The translations under genes were made by a program, and so were the position numbers. Shown one piece after another: positions 1 through 64,000 of a stretch of DNA of 64,000 nucleotides. Numbering within the stretch: position 1 is the first letter of the stretch; each line of letters starts with the position of its first letter. Source of the DNA: Pedosphaera parvula Ellin514 (GTDB lineage: Bacteria; Verrucomicrobiota; Verrucomicrobiia; Limisphaerales; Pedosphaeraceae); assembly GCF_000172555.1 (NCBI RefSeq), contig NZ_ABOX02000035.1, positions 1 through 64,000 of the forward strand. Reading direction: 5' to 3'. The notes below the pieces were generated by a model. It worked only from the letters and a program-made list of their open reading frames with translations. It was not told where the DNA came from and did not search any database.

Positions 1-567
1 GATTTGTTCGGCGAACCCCTGCCCCAGGCAGAGCGTTAATCCAGGATACAAGCGCTCCATCATCGACAATTTCTGCATCATCGCAGGATCAGAATTGCCG
101 GACTGGATGGCCGTAAGGACTTTTTGTGGCAGTGAAAGATTGGTAACACTTGGAGTTTTGTGCAACAGCGTGTTCAGCGTGGTGCTCAAGGAAGCCAGGT
201 TTTCGCCCAGACTAAGTGATTGGTTCAGCAAAGTGTTGATGGTCCCTGTATCGGAAGCCTGGGCAATGTTCCCCCTGAGCGTGAAGCTGCCGGCATTGGT
301 GGGAAAGCCAGGTTTTCCATAGACTGCCAGTTTCTTGCCAGCCAATAATTGAGGCGAAGGCGAACCAAGCACGATATAGGACCAATCGTGATTGCCACTA
401 TCTTTGATGGTAGTCCCAACGGAAAACACCAGATTGGACAATGGAGTTTGGGCGTTCGCGGTAAACGCTCCCAGCATCAGAGATAGACAGAGCCAGAAAG
501 TCGTAACGACCGTCTCCCCAGGTTTCCGCCCGGTGCCAAACTTCCGATATGAGGTTCTGCAATTCAT
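1..567 (-). CDS. Secreted protein of unknown function, partial (3' end beyond the window)
   Basis: An open frame on the minus strand starts with ATG at 567-565 and runs uninterrupted for 189 codons to the window edge. The ATG shares its A with the last base of the upstream gene's TAA stop (a TAATG junction), so translation is probably coupled. The N-terminus has a basic region, then a hydrophobic stretch (FWLCLSLMLGAFTANAQ) that fits a signal peptide cleaved after ANA near residue 39. The visible mature part is rich in Ser, Thr, Leu and Asn and shows no family I recognise. The overlap suggests it works with the giant LamG protein upstream, probably at the cell surface. Function unknown. Confidence 0.7.
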   Translation of the reverse strand, partial: MNCRTSYRKFGTGRKPGETVVTTFWLCLSLMLGAFTANAQTPLSNLVFSVGTTIKDSGNHDWSYIVLGSPSPQLLAGKKLAVYGKPGFPTNAGSFTLRGNIAQASDTGTINTLLNQSLSLGENLASLSTTLNTLLHKTPSVTNLSLPQKVLTAIQSGNSDPAMMQKLSMMERLYPGLTLCLGQGFAEQI

Positions 568-3500
568 TAGAAATCAAACGAGTAGTCGATGCCGCCATCA
601 TTAACAATGCCGGTGAGCGTCGCGCCAATGCAGCCATCGACACAGAACGGGCAATATCCAATTTCACCACAGACATTAGCCTCACCTTTCAACATTAATT
701 CCAGGCCGGAAGGGCCACTGGAGATGGACGTGCCGAGCGCCACATCCACATGGGCGCTGATGATGCACAAGAGAGAAGCATCCCCTGAAACCTTCTGGCG
801 CATGCCGATTTTTCCGGACCTTGGTCCATCCTGGTAGTAAGTGGCAGTGGTGACCCCGATGGTAATATCCAACGCACAGGACGATTCTCCGAATAAGATG
901 TCAGAGAGAGAAATGTCTCCTCCAAAGGCAATATAAAGACCGGTGAATTCCGTTGCGTGATCAAGCACTTTATCCGCCTCCGGATCAATAAATCGCAACG
1001 GGTCCAGGGAACAGGCATGCCCCGCGAACAGACCAGCCTGCACATTCACCGGTACGCCGATAATGGTTATTGTTCCCGCCGCCTTGGCTGCGAAAAAGTT
1101 TTCCAACTCTCCGACGGCAAACGTCGCTCCAATTTCGTTAATGCTGCACCCCTTAAAACCAACATGCCCCTTGATATCGATGAGGCCGCCCACTCCGAGC
1201 ACGTTCCCGCTTTGCACCGTCCATTTGCCCTCGATGCTCAGCGTGAGATTGCCTGGTATCCCGGTCCAACTCAACGGGACGTTTAATGCCCCGACCGTTA
1301 TCTCCGCCGCAGGCGGGCCGGCAGGAATGCAGTCCAGAGGAGTATTGTCGGAGTCCAGTTCCTTGATATCGAGGAATGCTGTGAAATGCATCTCATCCGG
1401 AAGATTCATCTGCACATCGGCATCAATATGAATTCGACGCAGTGAGTCTCCGTTGAAGGTGGGTGCTCCGCGCAGTTTTGCCGAGAGCATGGCTTTGCTC
1501 AAAAATCCCCCACCCTTGAAATTTTGGAATGCTCCATCGGTTGCCGACGCAATTTGGGATGTGAGGCCATCGCGAATGGCCTTATTGATCTGGCCAAAAA
1601 TCACATCAGTCAATTGGTTCAGGGCGAAGTCATCATCATAAAGAAACTGGCGAAACGATTTCTGATAGTTCCCCACCAACGGCGAACCGAGGAAGGCTAC
1701 CGTAAGACGTTCCCGAATGGCCTGCTTCACCTGTGCCGGATTGCCAGTCAGGTAATCAGTCGAACTCGCATTCAAGGAGACCAGCAAATTCGAGACGTTT
1801 AGACCTGCTGCCCCGGTGAATTGCTGCAGGCCTTTTGAATCATTAAGCGCCACCGTCAATGCCGAACTGAAATCACCGGTTCCAGCCGCTATTGAGCCCC
1901 GAAGTTGACTAAACTGGGCTCGCACATCCCTGAGCTGCTGCTCGGCTTCGGCCAGAGTTGGTTCGAGATCCGTTAGCAATTGGTTGACGGCATCATCACC
2001 CATGTTCGCCACGAATCCCAAGGCAGGGCCCTGGTCTTCCACCAGTTTTTGAATGATTGCCCGGACCACATGACGCTGGCCTTTAGAATCCTTTTCCAGC
2101 GCCCGGATGAACAAATTGAGAGTATCGTCCACGTCATTCAACGTGCCATTCATCTTTCCCAGCACTGAGTTGGCCTGGCCGGCCGAACCGTTCAGTCCGT
2201 TAATGGCGGTGTTCAAGCCGCTATTCACCCCACCCACCACCCCGTAAACACTGGTCAGTAATACAGCAGGATTTGTGCGTTGAATGTCTGTCAGTGCGGC
2301 GTAGATCTTGTCGACTACAGGATCCAGGGCGGGTTGAACAATGGGCCGGAAGAAACCACTGGCATCTTCACGCAAGGTATTTTGTAGACTGCGGAAACCG
2401 CTGGTAAGACCGGTGGAGGCCAACGCCGCCCCCAACTCCTGGCTGATTGCGTTTGAAATGGTATTTAACGGCTGGTTGATTTCATTGAGCGCATCATTGG
2501 CAAAGTCGAGGACTTTGATGCGTGGAAGTTGCACGCTAATATCCTGGGCAAAATCGAAGTCCACCTTGCCGGGTGTGATTTCTTTGAGGCGACTGTTCAC
2601 ATCCAGTACCGGCAGTTCCACCTTGGCATCAACGAAACCCGCGAAATTGCGAAGCACGGCGTTCCACTGCAAAGGATAATCAAATTTGGCAACTTCAATC
2701 CAATCCCGCTGCGCCCTGGGATGATAATCCTCGGTTGGAGAATTCCGATATTGTGCAATCGTAACCGCACCCGCCGGCCAACCATCGCTATGAGGATCGA
2801 ATTTGGAGGTATTGAAATAGTTTTGGGTGCCGACATTCCATCCACGATTTTGCCCCAGGCCGTCGGCTGCCGGCCAACCTCCCATCATCGCCATCTGTGA
2901 GGTATTTGTTCCGGTGGGAGTGATGTGCAGTTGAGCTTTGACATCCTCAAAGAACGGAGTGCGAATCTTTACCGTCAGATTGTAGAAACCGCTGTCCGGT
3001 TTGCCGACCGTCTCCCAGTTATTGAAATAACCTTCCGCGACGGTCGACAATTTGAAAGTGCTGCCACCCGAACCCTGCAAGGTAAGCTGGGCGGGCACCG
3101 GGAAACGCGAGTCAGCGCCACCCGCGACGTTGTCGAAGGGCGCAACCATATTGCCATTGGGTTTGAACCCTAGCGTAGCGTGAAAAGCCTGAGGGATAAA
3201 TGGCAAGCGGGTTTCCACACCTTCAACCAGGAATCGCGCACCGGTCCCGCAGGTGTCCGAGGCGGTGGGCCGAAACTCGATCGTCTGCGGGGTTATATCT
3301 GAGTTCCAATAGACCAAATGCTTTACTCCGCTGGAAGGCGGCACCTGTGCAGAATCCAGACCTCCGCGACAAACAAATTTCATACGAGCAAATTCCTGGG
3401 TAAAACCTGCAGGTACCGGCAAAGCCAGGGCACCGTCCGTTCGCGATTCCCAATTCTCACTATCAAGATACGAGAGTCGATAGCTGATAAAAGTGAATGC

Positions 3501-6500
3501 GTATCCGTATAAATTAAGATTGCTCGGAAATGTGGCGGCTTCGTGAATCCCACTCACGCCACCCGCACGCACGTAATACTTGGCCCGGGCCGTGAGTGGA
3601 TAAAATCCGGTGTCCTGACCACCAATGATGCTGCGCCCCTGCGCTGGTGCCCGGAAATTCGCGCCGGCATAGTTGGCAAAACCGCTGAGATAAGCTGCCT
3701 GACCGGGGCGCTCGATATAGTTGGGGTTCGCTTGATTCCCGACCCCAGTCAGCAACAAGGTGGATGGACGGTTAGGGTCGTTGCTGGAGGTTTGATCGAA
3801 CCGCAGGAAGGTCCCGGGCATATGATAGGCACCAACGCCAACATCACTGGTTCGCTGCGCAAAAATGCTCCCACCCGCAAATCCCCATGTCAGGTTTTGA
3901 GCAGGGACCGAGCCGAAGCCGAGAAGGCCGCCATCAACCGTGAAAGTAAGCTGCTGGCCATTCGGGGAAAAATTAAGCACAGCGGCGCTGATAGTGGCAC
4001 TACTGCAATTGGTATCCGAACAATCCCGCGCATAGGAGAGCGGGACAGCGCCGCTCAATGCGAGATAACTGTTGGTCGTATCAATGCGCCCATTTTGCAT
4101 GCTGAGCCGTCCACCAGATGTCGTTGGCGTTTGCGCCCCCGCAATTCGGCCGGAGTAAGGGAAGTGCGGACGCAGTTCGGGAGGATTGAGGGCCACTTGT
4201 GCCGACATTTGCGCGAAACCGTTCGTATCGGCAGTTACAGTTACTTGAGCCCCAGCCACCAAAGCTGCATTGCGATAGTATCCATCGTTTGAAACTCGAT
4301 TGGCAGTTTCCGGCTCTTTTAGAATGCTTTTATTCGCCAGCAGAACATCGTCTTCATCCTGTCGCACGAAATAGATGGCGTTTGGCGAATCGATGAGCAC
4401 TTGCCCTGCGCTGGGGAGCCATTTCAGATTAGGCGCTCCAACCCAGAATGGCTTGGTTTCCTCGACTGCATACCATGGCCCATTGGTGGTCAGAACTGAA
4501 TTCTGCGGGTTCAGACTGAGATCGAGCGGTATATTTGGAAAATCGATGCGTGCGCTCGTGGCGCGGGAGGTCAAACTGGTCCCAACACTGAAGCCCAAAG
4601 GAAGTTGAAGAGAAACCAGTGCGTTAATGCCACTGCTTGTCAGATTTATATTGGTCCGGGTGAAGCAAATGTTTTGAATACAATCGGTGTCGGGAACCGA
4701 GCCGGTGAGAGGAACAGAGGCTGAAGGTGTCAACGCATCGCCATTGTCGAAGATAATGGAATTGATCAAGCTACCGTTTCCATAATGATGGTCCGGCCTC
4801 GTAACGAGCGACCCGGAGTTGTTGTTCACGGCGAGTTGTGTGGTCAGTCCGCCGCTGCTAGGTGCTCCTGCCACCGGAGTGTTCGCGATGGACGTAAAGA
4901 CTGTTTGGATCGAACCAAAGAAAAGATTGCCGTTGAAATGAAGAAACCGTGCAAGTGGCAAATTTGATACTTCATCAGTAATAACGGGGTTACTAATCAC
5001 CTGATGAGAGAAGGCAACCGCAGTGGAATAAGTCTGGCTGACCGACTGAAGCTGACCTTGCGGCTCGACATTGATAACTGTGGTAATCGTCTTCATCGCA
5101 GTGGGAGTCAGCGGCGAGGAGGCGTTGTAGGAATCCAAAATATACAGATTCGAGTACATGGAGGTCGGCTTAAGAGGTACGCCTTGTGACGATGCATTGG
5201 TCATCACGGGATTGATGAACGTACTCACCGATACCGGGGTTGGAGCATCTCCGTAGTCGTAGAATCGCCAAAGACTGGCCTGCGCATTCAGAGGAAAAGT
5301 TTGAAAATTGGGGCTGTTCTGGATCGCCCAGGAGCGTCCGTAATTTGCCACATCCAAGGAACCAAGAAGATATTGCGAAGCATCACCGACGCGCGCGAGC
5401 GAACCCACGCGGGTAAAACCACCGGAGGCGATTCCGTTTGCCAGACCCGTAAGATCATTAATCGTTGTGCCGCTGGCCTCATTCATTTCATAAGCGGAAA
5501 TCAAGCCGCTTTCAGTCCCCGCCAGTGGTAGATGAGAATAACGATTTATATCAGTGCTGGTGAGGGCGGTGTTCCAAAGGGAGACATGATCAATCGACCC
5601 GTTGAAGAAAAGCGCGCCTCCGCCAGTGTATGCACCCAAACGCAGGCTCTCCGTAGTTGTCACTGCTGCAGGAGTTCCTGTCCAGGGTTGCGTGTTAACG
5701 AGCTGTCCATCGATGTAAGTGCGACCAGTGCTTGTGTCCACGACAAACGCGATATGATGCCACTGCCCATCGGCAACAAAACGATCGCTGGCATTGGTGA
5801 AGCCCGGATCAATGAAGCTGGTGCCACTGGCATAATACCAAGGGTCAATTCTCCCAGCGTTCAACCCGATTGCATACCCGTTCACGGAGTTTCCAACATA
5901 CTTTGTGACGATGCCTGGGTATGCGCCAGTGCTTTGGCTGGTCTTCACCCATGCCATGAGAGTTATGGGGAGAGTATCCTGAGCCGGCACATGAGGCATT
6001 ACAGCCTGGGCGTTAACGCCATTGCATTTAAGAGCAGTGGCCGCCACGGGCGAAAGCGGCAAAGGAGCGGTTGATGTCACCCATTGCGGTGAACCAACCA
6101 GACTGGCCACTAAGGCGGATGCACTGGAATCTGTCGCGGTCGCGCCGCTCCCCTCATCAAAATGCCACAGGGCCACTAAACCATCCTCTCCTCCCGCCAG
6201 GCGCCGATGTTTTATGTAATTCAGCGAGGCAACATCCAAAGTTTGATTCCAAACAGAAACCTCATCAATATCGCCGTGGAATCTCGTTGGATATAGGTTA
6301 TATCGCCCAATTTGCAATGGGTCAGCTGAAGAGGACACTCCAGCCGTGCCGGTCCATGCGCGGGAAGCCTTCTGCACTCCATCAACGATAAGCCTTCCTC
6401 CCGAGGCATCCACCACCAGAGCCACATGATGCCAGGCCCCATCTGCCAGAAGCCCACCATCCAGCCCAAGACCCCCGTCCCAGACGTAGGAACTTGAGTT

Positions 6501-6809
6501 TCGAAAATAGAATGCCCGTATATGCCCGGAGTAAAAAAATAAAGTCCACCCGTTGAACGAGCCATCCACATATTTACTCACCACCCCTCGAACCTGGGCA
6601 TCTTGATCCACGGTGCGAACCCACGCCGTGACAGTGAGAGGAAAGGCGTTGAAGGCCGCGCTGGAGGAAAGTTGAACGTAGCTATTCGTTCCATCATAGC
6701 GCAGAGCGGTTCCAGAGCCTGCCTGTGCCGGAAAGCAAATCAGAACGCAGCCTAGGAAAACAATCAGACAATTTCCAAGCCAGGTTTTGAAGTGGTGATT
6801 CGAAGGCAT
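567..6809 (-). CDS. Giant secreted protein with two N-terminal LamG (concanavalin A-like) domains
   Basis: About 2,080 residues. I prefer the ATG at 6809 because the signal peptide (LIVFLGCVLICFPAQA) follows directly; a GTG at 6830 in the same frame is the alternative, and neither has a clear ribosome binding site. Two similar LamG/jelly-roll domains lie at about residues 34-225 and 245-440. Each carries the WHHVA...VDG signature of LamG_3 domains (DGAWHHVALVVD and DGQWHHIAFVVD). The remaining roughly 1,600 residues are beta-rich and Asn/Ser/Thr-rich, with a helical part around residues 1330-1600 (repeated Asn-Leu-Ala patterns) and a cysteine-rich C-terminal region. LamG domains usually bind glycans or protein ligands, so a cell-surface adhesion or polymer-binding role is likely but inferred. 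It lies downstream of a Ser/Thr kinase and overlaps the next secreted gene. Confidence 0.85.
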   Translation of the reverse strand: MPSNHHFKTWLGNCLIVFLGCVLICFPAQAGSGTALRYDGTNSYVQLSSSAAFNAFPLTVTAWVRTVDQDAQVRGVVSKYVDGSFNGWTLFFYSGHIRAFYFRNSSSYVWDGGLGLDGGLLADGAWHHVALVVDASGGRLIVDGVQKASRAWTGTAGVSSSADPLQIGRYNLYPTRFHGDIDEVSVWNQTLDVASLNYIKHRRLAGGEDGLVALWHFDEGSGATATDSSASALVASLVGSPQWVTSTAPLPLSPVAATALKCNGVNAQAVMPHVPAQDTLPITLMAWVKTSQSTGAYPGIVTKYVGNSVNGYAIGLNAGRIDPWYYASGTSFIDPGFTNASDRFVADGQWHHIAFVVDTSTGRTYIDGQLVNTQPWTGTPAAVTTTESLRLGAYTGGGALFFNGSIDHVSLWNTALTSTDINRYSHLPLAGTESGLISAYEMNEASGTTINDLTGLANGIASGGFTRVGSLARVGDASQYLLGSLDVANYGRSWAIQNSPNFQTFPLNAQASLWRFYDYGDAPTPVSVSTFINPVMTNASSQGVPLKPTSMYSNLYILDSYNASSPLTPTAMKTITTVINVEPQGQLQSVSQTYSTAVAFSHQVISNPVITDEVSNLPLARFLHFNGNLFFGSIQTVFTSIANTPVAGAPSSGGLTTQLAVNNNSGSLVTRPDHHYGNGSLINSIIFDNGDALTPSASVPLTGSVPDTDCIQNICFTRTNINLTSSGINALVSLQLPLGFSVGTSLTSRATSARIDFPNIPLDLSLNPQNSVLTTNGPWYAVEETKPFWVGAPNLKWLPSAGQVLIDSPNAIYFVRQDEDDVLLANKSILKEPETANRVSNDGYYRNAALVAGAQVTVTADTNGFAQMSAQVALNPPELRPHFPYSGRIAGAQTPTTSGGRLSMQNGRIDTTNSYLALSGAVPLSYARDCSDTNCSSATISAAVLNFSPNGQQLTFTVDGGLLGFGSVPAQNLTWGFAGGSIFAQRTSDVGVGAYHMPGTFLRFDQTSSNDPNRPSTLLLTGVGNQANPNYIERPGQAAYLSGFANYAGANFRAPAQGRSIIGGQDTGFYPLTARAKYYVRAGGVSGIHEAATFPSNLNLYGYAFTFISYRLSYLDSENWESRTDGALALPVPAGFTQEFARMKFVCRGGLDSAQVPPSSGVKHLVYWNSDITPQTIEFRPTASDTCGTGARFLVEGVETRLPFIPQAFHATLGFKPNGNMVAPFDNVAGGADSRFPVPAQLTLQGSGGSTFKLSTVAEGYFNNWETVGKPDSGFYNLTVKIRTPFFEDVKAQLHITPTGTNTSQMAMMGGWPAADGLGQNRGWNVGTQNYFNTSKFDPHSDGWPAGAVTIAQYRNSPTEDYHPRAQRDWIEVAKFDYPLQWNAVLRNFAGFVDAKVELPVLDVNSRLKEITPGKVDFDFAQDISVQLPRIKVLDFANDALNEINQPLNTISNAISQELGAALASTGLTSGFRSLQNTLREDASGFFRPIVQPALDPVVDKIYAALTDIQRTNPAVLLTSVYGVVGGVNSGLNTAINGLNGSAGQANSVLGKMNGTLNDVDDTLNLFIRALEKDSKGQRHVVRAIIQKLVEDQGPALGFVANMGDDAVNQLLTDLEPTLAEAEQQLRDVRAQFSQLRGSIAAGTGDFSSALTVALNDSKGLQQFTGAAGLNVSNLLVSLNASSTDYLTGNPAQVKQAIRERLTVAFLGSPLVGNYQKSFRQFLYDDDFALNQLTDVIFGQINKAIRDGLTSQIASATDGAFQNFKGGGFLSKAMLSAKLRGAPTFNGDSLRRIHIDADVQMNLPDEMHFTAFLDIKELDSDNTPLDCIPAGPPAAEITVGALNVPLSWTGIPGNLTLSIEGKWTVQSGNVLGVGGLIDIKGHVGFKGCSINEIGATFAVGELENFFAAKAAGTITIIGVPVNVQAGLFAGHACSLDPLRFIDPEADKVLDHATEFTGLYIAFGGDISLSDILFGESSCALDITIGVTTATYYQDGPRSGKIGMRQKVSGDASLLCIISAHVDVALGTSISSGPSGLELMLKGEANVCGEIGYCPFCVDGCIGATLTGIVNDGGIDYSFDF

Positions 6810-6995
6810 TTGGTCAATACGCCACGGCACAGCGCAATCGCTTCGTTGCCGTGCTTCTTTTGCTCGTAATGTATGGCGCTAAATGCAAATTCAGCAGAAT
6901 TCTGTCACTCCGCCCGACGTATACAGGTCAGTTCAATATGGCTAAGAAGAATTAAAGGCTGTGGATTACAAAGTATTTTAAAAAAGTTTGATCTG

Positions 6996-9900
6996 CTAAT
7001 CAGATGGCAATTTGCCCACGTGATCCACAGCATCAAAAAACTGAACGGTATCCTCCCCGGTTGTGACCGCCAAGCGCTTCCCGTCACCAGTAAATTCGAT
7101 GAACGCACCGGCTTTTGGCATTTCAATGGAGAGCAATTCCCTCTGCGTTTTCAGATGCCAGAGCTTAACGGACTCGTGCAATCCCACTGACGCAAGTGTC
7201 TTTCCATCAGGTGAAAAGGAGACATCAGTAACTTCCTGCATATGGCCTGGAAGATCAAAAAGCCATTGACCCTTGGAGGTATTCCAAACTTTTATGGTTC
7301 CATCCATGCTCCCAGTGGCCAAACTTGTTGCATCCGGCGAAAACGCCAGGCCGCTGACGAAATCACGGTGTCCTTTGAGTTCCTTCTGAGATTTGCCGTC
7401 GGATTGATAAAGACGAACAGAATTTTCTCTTTCGAGGCTGACTGCCAATAGCTTTCCATCCGGTGCCAATTCAGCAGCCCGAATGGGAGGTTTTGGTCCC
7501 TGAGCACTCCAGGTCAATTTCCCGCTTTTTGCATCCCACACCCGGATAGTTCCGGAAACACCAATTGAAAAGAATTTTTTGTAATCCTGACTGAAACCAA
7601 AACATTCAAACGGCTTTTCCTTTGTCCGGGCGTACTCGAGTGTACATCCGGCATGCCCCCTGGCACCGGGCAGGCAAAATTCGAGGCATCCGGATTCCCT
7701 GTTAAGCAGGACAATATTTTGTCCCTCCGGACTAAAGCCGATGGCATTTTCTTCGCCCAGATCTGCAAGCTCCGTCTGCGTTTCAATGTTCCAAAGCCGC
7801 AACGCCTTGTTTGCCCCATTTTTCGTGACCAGAATTGCTTTTGTTCCATCAGAACTGAGAATGGGACGCTCGCCGGTGTTTAGCGGCAGGGACCGTTTTT
7901 GGGCCTGGATCTTTCCTGGCCAAAGCATTACTGCTTGATCCTTGCCACCGGAAGCCAGAAATCTTCCGTCGGGAGTCAATGCTGCACACCACACCTCGTT
8001 GCCATGTCCTCGTAATACCCCTTCAGTTTCCAAGGTGGCAGTATCCCATATTCGGATGGTTTGATCTGAGCCGGTAGTGACAATTTGCTTTCCGTTCGGG
8101 GAAAACATTGCTGACCAAACTGTCAGGTTATGTCCTTTTAATTTCCGCGGAGATACCAGCAAATCGAGTTCCCAGAGCGAGGCTTCATTTGACCAGTCAG
8201 TCGTCAGCAGCTTTTTTGAGTCAGGAGAAAATGTCACCGACCAGATCGGTTTCTGCGTTGAAATAGCACCTATCTTTTCTCCGGAAGCAACGTCCCAGAT
8301 TTCGACGTCATGTGAGGGCCCGGCTCCGGCCAGCCTTTTACCATCAGGAGAAAGCGCGACGGCTCTGGCTTTACTTGAAATTCCCTTTAATTTGGCACCG
8401 GTTCGATAATCCCGAAGCTCCACGAATCCGCTGCGCTCCCAAAAAAAAGGACTTGAGTGGGAGATCGCCACCACTGAACCTGTTTTTGACAGTGAGGCAA
8501 TCTGCCCGGGCAGTTCAGAAACCAGATGGAAATCTTTTGTGTCCCAAAATTTAACCTGATCGCCCGCTCCCGCAGTCATTACCAGATCTCTCTCAGGCGA
8601 AAAGCCTACCGACCAGACGGCACCTGGGGTGACTTCAAACGAGTGAATTAATTTCCTGCCTTTAACATCCCACAATTTTGCGGTTCCATCCTGACTGCCA
8701 GTTACGAGCCACTTTCCATCGGATGAAAATGCGATGCAAGTGACAATCCAAGCATGCCCGGTTAGGACTGCCAGCTGATCCCCCTCGCACTGATTCCACA
8801 AATAGAACCATTCAAAACCGCGCAAATCCACATCTCCAGCCTTGGGTTTTAAAGCCGAAAGTGTTCTTCTAGCGAGTCCATAGTCGCCCCTTTGGGCGGC
8901 CTGGGAAGCCACGCTCATGTCCGCAGCGTACAGATTAAGTGCCATTTTTCTACCATGCTCTTCGGCAATCCTCCGCTGGTTTGCCTCCCCCCTTGCAAGC
9001 AACTCCGCCCTGCTCCACTGTCCAAACACGGCCACGAATCCAAGCAGAATTACCATAGCCAGGGCGACCGTCAAAGCTGCCGGGACGGGATGCCTTCGAC
9101 ACCAAAGCGTAAGTTTTCTAACCGCTGAGACGGGCCGGGCCTTTATTGGTTTATTAGCGAGGAAGCACTCCAATTCCTCTGTCAATTCTCCGGCAGTTGC
9201 GTAGCGTCCCTCGGGTTGTTTCTGCAAACATTTCATACAGATCGTTTGCAGACTGATCGGAACGCTGGGGTTCAGTCTTCTCGGCGGTACCGGGTCTGCC
9301 GCTTGTAGCTGGGACAACACTTCAGGGATTGTTTCTCCCTGGAATGGCGGGCGACCAGTGAGTAAGTGATACAAAATACCCCCTAGTGAATAGACATCCG
9401 TGAAGGCGCCGGTGACGCTATGTTTTCCACCCACCTGCTCCGGGGCCATATAGTTGGGCGATCCCAAGGTTTGACCAGTGATCGTCAACCCGGCACGACT
9501 CTGAATTACTTTTGCCAAACCGAAGTCAGTAATATGTGGCTGGTCCAAATTATCTATGATTACATTGGAAGGCTTCAGATCCCGGTGGAGTACGCCTTGA
9601 CCATGCGCATAGTGAACCGCCTCTGAAATAGTCTTCAACAGTCGAGCGGCTCTGGCGGCGTTTAAAGGCCTTTGACTTGTCAAATCCGCCAGATTTTTTC
9701 CTTCGATATATTCCATGGAGAAATAATGATGTCCATCCTCCTCTCCAATTTCGTAAATACCGACGATGTTTGGATGGTGCAATCGAGCCGCAGCTTGGGC
9801 TTCGGTCTTGAAGCGTTGCACGAATTCTTCGCTCGAGAACGGACCATGCAAAACCATCTTCAGCGCGACGAGACGATTTAAACTCATTTGCCTGGCCCGA

Positions 9901-10109
9901 TAAACCACTCCCATACCGCCACGAGCGATCTCCTCAAGAATCTCGTAATCGCCCACTCGCCGGAGGGCATTTAGCATCTCGGAACCATCAGTGGGTTCTG
10001 AGGCTAGAAAACCAAAAGCAAGCCGGCCCAGGCACTTGGGACATAAGCCTCTCAGGGCGCGCTCGGATATTGACGCGCCACATTTCGAGCACTTTTTATC
10101 TGCCGTCAT
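6996..10109 (-). CDS. Membrane-anchored Ser/Thr protein kinase with N-terminal zinc ribbon and C-terminal WD40 propeller
   Basis: About 1,037 residues. Cys7-x2-Cys10 and Cys23-x2-Cys26 form a zinc-ribbon-like N-terminus. The kinase domain (about 54-320) has the glycine loop GGMGVV, the ATP lysine Lys84 (VALKMV), the catalytic HRDLKPSN loop (Asp177), the DFG motif at 195-197 and MAPEQ at 221-225, so it should be active. One helix (about 341-362) crosses the membrane. From about residue 440 to the end there are roughly ten WD40 repeats with repeated SPDGK...S.D.T...W strands, probably one or two propellers outside the cytoplasm. The ATG at 10109 is preferred to a TTG at 10118. An ECF sigma gene lies 76 bp upstream on the same strand, an arrangement known from ECF groups controlled by Hanks-type kinases. 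I infer that the kinase phosphorylates that sigma factor in response to an envelope signal. Confidence 0.92.
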   Translation of the reverse strand: MTADKKCSKCGASISERALRGLCPKCLGRLAFGFLASEPTDGSEMLNALRRVGDYEILEEIARGGMGVVYRARQMSLNRLVALKMVLHGPFSSEEFVQRFKTEAQAAARLHHPNIVGIYEIGEEDGHHYFSMEYIEGKNLADLTSQRPLNAARAARLLKTISEAVHYAHGQGVLHRDLKPSNVIIDNLDQPHITDFGLAKVIQSRAGLTITGQTLGSPNYMAPEQVGGKHSVTGAFTDVYSLGGILYHLLTGRPPFQGETIPEVLSQLQAADPVPPRRLNPSVPISLQTICMKCLQKQPEGRYATAGELTEELECFLANKPIKARPVSAVRKLTLWCRRHPVPAALTVALAMVILLGFVAVFGQWSRAELLARGEANQRRIAEEHGRKMALNLYAADMSVASQAAQRGDYGLARRTLSALKPKAGDVDLRGFEWFYLWNQCEGDQLAVLTGHAWIVTCIAFSSDGKWLVTGSQDGTAKLWDVKGRKLIHSFEVTPGAVWSVGFSPERDLVMTAGAGDQVKFWDTKDFHLVSELPGQIASLSKTGSVVAISHSSPFFWERSGFVELRDYRTGAKLKGISSKARAVALSPDGKRLAGAGPSHDVEIWDVASGEKIGAISTQKPIWSVTFSPDSKKLLTTDWSNEASLWELDLLVSPRKLKGHNLTVWSAMFSPNGKQIVTTGSDQTIRIWDTATLETEGVLRGHGNEVWCAALTPDGRFLASGGKDQAVMLWPGKIQAQKRSLPLNTGERPILSSDGTKAILVTKNGANKALRLWNIETQTELADLGEENAIGFSPEGQNIVLLNRESGCLEFCLPGARGHAGCTLEYARTKEKPFECFGFSQDYKKFFSIGVSGTIRVWDAKSGKLTWSAQGPKPPIRAAELAPDGKLLAVSLERENSVRLYQSDGKSQKELKGHRDFVSGLAFSPDATSLATGSMDGTIKVWNTSKGQWLFDLPGHMQEVTDVSFSPDGKTLASVGLHESVKLWHLKTQRELLSIEMPKAGAFIEFTGDGKRLAVTTGEDTVQFFDAVDHVGKLPSD

Positions 10110-10185
10110 GATTCCCAAAGATGCTGTTTTTGAGATTACTGCGAGCCAATATCCCGACAGTTACCAATTTTTGTTCCAGAGCAAA

Positions 10186-10929
10186 TCAAAGCATGAGCGC
10201 CTGGAACAAATGTCTCATTTCATCCTCCAGATCCAAGGGGCTGGCAACCGTCTGGGCAACTTCTGACCGGACCAGCTCTCCATAGCGCTTACGCAGCCTA
10301 AAGACTGTTACAGCCACGTGTTGGTTGCTCATTCCGAGCCCGACAGCCACTTCGGAATAATCCTGCTCCTTTGGATCGTTGGTTAGAAATTGTTTTAGCT
10401 CCTCAAAAAGCTTCTGCTTCCCCTGTTGCATTAACTCCCTTTCCAATTGCAGCAGCGCCTGCTCCAACACTGAAATGGCCCAGCGCTGGTCAAAACTCTT
10501 GTCCGGCGAAATGTGATGAGATAGCTCCACCTGGTACGATTCTTCGGCCTTGATTCCTTCCAAGGAAATGATGGTTTTCCCTCCTCCACGCTTCGCCGCT
10601 TTTGAGCGGTCCCACTCATTGGCCAGAAAATGGGTTAAGGAAGTCAAAAGAAACGTTCTGAATTTCCCCTTTGCGGGATTCACCGTGGAAAAATCATTTC
10701 GAGCCAGAAGGGTGAGAAAGAATTGCTGTGTTAAATCCTGAGCGTCTTCAGCACCGAAACCCCGTCCCCGAACAAAAAAATAAAGTGGCAGCCAATAAGT
10801 CCTGCAAAGTCTTTCCAATGCTTCAGCGCATTGTGCGGAGTGAGTTTTTCCAGCGAGCATGACCATGCTCCAATGAGTGGTGTCGAACTTTTGATGCTGC
10901 GGAACGATTGCCGGCTCCGGAAAAATCAT
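10186..10929 (-). CDS. ECF-type RNA polymerase sigma factor, kinase-associated
   Basis: A 247-residue sigma-70 family protein. Region 2 is visible at about residues 35-110, including the GAEDAQDLTQQFF segment typical of region 2.2. Region 4 lies near 180-225 (YSEVAVGLGMSNQHVAVTVFRLRKRY), a helix-turn-helix for -35 recognition. It lacks the usual membrane anti-sigma partner and is followed 76 bp downstream by a Ser/Thr kinase gene. This matches ECF groups that lack a strongly acidic core-binding face and are activated by phosphorylation; here that mechanism is inferred from context. It is probably the first gene of a four-gene minus-strand unit ending in two secreted proteins, which may be its targets. 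Confidence 0.9.
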   Translation of the reverse strand: MIFPEPAIVPQHQKFDTTHWSMVMLAGKTHSAQCAEALERLCRTYWLPLYFFVRGRGFGAEDAQDLTQQFFLTLLARNDFSTVNPAKGKFRTFLLTSLTHFLANEWDRSKAAKRGGGKTIISLEGIKAEESYQVELSHHISPDKSFDQRWAISVLEQALLQLERELMQQGKQKLFEELKQFLTNDPKEQDYSEVAVGLGMSNQHVAVTVFRLRKRYGELVRSEVAQTVASPLDLEDEMRHLFQALML

Positions 10930-11215
10930 AATTCAGTAAGCCAATAAAGATGATCAGACTCCGATTTACACAGCTCGACGTTGCCAAGGACAGATATACA
11001 TCGACTTTACGAATGACAGGTTTTTGAAATAGCTCAAGGATCTTATAAACTGGCGCTGGAAATGTGTCCACACCTATCGCCAGGAACAGATTTATCCGGA
11101 AGGTGAATGGATAAAACTTTACACACAGTCTGCTGACTTTTCCTCCAAAACCCAAATAAAATTGGGTGGAGGAGAGGTCGGAACGCGCACAGCAGATTGT
11201 CAATAAACCGTACCG
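10930..11215. other. Intergenic region between the sigma gene and glmS
   Basis: 286 bp between the sigma start and the glmS stop, both on the minus strand. No convincing gene was seen. It holds one clear stem-loop (11143-11174) described separately; the rest probably carries the promoter of the sigma/kinase unit, although I could not pick out -35/-10 boxes with confidence. Confidence 0.5.
11143..11174 (-). terminator. Stem-loop downstream of glmS, possible transcription end
   Basis: An ACCCAA/TTGGGT stem with an outer CTCC/GGAG stem, separated by a symmetric 3x3 internal loop. It lies about 45 bp past the glmS stop. There is no clear U-tract on either strand, so the intrinsic terminator call is tentative. 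Confidence 0.35.
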
Positions 11216-13096
11216 TCACTCCACCGTCACACTCTTGGCAAGATTCCGTGGCTTATCCACATCGCAACCTCGCGCCACCGCCACGTGATACGCCAGCAAT
11301 TGCAGCGGCACGACCGCTAGCAACGGGAATACCGCCTCCAAGGTCTGCGGCAGATAAATAATCTCATCCACCTGTTTTGCCAGCGCCTCATTCCCCTCCG
11401 TCGCAATCGCAATCACCGGCCCCTTGCGTGCCCTCACCACTTCCAGGTTGCTCAATGTCTTCTCATACATCGCATCGCTGGGAATGATCACCACGCTAGG
11501 TGTCTGGTCATCAATCAATGCTATCGGCCCATGCTTCATCTCCGCTGCGGGATAACCCTCTGCGTGAATATAGGAAATCTCCTTCAACTTCAATGCTCCC
11601 TCCAGCGCCACGGGAAAATTATATTGCCGCCCTAAAAAGAAAAAATTTCGCACACTTGCAAATCTCTGCGCAATCCTCCGGATCTCTCCATTTTGCTCCA
11701 GCATCCTTTCCATCTGGTCCGGCACCGCTTGCAACGCCTTCAAAATCTTCTCCCCGCGATGCAACGACAACATCCGAATCCGCCCCATGAACAGCGCCAA
11801 CAACGACAGCACCGTCACCTGTGACGTAAATGCCTTCGTCGACGCCACCCCAATCTCCGGCCCGGCATGCAAATAAATTCCGCCATCCGCCTCCCGCGCA
11901 ATCGTGCTCCCCACCACATTACAAATCGCCAGCACCTTGTGCCCACGACGCTTCGTCTCCCGCAAGCTCGCCAGCGTATCCGCCGTCTCACCCGATTGCG
12001 TGATCGCCAGCACCAACGTGTTCTTCTCAATCGGCGCATTGCGATACCGAAATTCGCTCGCATATTCCACCTCCACCGGAATGTGCGCCAATTCCTCGAA
12101 CAAATACTCCCCCACCAATGCCGCGTGCCAGCTCGTCCCGCAAGCCGTGATCACAATCTGGTCAATCGCCCGCAACTCCGCCACCGACATATTCAAGCCA
12201 CCGAACTTCGCCGTCCCCTCCTCCAAATCAATACGCCCCCGCATCGCATTCGCGACTGTGCGCGGCTGCTCGAAAATCTCCTTCAACATGAAGTGTTCAA
12301 ACTCACCCTTCTCCGCCTGTTCAGGACTGAATTCCAACTGGCTGATCTGCACACGTGCGATATCCGAACCCAGCGACGTCACAGCAAACCGATCCGCTCG
12401 CAACGTCACCACATCGTAATCATTCAAATAAATCACCTGCCGCGTGTGCAACGCGATCGCCGTCGCATCGCTCGCCAGAAAATGTTCCCCGTCACCAATC
12501 CCCACGATCAATGGCGACCCTCGACGTGCCCCCACTATCACCTCTGGATAATCCGCGCATATCACCGCAATTCCATAGGTCCCAATCACCTCCCGCAACG
12601 CCTCCGTCACCGCCTTCGTCAGCGGATGCAACCCATCCCCATTCTGCGTGGCTTGTTCCGTCTCACAGCGCTTGATGCGTTCGTAATGCTCCCCGATCAA
12701 GTGCGCCAAAACTTCCGTGTCGGTGCTCGATTGGAAGGTATGTCCCGCCTTCAAGTGCCGGTCCTTCAACCGGTCGTAATTCTCAACCACCCCGTTATGA
12801 ACCACCGAAATTTTCCCACTGTGATCAAAGTGCGGATGCGAATTCTCGTCGGATGGCTCGCCGTGAGTTGCCCATCGCGTATGCCCCACTCCCACCTGGC
12901 CCAGGAGCAGATTCGTTTTCAGCAACTTCCCCAACCCCTCCTCGATCTTTCCCTTCTTCTTGCGCACCTCCAATCCGTGCCCATTCAACACCGACATTCC
13001 CGCGCTGTCATAGCCGCGATACTCCAACCGCCGCAGGCCCTCCAGAATGATGGGTGCTGCCGATTGTTTCCCGATATAGCCAACGATTCCGCACAT
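11216..13096 (-). CDS. glmS: Glutamine--fructose-6-phosphate aminotransferase (isomerizing)
   Basis: 626 residues, close to the usual 600-610. It makes glucosamine-6-phosphate from fructose-6-phosphate and glutamine, the first step to UDP-GlcNAc for peptidoglycan and lipopolysaccharide. MCGIVGYIG places the catalytic Cys2 nucleophile at the exposed N-terminus. The glutaminase domain covers about residues 2-230, followed by two SIS sugar-isomerase domains (about 300-430 with SGETADTLASLR, and 475-610 with HAEGYPAAEMKHGP). It ends with the conserved DKPRNLAKSVTVE tail. A TTTGGAGAA ribosome binding site lies about 10 bp before the ATG. It is divergent from glgC. No glmS ribozyme signature was recognised in the upstream region. 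Confidence 0.97.
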   Translation of the reverse strand: MCGIVGYIGKQSAAPIILEGLRRLEYRGYDSAGMSVLNGHGLEVRKKKGKIEEGLGKLLKTNLLLGQVGVGHTRWATHGEPSDENSHPHFDHSGKISVVHNGVVENYDRLKDRHLKAGHTFQSSTDTEVLAHLIGEHYERIKRCETEQATQNGDGLHPLTKAVTEALREVIGTYGIAVICADYPEVIVGARRGSPLIVGIGDGEHFLASDATAIALHTRQVIYLNDYDVVTLRADRFAVTSLGSDIARVQISQLEFSPEQAEKGEFEHFMLKEIFEQPRTVANAMRGRIDLEEGTAKFGGLNMSVAELRAIDQIVITACGTSWHAALVGEYLFEELAHIPVEVEYASEFRYRNAPIEKNTLVLAITQSGETADTLASLRETKRRGHKVLAICNVVGSTIAREADGGIYLHAGPEIGVASTKAFTSQVTVLSLLALFMGRIRMLSLHRGEKILKALQAVPDQMERMLEQNGEIRRIAQRFASVRNFFFLGRQYNFPVALEGALKLKEISYIHAEGYPAAEMKHGPIALIDDQTPSVVIIPSDAMYEKTLSNLEVVRARKGPVIAIATEGNEALAKQVDEIIYLPQTLEAVFPLLAVVPLQLLAYHVAVARGCDVDKPRNLAKSVTVE

Positions 13097-13456
13097 AGTT
13101 TAAGTTCTCCAAATGTCGATCTGTTTGCGTGTTCTGTCAGTAGGTCTTGGCCGGAACGCACGTCGATCCTTCTCAAATACCAGTTCGCACCATTAATTTC
13201 CAATCGCCATTAAAGGCCACTTGCGCTTCTGATCGTCCTGAACCCTTTTGCCCACCTCAACGAATCGTCTATCATACCACAATTCTGCCCCCGGCAAGCC
13301 TACTTTTATTCTCATTATACGCATTCACCATCACAGTCATTTCACTTGTCACCCTCCACCCGTCACTCTTTACTGCCCACTCGCCACTCTCCACTTGTCA
13401 CCTGCCCTTCCCATCCCTATAACAACCCCAGCGTTCTTGGAATAAAGGCACCTATT
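13097..13456. other. Divergent intergenic region between glmS and glgC
   Basis: 360 bp holding the promoters of two divergent genes. The glgC-proximal half is pyrimidine-rich, with short tandem CCACTC/CCACTTGTCACC-like runs (about 13345-13410). No gene or strong palindrome was seen. Confidence 0.5.
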
Positions 13457-14765
13457 ATGGCGTATCCTGTAAGGCAGTCAGTTAACACCAGCAATGTTCT
13501 CTCCGTCATCATGGGTGGCGGTCAGGGCACCCCGGCTTTTTCCCCTTACGAAGGAACGCGCCAAACCTGCCGTCCCGCTCGCCGGCAAATATCGTCTCGT
13601 TGACATCCCCATTTCCAACTGCATCAACTCCGGACTCCGGCGCATCTACGTCCTCACCCAGTTCAACTCCGCGTCGCTCCACCGTCACATCTCCCAATCC
13701 TACAAGTTCGATCATTTCTCCGGAGGCTTCGTCGAAATCCTCGCCGCCGAGCAAACCTTTTCCGATACCTCGTGGTATCAAGGCACGGCCGACGCCGTCC
13801 GCAAAAACCTCATCCATTTCCTGAATCACGAGTTCGAATACCTGCTCATTCTCAGTGGCGACCAACTCTACCGCATGGACTTCCGCTCCATCGTCGCCCA
13901 ACACGCTGATACCGACGCCGACCTCACTGTCGCCACCATTCCCGTCCCTCGTCAGGATGCCTCCTCCTTGGGCATTCTCCACATGGATTCTGAACGGCGC
14001 ATCACTCATTTCCACGAAAAACCAAAAGATCCAGCCATTCTGGACAAGCTGCATCTCGACCGCGCGTCCTATTCCACGCTCGGCATCCAGGAAGACCGCG
14101 AACTCTTCCTCGCTTCCATGGGCATCTACGTCTTCAAGCGCGAAGTGCTCATTAGGATGCTCGATAACAACCTGACTGACTTCGGCAAACATATTATTCC
14201 CGACGCCATCAAAACCCATCGGGTATTCTCCTACGTTTATCAAGGCTATTGGGAAGATATCGGAACCATCCGCAACTTCTTTGAAGCCAATCTCGATGTC
14301 ACCAACGAACTTCCCAGGTTCAACTTTTTCGACATGGCCGCCCCGGTCTTCAGCCGCCCCCGTTTCCTCCCCGGCTCCAAAATCAACGGCGCCCAGATCG
14401 ATCACGCCATGGTCTCCGACGGCTGTATCATCAACCATGCCAAAATCACCAGCTCCGTCATCGGCATCCGCAGTGTCGTGGGTGCCGGCAGCGAACTCAA
14501 ACGCGTCATCTCCATGGGCTGCGATTTCTACGAATCCCTCAGTTCCATCGAGGAGAGCACCCGCCAGGACCGCCCGCGCGTTGGCATCGGCCAGAACACC
14601 CGGATCGAAAACGCCATCATCGATAAAAACGCCCGCATCGGCGACAACTGCGTCATCAGCCCCGCCGGCAAACCCGAGAACCTCGACCACCCGCTCTACT
14701 TCATCCGCGACGGCATCGTCATCATCCCCAAAAACGGCGTCATCCCCCACGGCACGGTAATTTGA
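13457..14765 (+). CDS. glgC: Glucose-1-phosphate adenylyltransferase, frameshifted near the start
   Basis: It makes ADP-glucose from glucose-1-phosphate and ATP, committing carbon to glycogen. The reading frame from ATG 13457 (with AAAGG upstream) gives VNTSNVLSVIMGGGQGT and then leaves the family sequence. The continuing frame resumes with RLFPLTKERAKPAVPLAGKY and runs to 14765 with full family similarity. Removing one C from the CCCC run at 13530-13533 restores the invariant GGGQGTRLFPLTKERAKP nucleotide-binding loop and yields a 435-residue protein of normal length. The C-terminal left-handed beta-helix is present (repeated I-x-N/G-x-x-I hexads, about residues 320-425). As given, the sequence would make no intact enzyme unless the ribosome shifts frame. 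An assembly error and a true mutation are equally possible. Confidence 0.9.
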
Positions 14766-15081
14766 ATCCCTGCCAACAAAAGAAGCCCAAAACACCCACA
14801 TCTCGCCCCCTTTCAACTGCCCCACCCGCGCACGCGACCCGCGACCCAATCCCACCGCCAGGCACCTTCTCTCGCGTAGGAGACGACGTACGGAGTCTCT
14901 AACCTTGCTTCGCATTCCCATCAGCGTACACGACCAACGATCCAACTCACACTCCCCGCCCCCAGCACCAAAGTTGCGACCCATACTTCCCCTGGCTTTA
15001 GCATTGCAACGTTGGACCGACCTTGTCAATCTGCCGCGCAAGAGCGCAGACTCATTATCCAACGCACATTATCTATTCGGA
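14766..15081. other. Intergenic region holding the first long repeat copy
   Basis: 316 bp after glgC. Apart from the 117-bp repeat at 14827-14943 no gene or regulatory element is evident. A longer upstream-extended version of the next gene's frame covers the repeat and is not thought to be translated. Confidence 0.5.
14827..14943. repeat. Interspersed repeat type A, copy 1
   Basis: A 117-bp unit that begins with a CGCGCACGCG module. It contains GTAGGAGACGACGT followed by GGAGTCTCTAACCTTGCTTCG and ends with a CGTACACGACCAACGATCC module. It aligns nearly end to end with 15998-16115, and its core recurs at 20756-20781. Confidence 0.8.
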
Positions 15082-15879
15082 ATGAAAAAAAATTTCGCAA
15101 CCCTCGGCCTGGTCTTCGTGGGTATGCTGTTTCTGTTGGTGGCCCTGGTGTTTTATTTCCGCCCTCACCAGAGCGCCCCGCTCACAAAGCCGCCGGAGCA
15201 TGGAATTGCTTTTCTGTTGGAAATTGATGCCTCCGAGGCGGCGGCAAACACAAACCTTATGGCCGAGGTCAGGCAGGTGATGCTTAAACGGTTTGGGAAA
15301 TTCGGCACCACTGTTTTTTGGGAAACTGTTTCGACAAACCAGGCCCGCATTATCTCTCCCATGGTGGGTTCGCAGAACATCGAACTGGCTCAAAGCCATT
15401 TATTTAACAATGCCTTTTTGGAATTCCGCCTCGTGCATGAACATAGTGAAGACATGATTAAGCAGGGATTGACCGAAATCGGCTATGAAACGATGAAGGA
15501 GATGAACGATTTGCCGAATGGCCGGCAGCAAACCTCCACTTATCTGGTGAAGAAAATGCCGGAGCAGGGCCTGACCGGCAAATACCTAACAAGCGCGATG
15601 GTGAGCCGCAACCAGGTAGGTCAACCGGAGATTAACTTTACCTTTGACCGTAAAGGCACGGAAATCCTTGCAAATGTCACCACTGAAAATGTGGGGCGAA
15701 AATTGGCCATCATACTGGATGGTAAAATACAGTCCGCCCCCATCATCCGATCACCTATTACCGGCGGTCGGGGACAACTCACGGGAAATTATACTGACCG
15801 GCAAGCCCTGGAGTTGGCCAATCTGCTCGAGAGCTCCCTGCCAACTCGCGTCAAGCTGGTGGAATCAAAGTCGTTTTAA
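15082..15879 (+). CDS. Single-pass membrane protein with a SecD/SecDF P1-head-like domain
   Basis: 265 residues from the ATG at 15082 (MKKNFATLGLVF). I rejected the upstream-extended frame because it reads through a repeat. A single helix spans about residues 5-27. The C-terminal part (about 200-262) contains GRKLAIILDGKIQSAPIIRS, then ITGGRGQLTGNYT and LANLLESSLP, which match the P1 head subdomain of SecD (family knowledge: the ILDG...SAP...ITGGRG pattern). Full SecD has six transmembrane segments and an RND-type core of over 450 residues. All of that is missing here, so it cannot be a working SecD alone. It may be an accessory periplasmic head, or a lineage-specific protein that reuses the domain. 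It stands alone, flanked by repeats. Confidence 0.75.
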   Translation: MKKNFATLGLVFVGMLFLLVALVFYFRPHQSAPLTKPPEHGIAFLLEIDASEAAANTNLMAEVRQVMLKRFGKFGTTVFWETVSTNQARIISPMVGSQNIELAQSHLFNNAFLEFRLVHEHSEDMIKQGLTEIGYETMKEMNDLPNGRQQTSTYLVKKMPEQGLTGKYLTSAMVSRNQVGQPEINFTFDRKGTEILANVTTENVGRKLAIILDGKIQSAPIIRSPITGGRGQLTGNYTDRQALELANLLESSLPTRVKLVESKSF

Positions 15880-15917
15880 AGTCTTAACGAACTTATCTTT
15901 CCACCACGAAGGAATTG

Positions 15918-15997
15918 GTGGAATGACACTGGTGCCCGTCCGGAAGGGCCCGGAATTCTAACCTCATCGGTGATTCTGCCGAACCCATCGAGCTTAT
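15918..15997. repeat. Interspersed repeat type D, copy 1
   Basis: Begins GGTGGAATGACACTGGTGCC and contains GGAATTCTAACCTC followed by a CCGAACCCATCGAGCTTATC block. Similar units start at 17237, about 17500 and 17867. A TTCCACC/GGTGGAA inverted repeat straddles its left edge. Confidence 0.7.
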
Positions 15998-16115
15998 CGC
16001 GCACGCGCCCCACAATCCAAATCCCACCGCCAGGCACGTTCTCTCGCGTAGGAGACGACGTGAGGAGTCTCTAACCTTGCTTCGAGATCCTCTTCGCGTA
16101 CGCGACCAACGATCC
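15998..16115. repeat. Interspersed repeat type A, copy 2
   Basis: Aligns with 14827-14943 over its whole length, sharing AATCCCACCGCCAGGCAC, GCGTAGGAGACGACGT and GGAGTCTCTAACCTTGCTTCG. It ends in CGCGTACGCGACCAACGATCC, a better preserved palindromic end than in copy 1. Confidence 0.8.
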
Positions 16116-16202
16116 TAAACACATCCGCCCCTCATTTCTCCTTCGCCACTGGTATTTCAATACATGGATAACACTCAAAGAGGCGAGTTGGAGCGGATAC
16201 CG

Positions 16203-16220
16203 GCGAGCCGAATGGCTCGC
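16203..16220. other. Perfect stem-loop upstream of the lectin gene
   Basis: GCGAGCC and GGCTCGC flank a GAAT loop and are followed by TTTCC. This could end transcription entering from the left, but the T-run is short. Confidence 0.35.
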
Positions 16221-16356
16221 TTTCCGGTTCTGCTCGTCTTGGTTTGCTGCTGAAGCATTGTGAAAAACGCCCGATTTGCGCCGCGAATATGCTGGGCTGG
16301 GCGCACAGTGTTTGACCTGCATGAAATATCTGAGTTAAATCATTTGGAGTATCAAG

Positions 16357-17058
16357 ATGAACTTCCTCTTTCGCACGCAAAATTGGTTTGCCATCTTTGC
16401 AGTATTGATGGGGACTGGGCAAGCCTTTGCACAAACTTGGGTTCAATGGAGTGCGGCTGCTGGTGGGAACAACCATTATTACGCATTAACAACATCAGCC
16501 ACGAATTGGACCACCGCTGAGCACCTGGCCATATCATGGGGAGGGACGTTGGCGACCATCACAACCTCCAACGAGCAAAATTTTATCAATGCCAGGTTCC
16601 TTACCGGAGCGTATGAGCACCGGCCACTCTGGATCGGCCTCATTGACCGTCACGCGAATAGCCGATTGCGACAACTTAAAAAAAAATTTGGCCTCACCAC
16701 ACACACCACGTTCAATTGGGTGACAGGCGAGCCGCTTACCTACAGTAATTGGAAACCAGGACAGCCGGATGATTTCGGTGAAGATGAGTTTTGCGGGACC
16801 ATAAATTGGCACTACTCAGACAACCCGCCGAGAGGAACCAAAGGGGATTGGAATGATGCGCCCCTCAATGGCACTATCGGTTTTGGAGGCACCACGGACG
16901 GTCCGTACTTTGGATTGGTGGAGCGGGATACCGATCCAAGCCGGCCGGTCAAAAGCAGTAATAAATACACCTTGGCCACCATTCTCATCACAGTGTTTGT
17001 TATCCTGCTGTGTATCTGGGTCACCCGCCTAAAACGCCCCAAAAACCCAACAGGTTAA
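16357..17058 (+). CDS. Secreted or membrane-anchored C-type-lectin-like protein
   Basis: 233 residues, with TTGGAG about 8 bp before the ATG. A signal peptide covers about residues 1-25 (ending GQAFA). A C-type-lectin-like fold follows (about 35-190): WTTAEHLAISWGGTLATITT is the characteristic first helix/strand, W-x-G-L is seen in PLWIGLID, and the carbohydrate loop reads WKPGQPDDFG with GDWNDAP downstream. In the family, QPD points to galactose-type and EPN to mannose-type binding; binding here is inferred. The usual disulphide cysteines are absent apart from one. A C-terminal helix (about 203-224) followed by basic residues would anchor it in a membrane. It lies inside the repeat-rich island with no partner gene. 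Confidence 0.8.
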   Translation: MNFLFRTQNWFAIFAVLMGTGQAFAQTWVQWSAAAGGNNHYYALTTSATNWTTAEHLAISWGGTLATITTSNEQNFINARFLTGAYEHRPLWIGLIDRHANSRLRQLKKKFGLTTHTTFNWVTGEPLTYSNWKPGQPDDFGEDEFCGTINWHYSDNPPRGTKGDWNDAPLNGTIGFGGTTDGPYFGLVERDTDPSRPVKSSNKYTLATILITVFVILLCIWVTRLKRPKNPTG

Positions 17059-17119
17059 AATGCCTCACCCGCGTACGCGGCCAACGCCCCCCAATCCAAC
17101 CACCAGGCTCGTTCATTCT

Positions 17120-17146
17120 GGTAGGGAACACGCTGCGCCGTTTCCC
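17120..17146. repeat. Interspersed repeat type B, copy 1
   Basis: GGTAGGGAACACGCTGCGCC followed by GTTTCCC; a partner copy lies at 18714-18739. The outer GGGAAAC-like ends are roughly complementary, so a hairpin is possible. Confidence 0.55.
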
Positions 17147-17236
17147 AAATAAGGCCAAGGATGCTTAACCTAACGCCCCACTCAATCCGCGTACGCGGTC
17201 CAACGACACCAAACCTCGCCCGAGCAAACGTTTAAT

Positions 17237-17463
17237 GGTGGAATGACGATGGTGCCAGTCTGGAAGGACCCCGAATTCTAACCTCGTCGGTGACTTTGTT
17301 CATCCCACCGAGCTTATCTGCGGACGCAGCCCACGATTCCACGTCGTGCGCAAGCCATCAATTAATGGTAAGGATTGGTGCCCGTCTGGAAAGACCTGCC
17401 GCTCGCTCCCTGACAAAGCCCGCGCCCCCACTCATCCCATTTGCTCCACCCGCGTAAGCGACC
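17237..17463. repeat. Long compound repeat (types D + C), copy 1
   Basis: A 227-bp stretch that aligns almost end to end with 17867-18076. It runs from GGTGGAATGACG through GTCGGTGACTTTGTTC, TGCGGACGCAGCCCACGAT, CCACGTCGTGCGC and ATTAATGGTAAGGAT to TGCCGCTCGCTCCCTGAC and CCCACTCATCCCATTTGCTC. It ends in a GCGTAAGCGACC module. Compared with copy 2 it has an extra internal block of about 20 bp that repeats part of the D unit (GGTGCCCGTCTGGAAAGAC). Confidence 0.8.
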
Positions 17464-17499
17464 AACATATCCATCCCCGCGCGCAAGCAATCCATTAAA

Positions 17500-17575
17500 T
17501 GGTGGAACGAGGCTCTGCCCGAATTCTGACAACGTCGGCGACCCTGTTCGCTCCATCGAGCCCATAGCGGACGCG
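17500..17575. repeat. Interspersed repeat type D, degenerate copy
   Basis: GGTGGAACGAGGCTCTGCCC, then GAATTCTGAC, GTCGGCGACC and a CCATCGAGCCCATAGCGGACGCGACC-like end. This is a shortened, diverged version of the unit at 17237 and 17867. Confidence 0.55.
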
Positions 17576-17732
17576 ACCCAAGATCCCAAACATTCAACCA
17601 ACCCTTGCGCCGTGGCACCTGCTCATTCCTTTGCCCTTTTCCCCAAAAAAACCACAAAGTGGTTTCGGCTTACAGCCCAAGGTTGTCGTGCCTCGTTCGA
17701 TTTGGCGCGACTACCTTTGGTACAAGTGCGTA

Positions 17733-17796
17733 AAAAACCTTCGGCCCAAAAACGTCAACCTCCTCCACCAAGCCCAACCGAAGGATCGAAAACGCA
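17733..17796. repeat. 64-bp repeat type E, copy 1
   Basis: Contains AAAACCTTCGGCCCAAAAACG and AAGCCCAACCGAAGGATCG. It differs from 18263-18326 at about three positions only. CCTTCGG and CCGAAGG form an internal inverted repeat. Confidence 0.8.
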
Positions 17797-17866
17797 CCAA
17801 CATCCCCATCTCGCCGATAGCACGCGACCAACGATTCCAATCCTCTGCGCCAGCAATCAGTTAATC

Positions 17867-18076
17867 GGTGGAATGACGCTGGCACCCGTGTGGAAACACC
17901 CGGAATTCTGACCCCGTCGGTGACTTTGTTCCGCCAATCGAGCTTACCTGCGGACGCAGCCCACGATGCCACGTCGTGCGCCAGCCATAAATTAATGGTA
18001 AGGATGAGCTGCCGCTCGCTCCCTGACGAGGCCCGAGACCCCACTCATCCCATTTGCTCCACACGCGTACGCGACC
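17867..18076. repeat. Long compound repeat (types D + C), copy 2
   Basis: Partner of 17237-17463, with the same order of blocks and a shorter middle. It ends with a well preserved CACGCGTACGCGACC module. Confidence 0.8.
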
Positions 18077-18194
18077 AATAATCAAAATCCTCACGCTTCC
18101 CCAATCTGAGAATTTGAAAATCTGACAATCTGATATTTCCCTTGGCCATTCGCCGCATTCTCCGCGCAAGGCCCCTTCCCCCTCAAACTTCTTC

Positions 18195-18254
18195 AGGGCT
18201 GAAAGCCTGCCATGTGAAAGCCTGGGGTGTAGCGCAGCGGAGCCCCAGGTAACC
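18195..18254. repeat. REP-like hairpin element
   Basis: GGGCTGAAAGCCTGCCATG is followed by CCTGGGG (18221-18227), a 15-base loop and CCCCAGG (18243-18249), then TAACC. This shape resembles REP/RAYT-type extragenic palindromes in large soil-bacterial genomes. No RAYT transposase is present in the window. Confidence 0.6.
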
Positions 18255-18262
18255 ATTCCCAT

Positions 18263-18326
18263 AAAAACCTTCGGCCCAAAAACGCCAACCTCCTCCATCA
18301 AGCCCAACCGAAGGACCGAAAACGCA
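18263..18326. repeat. 64-bp repeat type E, copy 2
   Basis: Nearly identical to 17733-17796, with the same internal CCTTCGG...CCGAAGG inverted repeat. Confidence 0.8.
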
Positions 18327-18356
18327 TGAAATCCACCGCCTTGGCCACATTCCGCT

Positions 18357-18647
18357 GTGACCTTGGTAATTACATCATTAGACATTCCGCTCCCCCTCGA
18401 AATCCGAACCATCTTAACCCAGGAAGTAATCAAACGTGACGTCCTCGAAGGCGACAAGGCCGAAGCCAAAAAGAAAATCGCCCGCTCCCAAGGCCGCACC
18501 CTCCGCACACGAACCACCAAAACCACCTCCGACACCACCACCCCAACTACCGACGCAACTCCACCTTCTGCAACTCCCAATCCCATCATCCAACTCCCCC
18601 AACCGACCATTACCACCAACCTCGAACCACCCAGTGCCACCGCCTGA
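18357..18647 (+). CDS. Doubtful small charged/proline-threonine-rich ORF or gene remnant
   Basis: 96 codons from a GTG. The first half (PLPLEIRTILTQEVIKRDVLE...) reads like a helical charged protein. The second half is a Thr/Pro low-complexity tail that ends just before a repeat module. No ribosome binding site and no family recognised. It lies in the repeat desert, so it could be the leftover end of a gene broken by repeats. Weak support. Confidence 0.2.
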   Translation: MTLVITSLDIPLPLEIRTILTQEVIKRDVLEGDKAEAKKKIARSQGRTLRTRTTKTTSDTTTPTTDATPPSATPNPIIQLPQPTITTNLEPPSATA

Positions 18648-18713
18648 AAACCAAGCCCACCCACCCGCGTACGCGACCAAGGACTCAAAACTCGCGCCAG
18701 CAATCAATAAATC

Positions 18714-18739
18714 GGTAGGGAACGCGTTGCGCCGCTTCC
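18714..18739. repeat. Interspersed repeat type B, copy 2
   Basis: GGTAGGGAACGCGTTGCGCC followed by GCTTCC; partner of 17120-17146. Confidence 0.55.
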
Positions 18740-18831
18740 GTGACCTCCCTCGCGGCATAATCCAATTCATCGTGCCCAACGCGTAGGCGATCCACGATAA
18801 CCATCCAACCGCCAGGATCGTTCGCTTGCGT

Positions 18832-18912
18832 TGGTAAGGACACATTGCCGCGCGCTCCCTAACAAGGCCCGCGCCTTTCTCCCTCCACATGCCTCCACCC
18901 GCGTACGCGACC
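18832..18912. repeat. Interspersed repeat type C, copy 3, with terminal module
   Basis: TGGTAAGGACACATTGCCGC, GCGCTCCCTAACAAGGCCCG and a closing CCACCCGCGTACGCGACC. Other copies are inside the compound repeats at about 17366-17463 and 17994-18076. Confidence 0.65.
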
Positions 18913-19304
18913 TGCGATTCCACCTCCCCACGCCCCCCAATCCGCCGCGCGCCAAAAGTAAGTGTTACCCTTGATAGAAACGAAGGAAGCTGGGGCACGG
19001 GTGGCAGTCCAGCCTCCCTCGCTCCATTTCTTGGGTGGGTGTGTTCTATGATAGATAGGGGGCAGGTCCAAGCGGACAAATTTCCAAGAGTTTTGAGGCG
19101 AATAATATGGTGTCAATTACGGTCAACCAGGCCGGCCGATGACATGAACCGCAAAGTCAGTGCACAACCCGGCATTGGCTACACTGATTTTGTTAGCTCT
19201 TCGTTCTCGGTACATGGATAAAAATACGCTTCTGTTTGGGATCCAATAACGAAACAACGAGTTCGTCGTCCTTCTGTTCCAACTGCAATTCGTGGGTCAC
19301 CCAT

Positions 19305-19345
19305 TGCTGGTGTCAACCGGCAAAACGTTACCTACCTCAACTTTT
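19305..19345. repeat. Repeat type G, copy 1
   Basis: TGGTGTCAACCGGCAAAACG followed by TTACCTACCTCAACTTTTC. A second copy with a 6-bp insertion lies at 20801-20846, so direct copies flank the DUF4855 gene. Confidence 0.7.
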
Positions 19346-19523
19346 CCAGCCGAGGGGTCGGTCCAAATTATTTACACGAAAAGGGATCGATCCTAAGTAT
19401 TTACAATTTTGCGTGAACACAATTGATTTCGGTCAGGCCAGTTCATGGTGTGGCTCCAAGTGCTCGCCACGCTGGAAAGTCCAGGACAATTGCGATTTTA
19501 GGTCTTCGTAATCCATCAAATTA

Positions 19524-20711
19524 TTAATTATGCATTGCGTCCGCTTCCTGTCGAAAAACAAAGCCCGCATCCGCTTTCCTTTGCCTTCTCGCGATGATGT
19601 CCGCCAAGGCTTTGTATCGGCTTTTCACCGATGGCTCCTGGCTGTTGGCCATATCAGACCACGCGCCATGGCCCTCATAGTAGGCTACCGGCCGTCTTTC
19701 CCAAACCTGATGCTTTTCATACGCGCGAAGATACTCATCGAAATAAGTCAGGAACGCAGGTTTGGTCAGCAGATCCTTATTGAACTCCATTTCCATGCTC
19801 GTACCGCAGCCTTCTGCAAACTGGCAGGCAGCTTCGAGCCGATCGGTTGGCGTGGGCTGACGATGAAAAAAATAATTGGGCTGCTGGTAAACGAAATCAA
19901 AACCGTACTGCTGCCAGTTTTTCCTTCCCTGAGGCCACGAGGGAATCCAATATAAATGGGAACCTTTCGAATGGATGTATGCTCCGATTTCCTGCGTATG
20001 ATGCACCTGCCACGCGCGTTCGAACACCCAATAGAATCCGGCCAGTTCCAGGTGCTTGTAATTTTTCTCCTGCCAACGTTTAAGCACCTCGTCAACATAC
20101 CATCGCGCCGCCCTCAACCGCTCCTCCGCCTGGTTGAAATCCAGAGTCTTCCCGTCCAACTCGCCCCATTCCGAAGTAATCACAACCCGATTCGGATCCG
20201 AGCCCGTCATCGGGGTGGGAAGTGTTATCACGACCTGACGTTTGCGGATGGGCTTGTGTCCTTTCGCCGCCAGCGAATCCAGCAGTTGATCCAACGCCGC
20301 AAGGCTTTGTCCATCTTGAAAGTACTGGTCCATCAACTCCTGCCAGTCACGCTTCGTCGCGTCTTTGCGCTGGGTAATCGGACACAGCCGCGCACCCGAA
20401 GGCGCCAGGAAATCGATAAAAAGAAACCCATCAAAAAGCCACTCAAACTTTCCCTCCACTTCACGGTAAACATAAGGCTTGAAACCATCCATCGTCCAAG
20501 GCTGGCGACCCGCTCCAGCCTCATAGATCAGCACCAGGTCAGTGATTGAATTAGTCTTGCTCGTTACGATCGACCCCCGTGCATTCGCCGAAATTTCCGC
20601 TCCCGCCTTAATTTTAATTGCTTCCCCCTCCTGCCCAAAGGCAAAGCCAGCCACCAACAGCGTGCAGGCAAAAAGAACACCTGCCCTGCCCATGAATTGA
20701 ATCGCCGTCAT
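19524..20711 (-). CDS. Secreted DUF4855-family protein
   Basis: 395 residues from the ATG at 20711. A later ATG (20693) is also possible, and the longer frame to 20873 is rejected because it crosses repeats A and G. A signal peptide follows (GVLFACTLLVAGFAFGQ). The mature part shows features I associate with DUF4855: LVLIYEAG, YVYREVEGKFEWLFDGFLF, dispersed KRDWQELMDQYF, LELAGFYWVFE, IYWIPSWPQGRKNW-like text, GFDFVYQQPNYFF and an acidic MEMEFN segment. DUF4855 proteins have a glycosidase-like TIM-barrel look, but their activity is not established. Ser/Thr-poor and Trp/Tyr-rich composition fits a carbohydrate-active enzyme (inference). It stands alone between two copies of repeat G. Confidence 0.8.
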   Translation of the reverse strand: MTAIQFMGRAGVLFACTLLVAGFAFGQEGEAIKIKAGAEISANARGSIVTSKTNSITDLVLIYEAGAGRQPWTMDGFKPYVYREVEGKFEWLFDGFLFIDFLAPSGARLCPITQRKDATKRDWQELMDQYFQDGQSLAALDQLLDSLAAKGHKPIRKRQVVITLPTPMTGSDPNRVVITSEWGELDGKTLDFNQAEERLRAARWYVDEVLKRWQEKNYKHLELAGFYWVFERAWQVHHTQEIGAYIHSKGSHLYWIPSWPQGRKNWQQYGFDFVYQQPNYFFHRQPTPTDRLEAACQFAEGCGTSMEMEFNKDLLTKPAFLTYFDEYLRAYEKHQVWERRPVAYYEGHGAWSDMANSQEPSVKSRYKALADIIARRQRKADAGFVFRQEADAMHN

Positions 20712-20755
20712 CAAACCAATAATTGCTTCAGCGATACAACCTGTCGACAGCAATT

Positions 20756-20781
20756 GCGTAGGAGATGACGTAAGGAGTCTC
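20756..20781. repeat. Interspersed repeat type A, core only
   Basis: GCGTAGGAGATGACGTAAGG followed by AGTCTC, matching the centre of the 117-bp units at 14827 and 15998. It sits about 45 bp upstream of the DUF4855 start. Confidence 0.7.
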
Positions 20782-20800
20782 ATAAAGGGGTCGCCAATTA

Positions 20801-20846
20801 GTGTTGGTGTCAACCGGCACAGACAAAACGTTACCTGCCTCAACTT
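20801..20846. repeat. Repeat type G, copy 2
   Basis: GTGTTGGTGTCAACCGGCAC, then AGACAAAACGTTACCTGCCT and CAACTT; partner of 19305-19345 with six extra bases. Confidence 0.7.
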
Positions 20847-21034
20847 CTCTGGTTCAGTTGCCTTGACGGCCAAAGTGCATCCAGAGCTGCATCCGATCCT
20901 TTCATTTCATGCGCTTGGATTCCGATTGCTTCTTATTCGGTCAGTCACCCATCAGGTTCTAGCGCGTGCTGAGAGCTTTTTAAAAGGTTTCGCCCATTAA
21001 GTTCCGGGAATCCAACAAGCGAGACCTTAACTCC

Positions 21035-21250
21035 TCATTGTTTGCTCTGCCTCCCCTGCAATATCACTTGTGCAGATTGCCTGATGTCCGGCGAAACCTT
21101 GGTATTCTGCGCCAACGCCTTCAAGTCTTTCAACGCTTCGCTCTCGTGACCTTTCTCATCTTCCGCAAAGATGGTGAGCAGCAGGGCCATGTCCTGGATG
21201 GGGGTCTTTCCGTCGAAGCCGGAAATAACATCCGGGCTGAAAAGGGTCAC
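21035..21250 (-). pseudogene. Possible C-terminal gene remnant
   Basis: 71 codons from a GTG preceded two codons earlier by a stop. The sequence (PIQDMALLLTIFAEDEKGHESEALKDL...) reads like a genuine helical, charged protein end. No full gene precedes it and no family was recognised. It ends with QGRQSKQ. Most likely the leftover end of a broken gene. Confidence 0.3.
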
Positions 21251-21336
21251 CCATCAGGGCTCAAAGAGATTATTGAACGGAATTGGCATGGAAGAAGCCG
21301 TCAAAAATAATCTGTTCGGTTTCCTCGGCTGTGTAA

Positions 21337-23238
21337 ATGTACTGGTCAATGATGTCCGATGACATGAACTTGGTGCGGGAATATGCCCAGAGCAATTCCG
21401 AGCAGGCGTTTGCCACGCTCGTATCCCGGCACTTAAACCTGGTCTATTCAGTCGCCCTGCGGCAAGTGCGCGACCCTCATCTGGCAGAGGAAATCACCCA
21501 GGCCGTTTTTATCATTCTGGCCCGGAAAGCCAGCTCACTTGGTCCCAGGACCATCCTCTCCGGCTGGCTCTGCCGCACGGCACGATATGTTTCCGCCAAC
21601 GCCTTGACCGTGCAACGCCGTCGCCAACGCCGCGAACAGGAGGCTTATATGGAAATGGAATCCGCTTCAAACGAGCAGGGATTTGACGCTTGGTCGCATA
21701 TCGCGCCACATCTGGAGGACGCGCTGAATAGTTTGAGGGAGAAGGAGCATAACGCCATCGTGCTCCGGTTCATGGAAGGAAAGGATTTGAAGGAGGTGGG
21801 GATGGCGCTGGGGACGGGTGAGGACGCAGCACGGATGCGGGTGAATCGTGCGTTGGAAAATATGCGGAAATATTTCGCAAGGCGTGGCGTGACTTCAACA
21901 ACTTCCATCATCGCCGGACTGATTGCTGCCAATTCCGTCCAGTCCGCTGCTCCGGAAATGGCGCCATCTGTGACTGCCGTCGTTGCGGCGGCCAAAGGAG
22001 CGAACGCTGGCGCTTCGACTCTGGCGCTGGTGAAGGGAGCCTTGAAAACAATGGTGTGGCATAAAATGAAAATTTCCGTCATCACCGGCGCCACGGTTCT
22101 TTTTATGGCTGGCATTCCGTTTTTTGCAACCGCCTTTTTTGCTCCAGCTGCAACAACCACCCAACTTCCTGCCGATATATCGATGAACAGAGGCGCAGGC
22201 ACTGGTGACGCACTTTTGGTAACGGCCCGTTTGGAAAATGGCCGGGAATTATTATTGCTCGTGGACATAGGCGACCCGTATACCCAGTTTGACAGCTCAT
22301 TGGCGCCATTATTGGGAAAGCCCCGCGGATTCACGTGGTCTTCTTCAACTTATGGCAGGGAAACCACGAGGCGATACAAGACGCCAAAGCTTTATCTGGG
22401 CGATACCCCGTTGGAAATGGGTGACTGGGTCGAGACAAGCACGCAGATAAAACTAATATCGAATGATTTGAGCCGGATTACCCACACCAACCGTCAAGTC
22501 ATGGGAATCCTGGGCATGGATTGCCTGAAGCATTATTGCATTCAGCTGGATTTCACCACCGGCAAAATGCGCTTTCTCGACCCAAATCACTCGAATAAAG
22601 CTGATTGGGGCAAGGCATTCCCCCTGATTACCTCATTCTCCTGGACTCTCTTTGGCAGCGGGTATCCATTCATTCGCGAGAATCTTGCCGGTGTGAAGGG
22701 ACAGGTTACCTTGATTGATACCGGCTGTAATTTCGACGGTTTTCTATTACCCAAAGTATACCGGCAATGGACGAATCACGTTGCATCGCCTGCGCGCGGC
22801 CAAACGCATTCTCCAAACTGCACGCTTGGCGGGGAGAATTACCCTGATTTGACTCTGCACGGGGACGGCGTATGCAATGCAGTCGGCCTGACCTTCTTAT
22901 CACGGCATTTGGTCACGTTTGATTTCCCAAACCGAACAGTGTATCTGAAGCGGACCAGCGTCGGCCCCCTGGTTGATGAAGAGAGCGAAGCGGCCGTAAA
23001 ATTTGTAGAGGGCCTGCGGGATAAGGGGCAACTTCCTGGCTGGACCAAGCTTGATAGGGGGCAGATCATTGGCTCTGTCTATCTCGTTTCCGGAATCCTC
23101 GAAGGCTACAAAATCGGCGACTCTGCGATGTACCATTATGCGGTTGCGCGAGCATCCAAGGATGGCCCCTGGAAATTGCAAAGAGCCTGGCGGACTGATC
23201 GGAGCGACCACCTTATTGAGGAGTTTCCTGCCCCATGA
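21337..23238 (+). CDS. ECF sigma factor fused through a membrane helix to an aspartic-protease-like domain
   Basis: 633 residues. The start is uncertain: ATGs at 21337, 21349, 21352 and 21364, none with a good ribosome binding site. Sigma region 2 covers about residues 10-85 (LAEEITQAVFIILARKA) and region 4 about 125-185 (DLKEVGMALGTGEDAARMRVNRALENM). An Ala-rich linker (TSIIAGLIAANSVQSAAP), a style I know from verrucomicrobial sigma factors, leads to a helix at about 244-266. The outer part (about 270-610) is a bilobal aspartic-protease-like domain. Its first motif is degenerate (Asp310 in VDIGDP, where DTG-A/S is expected); the second is intact (LIDTGC, Asp461). I infer a one-piece signalling protein with the sigma part in the cytoplasm and a largely inactive protease-like sensor outside. 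A paralogue of the outer domain lies 1.3 kb downstream. Confidence 0.85.
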   Translation: MYWSMMSDDMNLVREYAQSNSEQAFATLVSRHLNLVYSVALRQVRDPHLAEEITQAVFIILARKASSLGPRTILSGWLCRTARYVSANALTVQRRRQRREQEAYMEMESASNEQGFDAWSHIAPHLEDALNSLREKEHNAIVLRFMEGKDLKEVGMALGTGEDAARMRVNRALENMRKYFARRGVTSTTSIIAGLIAANSVQSAAPEMAPSVTAVVAAAKGANAGASTLALVKGALKTMVWHKMKISVITGATVLFMAGIPFFATAFFAPAATTTQLPADISMNRGAGTGDALLVTARLENGRELLLLVDIGDPYTQFDSSLAPLLGKPRGFTWSSSTYGRETTRRYKTPKLYLGDTPLEMGDWVETSTQIKLISNDLSRITHTNRQVMGILGMDCLKHYCIQLDFTTGKMRFLDPNHSNKADWGKAFPLITSFSWTLFGSGYPFIRENLAGVKGQVTLIDTGCNFDGFLLPKVYRQWTNHVASPARGQTHSPNCTLGGENYPDLTLHGDGVCNAVGLTFLSRHLVTFDFPNRTVYLKRTSVGPLVDEESEAAVKFVEGLRDKGQLPGWTKLDRGQIIGSVYLVSGILEGYKIGDSAMYHYAVARASKDGPWKLQRAWRTDRSDHLIEEFPAP

Positions 23239-23254
23239 ACCGTTTTCAACGGTT
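23238..23254 (+). terminator. Short hairpin at the stop codon, copy 1
   Basis: AACCGTT-TTC-AACGGTT begins on the last base of the sigma/protease stop. An identical hairpin ends the paralogue (25687-25703). There is no U-tract, so a terminator role is only possible. Confidence 0.35.
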
Positions 23255-23468
23255 TCTCCTGTCGCACTCCGGAGCCGAACCGTCGGTTGGCAGGATGTGA
23301 ACTGGTGTGATGGGTTACACTTCCGAGCCCCATGGCTGCGAACTCTGAACCAGTGTGCAGCCCTTTGCCAAACAACCTGAGACTGTTTACACTTGTCTCT
23401 CACACTCCAACTGCTACCCTCCACTCCCAATGAACAGGAGCGTAAATCAACCCCACCTTGCTTCGACC

Positions 23469-24299
23469 ATGTCAAAATCAGCAACTCCTTCAATTCACGT
23501 TGATATTCCGCTTCGCACGGCACCCGCCCTCTTGTGCCTCTTGGCTCTGCCCGCCTACGCTGACAATACCAAGCAGGCAACCTGGACGGTCGCATCCGGC
23601 GGAAACGGGCACACTTTCCGCGTTGTCGCCAAATCCGGCCTCATCTCCTGGGATGCCGCCAACACAGAGGCGCTGGCGGCAGGTGGCTATCTGGCAACAA
23701 TTACCTCCGCCGAAGAAAACAACTTCGTGTTCACTTTGATAGATGATCCAACCTACTGGACTCAGTCTTCCAATGATCATGGTCCCTGGATTGGCGGGTA
23801 CCAGTTGGCCAACGCCAGCGAACCCGCAGGCGGCTTCACATGGGTAATTCAAACTGGTGCCTCCACTCCTGAACTATTTTCGTATGCGAACTGGGAATCG
23901 GGCGAACCGAACAATCTCACCAACACCATCAGTGGCACAAACTACAACCAGGACCGCGTATCCTTCTTCCACGCAGGAACCGGTCGTGCTGCCACCTGGA
24001 GTGATGAGTATAACCTGACTGGCTCAGGTCTGAATCAATGGACCAAATCCTATGTCATCGAACTCGAACCGACGCCACCCGTCCTTGCAAACCCCACAAT
24101 CCAACCCGACCGTTCGTTCACATTCGCCTTCACCAATACTCCCGGCGTACCCTTCCACGTTCTGATGGCGACCAACCTTCCGTCAACCAATTGGACCGAC
24201 CTGGGGAGCGCCACAGAAATTTCCCCCGGCCATTTTCAATTTACCGATTCGCAAACCTCCAACTCCTTCAGCCGCTTCTACCGCGTGATATCGCAATAA
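23469..24299 (+). CDS. Secreted C-type-lectin-domain protein with verrucomicrobial C-terminal tail domain
   Basis: 276 residues from ATG 23469; an upstream ATG at 23430 is possible, and neither has a clear ribosome binding site. A signal peptide ends near LPAYA. The lectin-like domain (about 35-200) shows WDAANTEALAAGGYLATITS, PWIGGYQL, the NWESGEPNN loop (EPN, the mannose-type signature in the family) and a closing WSDEYN. Residues about 205-276 form a small beta domain ending NSFSRFYRVISQ, a tail (W..LG...G...F.D......RFYRV) I associate with many secreted verrucomicrobial proteins, possibly in secretion or surface attachment. The gene sits between the two aspartic-protease paralogues, so it was either inserted there or formed part of the duplicated unit. 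Confidence 0.8.
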   Translation: MSKSATPSIHVDIPLRTAPALLCLLALPAYADNTKQATWTVASGGNGHTFRVVAKSGLISWDAANTEALAAGGYLATITSAEENNFVFTLIDDPTYWTQSSNDHGPWIGGYQLANASEPAGGFTWVIQTGASTPELFSYANWESGEPNNLTNTISGTNYNQDRVSFFHAGTGRAATWSDEYNLTGSGLNQWTKSYVIELEPTPPVLANPTIQPDRSFTFAFTNTPGVPFHVLMATNLPSTNWTDLGSATEISPGHFQFTDSQTSNSFSRFYRVISQ

Positions 24300-24311
24300 A
24301 TACCTTCCAAG

Positions 24312-24551
24312 GTGCCCGGCTATTCCGATATTGCGGAGCCGTTCACGATCAGCATCGGTCTCTGGGTGGGCGCTGATGCGATTTATCGCGCCTTGACCAC
24401 ATGCGTTGCATCAGCCGTTGCAGCCTGCGTTGGCGGAAAAGTCCTCGATCATGAGCACGAATGGTCGGACAGTGATTTCAAAAAGTTGACGAGTTCACGA
24501 AAAGGTGGGAGAAAGTGCACAGCCTCAATGCCGGGGAATCCCGTTTTATGA
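24312..24551 (+). CDS. Doubtful small ORF, possibly a remnant
   Basis: 79 codons from a GTG. The central part (ISIGLWVGADAIYRALTTC...) looks protein-like, with a weakly hydrophobic helix followed by a charged stretch (DHEHEWSDSDFKKL). It overlaps the ATG of the next gene by four bases. No recognised family. Confidence 0.2.
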   Translation: MPGYSDIAEPFTISIGLWVGADAIYRALTTCVASAVAACVGGKVLDHEHEWSDSDFKKLTSSRKGGRKCTASMPGNPVL

Positions 24552-25687
24552 AAATATTGTACATCGTTCATGCGTGTGTTTGCCTGCTTTTTTTGTGCTC
24601 CTGCCGCACGGCAAATCCAACTCACGTTCAAATTCCCGCCGAAATATCGATGAACAGAGGCGCAGGCCGCGGCGACGAACTTTTGGTAACGGCCCATTTG
24701 GAAAATGGCCGGGAATTATTATTGGTCGTGGACACAGGCGCCTCGTATACCCTGTTTGACAGCTCATTGGCGCCATTATTGGGAAAGCCTCTCGGAACCG
24801 CGAGGTCTGGTTCATGTTATGGAAAGACAACCATAACGCTATACAAAGCGCCAAAGCTTTATCTGGGCGATACCCTGTTGGAAATTGGTGACAGGATCAC
24901 GACAAGCACGCAGATACAACTACTATCGAATGATTTGAGTCGGATGACCCACACCAACCGTCCGGTCATGGGAGTCCTGGGCATGCCCTGCCTGAAGCAT
25001 TATTGTGTTCAACTGGATTTCGCCGCCGGCAAAGTGCGTTTTCTCAACCCAAATCCCTCGAATAAGGATGATTGGGGCAAGGCATTCTCCTTGACCGCCA
25101 TTAACGGCGGAAGTCCGTCCATCCGCGAGAATCTTGCCGGTGTGAAAGGACGGGGTACTTTGATCGATACCGGCTGTAATTTCGATGGTTTTCTAACACC
25201 CAAATTATACCGGCAATGGACGAATCACGTGGCATCGCCTGCGCCCGGCCAAACGCGTTCTCCAAACGGCACGCTGGGCGGGGACGATTACCCTCATTTG
25301 ACTCTGCACGGGGACGGCACATTTAGTGGAGTCGGCCTGAGCTTTTTATCTCGGCATTTGGTCACGTTTGATTTTCCAAACCGGACGATATATCTGAAGC
25401 GGACCAGCGTCGGGCCGCTGGTTGATGAGGAGGGTGAAGCGGCGGTAAAATTTTTAGAAGACTTGCGGGATCGCGGTCAACTCCCTGGCTGGACCAAGCT
25501 TGATAAGGGCCAGATTACTGGTTTTGCCTACCCCACCTCCGGAATCCTCGAAGGCTACAAAAGCGGCGACTCTGCAATCTACCTTTATGCAGTTGCTCGA
25601 ACATCCAAAGATGGCCCCTGGAAATTGCAAAGAGCCTGGCGGACTGATCGGAGCGACCACCTTATTGAGGAGTTTCCTGCCCCATGA
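24548..25687 (+). CDS. Aspartic-protease-like lipoprotein, paralogue of the sigma-fused domain
   Basis: 379 residues from ATG 24548, with GGGGAA about 9 bp upstream. The N-terminus (MKILYIVHACVCLLFLCSC) has a lipobox ending at Cys19, so it should be a lipoprotein. From about residue 30 it matches residues 270-633 of the sigma fusion nearly throughout. Here both catalytic motifs are intact: VVDTGAS (Asp62) and LIDTGC (Asp207), as in a two-lobed aspartic protease. Other conserved segments include MGVLGMPCLKHY and FLSRHLVTFDFPNRTIYLKRTSVGPL. It may be the active partner of the sigma-fused copy, or a decoy or competitor for its ligand (inference). The last 78 codons' DNA and the following hairpin are almost unchanged between copies. 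Confidence 0.85.
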   Translation: MKILYIVHACVCLLFLCSCRTANPTHVQIPAEISMNRGAGRGDELLVTAHLENGRELLLVVDTGASYTLFDSSLAPLLGKPLGTARSGSCYGKTTITLYKAPKLYLGDTLLEIGDRITTSTQIQLLSNDLSRMTHTNRPVMGVLGMPCLKHYCVQLDFAAGKVRFLNPNPSNKDDWGKAFSLTAINGGSPSIRENLAGVKGRGTLIDTGCNFDGFLTPKLYRQWTNHVASPAPGQTRSPNGTLGGDDYPHLTLHGDGTFSGVGLSFLSRHLVTFDFPNRTIYLKRTSVGPLVDEEGEAAVKFLEDLRDRGQLPGWTKLDKGQITGFAYPTSGILEGYKSGDSAIYLYAVARTSKDGPWKLQRAWRTDRSDHLIEEFPAP

Positions 25688-25703
25688 ACCGTTTTCAACG
25701 GTT
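25687..25703 (+). terminator. Short hairpin at the stop codon, copy 2
   Basis: AACCGTT-TTC-AACGGTT, identical to 23238-23254 and in the same position relative to the stop. Confidence 0.35.
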
Positions 25704-25994
25704 TCTCCTGTCGCACTCCGGGGCCGAACCATCGGCTGGCAATGCCATAAAGGGGAACCAGACCAAAAAAGGTTTGCTCCCAAATCATCACCTCCACAGA
25801 GTTTCCATGCCCCCTGTCCAGCAATTCCCACTTGAATCCACGATCTGTTCGGAAATCCGCATTTCAACATCTGTCTTCTTTTCTCCCATTCACGGAAAAC
25901 GCTTCGGGACACGCGTGATTTGAGGAACGATTTCCATCGGGCCGATCCTGCCATCCGGTTAAACAAAAATATTTTGAAATTTTGTTTGACCAGT
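25704..25994. other. Intergenic region upstream of the BlaI/M56 pair
   Basis: About 290 bp without a gene. The right end becomes AT-rich (AAACAAAAATATTTTGAAATTTTG around 25960-25985) and leads into two palindromes, which suits a promoter upstream of the repressor gene. Confidence 0.5.
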
Positions 25995-26014
25995 AAGATT
26001 ACTGATGTAATCTT
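25995..26014 (+). promoter_or_regulatory. Palindromic operator 1 of the BlaI-type repressor
   Basis: AAGATTAC-TGAT-GTAATCTT, a perfect 8-bp inverted repeat 33 bp before the repressor ATG. BlaI-family dimers bind such TTAC/GTAA-type dyads, typically in their own promoters. Confidence 0.75.
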
Positions 26015-26016
26015 CG

Positions 26017-26038
26017 TACGATTGCAATTGTAATCGTA
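26017..26038 (+). promoter_or_regulatory. Palindromic operator 2 of the BlaI-type repressor
   Basis: TACGATTGCAATTGTAATCG followed by TA: a 22-bp palindrome with one mismatched pair, sharing the GATTAC/GTAATC half-site with operator 1. It lies 2 bp after operator 1 and ends 8 bp before the ATG, so a bound repressor would block the promoter or the ribosome site. Confidence 0.75.
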
Positions 26039-26046
26039 AAGGACGC

Positions 26047-26421
26047 ATGAAGAAAATTCCACGTATCTCCGAAACGGAATGGGTAGTGATGAAGGTCGTG
26101 TGGGGCCAGTCGCCCTGTTCCGCCAGCCATATCATCGAAGTGCTGAATCAGCGCGATGCCGCCTGGCATCCCAAAACGGTGAAAGCCTTTCTGAATCGGC
26201 TGGTCAAGAAAAAGGCCCTGGGTTTCAAACTAGAGGGGCGGGCTTATCTCTATCATCCGCTCGTGCAGCAAGCCGAGTGCGCCGAGGCTGCGAGCGTTTC
26301 GTTCCTTGACCGGGTGTTCGGCGGGTCGCTAAAGCCGATGCTGGCGCATTTTGTCGCGCGCAAGCGACTTTCCCGGGAGGAAATCCGCGAACTAAAAAAG
26401 CTGCTGGAAGATCAGGAATAA
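26047..26421 (+). CDS. BlaI/MecI/CopY-family transcriptional repressor
   Basis: 124 residues, typical for the family. An N-terminal winged helix-turn-helix covers about residues 5-75 (ISETEWVVMKVVWGQSPCSASHIIEVL...WHPKTVKAFLNRLVKKKALGF). A C-terminal dimer helix follows (FVARKRLSREEIRELKKLLED). BlaI repressors are inactivated when a partner M56 membrane protease is triggered. That partner begins 9 bp downstream, so the two genes form an operon. Two palindromes directly upstream are likely autoregulatory operators. No beta-lactamase or PBP gene is nearby, so the regulated function may lie elsewhere. Confidence 0.93.
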   Translation: MKKIPRISETEWVVMKVVWGQSPCSASHIIEVLNQRDAAWHPKTVKAFLNRLVKKKALGFKLEGRAYLYHPLVQQAECAEAASVSFLDRVFGGSLKPMLAHFVARKRLSREEIRELKKLLEDQE

Positions 26422-26430
26422 GGAGGAAGC

Positions 26431-28191
26431 ATGCAAGCGGTCATCGATTACCAATCCATGTTGCTCAAAGCTTCCTGGCAGGCCGCCGCACTCATTGTGC
26501 TGGTGCTGACCGTGCAGTGGGCCTTCGGCCAGCGGCTCAGTCCGCGTTGGCGCCACGGGCTCTGGCTGCTGGTGGTGCTCCGGTTGGCGCTCCCCTGGAC
26601 CATTCCCTCCATGTTCAGTTTGTTCAATTTAATTAATTTCTCCAGGGCTTCTATGGCCATCGCCGGCCTGAGGACAACTTCCAGCTCGGCAGATTCTCCG
26701 GCCCTCCAAACGGCCACCTCCGACCTGGCAGGCAGCACTCCGCCGCAAGTTGCCATTACTCCAGCCGCCGTCGCGCCGAGATTCAGGGTTAACCCCGCCT
26801 GGCTCGCGCTGGTTTGGGCGGCGGGCGCTTTCGCCCTGGCGCTTTACCTGATGGGCACGCACTACCGGCTTTCACGGCGCATCGCGCAATGTCGTCCTTT
26901 GATTGACTCCCAGGTGATGAACTTGTTGGAGGACTGCAAACAAGTAATGGGCGTGCATGTGCCGGTGGCGCTGGTGGAGACGGCAGCGGTGGACGGCCCG
27001 TGTTTGTTTGGTTTTTTGCGCCCACGGCTGCTTTTGCCGCCAGGATTCACGCGCGGCTTTTCCCTCGATGAACTGCGCCACGTATTCCTGCATGAATTGG
27101 GGCATGTGAAGCGCCACGATATTCCTTTGGGGTGGTTGATGGCCTGGCTGCAAATCCTGCACTGGTTCAATCCGCTGGTGTGGCTGGCGTTTTCCCGGAT
27201 GCGCGTGGATCGCGAACTGGCTTGCGACGCGCTGGCGCTTTCACATGTGGAGGAAGCGGACTACAAGCCGTACGGCCGCACCATAGTCAAATTGCTGGAG
27301 GGATTTGGGGATTCTCTGCGGGTGCCGAGCCTGGCGGGAATCGTCGAGGACAAACAACAAATGAAGGAGAGAATCAACATGATCACGAAACACCAAAAAG
27401 CGAAGCGAGGCACCGCATTGGCGGGGCTCCTGATAGTGGGCCTGGGATTACTTACGCTGACGGACGCGCAGACCGCCGATAAACCGTCCGCTGCCAGAAC
27501 CGGCGCTGAAACCGCGCCGCCGAAGATCGTCGCCACTTCACCCTTGATCGGGGCGAAGGATGTGGACCCTGCACTGACCGAGATCACGGTCACGTTCGAT
27601 CAGGATATGGGGCGCGGAATGTCATGGACCGGCGGCGGCCCGGACTTTCCTCAATCACCTGAAGGCAAGCGGGCGAAATGGCGCGACAAGCGCACTTGTG
27701 TCCTGCCGGTGAAACTCGAATCCGGGCACTACTACCGGATGGGCATCAACTCCACAAGTTACCAGAATTTTCGCAGCGCGACCGGTATGGCCGCCCCGCC
27801 CTCCGCCATCTATTTCACCACACAAGGGGCCAGCGATGCGCTCACGGCCAGGACACTCGTGCCACAGGTGGTCCGCATCGAACCGTCCAACAAAGCACAA
27901 AATGTCAGCCCGACGTTGACGGAAGTGCGTGTCACCTTCGACGTTCCGATGGGCGGGGGTTGTTCGTGGTGCACCGTGAGTGACGATGGTGCCGATTTCC
28001 CCAAGGCCCCGGAAGGAAAGAATTTTTATTGGACCAAGGACAAGAAGACCTGCGTGCTACCGGTCGAACTCAAGCCGGGGAAGACTTATCGACTGAGTCT
28101 CAACGACGCGGATAATAAGAATTTCCAGAGCGCCGCCGGCGTGCCACTGGAACCGGTGGCCTGCACGTTTAAGACAAGCGATAAGCCATAG
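26431..28191 (+). CDS. BlaR1/MecR1-type M56 membrane metalloprotease with Big_5 (SbsA Ig-like) ectodomain
   Basis: 586 residues, with AGGAGG about 5 bp before the ATG. Transmembrane helices lie at about 14-32, 40-60, 122-142 and 233-255, with another at about 329-345. The zinc protease motif HELGH (221-225) and the downstream glutamate in RELACD (Glu262) are intact, as in BlaR1. Family members that sense beta-lactams carry a C-terminal penicillin-binding domain; this one does not. Two similar Ig-like Big_5 domains take its place (about 365-470 and 480-583), each starting with a P-x-x-x-A-x-x-V...LTE(I/V)-x-VTFD pattern. The signal is therefore probably not a beta-lactam; a wall or surface ligand is an inference. 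It should cleave the BlaI-type repressor encoded upstream. Confidence 0.9.
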   Translation: MQAVIDYQSMLLKASWQAAALIVLVLTVQWAFGQRLSPRWRHGLWLLVVLRLALPWTIPSMFSLFNLINFSRASMAIAGLRTTSSSADSPALQTATSDLAGSTPPQVAITPAAVAPRFRVNPAWLALVWAAGAFALALYLMGTHYRLSRRIAQCRPLIDSQVMNLLEDCKQVMGVHVPVALVETAAVDGPCLFGFLRPRLLLPPGFTRGFSLDELRHVFLHELGHVKRHDIPLGWLMAWLQILHWFNPLVWLAFSRMRVDRELACDALALSHVEEADYKPYGRTIVKLLEGFGDSLRVPSLAGIVEDKQQMKERINMITKHQKAKRGTALAGLLIVGLGLLTLTDAQTADKPSAARTGAETAPPKIVATSPLIGAKDVDPALTEITVTFDQDMGRGMSWTGGGPDFPQSPEGKRAKWRDKRTCVLPVKLESGHYYRMGINSTSYQNFRSATGMAAPPSAIYFTTQGASDALTARTLVPQVVRIEPSNKAQNVSPTLTEVRVTFDVPMGGGCSWCTVSDDGADFPKAPEGKNFYWTKDKKTCVLPVELKPGKTYRLSLNDADNKNFQSAAGVPLEPVACTFKTSDKP

Positions 28192-28236
28192 AGAACCGTA
28201 AAGAGGCCGCCCAATCCAAGCCTCCAACCGATCGAT

Positions 28237-28257
28237 CTTCTCTTCCTCGGGGAGAAG
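28237..28257 (+). terminator. Stem-loop after the M56 gene
   Basis: CTTCTC and GAGAAG around a 9-base loop, 45 bp after the stop. There is no U-tract; tentative. Confidence 0.3.
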
Positions 28258-28404
28258 ACACAGATGAGGGGGCTCGCGATGTAAACCACCCCACCCACTC
28301 CACGCGCCAAGCCCCAATGCAGATGATATGCGGCACCTGACCAACTCACCCACAGCGGTTTCCCCCGGATTGAGTGGTTATCCGATAACGCGATCCAGAA
28401 GGAT

Positions 28405-28584
28405 TTAGAATGTGAAGGTCAGCGCGGCGTAGACAAAATTAACGTCGTTGTGTGGGCCGGTTTCGGCGATAAACGCGCCATGAAAGAAGTGGGAATAACC
28501 TGCGTAAGAGTTGATATAACGATCAAACTGCCAGTTCACTTGCAGGTCAATCTCGCCGCCAATCACTAGATCCGTTTCCGACAT
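28405..28584 (-). pseudogene. C-terminal fragment of an alginate-export-type outer membrane protein
   Basis: 59 codons on the minus strand, starting at an internal-looking ATG (28584) and ending TAA at 28405. The text GGEIDLQVNWQFDRYINSYAG, then YSHFFHGAFIAETGP and VYAALTFTF, is the end of a beta-barrel. It matches the closing strands of the Alginate_export family (GYSHFF.G.(F)I..TG...D...Y..L...F) with a C-terminal Phe. The remaining 350 or more residues are missing upstream, where the oxdC end lies only 63 bp away. It is the remnant of a deleted porin gene. Confidence 0.6.
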
Positions 28585-28647
28585 TCTTTTAAGGAATGTT
28601 ATATGGCGGCACTCGCTGCCTTAAAAAGGCTGATTGCCAAATCAAGG

Positions 28648-29808
28648 TCACAGCGGCCCGACAATGACAGGCTTGTTCTTGGAAAGGACAGCCATCGTCT
28701 TTTGGTCCAGGTTGAGATGGGCCTCTACCAGCTTCGGTGGGGTCAGCGCCATCCATTGGTTTAATGACACGTCCGCAAAATAAGAACTGCGGAACATTTC
28801 CAGAAAACGTAGCGTCTCGCTGCCCGTGTTCTCAATGTAGTGGCCCATCGCAAACGGCACATAGCCCACATCACCCGCCTGATAATCGAACGTACGCGCT
28901 TTCCCACTTGACGCAAAGACGGTCATCCGACCACTGCCGTTAATGTAATACTGCCACTCGTCGGTATTCGGATGCCAGTGCAACTCACGCAATCCACCCG
29001 GCTCGACCTCGACCAACGCCGCCGCTATTGTGCTCGCGGCGGGAAAATTATGTGAATCCACAATGCGTACCTGGCCTCCCGCAACCTTTATCGGCTCTTG
29101 CGCCAGCATCCGATAGCTGTATCGCACCGGCACCTCCCCCGCCGGAGATTTCACCGTGTCTGCGGCGATAGGGCCGGGCACCTCTCCAGCAAAAATCCAT
29201 CGCGTGTCTGTTGGAATGTTGGCGAAAGCGGACTCGGGCACGCCAAAGTTCTTGGCCAATACCTCCCGTGGCGTATGCGCAAACCAATCGGTGATGAGGA
29301 AAGTCTCGTTCTCTGAGAAGTTGCCGTCGTCGAAAACCAGCAAAAACTCACAGCCCTCTTCGAGTCCCTGAATCGAATGCGGGATGCCTGCGGGGAAGTT
29401 CCATAGATCTCCCACACCGACGTCGTCGATGAAGTTTCGTCCCTGTGCATCGACAGCAGTGATCCGGGCACGGCCAGCAAGCATATACGCCCACTCGGCC
29501 TCCTTGTGCCAATGCAGCTCACGGATGCCGCCGGGTTTCAATCGCATGTTCACCCCCGCCATGTTCGTCGACACCGGCAGTTCACGCACCGTCACCTCAC
29601 GTGCCCAACCGCCTGACGTTAAACGGTTGCGCGCCATTGCATAGGAGAACTTGAGGTTCGGGATTGTGCCAGCGTCAGTGTCTGGCGAGGCCAGCATGTC
29701 GGGATTTTCTTGCTCCAACGGCACGTTCCGAGGCCCCATAATGGGCGCCCCCTTATCACCGCGGATTGGCTGTGGCCCGTTGGCAACATCTTGCTTTGTC
29801 TGGATCAT
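28648..29808 (-). CDS. oxdC: Oxalate decarboxylase (bicupin)
   Basis: 386 residues from ATG 29808, chosen for the strong AAGGAG site 7 bp upstream; the longer frame to 30042 has no such support. It converts oxalate to formate and CO2 using manganese. Two cupin domains carry complete metal sites: His99, His101, Glu105, His144 and His277, His279, Glu284, His323. The N-terminal active-site lid reads SENET at 165-169, equivalent to the SENST lid with the catalytic Glu in Bacillus OxdC; oxidases differ here. An equivalent of the second-site Glu is at residue 337. No signal peptide is visible, so it is probably cytoplasmic. It is divergent from the sulfite-oxidase-like gene. No formate dehydrogenase or oxalate/formate antiporter is nearby. 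Confidence 0.93.
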
Positions 29809-30086
29809 AATCGTCTCCTTTTCTTTGTTATTTTTCGCACACCTTGTCTGGAAATTATCGACTGTTCCGGCCTCACGGGATGCCCCAAGACGTCCTGGGC
29901 CAACTGTCCGATGCGTCTGGACAGAACTTGAAACAAGACCAGTGCAGCTTCCACGAACCCGCACAAACTTCCTCCTTGCGAAAAGCCACCAAGACGCTTT
30001 TGAACCGTAATGCCTCTCAGTCCCATCCGCAAAAATCACCACATGGGGTTATACCCTTACGATCCCACCAGAATCATTCCGTGAAG
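29809..30086. other. Divergent intergenic region upstream of oxdC
   Basis: About 280 bp without a supported gene. It contains the oxdC ribosome binding site, an inverted repeat at 29904-29924 and presumably promoters for both directions. A 146-codon open frame across it lacks any protein-like features. Confidence 0.5.
29904..29924. promoter_or_regulatory. Inverted repeat, candidate operator of oxdC
   Basis: CTGTCC-GATGCGTCT-GGACAG, a perfect 6-bp dyad with a 9-base centre (15-bp centre spacing), about 100 bp upstream of the oxdC ATG. Consistent with a dimeric regulator site; the regulator is unknown. Confidence 0.4.
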
Positions 30087-30199
30087 CTGGCCCGAACTTC
30101 CTCCAAAACGGGTGTTCACCCCACTGTTATCAATCTGGCTTTTCATGGGAGGTTTGGAAGCGGAGAAAAAGAGAGATCAGATCGCAAAGAGGAGATGAG
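30087..30199 (+). promoter_or_regulatory. Conserved leader element, copy 1 (upstream of the sulfite-oxidase-like gene)
   Basis: Shared blocks with 31791-31906, in the same order and nearly the same spacing: TGGCCC(G/A)AAC, a CTCCAAAA/GCCAAAG block, the hairpin GGGTG-TT-CACCC (30110-30121), GTTATC 16 bp after the hairpin start, and GCAAAGAGGAGATG 58 bp later. The last block doubles as the ribosome site of the small ORF at 30202. It could be a cis-regulatory RNA, an operator region or a copied promoter. Confidence 0.6.
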
Positions 30200-30201
30200 T
30201 T

Positions 30202-30288
30202 ATGGCCCATCAGGATCAACCGTACCTGATCCATATTTCACAAGAACATATTGGGAAAACCTCATTGAAAGCTCCAAAACATGAATGA
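30202..30288 (+). CDS. 28-residue upstream ORF overlapping the sulfite-oxidase-like gene
   Basis: ATG at 30202 with an AGAGGAG site about 8 bp upstream. The product starts MAHQDQPYLIHISQEHIG and ends KAPKHE. The stop at 30286-30288 overlaps the next gene's ATG (30281) by eight bases, while that gene has no ribosome site of its own. Translational coupling or a leader peptide is likely (inference). Too short to assign a function. Confidence 0.45.
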   Translation: MAHQDQPYLIHISQEHIGKTSLKAPKHE

Positions 30289-31348
30289 TCAACAGATACG
30301 CAACGGGAAAATTGTCCGGAGTGCAGAACCGCTCAATCTTGAGATGCCGTTCGAAAAACTCGATGGCTTTATCACGCCGACGGAATTGTTTTACGTACGG
30401 ATGCATTACGCAATACCGAAGATCGACAGGACCAAATGGCGGTTGCGGGTTGAAGGCGAAGTCGAAAGAGCCTTCGAGCTCAACTTCGACGAATTGACCA
30501 AACTCGCATCGAAAAGGGTTGCGGCGCTGCTGGAGTGCGCCGGCAATTCCCGAATCTTTCTCGAACCCAAAGTGTCAGGCGTCCAGTGGGGACTGGGCGC
30601 CGTCGGCAACGCAAATTGGACCGGAGTTCCCTTGTCAATCCTGCTCGATCGTGCCGGCGTGAAGCAGGCTGCGCGTGAAGTGATTCTCGAAGGGGCCGAT
30701 GAGGGTCCGGCCGAATTGGCGGGAGGGCCGCATGGCAAGGTGTGCTTTGCGCGGAGCATTCCACTGGCGAAGGCGCGCGAGGATGCGTTGCTCGCATACA
30801 AAATAAACGATGTCGACCTTCCAGCCGAACACGGCTTTCCCGTGCGCGCGATTGTGCCCGGATGGTACGCGGTTGCGTCGGTCAAATGGTTGCAGCGCGT
30901 CATCGTGATCGATCGACCGTTCAACGGTTATTACCAAACTTTGGATTACGCGTTCTGGAAGCGTGTCCACGGCAACCCTGAGCTCGAGCCGCTGCGCAAG
31001 ATGCCAATCAAATCAGAGATCGCGCAACCAATGGAGGGCGAAACGGTTCCGGTAAATTCGAAAGTGCGTGTCCGTGGCGCTGCCTGGACCGGAGAGGGAG
31101 AGGTCGCCAAAGTCGAGCTTACTGTCGACGGCGGCGCGACCTGGAACGAAACGAAACTCGACGAGGCGAAGCCGAACGCCTGGCGGCTTTGGGAATTCGA
31201 TTGGCAAACGCCCGCAACTGCCGAAAAGCGAATACTCATTGCCCGGGCCACTGATTCAAAGGGTCGCACGCAACCTGCCGAGCACGATCCCGATCGCGGC
31301 GCTTACATGATTAATCATCTTCTGCCGATTAACGTCGAAGTTCGGTAG
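30281..31348 (+). CDS. Sulfite-oxidase-family molybdopterin oxidoreductase
   Basis: 355 residues. The molybdopterin domain (about 30-220) includes VAALLECAGNSR, whose Cys is the expected molybdenum ligand, then GLGAVGNANWTGVPLSILLD and HGFPVRAIVPGWYAVASVKWL, all typical of the family. Residues about 240-350 form the Mo-co dimerisation (Ig-like) domain (KVRVRGAAWTGEGEVAKVEL, VDGGATW). There is no cytochrome b5 domain, Tat signal or other signal peptide, unlike periplasmic SorA or YedY, so it appears cytoplasmic. The electron acceptor and true substrate are unknown; sulfite is the family default. It starts inside a 28-residue ORF and follows a leader element also found before fumC. Confidence 0.9.
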   Translation: MNDQQIRNGKIVRSAEPLNLEMPFEKLDGFITPTELFYVRMHYAIPKIDRTKWRLRVEGEVERAFELNFDELTKLASKRVAALLECAGNSRIFLEPKVSGVQWGLGAVGNANWTGVPLSILLDRAGVKQAAREVILEGADEGPAELAGGPHGKVCFARSIPLAKAREDALLAYKINDVDLPAEHGFPVRAIVPGWYAVASVKWLQRVIVIDRPFNGYYQTLDYAFWKRVHGNPELEPLRKMPIKSEIAQPMEGETVPVNSKVRVRGAAWTGEGEVAKVELTVDGGATWNETKLDEAKPNAWRLWEFDWQTPATAEKRILIARATDSKGRTQPAEHDPDRGAYMINHLLPINVEVR

Positions 31349-31429
31349 GAGCGAGGTCGATCCGGTTGAACTTCGCCGCCATGCGTTTAATCTGAACTGG
31401 AGTGTCGGCGGGGCTTTCATGGTCAAAAT

Positions 31430-31660
31430 GTGATCCAACCGGCTCTCTGTCTTGCTGTCGCGTTCCTGTTGGGCTTGCCTCTGGAACAAACCCGATACGT
31501 ATTCCTACTCAGTGCTCTTCCCTGCGGCTTCTTTGGCATTCTCTTCGGTGAAAATTTCAAAGCAATTCCTGATGTGGCAAGCTCGAGTCTCATTGCGAGC
31601 ACTCTGTTTGGTATCATCACACTGGCGGGATGGATCATTCTTCTCAGCCACTTACATTAG
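31430..31660 (+). pseudogene. C-terminal fragment of an AEC (auxin efflux carrier/malonate-type) transporter
   Basis: 76 codons from a GTG with no ribosome site and a stop a short way upstream. The sequence has two helices (CLAVAFLLGLPLEQTRYVFL and the IASTLFGIITLAGWIILL end) around LPCGFFGILFGENFKA. This is the pattern of the last two or three helices of AEC transporters. The remaining 220 or more residues are absent. The remnant transporter sits just before fumarase and malic enzyme, so it may once have served dicarboxylate uptake (inference). Confidence 0.55.
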
Positions 31661-31790
31661 GACACCCTATGTTTCATTGCGAAGGTGCGAATAACCTGAG
31701 CATATTCACCACCCGGTATCACACAAATTATGACAGCACCCTGGCGCTGCTGCCAGAAGCCTCTTGGAGCCATCTCATAATAAACCGAGG
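31661..31790. other. Short non-coding stretch before the fumC leader
   Basis: AT-richer than its surroundings, with no gene evident; it may contain the fumC promoter. Confidence 0.4.
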
Positions 31791-31906
31791 ATGGCCCAAA
31801 CATTTCCGCCAAAGTGGGTGTTCACCCGATGGTTATCGACCCGATTTATTTTGACGATTGGCAGAAACCGGGAAATGGTGATTTTGGATTGCAAAGAGGA
31901 GATGGA
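31791..31906 (+). promoter_or_regulatory. Conserved leader element, copy 2 (upstream of fumC)
   Basis: Partner of 30087-30199. ATGGCCCAAAC, CCGCCAAAG, hairpin GGGTG-TT-CACCC (31816-31827), GTTATC 16 bp after the hairpin start, and GCAAAGAGGAGATG 59 bp after that. It ends about 50 bp before the fumC ATG. No short ORF here ends at the fumC start. Confidence 0.6.
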
Positions 31907-31956
31907 TTGTCGCCGAAGCCTAGTGGGCACTTTCATATCACCGGAGGAAAAGCAAA

Positions 31957-33402
31957 ATGCCAGACATTCGCAAAGAAACCGACAGCCTCGGCGAGGTAGA
32001 TGTTCCCGCCGATAAACTCTGGGGCGCCCAGACCCAGCGCTCGCTTGAGCACTTCAGCATCGGCCAGGACCTGATCCCGCGCGAGATGATCAGCGCGTAC
32101 GCCACTCTTAAGAAAGCCGCCGCCAATGCCAACCATGCCGGCCAGCGACTCGACGACGAGCGCCACAAATTGATCGTGCAGGTCTGTGATGAAATCCTTG
32201 CCGGCCAGCATGAGGACATGTTTCCGCTTCATGTCTGGATGACTGGCAGCGGCACTCAGTTCAACATGAATGTGAACGAGGTGATTTCCAACCGCTGCTG
32301 CCAGCTCGCCGGGACACCATTGGGGAGTAAGAAACCGGTCCACCCCAATGACGACGTCAACATGTCACAGTCGTCCAACGATTCGTTTCCTTCCGCCATG
32401 AATATAGCCGCGGCGGTTAATGTGAAGCAGCGATTAATCCCAGCAGTGAAGGCGTTGCGTGATGCCATTCTGGCGAAGGTCGAATCGTGGGAAGACATCG
32501 TCAAGATCGGTCGCACACATATGCAGGATGCCACACCTCTCACCCTCGGCCAGGAATGGTCGGGTTATGCGGGCATGCTCTCGGACGATCTCGAGCGAAT
32601 TGAGGATGCTCTGAAAGGTATCTACCGCCTTGCGCTCGGCGGCACCGCCGTGGGCACCGGCATCAACTCGGCGCCCGGCTTCGGTGAAGCAGCAGCCGCC
32701 GAAATCGCAAAACTCACAGGCCTGCCCTTCGTCAGCGCGCCGAACAAGTTCACGGTTCAGGGCGCTCACGACGCTCAGGTGCAGCTTTCCGGCACGCTGC
32801 GCACTCTGGCCGTGTCGCTCTACAAGATTGCCAACGACATCCGGCTGATGTCGTGCGGTCCGCGAGCCGGCTTCGCCGAGTTAATGATTCCGGAAAACGA
32901 GCCGGGCTCGTCAATCATGCCAGGCAAGGTAAATCCCACCCAGGCCGAAGCACTGACCATGGTCGCCGTGCAGGTGATGGCAAACGATGCGGCGGTGGGC
33001 TTCGGTGGCGCAGGCGGCTACCTGGAAATGAACGTTTACAAGACTTTGATCATTTACAACGTCACTCACTCCATCAGGATCATGGCCGATTCGTGCACAA
33101 ACTTCCGCAAATTCCTGATCGAGGGGACAAAACCGAATCTGAAAAAGATCAAGGAGTATGTGGACCGCTCCCTGATGCTGGTGACGGCGCTCTCGCCGGT
33201 CATTGGCTACGACAAGGCGTCCCAGATTGCCCACTACGCGATGAACAATGACCTCACCCTGAAGGACGCCGCACTCAAGCTCGGCTTCGTGACGGAGGAT
33301 GAGTTCGACCGCGTTGTCGATCCGGCGAAGATGGTCAGGCCGTACGTCGCGATTGCCAGGCAACCAGAGCTCAATCGCGAACTCGAGCCAGCAAGCCATT
33401 AA
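31957..33402 (+). CDS. fumC: Class II fumarate hydratase
   Basis: 481 residues, slightly longer than the usual 460-470. It interconverts fumarate and L-malate in the TCA cycle without an iron-sulfur cluster. The family signature [13 protein letters not shown] is intact (about residue 327-339), as are [13 protein letters not shown] and the [17 protein letters not shown] active-site segments (about 95-145) and [12 protein letters not shown] (about 188-199). The ATG at 31957 follows GGAGGA by 9 bp. Malic enzyme starts 14 bp after its stop, so the two probably form an operon leading from fumarate through malate to pyruvate. Confidence 0.96.
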
Positions 33403-33416
33403 CAAAGACAATCGAT

Positions 33417-35147
33417 ATGAAAAATATTAATAAACGCGGAGTGGAATTGCTCCAGGACCCATCGCTCAATAAATCTACAGCATTTACCGAAGCCGAAAAA
33501 CAGAAGTTCGGCCTGATTGGCCTCGTGCCCGACGTTACCGAAACCGAGGACCTGCAACTGCGCCGCGTCCTGCTGCAACTCAGCCACCAGAGCACGGACC
33601 TTGAGCGCTACATTTACCTCATGAACCTGCTCGACCACAGCGAGACACTCTTCTACCGGACCGTCATGTCGGACCCGGCGCGCTTTTTGCCGATCGTGTA
33701 CGATCCGACCATCGGCGAGGCCTGTCTCAAGTTCGGCCACATCTACCGCGGGCCGCGTGGCATGTATCTCTCGATTACGCGCCGCGGCAAAGTGAAGCAG
33801 GTCTTGAAAAACTGGCCGCAGAAGGATGTCCGGTTCATCTGCGTCACCGATGGCGGCCGAATTCTCGGCCTTGGTGACCTCGGAGCAAACGGCGCCGGCA
33901 TTCCCATCGGCAAGTTGCAACTTTACACCGCCTGTGCCGGAGTGCCGCCGCAATACCTGCTCCCCATGTACCTCGACGCAGGCACCAACAATGAACAATA
34001 CCTGCACGATCCCTTGTATCTGGGGATGCGCAGAACGCGCCCGCCGACTGCGGAGCTTTATTCGTTTGTGGATGAATTCGTCGATGCAGTGCAAGAGGTG
34101 TTTCCGAAGTGCTGCATCCACTTCGAGGATTGGACGGGCACGGATGCGGTGCATTTGCTCCAGCGGTATCGCGACCGGTATTGCGTCTATAACGACGACG
34201 TGCAAGGCACGGCCGGGATCACCCTTGCCGGGATGATCAATGCGTGCAAGATCAAAGGCTCGAAGCTGAAGGATGAAACATTTTTGTTCCTCGGCGCGGG
34301 TTCGGCTGGCATTGGACTCGCCGACCTGCTTTGTTCCGCGCTCGTTCAGCAAGGCATGACGCTCGAACAAGCGCGCTCCAAGGTATATCTGTTCGACATC
34401 AATGGCCTGATCGAGTCGAGCCGGAGGGACCTCGTTGATTTTCAGAGGCCATATGCCCATCCGCATGTGCCGACGCGGGATTTCGTCGCCGCGATTGAGA
34501 GCATCAAGCCGACCACGATCATCGGAGTCAGCACCGTCGGCGGCGCTTTCACGCAAGCGGTCATTGAAGCCATGTCGCGCATCAATAAACGCCCTGTGAT
34601 TCTTGCGTTGTCAAACCCGACCGACCGGGCCGAGTGCACACCCGAGCAGGCGTACACCTGGTCGAAGGGCAAGGCGATTTACGCCGCCGGTGTCCAGTTC
34701 CCGCCGGTTCATTACAATGGCCAGACCTTTCTGCCGGGGCAGGCAAACAACTTCTATATCTTCCCGGCGATTGGCATGGCGATTTTTGCCACGCAGGCAA
34801 AACGAGTGACAGATGAGATGTTCATCGAAGCCGGCCAGGCCGTCGCGGACCAGGTGCCGCCTGAACTGCTCAAGCAAGGCCTCCTGTACCCGTTGCAGGC
34901 GAACATTCTCGAAACTGAAATCCAGACTGCGGCACGAGTGGCGAAACTGATCTTCAACTCCGGCCTGGCCAGGGTGCCGCGTCCGTCTGCCGACATGGTG
35001 GCATTTATCCGCAAGCAGGTTTATCAGCCGGAATATGAGGAGGAAGCGCCGGTTTCCCCGCCCAAAGCAGCTGCGAGGCCCAGCCGCTTGCGGCTCCCGC
35101 GCCAGCCACGCCTTGCTCCTTCCCGGCGGAGAAGTGTTCGAGCATGA
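33417..35147 (+). CDS. maeA: NAD-dependent malic enzyme (oxaloacetate-decarboxylating)
   Basis: 576 residues. It oxidises L-malate to pyruvate and CO2. It belongs to the large SfcA/mitochondrial-type family: FLPIVYDPTIGEACLKF, TDGGRILGLGDLGANG (about 140-156), EDWTGTDAVHLLQRYRDRYCVYNDDVQGTAG with the metal-binding acidic residues (about 238-267), FLFLGAGSAGIGLADLL for NAD (about 288-304) and VILALSNPTDRAECTPEQAY. The tail after about residue 540 is Pro/Arg-rich and odd. One frame over, the same DNA reads as an Ala/Pro-rich tail that would end in an ATGA overlap with the next gene, so a one-base loss near 35075-35090 is possible. Confidence 0.95.
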   Translation: MKNINKRGVELLQDPSLNKSTAFTEAEKQKFGLIGLVPDVTETEDLQLRRVLLQLSHQSTDLERYIYLMNLLDHSETLFYRTVMSDPARFLPIVYDPTIGEACLKFGHIYRGPRGMYLSITRRGKVKQVLKNWPQKDVRFICVTDGGRILGLGDLGANGAGIPIGKLQLYTACAGVPPQYLLPMYLDAGTNNEQYLHDPLYLGMRRTRPPTAELYSFVDEFVDAVQEVFPKCCIHFEDWTGTDAVHLLQRYRDRYCVYNDDVQGTAGITLAGMINACKIKGSKLKDETFLFLGAGSAGIGLADLLCSALVQQGMTLEQARSKVYLFDINGLIESSRRDLVDFQRPYAHPHVPTRDFVAAIESIKPTTIIGVSTVGGAFTQAVIEAMSRINKRPVILALSNPTDRAECTPEQAYTWSKGKAIYAAGVQFPPVHYNGQTFLPGQANNFYIFPAIGMAIFATQAKRVTDEMFIEAGQAVADQVPPELLKQGLLYPLQANILETEIQTAARVAKLIFNSGLARVPRPSADMVAFIRKQVYQPEYEEEAPVSPPKAAARPSRLRLPRQPRLAPSRRRSVRA

Positions 35148-35151
35148 TTAC

Positions 35152-35856
35152 ATGAAGAATATCAACGATCAGGAAGCCCAACTCCGGGTTCGCGACCTGC
35201 TGCTCAACGCATTGACGGTTTCGTCGGGAGCTATCGATGCCGTCAGCTTTCTCGCCTTGGGCAAGGTTTTCACAGCGTTTATGACCGGTAATGTCGTGTT
35301 TCTCGGGCTACGGATCGCAGGCGGTAATATCGTGCCCGATGCCTTGGCCATCCTCATTCCGATAACGGCCTTCGCGATGGGTGTCTATCTTTCGATGCTG
35401 ATTGTCCGGCCCTCTGCCGGCTCTGGCATGTGGCCGCACCGAGTCACGATCGCCCTCGCAGTATCACTGATTCCACATGCAACTTTCCTCGCAGTCTGGT
35501 TTGCGAATCACGGCCTTCCCACGCCCCAGGCAACTGATTTCCTCCTCGGCATGTGGGGACTTGCGATGGGTATGCAAAGCGCGGCGGTTCGAACTCTCCA
35601 TGTGGAAGGCGTATTTACGACCGCGGCAACCGCCACCATCATTGTCCTCGTGAGCGACATCGCATACTGGCCCAGGACGGAGGCCGAGAGGCAGCGACTT
35701 GCAGGTATACTCGTCTCTCTTTTTATTGGCGCCACAGCCGGAGGGCTTCTCCTGGTTTATGCCCGCCTCTACGCCCCCATCCTGCCGTTCTTGGTCACTC
35801 TCGCCACTATTTCGGCTGCACGAATCCTATTCCGCGAGCCGCGTGTGGCTCACTGA
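35152..35856 (+). CDS. DUF1275 (YoaK-type) membrane protein
   Basis: 234 residues from the ATG at 35152, 4 bp after the malic enzyme stop. Six or so hydrophobic helices are seen. The opening LTVSSGAIDAVSFLALGKVFTAFMTGNVVFLG is the hallmark of DUF1275, and GMQSAAVRTLHVEGVFTTAATATI is the second conserved segment. Function in the family is not established; some members are suspected small-molecule permeases. Position at the end of a fumarase/malic-enzyme unit suggests export or uptake of an organic acid (inference). The stop is followed by about 130 bp before the cytochrome peroxidase. Confidence 0.88.
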   Translation: MKNINDQEAQLRVRDLLLNALTVSSGAIDAVSFLALGKVFTAFMTGNVVFLGLRIAGGNIVPDALAILIPITAFAMGVYLSMLIVRPSAGSGMWPHRVTIALAVSLIPHATFLAVWFANHGLPTPQATDFLLGMWGLAMGMQSAAVRTLHVEGVFTTAATATIIVLVSDIAYWPRTEAERQRLAGILVSLFIGATAGGLLLVYARLYAPILPFLVTLATISAARILFREPRVAH

Positions 35857-35987
35857 TTTCAGTTGCCCCCTCGAAAAAGATAAATCCCAAAAACTTGCAG
35901 GAAGAAATTTCAAGTGCTACTTTCTGCCAGCAGCAAGGACACACCACAAGCAAACGGGCCAGGACACCATGCTGGCGGCAAGCAATT

Positions 35988-37277
35988 ATGCAGAAGCGAA
36001 CGAAGGCTTTGGCATGGCTCTGTACGAAGGCGATTTTCCTGGCACTGTTTGTCATGCCTTCCTGTGGCCATGCCGCCTCAGACACCAACTCTCCGCCGCC
36101 TATTCCCAAACCCGGTCCGTTGGCTCAACCCAGGTCTCTGCAACAAGTCGGCCTGCCGCTCGATCAAACCCGCGCAACCATTCCACCAGACAATCCGCAG
36201 ACTCCGGAGAAGATTGCGCTCGGACAAAAACTGTTCTTCGATGGCCGATTATCGGCCGATGGAACCGTGGCCTGTGCCACTTGTCATGATCCCGCACGCG
36301 CTTTTACGGACGGCAGACCGGTTTCGATAGGTATTCATGGTCGGCCCGGCCAGCGCAACTCCCCCACCGTTCTGAACGCTCTCTACAACAAGACACAATT
36401 CTGGGATGGGCGGGTGAAAACGTTCGAGGAACAGGCGGAACTGCCCATTATCAATCCGGTCGAAATGGGGCAGACAAACATGGATGCGGCGGTCGCCAGT
36501 ATCCAGGCCATCAAGGAATATCGGGATGACTTTGAAAAGGTATTCGGACGTCCGCCCAATGGTCCAGACATCCAGCGCGCGATTGCCTCCTATGAACGAA
36601 CATTGTTTTCCTTCAACTCGCCTTTTGACCGCTTCATTGCCGGTGACGCAAACGCCATCGACGATTCAGCAAAGCGCGGATGGAAGCTGTTCAACACCCA
36701 GGCTCGATGCAACAAATGCCACGCGCTCAGTGACAACCAGCCAAACCTGATCAACTTCACGGATAACGACTTTCACAACATCGGCATTGGCATCATCAGG
36801 CACCATGTCGTCCCGCTCGCACGTCAGGCTGAAAAATTGGTTAACTCTGGAAATTCAGCTGCGATCGATCGCGCCGCCATTCTGACAGACTTTAGCGTGC
36901 TCGGCCGGTTTCTGGTCACCAAGAAGCAGCCCGATATCGCTTCGTTCAAAACGCAAAACCTCCGCAATCTGTTATTGACCGCACCTTATTTCCACGATGG
37001 GTCACAGGAAACTCTTTGGGACACGATGGATCATTACAACAAGGGCGATGGTGTGCAAAACCCGTTCCTCGACCAGGACATCCAGCCCCTCGCCTTGAGC
37101 GAGGATGATATCAATGATTTGGTGGCTTTTCTCGCCTCTCTGACCAGCGACGATTACAAGGAACCAGCGGCCAAAGAATTGGCCCGTCAACGCGCTATCG
37201 CAAAGACCAACCGTCCCCAACGCGATACCGCCCGGGCCTTTGGCCCGAAACCGGTCCAACCGCCGCCCGGCCCGTGA
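35988..37277 (+). CDS. Secreted di-haem cytochrome c peroxidase / MauG family protein
   Basis: 429 residues from ATG 35988; the longer frame upstream overlaps the DUF1275 gene and is rejected. The signal peptide contains IFLALFVMPSCGHAA, so cleavage after HAA or lipidation at Cys26 is possible. Two c-type haem sites are present: CATCH (Cys96-His100) and CNKCH (Cys241-His245). The family's GQKLFFDGRLSADGTVACATCH, GQRNSPTVLNALYNKTQFWDGR and NLLLTAPYFHDGS segments are all present. It either reduces peroxide with cytochrome-derived electrons or, MauG-like, modifies another protein. It ends 3 bp before the RND operon, so the two may be co-transcribed. Confidence 0.93.
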   Translation: MQKRTKALAWLCTKAIFLALFVMPSCGHAASDTNSPPPIPKPGPLAQPRSLQQVGLPLDQTRATIPPDNPQTPEKIALGQKLFFDGRLSADGTVACATCHDPARAFTDGRPVSIGIHGRPGQRNSPTVLNALYNKTQFWDGRVKTFEEQAELPIINPVEMGQTNMDAAVASIQAIKEYRDDFEKVFGRPPNGPDIQRAIASYERTLFSFNSPFDRFIAGDANAIDDSAKRGWKLFNTQARCNKCHALSDNQPNLINFTDNDFHNIGIGIIRHHVVPLARQAEKLVNSGNSAAIDRAAILTDFSVLGRFLVTKKQPDIASFKTQNLRNLLLTAPYFHDGSQETLWDTMDHYNKGDGVQNPFLDQDIQPLALSEDDINDLVAFLASLTSDDYKEPAAKELARQRAIAKTNRPQRDTARAFGPKPVQPPPGP

Positions 37278-37280
37278 ATC

Positions 37281-40200
37281 ATGTGGATTGTCCGCCTAGC
37301 TCTCCGGCGTCCATACACGTTCATCGTGATGGCGTTGCTGTTGTTTTTGCTCAGCCCATTTATATTGCTGCGCACTCCGACCGATATCTTTCCAGTGATC
37401 AACATCCCGGTGATAAGCATTATCTGGCAATTCACCGGGTTGAGCGCCGACCAGATTGAGGGGCGCATGGTTTACGTTCATGAGCGGGCTCTGACCACCA
37501 CGGTGGACGGTATTGAGCATATCGAGTCCACCTCCTATGATGGCGTGGGGGTCATCAAGGTTTTTTTTCATCAGGGCGCTTCCCCAGCGCAAGCCGCAGC
37601 ACAGGTCACCGCCGTTTCGCAAACCATCCTGAAGCAACTTCCGCCCGGCACAACTCCGCCGTTGATTCTCCAGTATAGCGCTTCGACCGTCCCGATTCTG
37701 CAGTACGCCATCAGCAGCCCGACTCTGTCCGAGCAGGAAATATATGACCTGGCGCTCAACCAGGTACGCGTCGGGCTTATCAACGTTCCGGGAGTCGGCA
37801 TTCCGCTTCCATTTGGGGGCAAGGTGAAGGTGGTTTCTGTTGATCTTGATCTGAAGGCACTGCAAGCGAACAATATCGCGCCTTCGGATGTTGTTACTGC
37901 GATCGGTCAGCAAAATGTGGTCTTTCCCAGCGGCACGGCGAAGATCGGTGCGACGGAATATGACGTTAGCTTGAACACCAGCCCCCGGTTGCTGAATCGG
38001 CTGAATGATCTGCCGATCAAATGGGTTCAGGGCACGGTGATTTACATCCGTGATGTAGCGCAGGTACGTGATGGTTATTTGCCCCAGCAGAACATGGTCC
38101 GGCTAAACGGTGTGCCCAGCGCGCTATTGAGCGTGTTTAAATCGGGCGGCGCATCAACGCTTGAAGTCGCGAGCGGAGTGAAGGCAGCCATGCCCCGCGT
38201 TCAAAAGACCGTCACCAGTGCTCTCGAAGTGAAGCAATTCGCCGACCAGTCGCTCTTTGTCAGTGCAGCCATTTCCGGTGTGGTGCGGGAAATGGTGATC
38301 GCGGCGGCCTTGACGGCCACGATGATCCTGCTGTTCATCGGCGCATGGCGCAGCACCCTTATCATTTGTATCTCGATTCCGCTTGCGATTCTGGCATCTC
38401 TGACCCTGCTGAGCGTGTTGGGCGAAACCATCAACCTGATGACACTCGGCGGCCTGGCGCTCGCGGTCGGAATTCTCGTGGATGATGCAACGGTGGAGAT
38501 CGAGAATGACCATCGCCATATGGCGAAGGGCAAGCCGCTGCAGCAGGCGATCCTGGACGGAGCGCAGGAAATCGCCCTCCCAGCCATGGTATCCACGCTG
38601 TGCATCTGCATCGTGTTCGTCCCGATGTTCCTTCTGACTGGTGTGGCGCGATTCCTCTTTGTTCCTCTGGCTGAGGCGGTTGTTTTCGCCATGCTGGCCA
38701 GTTATTTATTGTCGCGGACGCTCATTCCCACGCTGGTGATGTATTTCTATCGGCATCACCCCTATCACGAACACGACCCGAATGTCCCGCGTGATACCAA
38801 AACAATGGCTCCGTGGCTGCGACCATTTGTGGCAATCCAGGACCGCTTTGAACGCGGTTTTGGGCGTTTTCGCCAGGGGTATGGTGAACTGCTCCAGACG
38901 GTGTTGGCGCATCGAATGATCTTTGCGACACTATTTCTGGCCTTTTGCCTCGGCTCATGGTTGCTGGTTCCGCTGCTGGGGCAGGATTTCTTTCCGACGG
39001 TCGATGCCGGAATGTTCGCACTGCACGTTCGTGCTCCCACAGGCACACGCATTGAATCGACCGCCGTACTCGTCGACAAGGTTGAGGCAGCGATCCGGCG
39101 TGAGATTCCAGCCAAGGACTTTCAAGGTGTGCTCGACAACATTGGATTGCCCGTTTCGGGCATCAACATCAGTTACAACGCCAGCGGGATGATAGGGACA
39201 GAGGACGCGGATATCCTAGTGTCCTTAAACCCAGGCCATCGCCCCACCGCCGAATATGTGCGGCGCTTGCGCCTCGTGCTCAACCGCGAGTTTCCCGGGA
39301 ACATTTTTTATTTTCTGCCTGCGGATATCGTCACCCAGACGATCAACTTCGGCCTGCCCGCCCCTTTCGATATCCAAATCTTCGGTCACGATCAGACGGG
39401 CAATCGGCAGGTCGCCGCGCGACTCGCAGAAAAGATCTCGCACATTCCCGGGGCGGTGGATCTACGTGTACAGCAACCCGACAATGAACCATATTTGGAG
39501 TTTGCCATCGACCGAACCAAGGCGGCCGAGTTGGGTCTTACCGAGAGCTTTGTGGCAGGTGCGGTGTTGCTAAGTCTGACCGGCAGCAGCCAGGTCACGC
39601 CTACTTACTGGCTCGATCCTCGGACTGGGATTCAATATCTCGTAAACGTTATGGCGCCGCAGTACCGGATGGATTCACTGGATGCACTCAAATCCATGCC
39701 GGTGAATGCCAGTCAACCGGGCAGGGGCAACGTCCAATTGCTTGCCAATCTGGCTGCCTACTCGCGCACCAACTACCCGGCGATTTACTCCCACTACAAT
39801 ATTATGCCGGTCATCGATGTCTACGGCGGGGTAAGCGGCCGGGATCTGGGGGGGGTGCTGCATGACATCCAACCACTCATCAAACAGGCAGAAAAGGAAC
39901 TGCCTGCCGGCAGTACCATACAGGTGAGTGGCCAGGTGAACACCATGCGCTCCAGTTTCACCGGCTTGAGCATCGGACTGGTGGCGGCCGTGGCGCTCAT
40001 CTACCTGTTGCTCGTGGTAAATTTTCAAAGCTGGCTCGATCCTTTCATTATTCTTACCGCGTTGACGGGAGCACTGGCGGGCGTCATCTGGGGATTGCAC
40101 GTCACAAACACCACTCTGAGCGTCCCGGCCATGATGGGCGCCATTATGGGCCTCGGTGTGGCCACGGCGAACTCGGTGCTCGTGGTGACCTTTGCCCGAA

Positions 40201-40457
40201 ACAACTTGCAACAAGGGATGGATCCGTTGAAAGCGGCCTGGGAAGCCGGCTTTGACCGGTTGCGTCCGGTGCTCATGACGGCAATGGCGATGATCATCGG
40301 CATGATCCCCATGGCATTAGGCTTGGGTGATGGCGGCGAGCAGAATGCTCCCTTAGGTCGCTCGGTCATTGGCGGGTTGGTAATTGCCACCTTCACCACG
40401 CTGTTTTTCGTGCCAGTGGTATTCAGCCTATTATACCGCCGAACACGTCAAACATGA
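37281..40457 (+). CDS. RND-superfamily inner membrane efflux permease (AcrB-like)
   Basis: 1,058 residues, the usual length. Helix 1 (about 10-30) is followed by a large periplasmic loop, helices at about 335-500, a second loop and helices from about 880 on. The family features are clear: RTPTDIFPVINIPVISIIWQ, GGLALAVGILVDDATVEIEN with the proton-relay aspartates (near residue 397), and in the second half GLGVATANSVLVVTFA and RPVLMTAMAMIIGMIPMALG. It pumps drugs, solvents or other small molecules out of the periplasm using the proton gradient; the substrate cannot be read from sequence. The adaptor gene overlaps its stop by 4 bp (ATGA). Confidence 0.95.
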   Translation: MWIVRLALRRPYTFIVMALLLFLLSPFILLRTPTDIFPVINIPVISIIWQFTGLSADQIEGRMVYVHERALTTTVDGIEHIESTSYDGVGVIKVFFHQGASPAQAAAQVTAVSQTILKQLPPGTTPPLILQYSASTVPILQYAISSPTLSEQEIYDLALNQVRVGLINVPGVGIPLPFGGKVKVVSVDLDLKALQANNIAPSDVVTAIGQQNVVFPSGTAKIGATEYDVSLNTSPRLLNRLNDLPIKWVQGTVIYIRDVAQVRDGYLPQQNMVRLNGVPSALLSVFKSGGASTLEVASGVKAAMPRVQKTVTSALEVKQFADQSLFVSAAISGVVREMVIAAALTATMILLFIGAWRSTLIICISIPLAILASLTLLSVLGETINLMTLGGLALAVGILVDDATVEIENDHRHMAKGKPLQQAILDGAQEIALPAMVSTLCICIVFVPMFLLTGVARFLFVPLAEAVVFAMLASYLLSRTLIPTLVMYFYRHHPYHEHDPNVPRDTKTMAPWLRPFVAIQDRFERGFGRFRQGYGELLQTVLAHRMIFATLFLAFCLGSWLLVPLLGQDFFPTVDAGMFALHVRAPTGTRIESTAVLVDKVEAAIRREIPAKDFQGVLDNIGLPVSGINISYNASGMIGTEDADILVSLNPGHRPTAEYVRRLRLVLNREFPGNIFYFLPADIVTQTINFGLPAPFDIQIFGHDQTGNRQVAARLAEKISHIPGAVDLRVQQPDNEPYLEFAIDRTKAAELGLTESFVAGAVLLSLTGSSQVTPTYWLDPRTGIQYLVNVMAPQYRMDSLDALKSMPVNASQPGRGNVQLLANLAAYSRTNYPAIYSHYNIMPVIDVYGGVSGRDLGGVLHDIQPLIKQAEKELPAGSTIQVSGQVNTMRSSFTGLSIGLVAAVALIYLLLVVNFQSWLDPFIILTALTGALAGVIWGLHVTNTTLSVPAMMGAIMGLGVATANSVLVVTFARNNLQQGMDPLKAAWEAGFDRLRPVLMTAMAMIIGMIPMALGLGDGGEQNAPLGRSVIGGLVIATFTTLFFVPVVFSLLYRRTRQT

Positions 40458-41692
40458 ACTCACCCGAAGATAGCAAACGAAAAGCCGATGGAGGACAGCC
40501 CTCTCCGGAACAGCCGAATCAACCTCCTTCGGATGCGAAATCGTCTGCGAAGCCGGGTTTACATCTCGGCCTCATTGCCGGCGCGGTGGCGGTGTTACTC
40601 GTTATTGGATTTTTTGTTGGCATAATTCCCCATTGGCGCCAGGCCAAAGCAACCAAGTCCTACACCCAGGAGTTGGCAGTCACCACCGTTGCAGTCGTTT
40701 CGCCCGCGCCCGGTAAGTCAGCTGCCGGACTCATGCTGCCAGCCGAAGTCAGACCCTGGCTCGATGCCTCCATTTTCGCTCAAGTCAGCGGCTACCTAAA
40801 AACCTGGCTCGTGGATATCGGTGCGCAGGTCAAGGAAGGCCAGTTGCTGGCCATAATCAATACACCCGAAGTGGACCAACAGCTTGAACAGGCGCGCGCC
40901 CAGCTTGTCCTGGCCCAGGCGAACCTCAAACTGGCCAGGATAACGGATGAGCGATGGCAGGCCCTTGTCAAAAAGGCGGCAGTCTCAGAACAGGAAGCCG
41001 CGCAAACATCAGCCGCATGGGCTGTCGCGGCCGCCAATGTCGATGCCACTGCCGCCAATGTCCGCCGGTTGGAAGCCCTGAAATCCTTCCAGCGCGTGAT
41101 CGCGCCCTCGGACGGGACAATAACACTGCGCAATGTGGATATCGGCGATTTGATTGTTGCGGGTGCCGGCGGCAAGGAACTATTCCATCTGGCCCAAACC
41201 GGGAAGCTCCGTGTATACGTGCGCGTGCCCGAACCCAATGCCCCCGACGTCAGTCCAGGCCAATCAGCAGAGTTGGTGGTTTCCCAAGCGCCCGGGAAGG
41301 TTTTTCCAGCGAAGGTCATCACCACCTCGAGGGCAGTGTCGCCGGTTTCGCGCACGTTGCAAGTGGAACTCGAAGCAGACAATTCCGAAGGCTTGATCCT
41401 TCCAGGCAGTTATGGGCAGGTTCGTTTAACCGGTGCAAAACCAAGCCCAAGGTTGGTGCTCCCTTCGAACACCATATTGTTTCGTGCCCAAGGTTTGCAG
41501 GTGGGGGTTGTGGGAACCAACAACACTGTCGAGCTGCGCCAGGTGCAAATTGGACGCGACTTTGGCCAGACAGTCGAAATTGCCTCAGGCGTAACCCTCG
41601 AAGATCGCGTTATCATCAATCCTTCCGGTTCTCTGGTAAGCGGCACGGTCGTACGTGTAACGCAAGCGCCCCCCACCCCTGCTGCAAAATGA
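40454..41692 (+). CDS. RND efflux periplasmic adaptor (membrane fusion protein)
   Basis: 412 residues, starting in an ATGA overlap with the permease. A Pro/Gln/Lys-rich cytoplasmic start is followed by one helix (about 38-58). Then come the lipoyl half (PWLDASIFAQVSGYLKTWLVDIGAQVKEGQLLAIINTPEVDQQL), a coiled-coil hairpin (about 140-210), the second lipoyl half and beta-barrel domains ending in LPSNTILFRAQGLQVGVV. It bridges the inner-membrane pump to the outer-membrane channel. There is no lipobox; the helix anchors it. Confidence 0.94.
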   Translation: MNSPEDSKRKADGGQPSPEQPNQPPSDAKSSAKPGLHLGLIAGAVAVLLVIGFFVGIIPHWRQAKATKSYTQELAVTTVAVVSPAPGKSAAGLMLPAEVRPWLDASIFAQVSGYLKTWLVDIGAQVKEGQLLAIINTPEVDQQLEQARAQLVLAQANLKLARITDERWQALVKKAAVSEQEAAQTSAAWAVAAANVDATAANVRRLEALKSFQRVIAPSDGTITLRNVDIGDLIVAGAGGKELFHLAQTGKLRVYVRVPEPNAPDVSPGQSAELVVSQAPGKVFPAKVITTSRAVSPVSRTLQVELEADNSEGLILPGSYGQVRLTGAKPSPRLVLPSNTILFRAQGLQVGVVGTNNTVELRQVQIGRDFGQTVEIASGVTLEDRVIINPSGSLVSGTVVRVTQAPPTPAAK

Positions 41693-43197
41693 AATCCGCC
41701 TCCGTACACGTCGTGCGATGGTATTGTAACCAGCTCTTTGCCCTGATGGGAGCGACGCTGGTTCTTGGCGGTTGCATGGTTGGGCCGGATTATAAACGCC
41801 CGGAGGCAACGCGCATACCCGCCACTTACGCCGGTGCAACCAATCATGAGTGGAAGGTGGCTGAACCACGGGCCCACCTGCCCAAAGGCAATTGGTGGGA
41901 GATGTTTGGCGATCCAGAGTTGAACCGGCTGGAAGCCGAGGCGGCGTCGGCAAATCAACAACTCAAAGCCGCTTTCTCCCGACTCGAGGAGGCCCGTGCG
42001 ATTACCGATATCACCAGGTCCGGACTGTTTCCCAACGTTGCACTTTCAGGAGAATACACACGTCAGCGTACCTCACCCAACCAACCATCGGTGCTGAGCG
42101 GTAACGCCATTGGCAAGCCCAGTACGTTCAATGACTTCCTCGTTCCACTGAACCTGAATTACGAGGTTGACCTGTGGGGGCGAGTGCGCCGCAGTGTGGA
42201 ATCAGCCAGGGCTCAGGAATCCGCCACTGCCGACGATCTCGGAACCATCCAGCTGATCATCCAGGCCGAAGTGGCGGCAGACTATGTCTCGTTACGCTCG
42301 CTGGATACCGAATACGCCATTGTGCGATCCACCATCGGAGTGTTCCGCAAATCACTTGACCTGACACTCGACCGTCGCGCTGGAGGCATTGTCAGCGATC
42401 TGGACGTCGCGCAGGCGGAAACAGTGTATCGGACAGCCCGGGCCCAACTGCCCGCGATTGCCTTGCAGCGAGCACAATTCCAGCATGCCTTGGCCGTGCT
42501 GATCGGCAAACCCGCTTCCAGTTTCGCAATCCCGGAACGCGCACTCAGGGCAACACCGCCCGTTATTCCACCTGGTTTGCCTTCCGAACTGCTGGAGCGG
42601 CGCCCCGATATCGCCGCTACGGAGCGCCGCATGGCGGCCGCCAACGCCAGTATTGGTGTGGCCAAGGCGGCCTTTTTTCCAACCGTTCGTCTAAATGGAA
42701 TGGCGGGCCTTGAAAGTGTGAATGCCGGCACTGTGTTTAATTGGTCGAGTCGATTTTGGTCGGTTGGCCCCTCCCTGACGCTGCCAATCTTCGAAGGCGG
42801 AGCACTGCGTGCCAATCTGCGATTCACAAAGGCAACTTATGATGAAACCGTCGCCGATTATCGTCAAATCGTGCTCACCGCGTTTCGTGACGTGGAAGAC
42901 AACCTGTCTGCACAGACCCTCCTCGCGAGTGAATACGAGGAGCAAGCCGGCGCGCTGCAATCTGCCAACCGGCAACTGGAGATTGCCAATGATCGTTATC
43001 ATGGTGGTCTGGTTACCTATCTGGAAGTCGCCACCGCGCAGAACCTTGTCCTCGGCCTTGAGCGGACCGTCGTGCAACTCCGCGGCCAGCAACTTGTAAC
43101 CGCCGTGGCTCTGGTCCAGGCACTGGGCGGAGGATGGCAACCGATAATGGATGATGGGGCTTCGTCAAAAATATCCGCTCTCCCACCCACGAAGTAG
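41689..43197 (+). CDS. RND efflux outer membrane lipoprotein channel (NodT/OprM family)
   Basis: 502 residues from the ATG at 41689, again overlapping the previous stop by 4 bp. The lipobox LGGC gives a lipidated Cys after about 28 residues, followed by the family's MVGPDYKRP start. Two repeats of the outer-membrane efflux domain follow, with NWWEMFGDPELNRLEAEA, YEVDLWGRVRRSVESA, the LERRPDIAATERRMAAANASIGVAKAAFFP segment and YHGGLVTYLEVATAQNLVL. It completes a tripartite pump with the two preceding genes. No regulator gene lies next to the operon. Confidence 0.95.
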   Translation: MKSASVHVVRWYCNQLFALMGATLVLGGCMVGPDYKRPEATRIPATYAGATNHEWKVAEPRAHLPKGNWWEMFGDPELNRLEAEAASANQQLKAAFSRLEEARAITDITRSGLFPNVALSGEYTRQRTSPNQPSVLSGNAIGKPSTFNDFLVPLNLNYEVDLWGRVRRSVESARAQESATADDLGTIQLIIQAEVAADYVSLRSLDTEYAIVRSTIGVFRKSLDLTLDRRAGGIVSDLDVAQAETVYRTARAQLPAIALQRAQFQHALAVLIGKPASSFAIPERALRATPPVIPPGLPSELLERRPDIAATERRMAAANASIGVAKAAFFPTVRLNGMAGLESVNAGTVFNWSSRFWSVGPSLTLPIFEGGALRANLRFTKATYDETVADYRQIVLTAFRDVEDNLSAQTLLASEYEEQAGALQSANRQLEIANDRYHGGLVTYLEVATAQNLVLGLERTVVQLRGQQLVTAVALVQALGGGWQPIMDDGASSKISALPPTK

Positions 43198-43296
43198 GTG
43201 AATACCCCATATGTTCCCTTTCGCGCAGTGCGGTTAAAATGATAGAGCTTAAATTCGTTTTATATCTATTATCAGAAAGCAAGCCGTACCAAGCAC

Positions 43297-44574
43297 ATGC
43301 AAGCCGAACTGACCGACCAGATCCTGGATCTCCCTCCGGGTGCTCATCTGTGCCTTCTCTACGACAGAGATCCCCAGGAACAGATGCCTGCTCTCATTCC
43401 TTTCATCCAGGAAGGCCTGTCGAAAAATGAGCAGTTCGTTTATGTCGCCGACGATCACACTGTCGATGAATTGGCCGACGTACTCAGGCAGCACGGGATA
43501 GATCTGGAAACTGAATCCAACAAAGGTCGGCTGAAGCTATGGAGCAGGAACGAATGGCGCGAACCAGGTGAATTAAATACCGAACAGAAAATCCAACAGG
43601 TCCGCCGCATCGTCCAGCAAGCCGTCGACTCAGGTTTCAAAGGCATCCGCTTCGCCGTCGAAATGACCTGGACGCTGGGGCCCGACATCAACGTCAGGCA
43701 ATTGGAACATTGGGAAGCCGCCATCAATACCCTTTTCAACTCTTCCTTTCCCGGGCGCATCATCTGTCAATACAACCGCAGCCGGCTCGCCCAGGACGTC
43801 CTCATGGCCGCCTTGCACACTCATCCACAGGCGATTTTGGGTGGCGAAATTTGCTCCAACTTTTTTTGCCATGACGAACGGGTGCTTAAAGGTCACAGCC
43901 ATTTGAATGCTCCCAGTGAGGACATTAAGGACATTACCAGCGCCGCCGAGCGGGTGAACTGGATGATCTCGCGGCTCAAGCAAGGCCGCACGGCAGAAAG
44001 GCAAAATCAGGAACGACTTCGTGAAGAGTTGGAACGACGCAAAGAAAACAATTACACCAACCAGCAATTGGCAGCCATCGTCCAATCCTCGGATGATGCC
44101 ATCATCAGCCAGGATTCAAACAGCATCATCATCAGTTGGAATAGTGGTGCTGAAAGAATTTTTGGTTACACTGCCCGGGAAGCCATCGGGAAATCGATCA
44201 CCATGTTGATTCCTAGTGATCGGGAAAACGAGGAACCTGACATCCTGAAACGCATTTGCAATGGGGAGCGCATCGACCATTATCTGACGGTTCGCCGTCG
44301 GAAAGATGGCAGCCTTATTGACGTCTCTCTCTCGGTTTCTCCGCTGAAGGATGCCACGGGAAAAATAATCGGCGCTTCGAAGACTACCCGCGAAATTACC
44401 CGGCAAAAGCAGATTGAGGAAACCCTCCAGCAGCGCACGAAATCTCTGGAGATTCTGAATCGAATCGCTGAAAAATTAATCTCGGAACGCGATCTTGAGC
44501 CCTTAATCCTATCGGTGGTCGATGCCGGTCGTGAACTGAGTGGCGCTGAGTTTGGTTCCTTTTCTATAACGTGA
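43297..44574 (+). CDS. MEDS-PAS-GAF N-terminal half of a hybrid sensor histidine kinase (frameshifted)
   Basis: 425 residues. Residues about 10-175 match the MEDS sensory domain (LPPGAHLCLLYDRDPQEQM, FIQEGLSKNEQFVYVADD, RFAVEMTWTLG, ICQYNRSR). A coiled coil at about 225-260 leads to a PAS domain (about 260-375, AIVQSSDDAIISQD...WNSGAERIFGYTAREAIGK). A GAF domain starts at about 398, and the frame ends abruptly with AEFGSFSIT. The following frame resumes with the rest of that GAF domain. Adding one T to the TTTT run at 44560-44563 would give GSFFYNVKNEQGES and join both halves into about 940 residues. As given, the stop overlaps a GTG of the next frame (GTGA), so coupled translation of two halves is the alternative. 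Confidence 0.85.
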   Translation: MQAELTDQILDLPPGAHLCLLYDRDPQEQMPALIPFIQEGLSKNEQFVYVADDHTVDELADVLRQHGIDLETESNKGRLKLWSRNEWREPGELNTEQKIQQVRRIVQQAVDSGFKGIRFAVEMTWTLGPDINVRQLEHWEAAINTLFNSSFPGRIICQYNRSRLAQDVLMAALHTHPQAILGGEICSNFFCHDERVLKGHSHLNAPSEDIKDITSAAERVNWMISRLKQGRTAERQNQERLREELERRKENNYTNQQLAAIVQSSDDAIISQDSNSIIISWNSGAERIFGYTAREAIGKSITMLIPSDRENEEPDILKRICNGERIDHYLTVRRRKDGSLIDVSLSVSPLKDATGKIIGASKTTREITRQKQIEETLQQRTKSLEILNRIAEKLISERDLEPLILSVVDAGRELSGAEFGSFSIT

Positions 44575-46121
44575 AGAATGAACAGGGCGAATCCTACACA
44601 CTTTATACCCCCTCCGGGGTGCCGCGCGAGGCATTCGCCAAAATTCCCATGCCCCGCAACACCGCGCTCTTCGGCCCCACCTTCCGCGGCGAAAGGGTGA
44701 TACGCATCGGCGATGTGTTGCAAGACCCGCGCTACGGGAAGAGTGCGCCTCATCACGGCATGCCCAAGGGACATCTTCCCGTCCGCAGTTACCTCGCCGT
44801 GCCAGTTTTCTCACGCTCCGGCGAGGTCTTGGGCGGCTTGTTCTACGGCCATTCCGCCCCCAACATCTTCACCTCCGAGTCCGAGGCCACACTTCGCACC
44901 CTGGCGTCCCAGGCCGGCATGGCAGTGGACAATGCCAACCTTTACTCCACCTTGCACCGTGAACTCGCCGACCAAAAGCGTGCGCAACAATCCAGTCAAC
45001 TGCTCGCATCCATCGTTGAATCTTCCGATGATGCCATCATCAGCAAAGACCTTAACGGCATCATTACCAGTTGGAATGCCGGGGCTCAGAAGCTGTTCGG
45101 CTATACCGCGGCAGAAGCCATCGGCCAACCGATCACTATTGTCTTTCCTGCGGAACGTCTCAACGAGGAGGAGGGCATTCTGGCCCGCATTCGCAGAGGC
45201 GAACGCATTGACCATTACGAAACCATCCGCCAACACAAGGACGGCACCAGGATTGATATTTCACTCACCGCGTCTCCTATAAAGGATGCCGACGGCAGAA
45301 TCATCGGCGCTTCCAAAATTGCGCGGGATATTCGTGAACGCAGACAGGCAGAAGAAGCCCTGCAGGAGGCCAACGAAAAATTGGCCCGGGCCAATCAGGA
45401 ACTCGAAAGCCGCGTCTCAGAACGCACTGCCTCACTACAGCAAGCCTTGAGCCAGATGGAGGAATTTTCCTACAGCGTCTCTCACGATTTGCGGGCGCCC
45501 GTTCGCGCCATGCAAGGATATGCCAGGGTGCTTATGGAAGACTTTTCCGCCCAACTGGGCCAGAAGGGAACAGATTACCTCGATAGAATCATGCGCAGTG
45601 GTGTGCGCATGGATCGGCTTATCCAGGAAGTCCTGACTTTTAGCCGGCTCGCCCGGACAGAAATCGAATTAAAGCCGGTCTCCTTGGAGAAACTGCTGCC
45701 GGATATCGTTCATGCCTATCCCCAGCTCCAGCCTCCCCATGCTGAAATCATCATCAAACATCCCTTGTTAATGATGCATGGCCATGAGCCCTCGCTGACT
45801 CAGGCGATTTCCAACCTTTTGAACAATGCCGCTAAATTCGTGGCACCGGGAGTGAAACCAAAGATTCACCTCTGGACCGAACAATCGGGAGACCGGGTCC
45901 GCTTGTGGATCGAAGATAATGGCATCGGCATCAAACCAGACTATCAAGCCCGGCTTTTCGGACTGTTCCAACGCATTCACGGAGAAACCATATACGAAGG
46001 AACAGGCATCGGACTCGCCATTGTCCGCAAGGCTGCGGACCGCATGGGTGGCAAAGCGGGCTGTGTATCGGATGGCGTTTCCGGAAGCAAGTTTTGGATT
46101 GAATTAAAAGCTGTTCAATAA
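44571..46121 (+). CDS. GAF-PAS-HisKA-HATPase C-terminal half of the same histidine kinase
   Basis: 516 residues from a GTG inside the previous stop. It starts mid-GAF (YTLYTPSGVPREAFAKIPMP), followed by a PAS domain (about 142-255, very like the PAS domain of the first half, so an internal duplication), a coiled coil and the kinase. The HisKA box FSYSVSHDLRAPVRAM places the phosphorylated His at 305. The ATP domain has NLLNNAAKF, IEDNGIGI and GTGIGLAIV. No receiver domain or adjacent response regulator is present, so the partner is elsewhere, perhaps the CheY-like protein at 54.5 kb (speculative). No membrane helix is seen in either half, so it is probably cytoplasmic. Confidence 0.9.
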   Translation: MKNEQGESYTLYTPSGVPREAFAKIPMPRNTALFGPTFRGERVIRIGDVLQDPRYGKSAPHHGMPKGHLPVRSYLAVPVFSRSGEVLGGLFYGHSAPNIFTSESEATLRTLASQAGMAVDNANLYSTLHRELADQKRAQQSSQLLASIVESSDDAIISKDLNGIITSWNAGAQKLFGYTAAEAIGQPITIVFPAERLNEEEGILARIRRGERIDHYETIRQHKDGTRIDISLTASPIKDADGRIIGASKIARDIRERRQAEEALQEANEKLARANQELESRVSERTASLQQALSQMEEFSYSVSHDLRAPVRAMQGYARVLMEDFSAQLGQKGTDYLDRIMRSGVRMDRLIQEVLTFSRLARTEIELKPVSLEKLLPDIVHAYPQLQPPHAEIIIKHPLLMMHGHEPSLTQAISNLLNNAAKFVAPGVKPKIHLWTEQSGDRVRLWIEDNGIGIKPDYQARLFGLFQRIHGETIYEGTGIGLAIVRKAADRMGGKAGCVSDGVSGSKFWIELKAVQ

Positions 46122-46274
46122 CCGGAGCAGTGTCGAGACATTGGATCCTCCTAGTAGAAGAAGTCTACGAGGCTAACGCTTTTCTCATCATAACGAGCCG
46201 CGAACTTCCCATCCATTCCAAAACGCACCTCAGATTCCACTCGCTCTCCTTCAAATAATCATTAACCTTACCCC

Positions 46275-47036
46275 ATGAGTTTCGCTATCGAAACCAGGGG
46301 GTTGACTCGCCGCTTCGGCAATGTTTGCGCCGTTGACGCCTTGGACTTGCAGGTCGAACGCGGCCGCTTCTACGGCTTTCTCGGCCCTAACGGCGCTGGC
46401 AAATCCACCACCATTAAAATGCTCACCGGCCTGCTGGCTCCCACCAGCGGCGCGATTACGATACTTGGCCAGGACGTCAGCGACACTGCCAAAGCTCGCG
46501 AAGTCAAGCGTCACATCGGCGTCGTGCCCGAAAATCTGGCGCTCTTCGACAATCTTACCGCCCGCGAATATCTCACTTTCATCGGTCGCATGTATCTGCT
46601 GCCACCAACCATTGTGCGCGAACGCTCCCAGGAACTGCTCACCATGATGAACCTCGAAGGCGAAGAAAAGAAACTCACCATGGAATATTCCCATGGCATG
46701 AAAAAGAAGCTCGCTTTGGCGGCGGCACTCATCCCCAACCCCGAACTCCTTTTCCTCGACGAACCTTTTGAAGGCGTCGATGCCGTCGCCTCCCGCGTGT
46801 TGCGCGACATCCTGAAGCGAGTGGTCGAACGTGGTGCCACCGTGTTCCTGACCTCGCACGTGCTTGAAATCGTCGAAAAACTATGCACGGAAGTCGGCGT
46901 CATCGCCAAAGGCAGACTGGTCTATCAAGGCTCCATGGCCCAGGTGCGGGAAAGCGGCACGCTGGAGGAAACCTTCATCAAAGCTGTTGGCGGTGACGAA
47001 CACGAAAGTCAAAAACTAAGCTGGCTCGAGTCCTGA
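46275..47036 (+). CDS. ABC transporter ATP-binding protein
   Basis: 253 residues. Walker A is GPNGAGKST (about 39-47), the signature motif is YSHGMKKK (about 139-146), and Walker B is LLFLDEPFEGVD (about 157-168), followed by the switch His in LTSHVLE. It resembles the CcmA/DrrA-type subunits of ABC-2 exporters. The permease gene starts 5 bp after its stop. Substrate unknown. Confidence 0.93.
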   Translation: MSFAIETRGLTRRFGNVCAVDALDLQVERGRFYGFLGPNGAGKSTTIKMLTGLLAPTSGAITILGQDVSDTAKAREVKRHIGVVPENLALFDNLTAREYLTFIGRMYLLPPTIVRERSQELLTMMNLEGEEKKLTMEYSHGMKKKLALAAALIPNPELLFLDEPFEGVDAVASRVLRDILKRVVERGATVFLTSHVLEIVEKLCTEVGVIAKGRLVYQGSMAQVRESGTLEETFIKAVGGDEHESQKLSWLES

Positions 47037-47041
47037 ATCAA

Positions 47042-48793
47042 ATGAACTGGTCCCAACTCAGCACCATCATCTGGTTGCGCTGGCGCTTAAGCCGCAACCA
47101 ATTTTCTCGCGGTGGCGCCCTCAACGCGGCTCTCAAAATCCTCGGCCTGATTGCTGGCATAATCCTCTTCGTCGGCTCAGGGATAGCCGGCTTGCTGGGC
47201 GGTGCGCTTGGACTGTCCAAAGCGTCGCCGATGATCAACCTTTTCGTCTGGGACGCCATCATCGGCATGTTCATTTTTTTCTGGCTTATCGGCGTCCTCG
47301 TGGAAATTCAACGCGCTGAATCCATCGACCTTTCCCGCATCCTCCATCTACCCGTCTCTTTGCAGGGAGTATTTGTGATGAACTACATCGCCTCGCTCCT
47401 GACTCCTTCCATCATCATTTTTCTGCCAGGCGCACTCGGCATCTGTCTCGGCCTGCTCTGGGCCAAAGGCCTCACCATGCTCTGGCTCCTGCCTCTGCTA
47501 TTGACGTTTCTATTCATGTTGACGGCCCTGACCTATTGCCTCCGCGGCTGGCTCGTGACTGTCATGATCAACCCTCGCAAACGTCGCAACGTTATAGTCA
47601 TAGCCACGATGACGATCGTGCTCGTTGGCCAGGTTCCCAATCTCTACTTCAACGTCTTTATGCGCCGGGGCCACTCTCGTCACCATGCATCCAGCTCCGC
47701 GCCTACAGGCACTCCAGCTTCCTCTGCATCCAGTGACACCGGCATTCCCGGTCACCTGCCCCCCGCTTATTTATCAGCTCATAAATACGTTCCACCACTT
47801 TGGTTGCCCGGTGGCGCGATGGCATTGGCTTCCGGCGATTCCTGGCCCGCTCTCTGGGGCTCCCTTGGCGCTCTATTGCTTGGCACTGCCGGCCTCGCCC
47901 GCGCCTATCAATCCACCCTCCGCTTCTACCGTGGACAGACCAACGCTGCACCGGTAAAAGTCAAAGCCCCAACTCTGACCACCGCCAAAATCCAGAATAG
48001 TCTCCTCGAAAAACAGCTCCCCTGGTTGCCAGAAGAGGTCACTGCCCTTTTTCTCGCATTTTCCCGTTCTCTGAGTCGCGCGCCCGAAGTCAAGATGGCC
48101 CTCGTCACCAATATTGTCTTGCTTGTAGTCATCGGTGGCGGAGCGTTCTCAAACGCCACCCGCTCAATGAGTGAAAGCTTCCGCCCATTTATTGGCACCG
48201 GTGCCGTCGCCCTCACCTTCTTCGGCCTGCTCCAGCTCATGTTCAACCAGTTTGGTTGTGACCGCGAAGGTTTCCGCGCCCTGGTGCTGCTCCCGGCCTC
48301 TCGAAGCCACGTTCTGCTGGCGAAGAATCTTTCCTTTGCCCCCATGGTAGGCACGCTTGGTCTTGTTCTGCTCGTCCTGCTCACCATCCTGGCTCACCTG
48401 CCCTTGTTGGCTCTCTTCGCCTCGTGCCTGCAACTCATCTCCATGTTCCTGTTCTTGAGCGTCGCCGCCAACCTCTTTTCCATCTTCGCTCCTTATCGCA
48501 TGGCGGCCGGTTCCATGAAAGCTGCGAAACCACCGGCCAAAACTGTCCTGCTCATCATGCTGACCCAACTCTGCTTTCCTCTCCTGATGCTTCCTGCAAT
48601 CCTTCCGCCGCTCTTCGGATTTCTCTCAGAAAAGCTTGGCTGGCTCCCCGCCGGACCAATCAACGCGATGCTCTCCCTCGGGTTGCTCGCCATTGCCGCC
48701 ATGTCCTACTACTTCAGCCTCCCCGGCCTTGGACGCTATCTCGAACGCCGTGAAAAGGACATCCTTCTCATTGTCTCCCACGAAGCAGAATAA
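47042..48793 (+). CDS. ABC-2-type transporter permease
   Basis: 583 residues with about 10-12 hydrophobic segments, e.g. LGLIAGIILFVGSGIAGLLGG, LFVWDAIIGMFIFFWLIGVLV and several in the last third (LLVLLTILAHLPLLALFASC; LGLLAIAAMSYYFSLPGLG). The N-terminal RWRLSRNQ and the FDLSRILHLPVS-like segment resemble large exporter permeases in which the helices are not duplicated exactly. A Ser/Pro/His-rich loop at about 210-245 is probably outside the membrane. It pairs with the preceding ATPase; whatever it exports is not evident from neighbours. Confidence 0.88.
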   Translation: MNWSQLSTIIWLRWRLSRNQFSRGGALNAALKILGLIAGIILFVGSGIAGLLGGALGLSKASPMINLFVWDAIIGMFIFFWLIGVLVEIQRAESIDLSRILHLPVSLQGVFVMNYIASLLTPSIIIFLPGALGICLGLLWAKGLTMLWLLPLLLTFLFMLTALTYCLRGWLVTVMINPRKRRNVIVIATMTIVLVGQVPNLYFNVFMRRGHSRHHASSSAPTGTPASSASSDTGIPGHLPPAYLSAHKYVPPLWLPGGAMALASGDSWPALWGSLGALLLGTAGLARAYQSTLRFYRGQTNAAPVKVKAPTLTTAKIQNSLLEKQLPWLPEEVTALFLAFSRSLSRAPEVKMALVTNIVLLVVIGGGAFSNATRSMSESFRPFIGTGAVALTFFGLLQLMFNQFGCDREGFRALVLLPASRSHVLLAKNLSFAPMVGTLGLVLLVLLTILAHLPLLALFASCLQLISMFLFLSVAANLFSIFAPYRMAAGSMKAAKPPAKTVLLIMLTQLCFPLLMLPAILPPLFGFLSEKLGWLPAGPINAMLSLGLLAIAAMSYYFSLPGLGRYLERREKDILLIVSHEAE

Positions 48794-48844
48794 TACCTTT
48801 CCGCACCGGTAAACGTCCGTCAGCCGACGGCCCCGCGCTGGGCG

Positions 48845-49210
48845 TCAGCCATACATTCTCCGTATCTCGATCTTCCGCTCAGTACATACCTTCTCCAACT
48901 CACCCAAACCCGGCTCGGGTAAAATTAAAAACGCATCCTTGTAATTGTTCCAATAAACCGGATGAGGAGCTTCATCTCCATGCGGCACAAACCACGTCTC
49001 CCGTCCCCTGCTCGTCAAACGCCGCACCACGCACGCATCCATTTCCAGTTCCCCTTTAAGCACATCCAAACTCACCACCCGTCCTTCTGCCTGCAGTTTC
49101 CCCAACCATCCCTTCTTCCCGCTCGTCCTGCGCACCAAATAGGAAATACAAGTTCCCGCACACGCCATACTCCACACAGCACACACTCCGATGATAATTG
49201 CATCAACCAT
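48845..49210 (-). CDS. Small single-pass membrane protein of unknown function
   Basis: 121 residues from the ATG at 49210; a longer frame to 49261 exists but reads through the preceding ORF. One N-terminal helix (AIIIGVCAVWSMACAGTCISYL) is followed by a soluble basic/acidic domain with TWFVPHGDEAPHPVYWNNYKDAF. The ATG overlaps the stop of the truncated methyltransferase by 8 bp (ATGGTTGA), so they may be translated together. I do not recognise the family. Confidence 0.55.
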   Translation of the reverse strand: MVDAIIIGVCAVWSMACAGTCISYLVRRTSGKKGWLGKLQAEGRVVSLDVLKGELEMDACVVRRLTSRGRETWFVPHGDEAPHPVYWNNYKDAFLILPEPGLGELEKVCTERKIEIRRMYG

Positions 49211-49574
49211 ACCCAAGGTTGTATCCCAGCCAATGCCCCCTGCCAACGAACAATTGGCCATGGTTATCTCTCAGCATTTGCCACAACTTAGAAGGGTTGT
49301 TGTAGTCCGGCTTTGGACTGGGTGGCAGCGTGGCCTTTGCCTCCTCGAACTGCTCAAACCTATCCTTGAATGCCTCGGCGGTGCCCGACCCGCATTGTGG
49401 GTCAATGATGGTGGCGGGTGATGTGCTGTGCAGGTGCGTGACGCAGTAGTCGCGCAGGTGATTTGGAGTGAAGTATTGTTGCTGACCGGCGAGTGTTGCC
49501 CACTCAGCAGAACTCTCAGTGCCAATAACTTCTTCGATGTTATCTAATGCGATAGTGCTTCTTGCTTGTTTCAT
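49203..49574 (-). pseudogene. N-terminal fragment of a SAM-dependent DNA-methyltransferase-like protein
   Basis: 123 residues from the ATG at 49574. WATLAGQQQYFTPNHLRDYC and TIIDPQCGSG resemble the N-terminal QYFTP...(V)LDP.CG.G motif-I region of N6-adenine/N4-cytosine DNA methyltransferases. A catalytic (N/D)PP(Y/F) motif and all later parts are absent: after about residue 75 the sequence drifts and stops. It is a truncated gene, or a small protein that kept only the SAM-binding start. A terminator-like hairpin lies just upstream of the ATG, which would also reduce expression. Confidence 0.5.
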
Positions 49575-49580
49575 GGTAAT

Positions 49581-49611
49581 AAAAAAGCCGCCATGCTTTT
49601 GGCACGGAGGC
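49581..49611 (-). terminator. Intrinsic-terminator-like hairpin on the minus strand
   Basis: On the minus strand: GCCTCCGTGC-CAAAA-GCATGGCGGC followed by TTTTTT. Eight Watson-Crick pairs, one G-U and one mismatch. It lies immediately upstream of the methyltransferase-fragment ATG, so it would end or attenuate transcripts entering from the right. Confidence 0.65.
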
Positions 49612-49692
49612 TCGGTCAATTTGTGGTTGTGAAATTTACGGTTTCACGGTTATGGCTACAGGTAGGTGACGAATCCTGAGGATTTTGGCGTT

Positions 49693-49718
49693 GATATACA
49701 ATCGGCTGTTCGTATATC
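49693..49718 (+). promoter_or_regulatory. Inverted repeat upstream of the YceK-like gene
   Basis: GATATAC and GTATATC (perfect, 12-base centre) about 21 bp before the ATG; operator-like position. Confidence 0.4.
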
Positions 49719-49739
49719 CATTGTTCGACATTACGTACT

Positions 49740-50099
49740 ATGAAAAAAACGGCTATATTTCTTCTTATTCCATTGATGCTATTCTCTTCGGGCTGTGGAA
49801 CATTTTCTACTCAGTTCACCTCCGAGAAAGATCGTCGGGCTGAGAGTCCCCACGCGGTCACTATGCACCAGGTCTATAGCGGAACATCCGCCGATTTAAT
49901 ATACGCAAAGGATTTGGTGAACGGAGGGACTGGGATGGACGCGGCTGGACGCGGCTTTGAATTGATTATCGTTCCGATTTTCTTGGCATTTGATACCCCT
50001 CTATCGGTCGTAATGGATACTGTGTTTTTGCCCATGACTGTGCCAAAGCAGTTTATACATGGAGACATGACATTGGTGAATCCATTGGAGAATCACTAG
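49740..50099 (+). CDS. YceK/DUF1375-type lipoprotein
   Basis: 119 residues. The signal sequence ends in the lipobox SSGC, so Cys20 should be lipidated. YSGTSADLIYAKDL and FDTPLSVVMDTVFLPMTVP match the conserved (Y.GT..D) and (D(T/L)PLS...DT..LP) segments of the YceK/YidQ family, small outer-membrane-associated lipoproteins of unclear role. It is the first gene of a row of small plus-strand genes. A 7-bp dyad precedes it and another (50092-50107) covers its stop. Confidence 0.75.
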   Translation: MKKTAIFLLIPLMLFSSGCGTFSTQFTSEKDRRAESPHAVTMHQVYSGTSADLIYAKDLVNGGTGMDAAGRGFELIIVPIFLAFDTPLSVVMDTVFLPMTVPKQFIHGDMTLVNPLENH

Positions 50100-50107
50100 A
50101 TAGTGAT
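50092..50107 (+). terminator. Palindrome over the YceK-like stop codon
   Basis: ATCACTA-GA-TAGTGAT, a perfect 7-bp dyad covering the TAG stop. There is no long U-run; its function as terminator or operator is open. Confidence 0.35.
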
Positions 50108-50133
50108 ATTCGTATGACAAGTAACACGAATCC

Positions 50134-50233
50134 ACCTAACAAGATGCTGAAGCCAACTTGGGTTGGCGTTCTCAGTTCCGCTGTCGCGGCTCACGCCCCA
50201 GTTCCGGCTTGGCTCAGTTCTCGGTCGTTAGCC
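50134..50233. other. attC-like recombination site candidate
   Basis: About 100 bp opening with CCTAACAAG and ending with CGTTAGCC, i.e. RYYYAAC/GTTRRRY-type core sites in inverted orientation. Between them CTGAAGCCAA on the left is near-complementary to TTGGCTCAG on the right, and internal hairpins (GCCAAC-TTGG-GTTGGC; CCGC-TGTC-GCGG) occur. This is the general plan of an integron attC site; no integrase gene is in the window. Confidence 0.45.
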
Positions 50234-50262
50234 TGAAGCACCCCTTGCGTGCCATCATTTAC

Positions 50263-50427
50263 ATGCTAGCCGGAGCATTCTTTGCCGTGAGTGCTTTTCC
50301 CGAACTACGAAGAGGCAGTCGCCTGCGTTCGCGCATTTCAGATAAAGATATTTGGGTTTGGCGAGCAGTGTTCTTGGCGATCGCTTGTTTCTTCTTTGTG
50401 CGAGGTGTGATTGCACTTTGGCCCTAA
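50263..50427 (+). CDS. Small two-helix membrane protein
   Basis: 54 residues from the ATG at 50263. Upstream-extended versions would read into the attC-like element and are not favoured. A first hydrophobic segment (MLAGAFFAVSAF) is followed by a basic loop and a second helix (VFLAIACFFFVRGVIAL). No ribosome site is obvious. No family recognised. Confidence 0.45.
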   Translation: MLAGAFFAVSAFPELRRGSRLRSRISDKDIWVWRAVFLAIACFFFVRGVIALWP

Positions 50428-50439
50428 TATTACAGATTT

Positions 50440-50898
50440 ATGACATCGCCAACGTACCTTGAACTCATCAAATCGAAGCTTTATCCCAACATGTATCCGA
50501 AGCTGATTGAGGCAGATGAGGCCCATATCATCCTCCGCGATGGTCGTTATCTCTTTTGCTGTTTGCCTTTGGAGCAGGTGGACCTGAACGACACGCACAA
50601 TAAGGCAATCAAAGCGCAGCTCGCAAAGACATTCAAGGCATTCCCCGTCATCAGAGAATTCGGTTTGTTCCTTCATATTTACGGTCCTGTGGCTCGCTGG
50701 AAGGAGGTATCGAAAATGATAACGGTAGACAAGACCGCCCTACGGCCCATTATCGTGCAGAACGTCAACTTCATTGATCCAGAGACAGGAGATGTTTTCA
50801 ACAATCGCACGGCTTGGGGGCCAGTGAAGTTTGGCTTTTGCGGCAAAGTGATTGAGACGATTGAGGCTGTAGCCAATGAACTCAAGAGTCGAGGCTAA
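50440..50898 (+). CDS. Hypothetical protein
   Basis: 152 residues of balanced composition, apparently soluble. Segments such as AHIILRDGRYLFCCLPLEQ and TVDKTALRPIIVQNVNFIDPETGDVFNN look like a compact alpha/beta fold. No recognised family. The stop codon lies within a GGCTAACC core similar to an attC end, as expected for a gene cassette. It starts 12 bp after the preceding small gene. Confidence 0.65.
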   Translation: MTSPTYLELIKSKLYPNMYPKLIEADEAHIILRDGRYLFCCLPLEQVDLNDTHNKAIKAQLAKTFKAFPVIREFGLFLHIYGPVARWKEVSKMITVDKTALRPIIVQNVNFIDPETGDVFNNRTAWGPVKFGFCGKVIETIEAVANELKSRG

Positions 50899-50924
50899 CC
50901 ATGCGCTGCATCACCATCGCTCCC
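50893..50924. repeat. Core-site-like repeat, copy 1
   Basis: GGCTAACCATGCGCTGC begins in the preceding stop codon. A matching GGCTGACCATGCGCTGCGGC begins in the stop codon of the gene ending at 51773. Confidence 0.45.
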
Positions 50925-51164
50925 ATGAAAACATCTCTGTTAACAACTTTAATTCTTTTCACATCGATTTTAGCCTTTGCGGTTACCAACCCTGGGACAA
51001 GTAAGTTGATTGGCCATTGGCACAACGTGAATGGAAATCGACGAGCCTGTGTGAAAACTCCTCCACAGGGGGAGCGTAGCACACCTTGCGGCAACCTCCC
51101 GCCGCCGCGTATGAGGCACCCAAAGTTTCAATCGACGAACCATGGGGTATATATTAATTATTAG
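50925..51164 (+). CDS. Small secreted protein, probably truncated
   Basis: 79 codons from ATG 50925. A convincing signal peptide (TTLILFTSILAFA) and a short start of a mature domain (GTSKLIGHWHNVNGN) suggest a secreted protein. The rest (after about residue 32) is basic, proline-rich and unlike a folded domain. The gene has probably lost its original 3' part. Function unknown. Confidence 0.35.
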   Translation: MKTSLLTTLILFTSILAFAVTNPGTSKLIGHWHNVNGNRRACVKTPPQGERSTPCGNLPPPRMRHPKFQSTNHGVYINY

Positions 51165-51179
51165 CCTGCATTGCCACCC

Positions 51180-51773
51180 GTGAGCGGTTACATCATTTAT
51201 TTTGTTGGCGGACTCTTCATCCTCCTTTGCGCGAGTATTATGTGGGCACAGATAGACCACTTTGTAGACCAACTTACCGGCAGCACTCGCATTCGGTGGT
51301 ATCGCCGCCTGTTCTGGAGACAGACGGTTGAGGATTTGATGGCCGAGTTGCAGGCAGGCAAGCGGACAGAGATTAGCGGGGAGGAGGTTGAGTTGGCGAA
51401 GGCGTATCAGAGGCGACGGATGGCGTCAGACATTAGGTTTCCCAAGGCCGGAGAGATTTATGAGGCGATTGGAGATTTCGAGGTTCATTACATGACGGCG
51501 CATTGTGCGCCATTCACTGGTGGCGGGAGGTCTATTTTGCCGAAGGGTGAGCGTGTTCGTGTTTGCGAGCCTTCCAATCCAGAGCCGCTTTGCGTTTATT
51601 GTGACCCGCTCAGCTATGAGGCATTGCATGAGCGCATTGTTTCTGCTGAGGAGCGTGCTCACGAGCGATACGAGGGCTACTACTTTAACATTGATACCGT
51701 GGACTTGAATCGGTTCTTTAGGTTTGTTGAGAGTTCAAAAACAGATGAAGAGACCAACAAACATGCAGGCTGA
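51180..51773 (+). CDS. Single-pass membrane protein of unknown function
   Basis: 197 residues from GTG 51180 (a TTG at 51171 is the alternative). An N-terminal helix (YIIYFVGGLFILLCASIMW) is followed by a charged region and a conserved-looking domain (AGEIYEAIGDFEVHYMTAHC, APFTGGGRSILPKGERVRVC). The PFTGGG-x-x-LPKGE segment is something I associate with small orphan proteins in this and related phyla, without known function. The stop lies within a GGCTGACC core (see repeat at 51768). Confidence 0.6.
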   Translation: MSGYIIYFVGGLFILLCASIMWAQIDHFVDQLTGSTRIRWYRRLFWRQTVEDLMAELQAGKRTEISGEEVELAKAYQRRRMASDIRFPKAGEIYEAIGDFEVHYMTAHCAPFTGGGRSILPKGERVRVCEPSNPEPLCVYCDPLSYEALHERIVSAEERAHERYEGYYFNIDTVDLNRFFRFVESSKTDEETNKHAG

Positions 51774-51843
51774 CCATGCGCTGCGGCGAACCCGGCCATC
51801 GCGCTCCGGTCGCAATCACAATAGGAGCAACGGTCTGATGCCC
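51768..51843. other. Core-site-like repeat, copy 2 (attC-like)
   Basis: GGCTGACCATGCGCTGCGGC, then a GC-rich stretch with CGAACCCGGCCATCGCGC and finally GGTCTGATGCCC. The left end matches 50893-50910. The whole could be a second attC-like element after the gene ending at 51773. Confidence 0.4.
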
Positions 51844-52102
51844 ACACCGAACTGCGGGTGAGTGAGTTGACTATATCATCTTGAATTTCCCTTCCTTGTT
51901 GTGGTGTTGAAACATGGTGCAGCCCAGGCTGGGCAGACCAAAATTATCTTGAGTTCGGCCCAGGGTATGACTGAAGTTTTGCTTTCATATACGGCTGGTT
52001 CCTATATTAGAGACGTATAAACTACTTCCACAAACCGTTAAATTAAATGTTTCAATATACGAAGCGCCGGTGGGCTATTAATTGTTGGCCGGAGCAATCC
52101 AT
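51844..52102. other. AT-richer intergenic region
   Basis: No gene seen. The right part (CATATACGG...AGACGTATAAAC...AATATACG) is AT-rich and may hold the promoter of the next gene, whose GGAG ribosome site is at 52091-52094. Confidence 0.45.
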
Positions 52103-52525
52103 ATGAATAAATTACCCATATGTATCCTGGTGACAGCTCTTGTTTCGCAGTCTGCGCTGGCGATTTCTCAAGCCGATACGGAGGAACGAAACGACATTCG
52201 GTATGCGAAGAACGAGCAGGCACCACTCGAAGGAATGCTTGAGCATTATTTCGAGGATGGACGGATTTGGGAGATTTATTACTACAAGCAGGGAAAAATG
52301 AATGGGGAAGGAATAGTATTTAACCGATCAGGGCACCTGGCATCGCGGGCAAACTACCGTAATGGGAAGATTCATGGCAAATCCACCCATTGGACCGATG
52401 CAGGACTGAAACAATGGGAGCAATTTTACAGCGACGGCGAACTCCTCGAGACAGTCTTTTTTGACCCGGCAGGCAAGGTCACTAAACGAGAAGTCCAGCA
52501 TGCAACAGAAAAACCTAAGAAATGA
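52103..52525 (+). CDS. Secreted MORN-repeat (YwqK-type) protein
   Basis: 140 residues from ATG 52103, with GGAG 8 bp upstream. A signal peptide ends near QSALA. Then come three to four MORN-variant repeats of about 22 residues: LEHYFEDGRIWEIYYYKQGKM, GEGIVFNRSGHLASRANYRNG, KSTHWTDAGLKQWEQFYSDGE. MORN proteins of this type are often called YwqK-family antitoxins in databases, but with a signal peptide and no toxin beside it that label should not be taken as function. Confidence 0.75.
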   Translation: MNKLPICILVTALVSQSALAISQADTEERNDIRYAKNEQAPLEGMLEHYFEDGRIWEIYYYKQGKMNGEGIVFNRSGHLASRANYRNGKIHGKSTHWTDAGLKQWEQFYSDGELLETVFFDPAGKVTKREVQHATEKPKK

Positions 52526-52615
52526 TGTCGGCCCCTCATGCAAGCCGAGCGTCGTCGGTGACTGTCCGGCCATACAGCTCACCGTCACAGGTGAATGCTG
52601 TCTTCATCAATCTGC

Positions 52616-52801
52616 TCACAACATCTCCTTTGCTTCGATCAGCTCGTATTTTTCCTTTACCCTGTCCAGATATTCCAGCGGCGTGTCGCCGTCTTCCCAT
52701 GCCGACTTGAACCTATCTTCATCGCCAACGTCATTCAGTTCCAGACCGAACTGAGCCTTGGCTGAAAGTCCCAGCTCTGTCTTCCATTCGCGGAAGGTCA
52801 T
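52616..52801 (-). CDS. Small acidic hypothetical protein
   Basis: 61 residues (MTFREWKTELGLSAKA...TPLEYLDRVKEKYELIEAK), helical, acidic. It starts 5 bp after the stop of another small minus-strand ORF (52807-52935), so the pair may form a mini-operon of phage- or plasmid-like style. No recognised family. Confidence 0.45.
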   Translation of the reverse strand: MTFREWKTELGLSAKAQFGLELNDVGDEDRFKSAWEDGDTPLEYLDRVKEKYELIEAKEML

Positions 52802-52806
52802 GCCAG

Positions 52807-52935
52807 TTACCTCATCCTTTCTTCGTCAAGCACGGCGTTCATGCGCTCAACCATTCCCTTCAATGTTTCCATCAGCTCGTAAGGGTTGTGTGCATCCCTG
52901 ACTGCGTTGCGGGTATCACCCGCTTCCGCCGTCAC
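52807..52935 (-). CDS. Very small hypothetical protein
   Basis: 42 residues from a GTG directly preceded by GAGAGAGG. The helical sequence (NPYELMETLKGMVERMNAVLDEE) reads like a coiled-coil or a small accessory protein. It is followed after 5 bp by the 61-residue ORF. Confidence 0.35.
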   Translation of the reverse strand: MTAEAGDTRNAVRDAHNPYELMETLKGMVERMNAVLDEERMR

Positions 52936-52971
52936 CCTCTCTCGGTTACGGGCCGGCTAGCAGGCAGCAGC

Positions 52972-53331
52972 TTATTTCTTAACGCGCGCTCTCCTGCCTG
53001 TATCCGCCGCTTTCTCACGGCTGAGCTTCTTGCTTCTGGCCTCAGTCGTATTCTGCATCCCTGATTCACTCTTCAGAAGTCTTCCCCTGACTCGGGCACC
53101 TTTTTTCTTCGCTCCGGACGTGACCACCTTTGGCCTCACTTCCCGATCCTCAACCTTGCCCAACCGATGCATGATTTCCGGCTTCTTCCGCAAAATCTCC
53201 TCCTGATCCCGCTTCAATTGGTAGGTCAGATGCACCCGATTATTTCGAATCGCCGCCTCGATCGCCCGCTGCTCTTCGTTGTTATCCCCCTGTTCCAACA
53301 AGCGCAAAAAATACTGCTTCATCATTCCCAT
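52972..53331 (-). CDS. Small basic hypothetical protein
   Basis: 119 residues from the ATG at 53331, chosen because AGGAG lies 5 bp upstream. The N-terminal part is helical and charged (NNEEQRAIEAAIRNNRVHL...LKRDQEEILRKKPEIMHRLG). The C-terminal 50 residues are very rich in Lys and Arg, suggesting nucleic-acid contact. No recognised family. Confidence 0.5.
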   Translation of the reverse strand: MGMMKQYFLRLLEQGDNNEEQRAIEAAIRNNRVHLTYQLKRDQEEILRKKPEIMHRLGKVEDREVRPKVVTSGAKKKGARVRGRLLKSESGMQNTTEARSKKLSREKAADTGRRARVKK

Positions 53332-53484
53332 AAAAACTCCTGTCATTAAGCTATCATCTCACCCCTTCTGCTTCCACGTGCAAACCCCTTCAAGTACAGC
53401 AGGTTGTTTATCCATTGGCCGTGCGCTTTAACCAACTCGACACAACCTTGTGCGCCCCGCATTTCACGTGTAGCTTGCGCAGAT

Positions 53485-54447
53485 ATGTTGCCCACGAAAA
53501 ACGGGTCAATTCGACTATTCAAGCTCGCCGGGATCACGGTGTTTCTGCACTGGTCCTGGTTTATCGCTGGAATATTTTTATTTAAGAGGAGCGGAACTCA
53601 CTACTCCTCGCTCTTCTGGAACTTTTTGGAGTATGTCTCCCTTTTTCTTATCGTTCTGATGCACGAGTTTGGCCACTCGCTGGCGTGCCGATCGGTTGGT
53701 GGCAATTCGGATCAAATTGTTCTCTGGCCGTTAGGGGGTGTCGCTTATGTCGATCCACCTCAACGCCCCGGTGCCATGCTCTGGAGCATTGCCGCCGGTC
53801 CCATGGTGAATGTCATGCTGGTCCCCATCCTCCTTGGCCTCTCCATCCTAAGTCAGTCTTTTGGCTGGTATCGATCCTTTCCCGATGTCGCTACACTTAT
53901 TGCCAAGGTTTCTCAAATGAATATCGGCCTGCTTATATTTAACATGCTGCCCATTTATCCCTTGGATGGCGGTCAGATCTTTCGCTCCCTGCTCTGGTTT
54001 ATTGTCGGGCGCGCCCGCAGCCTTTTCATTGCCTCGATCTGCGGTCTAATCGGGATGGTTGGCTTGATCGGTTTGCTTGTGCTGATGGTTGTGGTATCTC
54101 TGATCGGTGGCGAAAAACTGGACGGTTCCATTGCTTTGCCATTCGTTCTCGGCGTCTTTGTCCTTTTAATTTGCTGGCGCGGCCTCATGGAAGCACGTCT
54201 TCTCTCAAAAATAGATAAACTTCCCCGTCGCAAAGGCTTTGCTTGCCCTAGTTGCCACACAGCTCCTCCTTGGGGCGCATTTTGGGTTTGTGGTAATTGT
54301 CGATCTCCTTTCGATACCTTCGAGACCAACGCCACCTGTCCCCGTTGTGCCGCTTATTACGGCGAAGCTCCATGCCTCGACTGTGGTCATCGTTATCCCA
54401 TTCATGAATGGTTCGCCGCGCCGCCAATGCCTCCCAAGGCGGGATAA
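53485..54447 (+). CDS. Site-2-protease family (M50) zinc metalloprotease with C-terminal zinc ribbons
   Basis: 320 residues from ATG 53485; the longer frame lacks support. The membrane-embedded catalytic motif HEFGH is at 60-64 and the second metal site NMLPIYPLDGGQ at about 154-165, both intact. About six helices are seen. The C-terminus carries three CxxC pairs (PSCH, CGNC, CPRC, CLDC), forming a zinc-ribbon pair. It probably cleaves membrane-spanning segments of regulatory proteins, a common role for this family; its substrate is unknown. It stands alone. Confidence 0.92.
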   Translation: MLPTKNGSIRLFKLAGITVFLHWSWFIAGIFLFKRSGTHYSSLFWNFLEYVSLFLIVLMHEFGHSLACRSVGGNSDQIVLWPLGGVAYVDPPQRPGAMLWSIAAGPMVNVMLVPILLGLSILSQSFGWYRSFPDVATLIAKVSQMNIGLLIFNMLPIYPLDGGQIFRSLLWFIVGRARSLFIASICGLIGMVGLIGLLVLMVVVSLIGGEKLDGSIALPFVLGVFVLLICWRGLMEARLLSKIDKLPRRKGFACPSCHTAPPWGAFWVCGNCRSPFDTFETNATCPRCAAYYGEAPCLDCGHRYPIHEWFAAPPMPPKAG

Positions 54448-54480
54448 GAGCCAGCGCCCGGTCAAATTTGCGGCAAGGGA

Positions 54481-54966
54481 TTAAACTGGAGCCGGCTCAA
54501 GCTGTGGCTTGGCACATTCCAGGCCCCAGTAGTGGGTGATTGAAGTAAACAGCCCTTCCACAGCCTTAAAATCCACAGGCTTAATCATATAGGCATTCGC
54601 ACCCATCTCATACGCCTTATCCACATCACCCGGCTGGTCTGAAGAGGAAACGATTACCACCGGAAGTCGTTTCATAAAGGCATCATGTTTGATCCATTCC
54701 AGCACCTCAAAACCGGTTTTACGGGGCATCTTGATGTCCATCACAATAAGGCAAGGCAGCGGGAAGTGATTGCGATCCGCATACTTGCCATCTCCCCGCA
54801 AATAATGAATCGCCTCCTCTCCATCCGTCACGATTTGCAATGGATTTGGAATATGAGCTCTCTTGAATGCCCGTTTAACGAGGAAAATATCATTAAGATC
54901 ATCCTCAACCAACAGGACTGTGAATGAACCACCATTATGCATATGAATTTCTTGCAATAATTCCAC
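54481..54966 (-). CDS. Single-domain response regulator (CheY/Rcp1-like)
   Basis: 161 residues; an in-frame Met at residue 9 is an alternative start. A receiver domain only: acidic pocket Glu21-Asp22-Asp23, phosphorylated Asp77 (LIVMDIKMPRKTGFEVLEW), Ser107-109 switch and Lys129 (YMIKP). The inserted loop (LRGDGKYADRNHFPLP) is typical of Rcp1-type regulators that pair with phytochrome-like or hybrid kinases. There is no output domain, so it acts by protein contact. No kinase is adjacent; the orphan kinase at 43.3-46.1 kb is a possible partner. Confidence 0.92.
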   Translation of the reverse strand: MELLQEIHMHNGGSFTVLLVEDDLNDIFLVKRAFKRAHIPNPLQIVTDGEEAIHYLRGDGKYADRNHFPLPCLIVMDIKMPRKTGFEVLEWIKHDAFMKRLPVVIVSSSDQPGDVDKAYEMGANAYMIKPVDFKAVEGLFTSITHYWGLECAKPQLEPAPV

Positions 54967-55154
54967 CTAAACCTAGTCGAACCGTGCCAAAAATCCACTG
55001 TCACCGCCTTTTTGCCAGTTGGTATTAACCCTACTCCACCGTCAGATATTCCCTTGAAAACCCCTCGGCCATCACTTCGTTCTTATAACCTCCAAACGCG
55101 CACAGGCATAAATCGTGATTCGACAATCGCCCGCTTCGCTGCTAAAACCAGAGG
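54967..55154. other. Divergent intergenic region
   Basis: 188 bp between divergent genes, with no gene evident. It presumably holds the promoter of the Kdo/Lpt operon and of the response regulator. Confidence 0.4.
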
Positions 55155-55979
55155 GTGCTAAACGATTCAGCAATCTGGAAGTCATTGAACTCGCCAAGCC
55201 GCCTGAGCCTCATTGCCGGGCCTTGCGCGATTGAGAATGAAAAGCTCTGCCTGCGCATCGCCGCATCCCTTAAAAAGACCTGCGATAAACTCGGCATTAA
55301 TTATATTTTCAAGGCCAGTTACGACAAGGCCAACCGCACCTCCAATCAATCCTTTCGTGGTCTCGGCCTCGAAAATGGACTCCAAATCCTCGCTCGCGTA
55401 CGAACTGATATTGGCGTCCCGGTTCTGACCGACGTTCACACCGAACAACAAGTCGCCGCCGCGGCTGAGGTCGTGGATGCCTTGCAGATTCCTGCCTTCC
55501 TTTGCCGTCAGACCGACCTCATCGCTGCTGCCGCGAAAACCGGCAAAATCGTGAACGTCAAGAAAGGTCAGTTCCTTTCTCCTCAGGAAATGGGCAATGT
55601 CGTCAAAAAGGCGGAAGCTGCTGGAACCAAAAAGATTTGCGTCACCGAACGCGGCACCACGTTTGGTTATAACAACCTAGTGGCCGACATGCGTTCCATC
55701 CCGATCATGAGCAGGTTCGGCTACCCTGTCATTTTCGACGCCACCCACTCCGTCCAACTCCCCGGCGGCGGCGGTGACAAATCCAGCGGCCAACGTGAAT
55801 TTGCTCCTGTGCTCGCCCGCTGCGCTCTTATCGCCGGTGCCAATGGCGTCTTCATCGAAACGCATCCTGATCCAGAGCACGCTCTCAGCGATGGTCCGAA
55901 CATGATTCCGCTTGCCGAAATGCCGAGGCTCCTGGCCAATCTTGTCAAAGTTCACACCCTGGCCCGCGAAGCGAAATGA
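55155..55979 (+). CDS. kdsA: 3-deoxy-8-phosphooctulonate (Kdo-8-P) synthase
   Basis: 274 residues, starting with GTG. It condenses phosphoenolpyruvate with arabinose-5-phosphate for the Kdo of lipopolysaccharide. Family sites are present: LIAGPCAIEN, FKASYDKANRTS, GVPVLTDVHTEQQ, FLCRQTDL, VNVKKGQFLSP, ERGTTFGYNNLV and FDATHSVQLPGG. The Cys in GPCAIE and a Cys in the CRQT segment are noted; the metal class cannot be set safely from these alone. Its last codon overlaps kdsC (ATGA), so both are translated from one message. Confidence 0.96.
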   Translation: MLNDSAIWKSLNSPSRLSLIAGPCAIENEKLCLRIAASLKKTCDKLGINYIFKASYDKANRTSNQSFRGLGLENGLQILARVRTDIGVPVLTDVHTEQQVAAAAEVVDALQIPAFLCRQTDLIAAAAKTGKIVNVKKGQFLSPQEMGNVVKKAEAAGTKKICVTERGTTFGYNNLVADMRSIPIMSRFGYPVIFDATHSVQLPGGGGDKSSGQREFAPVLARCALIAGANGVFIETHPDPEHALSDGPNMIPLAEMPRLLANLVKVHTLAREAK

Positions 55980-56512
55980 GTACTCCTGTCACCGAAGCTC
56001 TTGTCCACAAGCTCAAGAAGGTCAAACTCTTCGTTTGCGATGTCGATGGCATCCTGACCGATGGCTCTGTTTACATCGGCCAATCCCAGGAGACGAAAAG
56101 GTTCGATATCCGCGATGGCTTGGGCATCGTCACTCTTCGCAAGCTGGGTTTCAAAGTCGGCTGGATCTCAAACCGCCCTTCGACTGCCACCACCTTGCGT
56201 GCTGAAGAGCTCAAAATCGATTTTCTGGTTCAGAATAAGGGTGGTAAAGTGGCTGAAGTCGAGATCATCCTCGCCGCCACCGGCCTGACTTGGGAGGAAG
56301 TCTCGTATATGGGTGATGATATCGTTGACTTGGGAGTGTTGAAGCGCGCTGGTTTCGCCGCTTGCGTTCCCGAAGGCGTGGCCGAGGCTAAAGCAGCCGC
56401 TCATTACATTACCAAAGCCACGGGAGGAAACGGCGCCGTTCGGGAAGTCATTGAACTTATCCTGAAGGCGCAGGGCCATTGGGATCGTTTGATTGCCGAT
56501 TATTCAGCTTGA
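55976..56512 (+). CDS. kdsC: Kdo-8-phosphate phosphatase (HAD family)
   Basis: 178 residues. It releases phosphate from Kdo-8-P after kdsA. The HAD nucleophile motif is CDVDGILTDGS (about 18-28), motif II is ISNRPS, and motif III/IV with YMGDDIVDLGVLKRAG. KdsC lacks a cap domain and is a tetramer of about 180 residues, in line with this length. It starts in an ATGA overlap with kdsA and ends 4 bp before the Lpt gene. Confidence 0.94.
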   Translation: MSTPVTEALVHKLKKVKLFVCDVDGILTDGSVYIGQSQETKRFDIRDGLGIVTLRKLGFKVGWISNRPSTATTLRAEELKIDFLVQNKGGKVAEVEIILAATGLTWEEVSYMGDDIVDLGVLKRAGFAACVPEGVAEAKAAAHYITKATGGNGAVREVIELILKAQGHWDRLIADYSA

Positions 56513-56516
56513 TTGC

Positions 56517-58610
56517 ATGATTTTGAATTTTTTGAAAAAGTGGGTTCTCCTGATACCGATGGCTCTTATCGGCCTCGCTCTTTCCATGATCATGCTCGCC
56601 CACGGCCAACCTTCTGCCCAAAGGTTGGTTGCCCGTGATCTCAAGTATCCGGAGCATTACGATGCTCCAAATAAGGGACAGATGAGGAGTTTAACCACGT
56701 TTAAGGAGGCCGTGCCTCAGTCCGGTGGATTGCTCTTGGGCACGGGAATGAAAATCGAGTCGTTCCGCACCAACGGCGAACCTGAAACGATTATTGAAGC
56801 TCCCGATTGCACTTTCAATACAATAACCAAAAGCGCCTACTCTCCCGGTCCTATTCAAATCCGCACGGCAGATGGCAAAATGCACATCGACGGCATCGGC
56901 TTTATTTGGAATACAGCCACCAATAAAGGCGCCACGCTGGGTCTCACCATTTCCAACAAGGTGCACACCATCCTCAACAAGGATCTGATGAAGGAGACGA
57001 ACGCTGTCTCCACCACAGCTCGCACTAACACCGCCGCAGCGACCACTAACGACTTCCTGCATGTGTATTCCGACCACATGGTCTTCGACCGCCTGATCAA
57101 TCTAATCACCTATACCGGAAATGTTCGGGTGGAGGATGTTCAACTCGACCTTCTCTGCGACGTGATGACGGTTCAGTTGAAATCCGGAACCAACGGTGGC
57201 GTCGATAAAATCGTCGCCGATCGAAACGTGGTGATCATCAATAAATCCCAGGGTGGCAGAACTACTGGAGATCAAGCCGTCTATACGACGCGCGAAGGCC
57301 GGCAGGTCGTGGAACTGACCGGCAATCCGCATTGGCAGGAAGGGCCCCGTGAAGGCATAGCCAACCTTTTTGTCTTCGAGCGACTGCCTAACAATATGGG
57401 CAACCTGTTGCATGCCATCGGTGACGCCTCCTTGAAAATGCCTTCAAGTGCCATCGGCAAAAGCGGTTTGTTTTTAAGTCAATCCACCTCCGAGACGAAC
57501 GCTCCCGCAGCTACCAATCATTTCGTTGAAATGTATGCCGATTCCATGACTTTTCTGCAACCGCTCAAAGGCCCGGTCCAGACGATCACTGCTGATAAAA
57601 ACGTCTTCATTGTGGATCGCGAAAGAAAAAGCCAGGCGACTGGTGGTCACGCTTTTTACGATAGCAACACTGGCCTTTTGGAACTCACAGAAAACGCTCT
57701 TTGGCAGGCAGGCCAACACCTGTTTAAAGGCAGCCTCCTGACCTTTAACCAGAAGGAAAACACTTTCGCAGCACGAACCAATGCCTATATGAAGATCCCT
57801 GCTTCGGCACTGGGACGTTCCACCCCTTTTCAAACGTCCACAAACTCCACTCTGGTGACCAACCAGTTTATCGAAATTCTTTCAAAATCGTACGAGGCGA
57901 AGGATGAACTCCTCACCTTCCATGATCACGTCCAGGCCGCCCTGGTTCAGGGTGAGGCGGTTCTCGGCACACTGGAATGCGAAACTTTAAAGGTTGCCTA
58001 TGCCACCAATCAGGTAAAGGGCACCACTTCCTCGAAAACAGTTTATGATTTAACCAGCATCATGGCCGAAAAGAACGTCTATGCCCATCAACTCCCTTTC
58101 AAAAATCCCCAGGGCCGGAGCATGGAAAAAGAACTCAAATGCGATGAACTTACGATTCAGATGAGACCTGCCACCAATCTGATCCAACAAATTCTCGCCA
58201 ACCAAAACGTAATGAGTACCCAGATCGATACCGGCTCCAATGGCCTCCCGGTCCGCACCACTCTGACTTCCGAGGTTTTAACGGCAGACTTTTTCCCTTA
58301 TACTAACCAGGTGGAAACCGCCGTTGCCGAGCGCAAGGTGGTCATCACTCGGGACACAAAGCACAAGGATCTGCATCAGGATGTGATTGTCGCTTACGGA
58401 ACCAGGGGAACCTACACCGGAACCAATGACCTGATGACACTGACGGGAAGTCCCTTGGTTGTTTCACCCAGTGGCACCTTGAACAGCGAACCGCTGATTC
58501 TGGATCGGCGGCATAACAAGGTATTGGCGCCCAATTACAGTTTGAAATTTGTGGTCAAATCGAATGCCCCCGGCGGCCAAACTTCGCCGACCAAAACTGT
58601 CGCAAAATAG
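56517..58610 (+). CDS. Large OstA-like periplasmic lipopolysaccharide transport protein (LptC/LptA-type)
   Basis: 697 residues from ATG 56517; the frame could extend 24 bp upstream but would overlap kdsC. One N-terminal helix (ILNFLKKWVLLIPMALIGLALSM) anchors it, or serves as an uncleaved signal. The rest is made of repeated beta-jelly-roll segments with the pattern (V..YSD.M.FD......Y.GNVRVED..LD..CD.M.V) seen in OstA/LptA and LptC, in at least four copies (about residues 60-160, 170-270, 320-420, 430-680). Standard LptA is about 180 residues, so this is a fused and expanded version. Position between kdsC and lptB supports a role in carrying LPS across the periplasm. Confidence 0.85.
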   Translation: MILNFLKKWVLLIPMALIGLALSMIMLAHGQPSAQRLVARDLKYPEHYDAPNKGQMRSLTTFKEAVPQSGGLLLGTGMKIESFRTNGEPETIIEAPDCTFNTITKSAYSPGPIQIRTADGKMHIDGIGFIWNTATNKGATLGLTISNKVHTILNKDLMKETNAVSTTARTNTAAATTNDFLHVYSDHMVFDRLINLITYTGNVRVEDVQLDLLCDVMTVQLKSGTNGGVDKIVADRNVVIINKSQGGRTTGDQAVYTTREGRQVVELTGNPHWQEGPREGIANLFVFERLPNNMGNLLHAIGDASLKMPSSAIGKSGLFLSQSTSETNAPAATNHFVEMYADSMTFLQPLKGPVQTITADKNVFIVDRERKSQATGGHAFYDSNTGLLELTENALWQAGQHLFKGSLLTFNQKENTFAARTNAYMKIPASALGRSTPFQTSTNSTLVTNQFIEILSKSYEAKDELLTFHDHVQAALVQGEAVLGTLECETLKVAYATNQVKGTTSSKTVYDLTSIMAEKNVYAHQLPFKNPQGRSMEKELKCDELTIQMRPATNLIQQILANQNVMSTQIDTGSNGLPVRTTLTSEVLTADFFPYTNQVETAVAERKVVITRDTKHKDLHQDVIVAYGTRGTYTGTNDLMTLTGSPLVVSPSGTLNSEPLILDRRHNKVLAPNYSLKFVVKSNAPGGQTSPTKTVAK

Positions 58611-58639
58611 ACCCGTTGGCATTCCAAATCGAAACCTTG

Positions 58640-59407
58640 ATGAATAAAGACAATCCGCAAAAAGAAACTGCCACTACTGAAAATAGCGTGTTGCTGCGGA
58701 CGGACAAGCTGGTCAAGGCCTATCGGGGACGCCGGGTCGTGAATGGTGTTTCCATCAATGTAAACGCGGGTGAAATTGTTGGACTTCTCGGCCCCAACGG
58801 CGCCGGCAAGACCACCTCGTTTAATATGGTCGTAGGGATAGTAAAGCCCGACGAAGGTTCCGTCAGCTATATTGATAAGGAGATCACGCGCATCCCCATG
58901 CATCAGCGTGCCCGCCTGGGCATCGGCTACTTGACCCAGGAACCTTCCATTTTCCGCAAGCTGACAGTGGAACAAAATGTCATGGCCATCCTTGAAACCT
59001 GCCAGATGAGCTCAGCTGAACGCAAAGTTCGCCTCAAATCGCTCCTGGATGAATTGGATATGGGTCGCCTCGCCAAGAGCATGGCGTACACCTTGAGCGG
59101 CGGCGAAAAGCGGCGGCTCGAAATCACCCGCGCACTCGTCACCAGCCCGAAGCTTCTCCTTTTGGACGAACCTTTTGGCGGCATTGATCCCATCGCCGTA
59201 TATGAAGTTCAGAAGATTATCCGCCGGCTTCGCGACCGGGGTCTGGGAATTTTGATAACGGATCATCACGCTCGCGAGATGCTCAAATTAGTGGATCGCG
59301 CCTATCTCATCTACAAAGGCGAAGTCATTTACGAGGGTGAAGCGGATAAATTGGCCAATGACCCCAAAGCCCGGGAAATTTACCTGGGACCCGAATTCAA
59401 TCTATGA
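58640..59407 (+). CDS. lptB: LPS export ABC transporter ATP-binding protein
   Basis: 255 residues from ATG 58640 (a TTG at 58616 is the alternative). Walker A is GPNGAGKTT, the signature LSGGEKRRLEI, Walker B LLLLDEPFGGIDP and the switch His in ITDHH. GIGYLTQEPSIFRKLTVEQN is the LptB-specific Q-loop region. It powers LPS extraction from the inner membrane with LptF/G, which are not in the window. Its upstream neighbours are the Kdo and OstA-like genes, and HprK follows 134 bp later. Confidence 0.95.
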   Translation: MNKDNPQKETATTENSVLLRTDKLVKAYRGRRVVNGVSINVNAGEIVGLLGPNGAGKTTSFNMVVGIVKPDEGSVSYIDKEITRIPMHQRARLGIGYLTQEPSIFRKLTVEQNVMAILETCQMSSAERKVRLKSLLDELDMGRLAKSMAYTLSGGEKRRLEITRALVTSPKLLLLDEPFGGIDPIAVYEVQKIIRRLRDRGLGILITDHHAREMLKLVDRAYLIYKGEVIYEGEADKLANDPKAREIYLGPEFNL

Positions 59408-59541
59408 CGGATTATGCGGTTTAGCCGGTCAAAATTGCCGCTGGTCATCAAGCCCGAGTTACGGTTATTATTAGACTTGGTACGGGATTAACTTTGGGAA
59501 CCGAGTAAGTCATGACCCAAGTGCATCCCAGTCCCTGAAGA

Positions 59542-60489
59542 ATGCAACGCGACCTCGTAACAGTCGAGCGGTTTTACACCGAGCAAGCCGGCCCTCTGGA
59601 GTTGAAACTCGTGGCTGGCGCCAGCGGTTTGAAACGCATTATTCGTGAACCTACCGTGAACCGTCCCGGATTGGTTCTGACCGGGTTTACCCGTTATTTT
59701 GCCAATAAACGCGTTCAAGTGATCGGCAATGCCGAGGCGTTTTATCTCAAATCCCTCACCCCGGAGGAACGGGAACTCCGATACGCCACCTTCTTTAATT
59801 TCAAAGTCCCCTGCGTGGTGTTTAGCCGCGACCTGCATCCCGACCGGCAGTTCCTCAAAGCCGCCGAAGAAGCTGATGTTCCCATTTTCCAATGTCCGCT
59901 CATCACCATGAAATTCATCAATCTCGCCACTTTGGCTTTGGAGATGATGTTTGCCCCTCATGGAACGGAAATGGGCAGCATGGTGGATATTTTGGGTGTC
60001 GGTGTCATCATTAAGGGCGAAAGCGGCATTGGCAAAAGCGAGAGCGTTCTTGCTTTGATCGAACGGGGCTACAGCCTTGTGGCTGACGATATCACCAAGG
60101 TCACACTGGTGGACGGTCGTGAAATCATCGGCACCAGTGCCGAACTGACTCGCAACCACATGGAAGTCCGCGGAATTGGTATTATCAATGTCGCTGCCAT
60201 GTTCGGAGTTAAGAGCATCCGCCGGGAAAAGAAAGTCGACCTCATCGTCAGTTTGAAAGGTTGGAACGAAGTTCCCGATGTGGACCGCGTGGGCATGGAT
60301 GAAGAATTTGTCCGCATTCTCGATGTGGACATCCCCCACATTACCATTCCCGTCCGGCCAGGCCGGGATCTCGCCCGTTTGATCGAAGTCGCTGCCTTTC
60401 AAACCAAGCTCAAAGCTTCCGGCTACAACCCGGCCAAGGAATTAAATGATCGTTTAATTGCCAAGATGGCAGGAGCGAGTAAATTATGA
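59542..60489 (+). CDS. hprK: HPr kinase/phosphorylase
   Basis: 315 residues, normal length. It phosphorylates HPr on a serine and can reverse the reaction. P-loop GESGIGKS is at 159-166, the catalytic His at 140 in HGTEMGSMVD, the signature MEVRGIGIINV at about 206-216 and the C-terminal helix rich in Lys/Arg. The N-terminal domain is the usual DRTGG-like/MurF-type fold. HPr follows 50 bp downstream. No other PTS gene (enzyme I or II) is present, as in many Gram-negatives where this pair regulates rather than transports. Confidence 0.95.
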   Translation: MQRDLVTVERFYTEQAGPLELKLVAGASGLKRIIREPTVNRPGLVLTGFTRYFANKRVQVIGNAEAFYLKSLTPEERELRYATFFNFKVPCVVFSRDLHPDRQFLKAAEEADVPIFQCPLITMKFINLATLALEMMFAPHGTEMGSMVDILGVGVIIKGESGIGKSESVLALIERGYSLVADDITKVTLVDGREIIGTSAELTRNHMEVRGIGIINVAAMFGVKSIRREKKVDLIVSLKGWNEVPDVDRVGMDEEFVRILDVDIPHITIPVRPGRDLARLIEVAAFQTKLKASGYNPAKELNDRLIAKMAGASKL

Positions 60490-60539
60490 ACGTTCAATGG
60501 CTGCGGCTCACGATTTAAGTTATAATTCAGTAAGGACCC

Positions 60540-60839
60540 ATGAGTGCAAAAAAAATGGCAGACGGTAATGGAATCATGACCAAAGAATTAATGGTTTCCA
60601 ATAAGTTGGGCATTCATGCCCGTCCGGCCGCCATGTTCGTCAAGATTGCCAATCGTTTCGATTGTGACATCTTCGTCGAAAAGGACGGGGAAAAGGTAAA
60701 TGGCAAAAGCATCATGGGACTGATGATGCTAGCGGCCGGACCTGGCAGCAGATTAACCGTGCATGCTCACGGGAGCGACGCTTCGGACGCGATCGCGGAA
60801 TTGGAATCCTTGCTTCACCGCAAGTTTGACGAGGAATAA
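60540..60839 (+). CDS. ptsH: Phosphocarrier protein HPr
   Basis: 99 residues from ATG 60540, with AAGGA about 4 bp upstream. From an internal Met (60576) it would be 87 residues with His14 and Ser45, nearly the canonical His15/Ser46. NKLGIHARPAAMFVKIANRF gives the phosphorylated His and NGKSIMGLMMLAAGPGS the serine that HprK modifies. The serine site with adjoining HprK indicates carbon-status regulation. Which start is used cannot be decided by sequence alone. Confidence 0.93.
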   Translation: MSAKKMADGNGIMTKELMVSNKLGIHARPAAMFVKIANRFDCDIFVEKDGEKVNGKSIMGLMMLAAGPGSRLTVHAHGSDASDAIAELESLLHRKFDEE

Positions 60840-60965
60840 GCACCCTGTCGGCACCGGGATACTTAGGCTCTCAGTTTCCGGATTTCTGTCTTGTTTCCAA
60901 CAAGCGACCTGCCGCTGATTCATTTTGTTCCTTGAACTTTCAATCTTCAACTTTAGTCTTTGGTT

Positions 60966-61253
60966 ATGGCTGGTACTGAACTCGACGTTAATTATGTAGC
61001 CAAGCTCGCCCGCATCGCTCTTTCCCCCGAGGAAGAGCAGAAGCTTGGGGCGCAGTTGGGCAATATCCTGGGGTATATCGAAAAGCTGAAGGAATTGGAT
61101 GTCACAAATGTTGAGCCCACTGCTCACGCCGTCCCGCTCATCAATGTGACCCGCCCGGATGAACCTAAGCCTTCCCTCTCCAACGAGGACGCGCTTCGCA
61201 ATGCCCCAGCCAAGGCGAACGGCCTCTTTTTGGTTCCAAAAATCGTTGAATAA
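60966..61253 (+). CDS. gatC: Asp/Glu-tRNA amidotransferase subunit C
   Basis: 95 residues from ATG 60966. The sequence DVNYVAKLARIALSPEEEQKL, ILGYIEKLKELDVTNVEPTAH and LRNAPAKANGLFLVPKIVE is characteristic of GatC, the small helical subunit that holds GatA and GatB together. The trimer amidates Glu-tRNA(Gln) and/or Asp-tRNA(Asn). First of a gatC-VOC-gatA-gatB row. Confidence 0.94.
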   Translation: MAGTELDVNYVAKLARIALSPEEEQKLGAQLGNILGYIEKLKELDVTNVEPTAHAVPLINVTRPDEPKPSLSNEDALRNAPAKANGLFLVPKIVE

Positions 61254-61273
61254 CCTTTCGGGCTCTTCCGGGT

Positions 61274-61627
61274 ATGATCAAAAGCATCGCATTTTTTGTT
61301 TATCCCATTACCGACATGGCTCGGTCCCGCAAGTTTTATGAGGATACCCTGGGGCTGAAGCTGGACACCAATTTTGGAGATAAGTGGATCGAATACGACA
61401 TTGCGGGCGGCACCTTTGCGATTACCAACATGGAGTTCGGCCATCAACCCGGCGCGAAGGGCGGAGCGATTGCGTTTGAGGTGGATGATCTGGACAAGAC
61501 CGTGGCACAGCTGAAACAAAAGCAGGTTCCGTTCATTTTGGATCCAATGGAGACGCCTGTGTGTCACATGGCGGTAGTGGCTGACCCTGATGGTAACAGC
61601 GTTACCATCCATAAACGTAAGAGCTGA
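61274..61627 (+). CDS. VOC-superfamily (glyoxalase/bleomycin-resistance-like) protein
   Basis: 117 residues. A single glyoxalase-like domain: FFVYPITDMARSRKFYEDTLGL, then YDIAGGTFAITN and MAVVADPDGNSVTIHK. Metal-binding His and Glu positions are only partly evident, so the activity is unknown. It is packed between gatC (20 bp) and gatA (6 bp), so it must be co-transcribed with the amidotransferase. No functional link is known; this insertion is unusual. Confidence 0.88.
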   Translation: MIKSIAFFVYPITDMARSRKFYEDTLGLKLDTNFGDKWIEYDIAGGTFAITNMEFGHQPGAKGGAIAFEVDDLDKTVAQLKQKQVPFILDPMETPVCHMAVVADPDGNSVTIHKRKS

Positions 61628-61633
61628 TTTCTC

Positions 61634-63100
61634 ATGTTAAACCAACTCACAATTTCCGAACTGACAGACAAGCTGGCAAAAAAAGAAGCGAGCGCCAAAG
61701 AAACCGTGCAGGCCTGTCTCGACCAGATTCAAAAAGTCGATGGTCAGATCCACGCCTTCCTCAGCTATGATGTTGCTGATGCCCTCGCCCAAGCCGAAGC
61801 CGCTGACAAAGCTCTCGCTGCTGGCGAAACCCACGTGCAACGTCCCCTGCTCGGTGTGCCCATCGCCATCAAGGACGTGCTGGCGGTCAAAAATCATCCA
61901 CTGAATTGCGCTTCCAAAATTCTTGGCAAATTCACCTCTGTTTATGACGCAACGGCTATCGAAAAGCTTAAGGCCGCCGGGGCGGTCGTCTTCGGCCGCT
62001 TGAACATGGATGAGTTCGCCATGGGAAGTTCCACCGAAAACTCAGCTTTCGGCGTCACTCGCAATCCTTGGGATACCACCCGCATTCCCGGCGGTTCTTC
62101 CGGTGGTTCTGCGGCGTCGGTCGCAGCCGATGAATGCATCGCTTCGTTGGGCACTGATACCGGCGGTTCGATTCGCCAACCCGCTGCACTCTGCGGTTGT
62201 GTTGGTCTGAAACCAACCTACGGACGCATTTCACGCTACGGTCTCGTCGCTTTCGCCTCCTCACTTGACCAAATTGGTCCGTTCACAAAGGACGTGCGTG
62301 ACTCAGCCACTTTGCTGGAAGTCATGAGCGGTATCGATCATCGCGACTCCACCAGTGTCCCGCAGCCGGTCCCCCACTATCACACGGCCCTCAATGGCAA
62401 CATCAAGGGCCTGAAGATCGGCCTGCCAAAGGAATACATGATCGGTGGTCTTGATCCCCAGGTGAATGCCGCCGTTCAAGCGGCGGTGCAGCAACTCCAG
62501 AAGCTCGGTGCTGAAGTGGTTGAAATCAGCTTGCCTCACACTGATTATGCGGTGGCCACTTACTACATCATCGCCACTGCCGAAGCGAGCGCCAACCTCG
62601 CCCGCTTTGATGGCATCCGTTACGGTGCTCGTATCGACGGCAAAGATCCCATCGAGCTCTATTCCAAAACCCGCGGTGCTGGTTTTGGCCCTGAAGTGAA
62701 ACGCCGCATTATCCTCGGCACCTACGTTCTCAGCAGCGGATATTACGATGCCTATTACCTGCGCGCCCAAAAGGTCCGCACTCTTATTCGCCAGGACTTC
62801 CTCAAAGCTTTCGAAAAGGTGGATGCCATTGTCACACCCACCACGCCAACCGCCGCCTTCAAAATCGGAGAAAAATCCGACGATCCCCTGCAGATGTATC
62901 TCTCGGACATTTTCACCATCTCCTGCAACCTGGCAGGCATTTGCGGCTTGAGCCTTCCTTGTGGCTTTACCACCAGTCCAAAGCTGCCCATTGGCCTGCA
63001 ATTGCTCGGCAAACCGTTCGGAGAAGAAACCATTCTCAAAATCGCCCATGCCTATGAGCAATCCACAAGCTGGCACAAAGAGAAGGCGCCGTTAAAGTAA
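61634..63100 (+). CDS. gatA: Asp/Glu-tRNA amidotransferase subunit A
   Basis: 488 residues. The glutaminase/amidase-signature subunit. The Ser-Ser-Lys triad is visible in [23 protein letters not shown] and the [12 protein letters not shown] segment (about residues 78-180). The later [24 protein letters not shown] and [15 protein letters not shown] segments complete the family pattern. It supplies ammonia from glutamine to GatB. It starts 6 bp after the VOC gene. Confidence 0.96.
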
Positions 63101-63106
63101 CTTGTT

Positions 63107-64000
63107 ATGGAATACGAAGCTGTCATCGGTCTGGAAACACACGTCCAGCTTAAGACGAAATCCAAAATGTGGTGTGGTTGCGCCAACGAATTTGGTGCGT
63201 CACCTAACACCAACGTTTGCCCTGTCTGCCTAGGCATGCCTGGCGTTCTGCCGGTTGCAAATGATGAAGCGTTGCGTCTGACGGTTCTAACGGGTTATCT
63301 GCTCAATTGCAGCATCCCGCGGTACGCCAAGTTCGATCGCAAGAACTACTTTTATCCCGACGCCTCCAAAAATTATCAAATCACTCAGTACGACAAGCCT
63401 TCCACTGCGAATGGCTATGTCGAATTCGAGTTCCAGGGCGGAATGTCACGTGTGCGCATTACCCGCGCGCATCTTGAGGAAGACGTTGGCAAGAATTTCC
63501 ATTTTGATCGCAACAGCGGCGTCGATTTTAATCGTGCTGGCGTTCCACTCCTCGAAATTGTTTCCGAGCCCGATCTGACCAGCGCCGATATGGCTTATGA
63601 TTATCTCAATGCTCTTAAGGACATTTTGATTTACGGGGGTGTCAGCGATTGCGATATGGAAAAAGGGATGGTTCGTTGCGACGTCAATGTCAGCGTTCGT
63701 CCGAAGGGCCAGAAAGAACTCGGCGCCAAGATCGAAATTAAAAACATGAACAGCTTCAGCGGCGCCCGGAAAGCTCTGGAGTATGAGATTCCCCGCCAAA
63801 TTGAAGTCCTTACAAAAGGAGGCAAGCTCACACAGGAAACTCGTCGTTGGGATGATGTCGCCGGCATCACTGAAACCATGCGCTCGAAAGAACAGGCTCA
63901 TGATTACCGCTATTTCCCTGAACCCGATCTGATGCCATTCGAACCGGCTGAGCCTTGGCTGGAAGAAGTCAATAAGCGAGTCGTCGAACTTCCCCTCGCC
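63107..64000 (+). CDS. gatB: Asp/Glu-tRNA amidotransferase subunit B, partial (3' end beyond window)
   Basis: 298 codons from the ATG at 63107 to the window edge. MEYEAVIGLETHVQLKTKSK is the standard GatB start, followed by CPVCLGMPG and the zinc-type Cys pair (CGC...CPVC), YFYPDASKNYQITQYD, the HLEEDVGK and GVPLLEIVSEPD segments, and EIKNMNSF. It activates the Glu/Asp on the tRNA and adds the ammonia passed from GatA. It begins 6 bp after gatA. Confidence 0.95.
   Translation, partial: MEYEAVIGLETHVQLKTKSKMWCGCANEFGASPNTNVCPVCLGMPGVLPVANDEALRLTVLTGYLLNCSIPRYAKFDRKNYFYPDASKNYQITQYDKPSTANGYVEFEFQGGMSRVRITRAHLEEDVGKNFHFDRNSGVDFNRAGVPLLEIVSEPDLTSADMAYDYLNALKDILIYGGVSDCDMEKGMVRCDVNVSVRPKGQKELGAKIEIKNMNSFSGARKALEYEIPRQIEVLTKGGKLTQETRRWDDVAGITETMRSKEQAHDYRYFPEPDLMPFEPAEPWLEEVNKRVVELPLA

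Follow-up and report, generated by a model that had tools for sequence, protein, structure and literature searches.

The 64,000-nucleotide stretch of Pedosphaera parvula Ellin514 DNA that was analysed (the window) encodes, in a single frame, an ECF sigma factor, a predicted membrane helix and an ectodomain whose modelled fold is that of a pepsin-like aspartic protease. We regard it as fairly probable, for the explanation as a whole, that this protein is a member of a family of membrane-tethered ECF sigma factors that is large and has expanded in this lineage, and that it acts as an autoregulated sigma factor whose ectodomain would sense an envelope ligand and whose sigma part would then be freed, probably by proteolysis. 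The fused gene and its parts are as follows.

21337-23238, + strand: sigma-fused open reading frame, 633 amino acids
21352-21888, + strand: ECF sigma part, regions 2 and 4 (Pfam, TIGR02937)
21889-22068, + strand: linker after sigma region 4, with the family motif AAPxxL (column conservation over 95 stems)
22069-22131, + strand: membrane helix, approximately residues 245-265 (hydropathy in 35 paralogues of the same genome)
22162-22974, + strand: pepsin-like bilobal ectodomain (predicted fold, alignments)
22264-22272, + strand: first catalytic motif of the fused copy, DIG
22717-22725, + strand: second catalytic motif of the fused copy, DTG
22978-23235, + strand: C-terminal 86-residue module, shared with other secreted proteins and with one further sigma stem

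The presence of sigma regions 2 and 4 in one protein, which the first-pass annotation had proposed, was confirmed by Pfam matches above cut-off to Sigma70_r2 (residues 28-95, E 3e-10) and Sigma70_r4 (residues 129-178, E 8e-8), with TIGR02937 also above its cut-off, and no region 1 or region 3 family was detected by Pfam at E<=1. The protein scored 54.7 bits against TIGR02989, the Rhodopirellula/Verrucomicrobium sigma family, below the curated cut-off of 124.55. Because the first ATG at 21337 falls within a promoter-like element, the start codon is more probably at 21349 or 21352 (MSDDMNLVREYA...), a choice that takes into account the position of this element and the N-termini of the paralogues. 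The linker is rich in alanine and by eye lacks a Cys/His cluster, neither zinc-finger nor FecR families were found in the protein by Pfam at E<=1, and the AAPxxL motif appears to carry a one-residue insert in the window member. Hydrophobicity after sigma region 4 peaks at the helix listed above, basic residues lie ahead of it, and an N-in topology is therefore expected, so that a helix and an extracytoplasmic domain are predicted to follow the sigma part in one frame. The helix had been annotated as single; the hydrophobic peak agrees with this, but the linker before it is also mildly hydrophobic by eye, which leaves one helix only likely rather than proved. Autoinhibition receives no structural support from the full-length model, in which block means of pLDDT were 29-36 over the linker and helix (residues 201-270) and whose alignment held just one other sigma row.

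The ectodomain remained unnamed by Pfam and NCBIfam at E<=0.001; Asp_protease_2 matched it below the cut-off of that family (E 0.03), and a profile search of solved structures yielded nothing stronger than weak hits with aspartic-protease names (best E 0.07). The AlphaFold2 model of the ectodomain (pLDDT 90.3, pTM 0.85) matched the PDB with a best Foldseek E of 2e-9, the 50 listed of the 516 matches at E<=0.001 were all aspartic proteinases or likenesses of them, and comparison with solved aspartic proteinases gave a VIA Z of 17.7 over 256 residues. As modelled, the fused ectodomain thus has the two-lobed aspartic-protease (clan AA) fold, as had been suspected from the letters of the sequence. 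Among 34 aligned rows, including both copies in the window, the first motif reads DTG in 31 and DIG in the fused copy alone, with two rows cut there, while every one of the 33 rows reaching the second motif has its Asp. The earlier view that the first motif (VDIGDP) had been lost is therefore too strong, because its catalytic Asp is kept, although Thr has indeed been replaced by Ile and the residue following Gly is Asp; the second motif is intact, as had been stated. One alternative is that the fused ectodomain has kept protease activity, acting on itself, on the neighbouring lipoprotein or on another sigma protein, and that the sigma part is freed by its own cleavage or that of its partner. 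This would be consistent with the catalytic Asp in both motifs and with the overall fold predicted at high confidence. However, an active aspartic protease is expected to carry D-T/S-G in both lobes, and at the position after the first Asp, where 31 of 32 fully covering rows have Thr, the fused copy has Ile. Retropepsins that have lost this Thr are usually inactive, and we consider continued activity of the fused copy quite improbable. The last 86 residues form a separate module, found also without the protease fold, and in the 30 of 32 places that were fetched and read it was sigma-fused one further time.

The ectodomain has a second copy downstream of the fused gene, in the following neighbourhood.

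23466-24299, + strand: secreted C-type-lectin-like protein, encoded between the two copies (Pfam Lectin_C, E 1e-4)
24548-25687, + strand: lipoprotein aspartic protease (Asp_protease_2), both DTG motifs intact, likely donor type of the fused ectodomain
24731-24739 and 25166-25174, + strand: DTG motifs of the lipoprotein
26047-28191, + strand: neighbouring genes for a BlaI/MecI-type repressor and a BlaR1-type M56 sensor with two Big_5 domains
26431-28191, + strand: gene of the BlaR1-type M56 sensor

The lipoprotein passes Asp_protease_2 (26.6 bits against a cut-off of 24.3), begins with a MKILYIVHACVCLLFLCSC signal that by eye has a lipobox-like end, and has DTG in both lobes, as first reported, so that it is predicted from its motifs to be active. 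The two ectodomains, described earlier as nearly the same and 1.3 kb apart, proved to be 77-78% identical at that distance, and they go back to a recent duplication. Capture is suggested by two observations, namely that no sigma fusion was seen among the relatives that were read and that DNA similarity between the copies begins directly behind the helix and ends about 55 bases beyond the stop codon; the protease domain was therefore probably captured from the adjacent lipoprotein gene. When homologues of the exact sigma/aspartic-protease architecture were sought, as the first-pass annotation had recommended, none was found in the other 29 of 30 fetched loci (30 of 45 reported places, some cut by contig ends) or in 32 loci of named genomes; by the criterion set in that annotation, the fusion looks lineage-specific. 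A false join made during assembly is unlikely, because no break interrupts the reading frame, 142 of 1056 aligned codon bases distinguish the two copies, the gene has the family element in front of it and its stem belongs to a large family.

It might be argued that the fusion is recent and neutral, a segmental duplication having placed a lipoprotein copy behind the stem in place of a former sensor, after which the ectodomain has drifted and merely anchors the sigma factor. The fusion was seen in the genome of the window only, in the first lobe the copies show a dN/dS of 1.1, and a Thr kept by all other covering rows has changed. In contrast, dN/dS is 0.56 overall (bootstrap 0.39-0.83), a value that applies to the pair and is not assignable to one copy, and when 71 random substitutions were simulated in each of 5000 copies, the frame stayed open in just 9%. 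Furthermore, of 53 columns that do not vary among nine other relatives, 4 are changed in the fused copy and 4 in the lipoprotein (one of each being a trimmed end); the fused copy is not the more divergent of the two there. Such a neutral origin appears unlikely, and relaxed constraint could nevertheless have acted on one copy, given the first-lobe value. An excess of amino-acid changes in the fused lineage was also considered and rejected, as polarised changes showed no steady excess and the outcome depended on the outgroup.

The sensor explanation gains from the family to which the stem belongs. The genome itself yielded 42 family matches, two of which are ectodomain-only copies and 40 sigma factors; 35 of the latter have long C-terminal extensions (open frames of 367-1112 amino acids), and nearly all of these 35 genes contain the stem, consisting of sigma regions 2 and 4, the conserved AAPxxL linker and the helix. 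Of 196 genomes sampled across the order, 105 contain the stem at E<=1e-30, and it was present in 16 of 240 genomes drawn from the phylum. A helix with at least 80 residues beyond it was found in 95 of 102 stem open reading frames, the other seven, with no clear helix or fewer than 80 residues after it, being set aside; the 60 loci from relatives were hand-picked, non-randomly, from listed places well inside contigs, and for a few rows (L051, L053, L038) the helix picked automatically lies in the linker. These 95 stems carry 38 ectodomain classes, a count that depends on the clustering rule chosen, and 56 changes of class were placed on the stem tree, with a minimum of 37. For instance, the stem closest to that of the window (L159, 69% identity) carries a TIGR03435-class domain. 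Among the 25 of 51 Pfam and 25 of 44 NCBIfam families listed, DUF3738/TIGR03435 occurs on 13-14 of the 95 stems, RCC1 on three, CarboxypepD_reg on three, and GH2 beta-galactosidase, CotH, the SecDF P1 head and POTRA on one each. Judged from these sequences, ectodomains look to have been swapped between related stems.

Most stem genes also share an upstream element, which in the window is placed as follows.

21303-21341, + strand: promoter-like element, consisting of an A-tract, TGTTCGGTTTC, then CGG and an AT-rich part (EM motif, profile model)

The EM motif was found at -70 to -28 in 83 of 94 sigma-stem upstream regions, compared with 4-11 in controls; one of the 95 regions was dropped because its stem match begins late, and one of the 83 sites, L061, was omitted from A7. 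A model built from 52 sites of other genomes only (R2) recovered the window site with an E of 0.0028, rank 5 of 26 matches in its own genome. The element is conserved and promoter-like, its role as an ECF promoter being putative, and since it stands ahead of most stem genes, the sigma factor is probably autoregulated. No such element precedes the lipoprotein gene. Targets beyond sigma genes were not found among the R2 matches, five of 26 being non-sigma, at chance level (150 of 2131 first-look candidates scored, so that some targets may have escaped the search); no non-sigma site did better than E 0.1 with R1 or E 0.16 with R2, and none of the five, nor one pattern site, lies clearly ahead of a gene. 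Also discarded were a composite motif GTCA(A)...CGGTT, whose strict form was present in the window alone (1 of 35 own and 0 of 59 relatives' regions); a strict pattern search of the genome, which gave seven matches against five in a backwards control and was replaced by the profile models; and a look-alike site at 43212 by a MEDS-PAS gene, put down as probable chance.

According to the explanation that we favor, the stem would be kept inactive at the membrane, and the ectodomain, with its weakened active site, would bind a peptide or another envelope ligand. Binding or damage would then trigger either release of the sigma part, by site-1 followed by M50 site-2 proteolysis as in IutY, or a conformational change, and the freed sigma factor would transcribe from the shared type of element and from further targets. 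Site-2 type proteases are present in the genome, one of them in the window (53404-54447); M50 proteases were found in 14 of 14 control genomes, and their presence says little because they are near-universal. Alternatively, the sigma factor might never be released and might work while membrane-bound, a change of conformation or clustering driven by a ligand serving as the switch. The extensions of ECF41 and ECF42 are thought to act by conformational change and not by cleavage, but they are described in PMC8999054 without a membrane helix, whereas here a helix parts the domains, and we give this mechanism little weight. In the favored explanation, the lipoprotein would stay a working protease that could tune the sensor by substrate cleavage or competition, which is the weakest step. 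A sensor/decoy partnership of the two proteins is possible; a sigma-free ectodomain homolog within about 5 kb was found for 5 of 95 family members (3 of 95 strong) and for 1 of 60 in relatives, so that such pairing was rejected as a general rule and is only weakly suggested across the family. The one-component route from envelope to transcription that was originally proposed holds as a plain reading of the anatomy and is strengthened by the 35 long-extension genes and the shared element; the predicted protease fold of the outer domain was borne out as well, but not the generality of the exact architecture.

A broader, more tentative proposal, which we rate as somewhat doubtful, is a combinatorial one-component family with dozens of stems per genome, one promoter type and possibly a cross-activation network, in which new sensors would be copied from the outer domains of neighbouring genes (here an entire aspartic protease, its active site then decaying), and in which an enzyme or decoy for the same ligand might persist next to the sensor, in the form of the donor or of a free tandem copy. 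Thirty-five long-extension sigma genes in one genome, with a shared stem, a shared element and dozens of outer domains (protease, beta-galactosidase, CotH, RCC1, POTRA, TIGR03435), would amount to a natural library of sensors, and the window locus suggests a route by which sensors are made, the capture of an adjoining gene. The family makes it testable how differently folded outer domains control one sigma stem. At least 26 ECF groups are reported to carry extensions, and among the extension groups thought to be activated by proteolysis, IutY is given as the only one characterised experimentally (PMC8999054).

Membrane extensions on ECF sigma factors are already known, for example in IutY and ECF52. 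The periplasmic part of IutY is a FecR-like anti-sigma domain that works with an outer-membrane receptor, whereas the window ectodomain is pepsin-like and its stem family bears many different ectodomains; the FecR-like ectodomain that defines ECF243 was not detected in the window protein by Pfam. IutY of Pseudomonas putida (ECF243) resembles the window protein in joining a cytosolic sigma factor and a periplasmic domain in one polypeptide (PMC5411451), and is described as activated via proteolytic release by Prc and RseP (PMC5411451; PMC8999054). ECF48, ECF52 (SCO4117) and ECF53 of Actinobacteria likewise have a C-terminal membrane extension with an extracytoplasmic domain, reported to be carbohydrate-binding in SCO4117 (PMC8999054), but they carry a zinc-finger (ZAS-type) domain, which was not detected in the window protein. 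Like the window gene, ECF41 has a C-terminal extension with a regulatory role and, upstream, a box of the TGTC type (TGTCACA; PMC3426412), although its extension is SnoaL-like with no helix and the window element differs in spacing and in its downstream box. Pepsin-like and retropepsin-like proteases of clan AA (e.g. the Rv0977 C-terminal domain, 4ehc; Asp_protease_2) have the bilobal fold and the two catalytic Asp of the fused copy, which differs from them in its sigma stem, in DIG for DTG in the first motif and in its extra C-terminal module. Finally, the M56 sensors BlaR1 and MecR1 resemble the fused protein in combining a membrane signalling part with an outer domain, but they use protease-repressor chemistry, whereas the window system uses a sigma factor.

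The open frame of 633 residues that first drew attention encodes ECF sigma regions 2 and 4, followed by an Ala-rich linker, a hydrophobic helix at about residues 245-265 and an ectodomain of 360 residues, which is shared at 77-78% identity by a nearby lipoprotein. Genes at and around this locus include the following.

16357-17058: secreted C-type-lectin-like gene, the second of its kind here
21337-23238 (+): sigma gene with fused ectodomain
23430-24299: secreted C-type-lectin-like gene, between the two protease copies
24548-25687 (+): lipoprotein with the same ectodomain
26047-28191: immediately 3' of the lipoprotein gene, a BlaI-type repressor and an M56 BlaR1-type protein that bears two Big_5 domains, another type of sensor to which an outer domain has been added

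The fused ectodomain was modelled at pLDDT 90.3 (AlphaFold2, 34-row alignment), and a Foldseek search of the PDB with this model gave 516 matches at E<=0.001, of which the 50 listed were aspartic proteinases or their likenesses. VIA-align also superposed model residues 5-276 on 2rmp, with 256 residues aligned (Z 17.7, rmsd 3.8). The predicted fold is thus pepsin-like, as the first-pass annotation had proposed, and the final 86 residues form a module of their own. The same annotation held that the fused copy had lost its first catalytic motif. At this motif 31 rows of the 34-row alignment read DTG, the fused copy reads DIG and two rows are cut, and the second motif has its Asp in 33 of the 33 rows that cover it. 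As read from these counts, the fused copy keeps both catalytic Asp and lacks the lobe 1 Thr, so that the claim holds for the Thr but not for the Asp; the Thr change may have led to loss of activity. The dN/dS between the two copies was 0.56 overall (bootstrap 0.39-0.83); taken by part, it was 1.1 for lobe 1, 0.46 for lobe 2 and 0.25 for the C-terminal module. Random substitutions at half the number of differences seen between the copies (about 71 against 142) left the frame open in only 9% of 5000 simulations, so that the frame of a copy has probably been kept by selection, for which this is moderate evidence, and the constrained copy could be either one.

The window sigma gene is not an orphan but belongs to a family. 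The whole window protein matched 42 places in its own genome, namely 40 sigma genes, 35 of them in long open frames of 367-1112 aa, and 2 sigma-free ectodomain copies. We read 31 own-genome stretches (30 around sigma genes and one around the third ectodomain copy), which together with the window gave 35 sigma ORFs; two of these, at L033:6317 and in L061, are divergent, with C-terminal parts that are long and hydrophobic by eye. At E<=1e-30, the stem alone (sigma 2, sigma 4, linker and helix) had matches in 105 of the 196 genomes sampled from the order and in 16 of the 240 drawn from the phylum, the own genome being counted in both. With 60 stem loci of relatives, picked well inside contigs from the listed order-wide places and thus not a random draw, there were 102 stem ORFs, in 95 of which a helix is followed by 80 or more residues. 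The linker columns after sigma 4 are conserved (A 0.94, P 0.96, L 0.90, V 1.00), which suggests some function. The family was not recognised as a described one in the open-access literature searched; it may already bear an ECF group number.

Ectodomains differ between related stems. The 95 ectodomains fell into 38 classes under our own clustering rule, which may split distant kin, and these require 56 changes (minimum 37) on a quick maximum-likelihood stem tree in which support is weak for 35 of the 92 inner branches. Among well-supported sister stems, L042 has an ectodomain of the TIGR03435 class and L196 one of the RCC1 class, unrelated to it; likewise, the ectodomain of L184 (HEAT-like, by eye) is unrelated to that of its sister L165 (TIGR03435 class). 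By identity (69%), L159 is the stem nearest to that of the window, and it has an ectodomain of the TIGR03435 class.

Domains on the 95 stems, among the matches listed (Pfam, 25 of 51 families; NCBIfam, 25 of 44)
DUF3738/TIGR03435: 13-14
RCC1: 3
CarboxypepD_reg: 3
HEAT: 2
GH2 beta-galactosidase, CotH, SecDF P1 head, POTRA: one each

At L188:6465-9746 (+), a sigma stem lies in one frame with Pfam GH2 domains, a sigma factor tied to a whole enzyme, beta-galactosidase; NCBIfam GalA was matched by one member of the ectodomain set (E 2e-189). A CotH kinase domain (E 1e-46) is fused to a divergent stem at L199:7504-9825 (+), adjoining another stem gene at 5050-7467. The stems at L033:4308-5858 and L055:4061-5641 have apparent POTRA-like (BamA) and SecDF P1-head-like ectodomains, respectively, parts of envelope machines serving as sensor domains, and the ectodomain of L055 matches a free SecDF P1-head protein at 14905-15879 of the window.

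The sigma/aspartic-protease combination, which had been put forward as a possible system of its own, had no homologue beyond the window gene in the loci read. Of the 196 genomes of the order, 22 had ectodomain matches, at 45 places in total, some covering the C-terminal module alone; among 30 loci fetched from these places only the window gene is fused to sigma, and one other locus (L076) has a separate sigma ORF. In 32 loci from named genomes (Limisphaerales, other Verrucomicrobia, a few Phycisphaerae and Sedimentisphaerales MAGs) there were no fusions and two separate sigma ORFs nearby; some of the loci read are cut by contig ends. The DNA similarity of the window copies runs from just after the helix to about 55 bases past the stop codon, and in the simplest history a sigma stem would have gained a lipoprotein copy. 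The third ectodomain copy of the genome, at L036:5000-6160 (-), is about 45% identical and has a signal-like N-terminus; no sigma gene was seen beside it in the 11 kb read, and a short GGTATCGGTC/GGACG-type repeat forms a tandem array at L036:7030-7210. The C-terminal module alone is more widespread, with 32 matches spread over 20 of the 196 genomes. Among 30 module ORFs read, two are fused to sigma, namely the window gene and, in another genome, L225/L212, where the module makes up the whole ectodomain (L212 had itself been included in the query alignment).

Within about 5 kb, 5 of the 95 stem genes (4/35 own, 1/60 relatives) have a homologue of their ectodomain that lacks sigma, against 0.84 expected from cross-locus matches; at E<=1e-30 there are 3 such pairs (window, L057 and L215) against 0.13 expected. 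The free copies of L057 and L215 each have a frame that opens immediately 3' of the sigma gene. With such numbers, tandem capture or duplication recurs without being a general rule, and the members of such a pair might act as sensor and decoy. The two tandem arrangements, sigma-helix-ectodomain gene and then free copy, span L057:3174-5672 and L215:5024-7507, and the free copy in L057 apparently has a helix of its own.

For 83 of 94 genes, 31 of the 35 own ones among them, an EM run on 330-base upstream stretches, seeded from sites already seen, placed an element (A-tract, TGTYNNNTTT, GGCGG-like, AT-rich) 28-70 bases 5' of the stem; the same procedure gave 4-11 for five shuffles and 11 for reverse complements. 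A second profile, which to avoid circularity drew on 52 sites from other genomes and none from the own genome, gave at least 26 matches at E<=10 in the latter. Of these, 21 stand immediately 5' of stem genes, among them the 11 top-scoring ones, and the 5 non-stem matches are at chance level; the profile search scored 150 of 2131 first-look candidates, so that further sites may exist. The window element was its fifth best match (E 0.0028). Because the element overlaps the ATG at 21337, the window sigma gene probably starts at 21349 or 21352. The lipoprotein gene has no such element. A look-alike at 43212, with GTGCGG at the right spacing 5' of a MEDS-PAS gene (43297), may be due to chance. Since the element precedes stem genes, these may be autoregulated, and since it is the same across paralogues, cross-talk among them would be possible.

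From the anatomy, the sigma factor would be tethered at the membrane and signal outside-in. The own genome has M50 proteases, as do 14 of 14 control genomes, and one lies in the window.

53404-54447: gene for an M50 protease of the site-2 type, lying 30 kb away from the sigma gene

The TGT box of the element resembles the TGTCACA found at -35 in ECF41 promoters (PMC3426412), a likeness that is suggestive only. By analogy, the sigma factor might be released as in IutY of Pseudomonas putida, the worked example for such release, which is processed by Prc and RseP (PMC5411451; PMC8999054).
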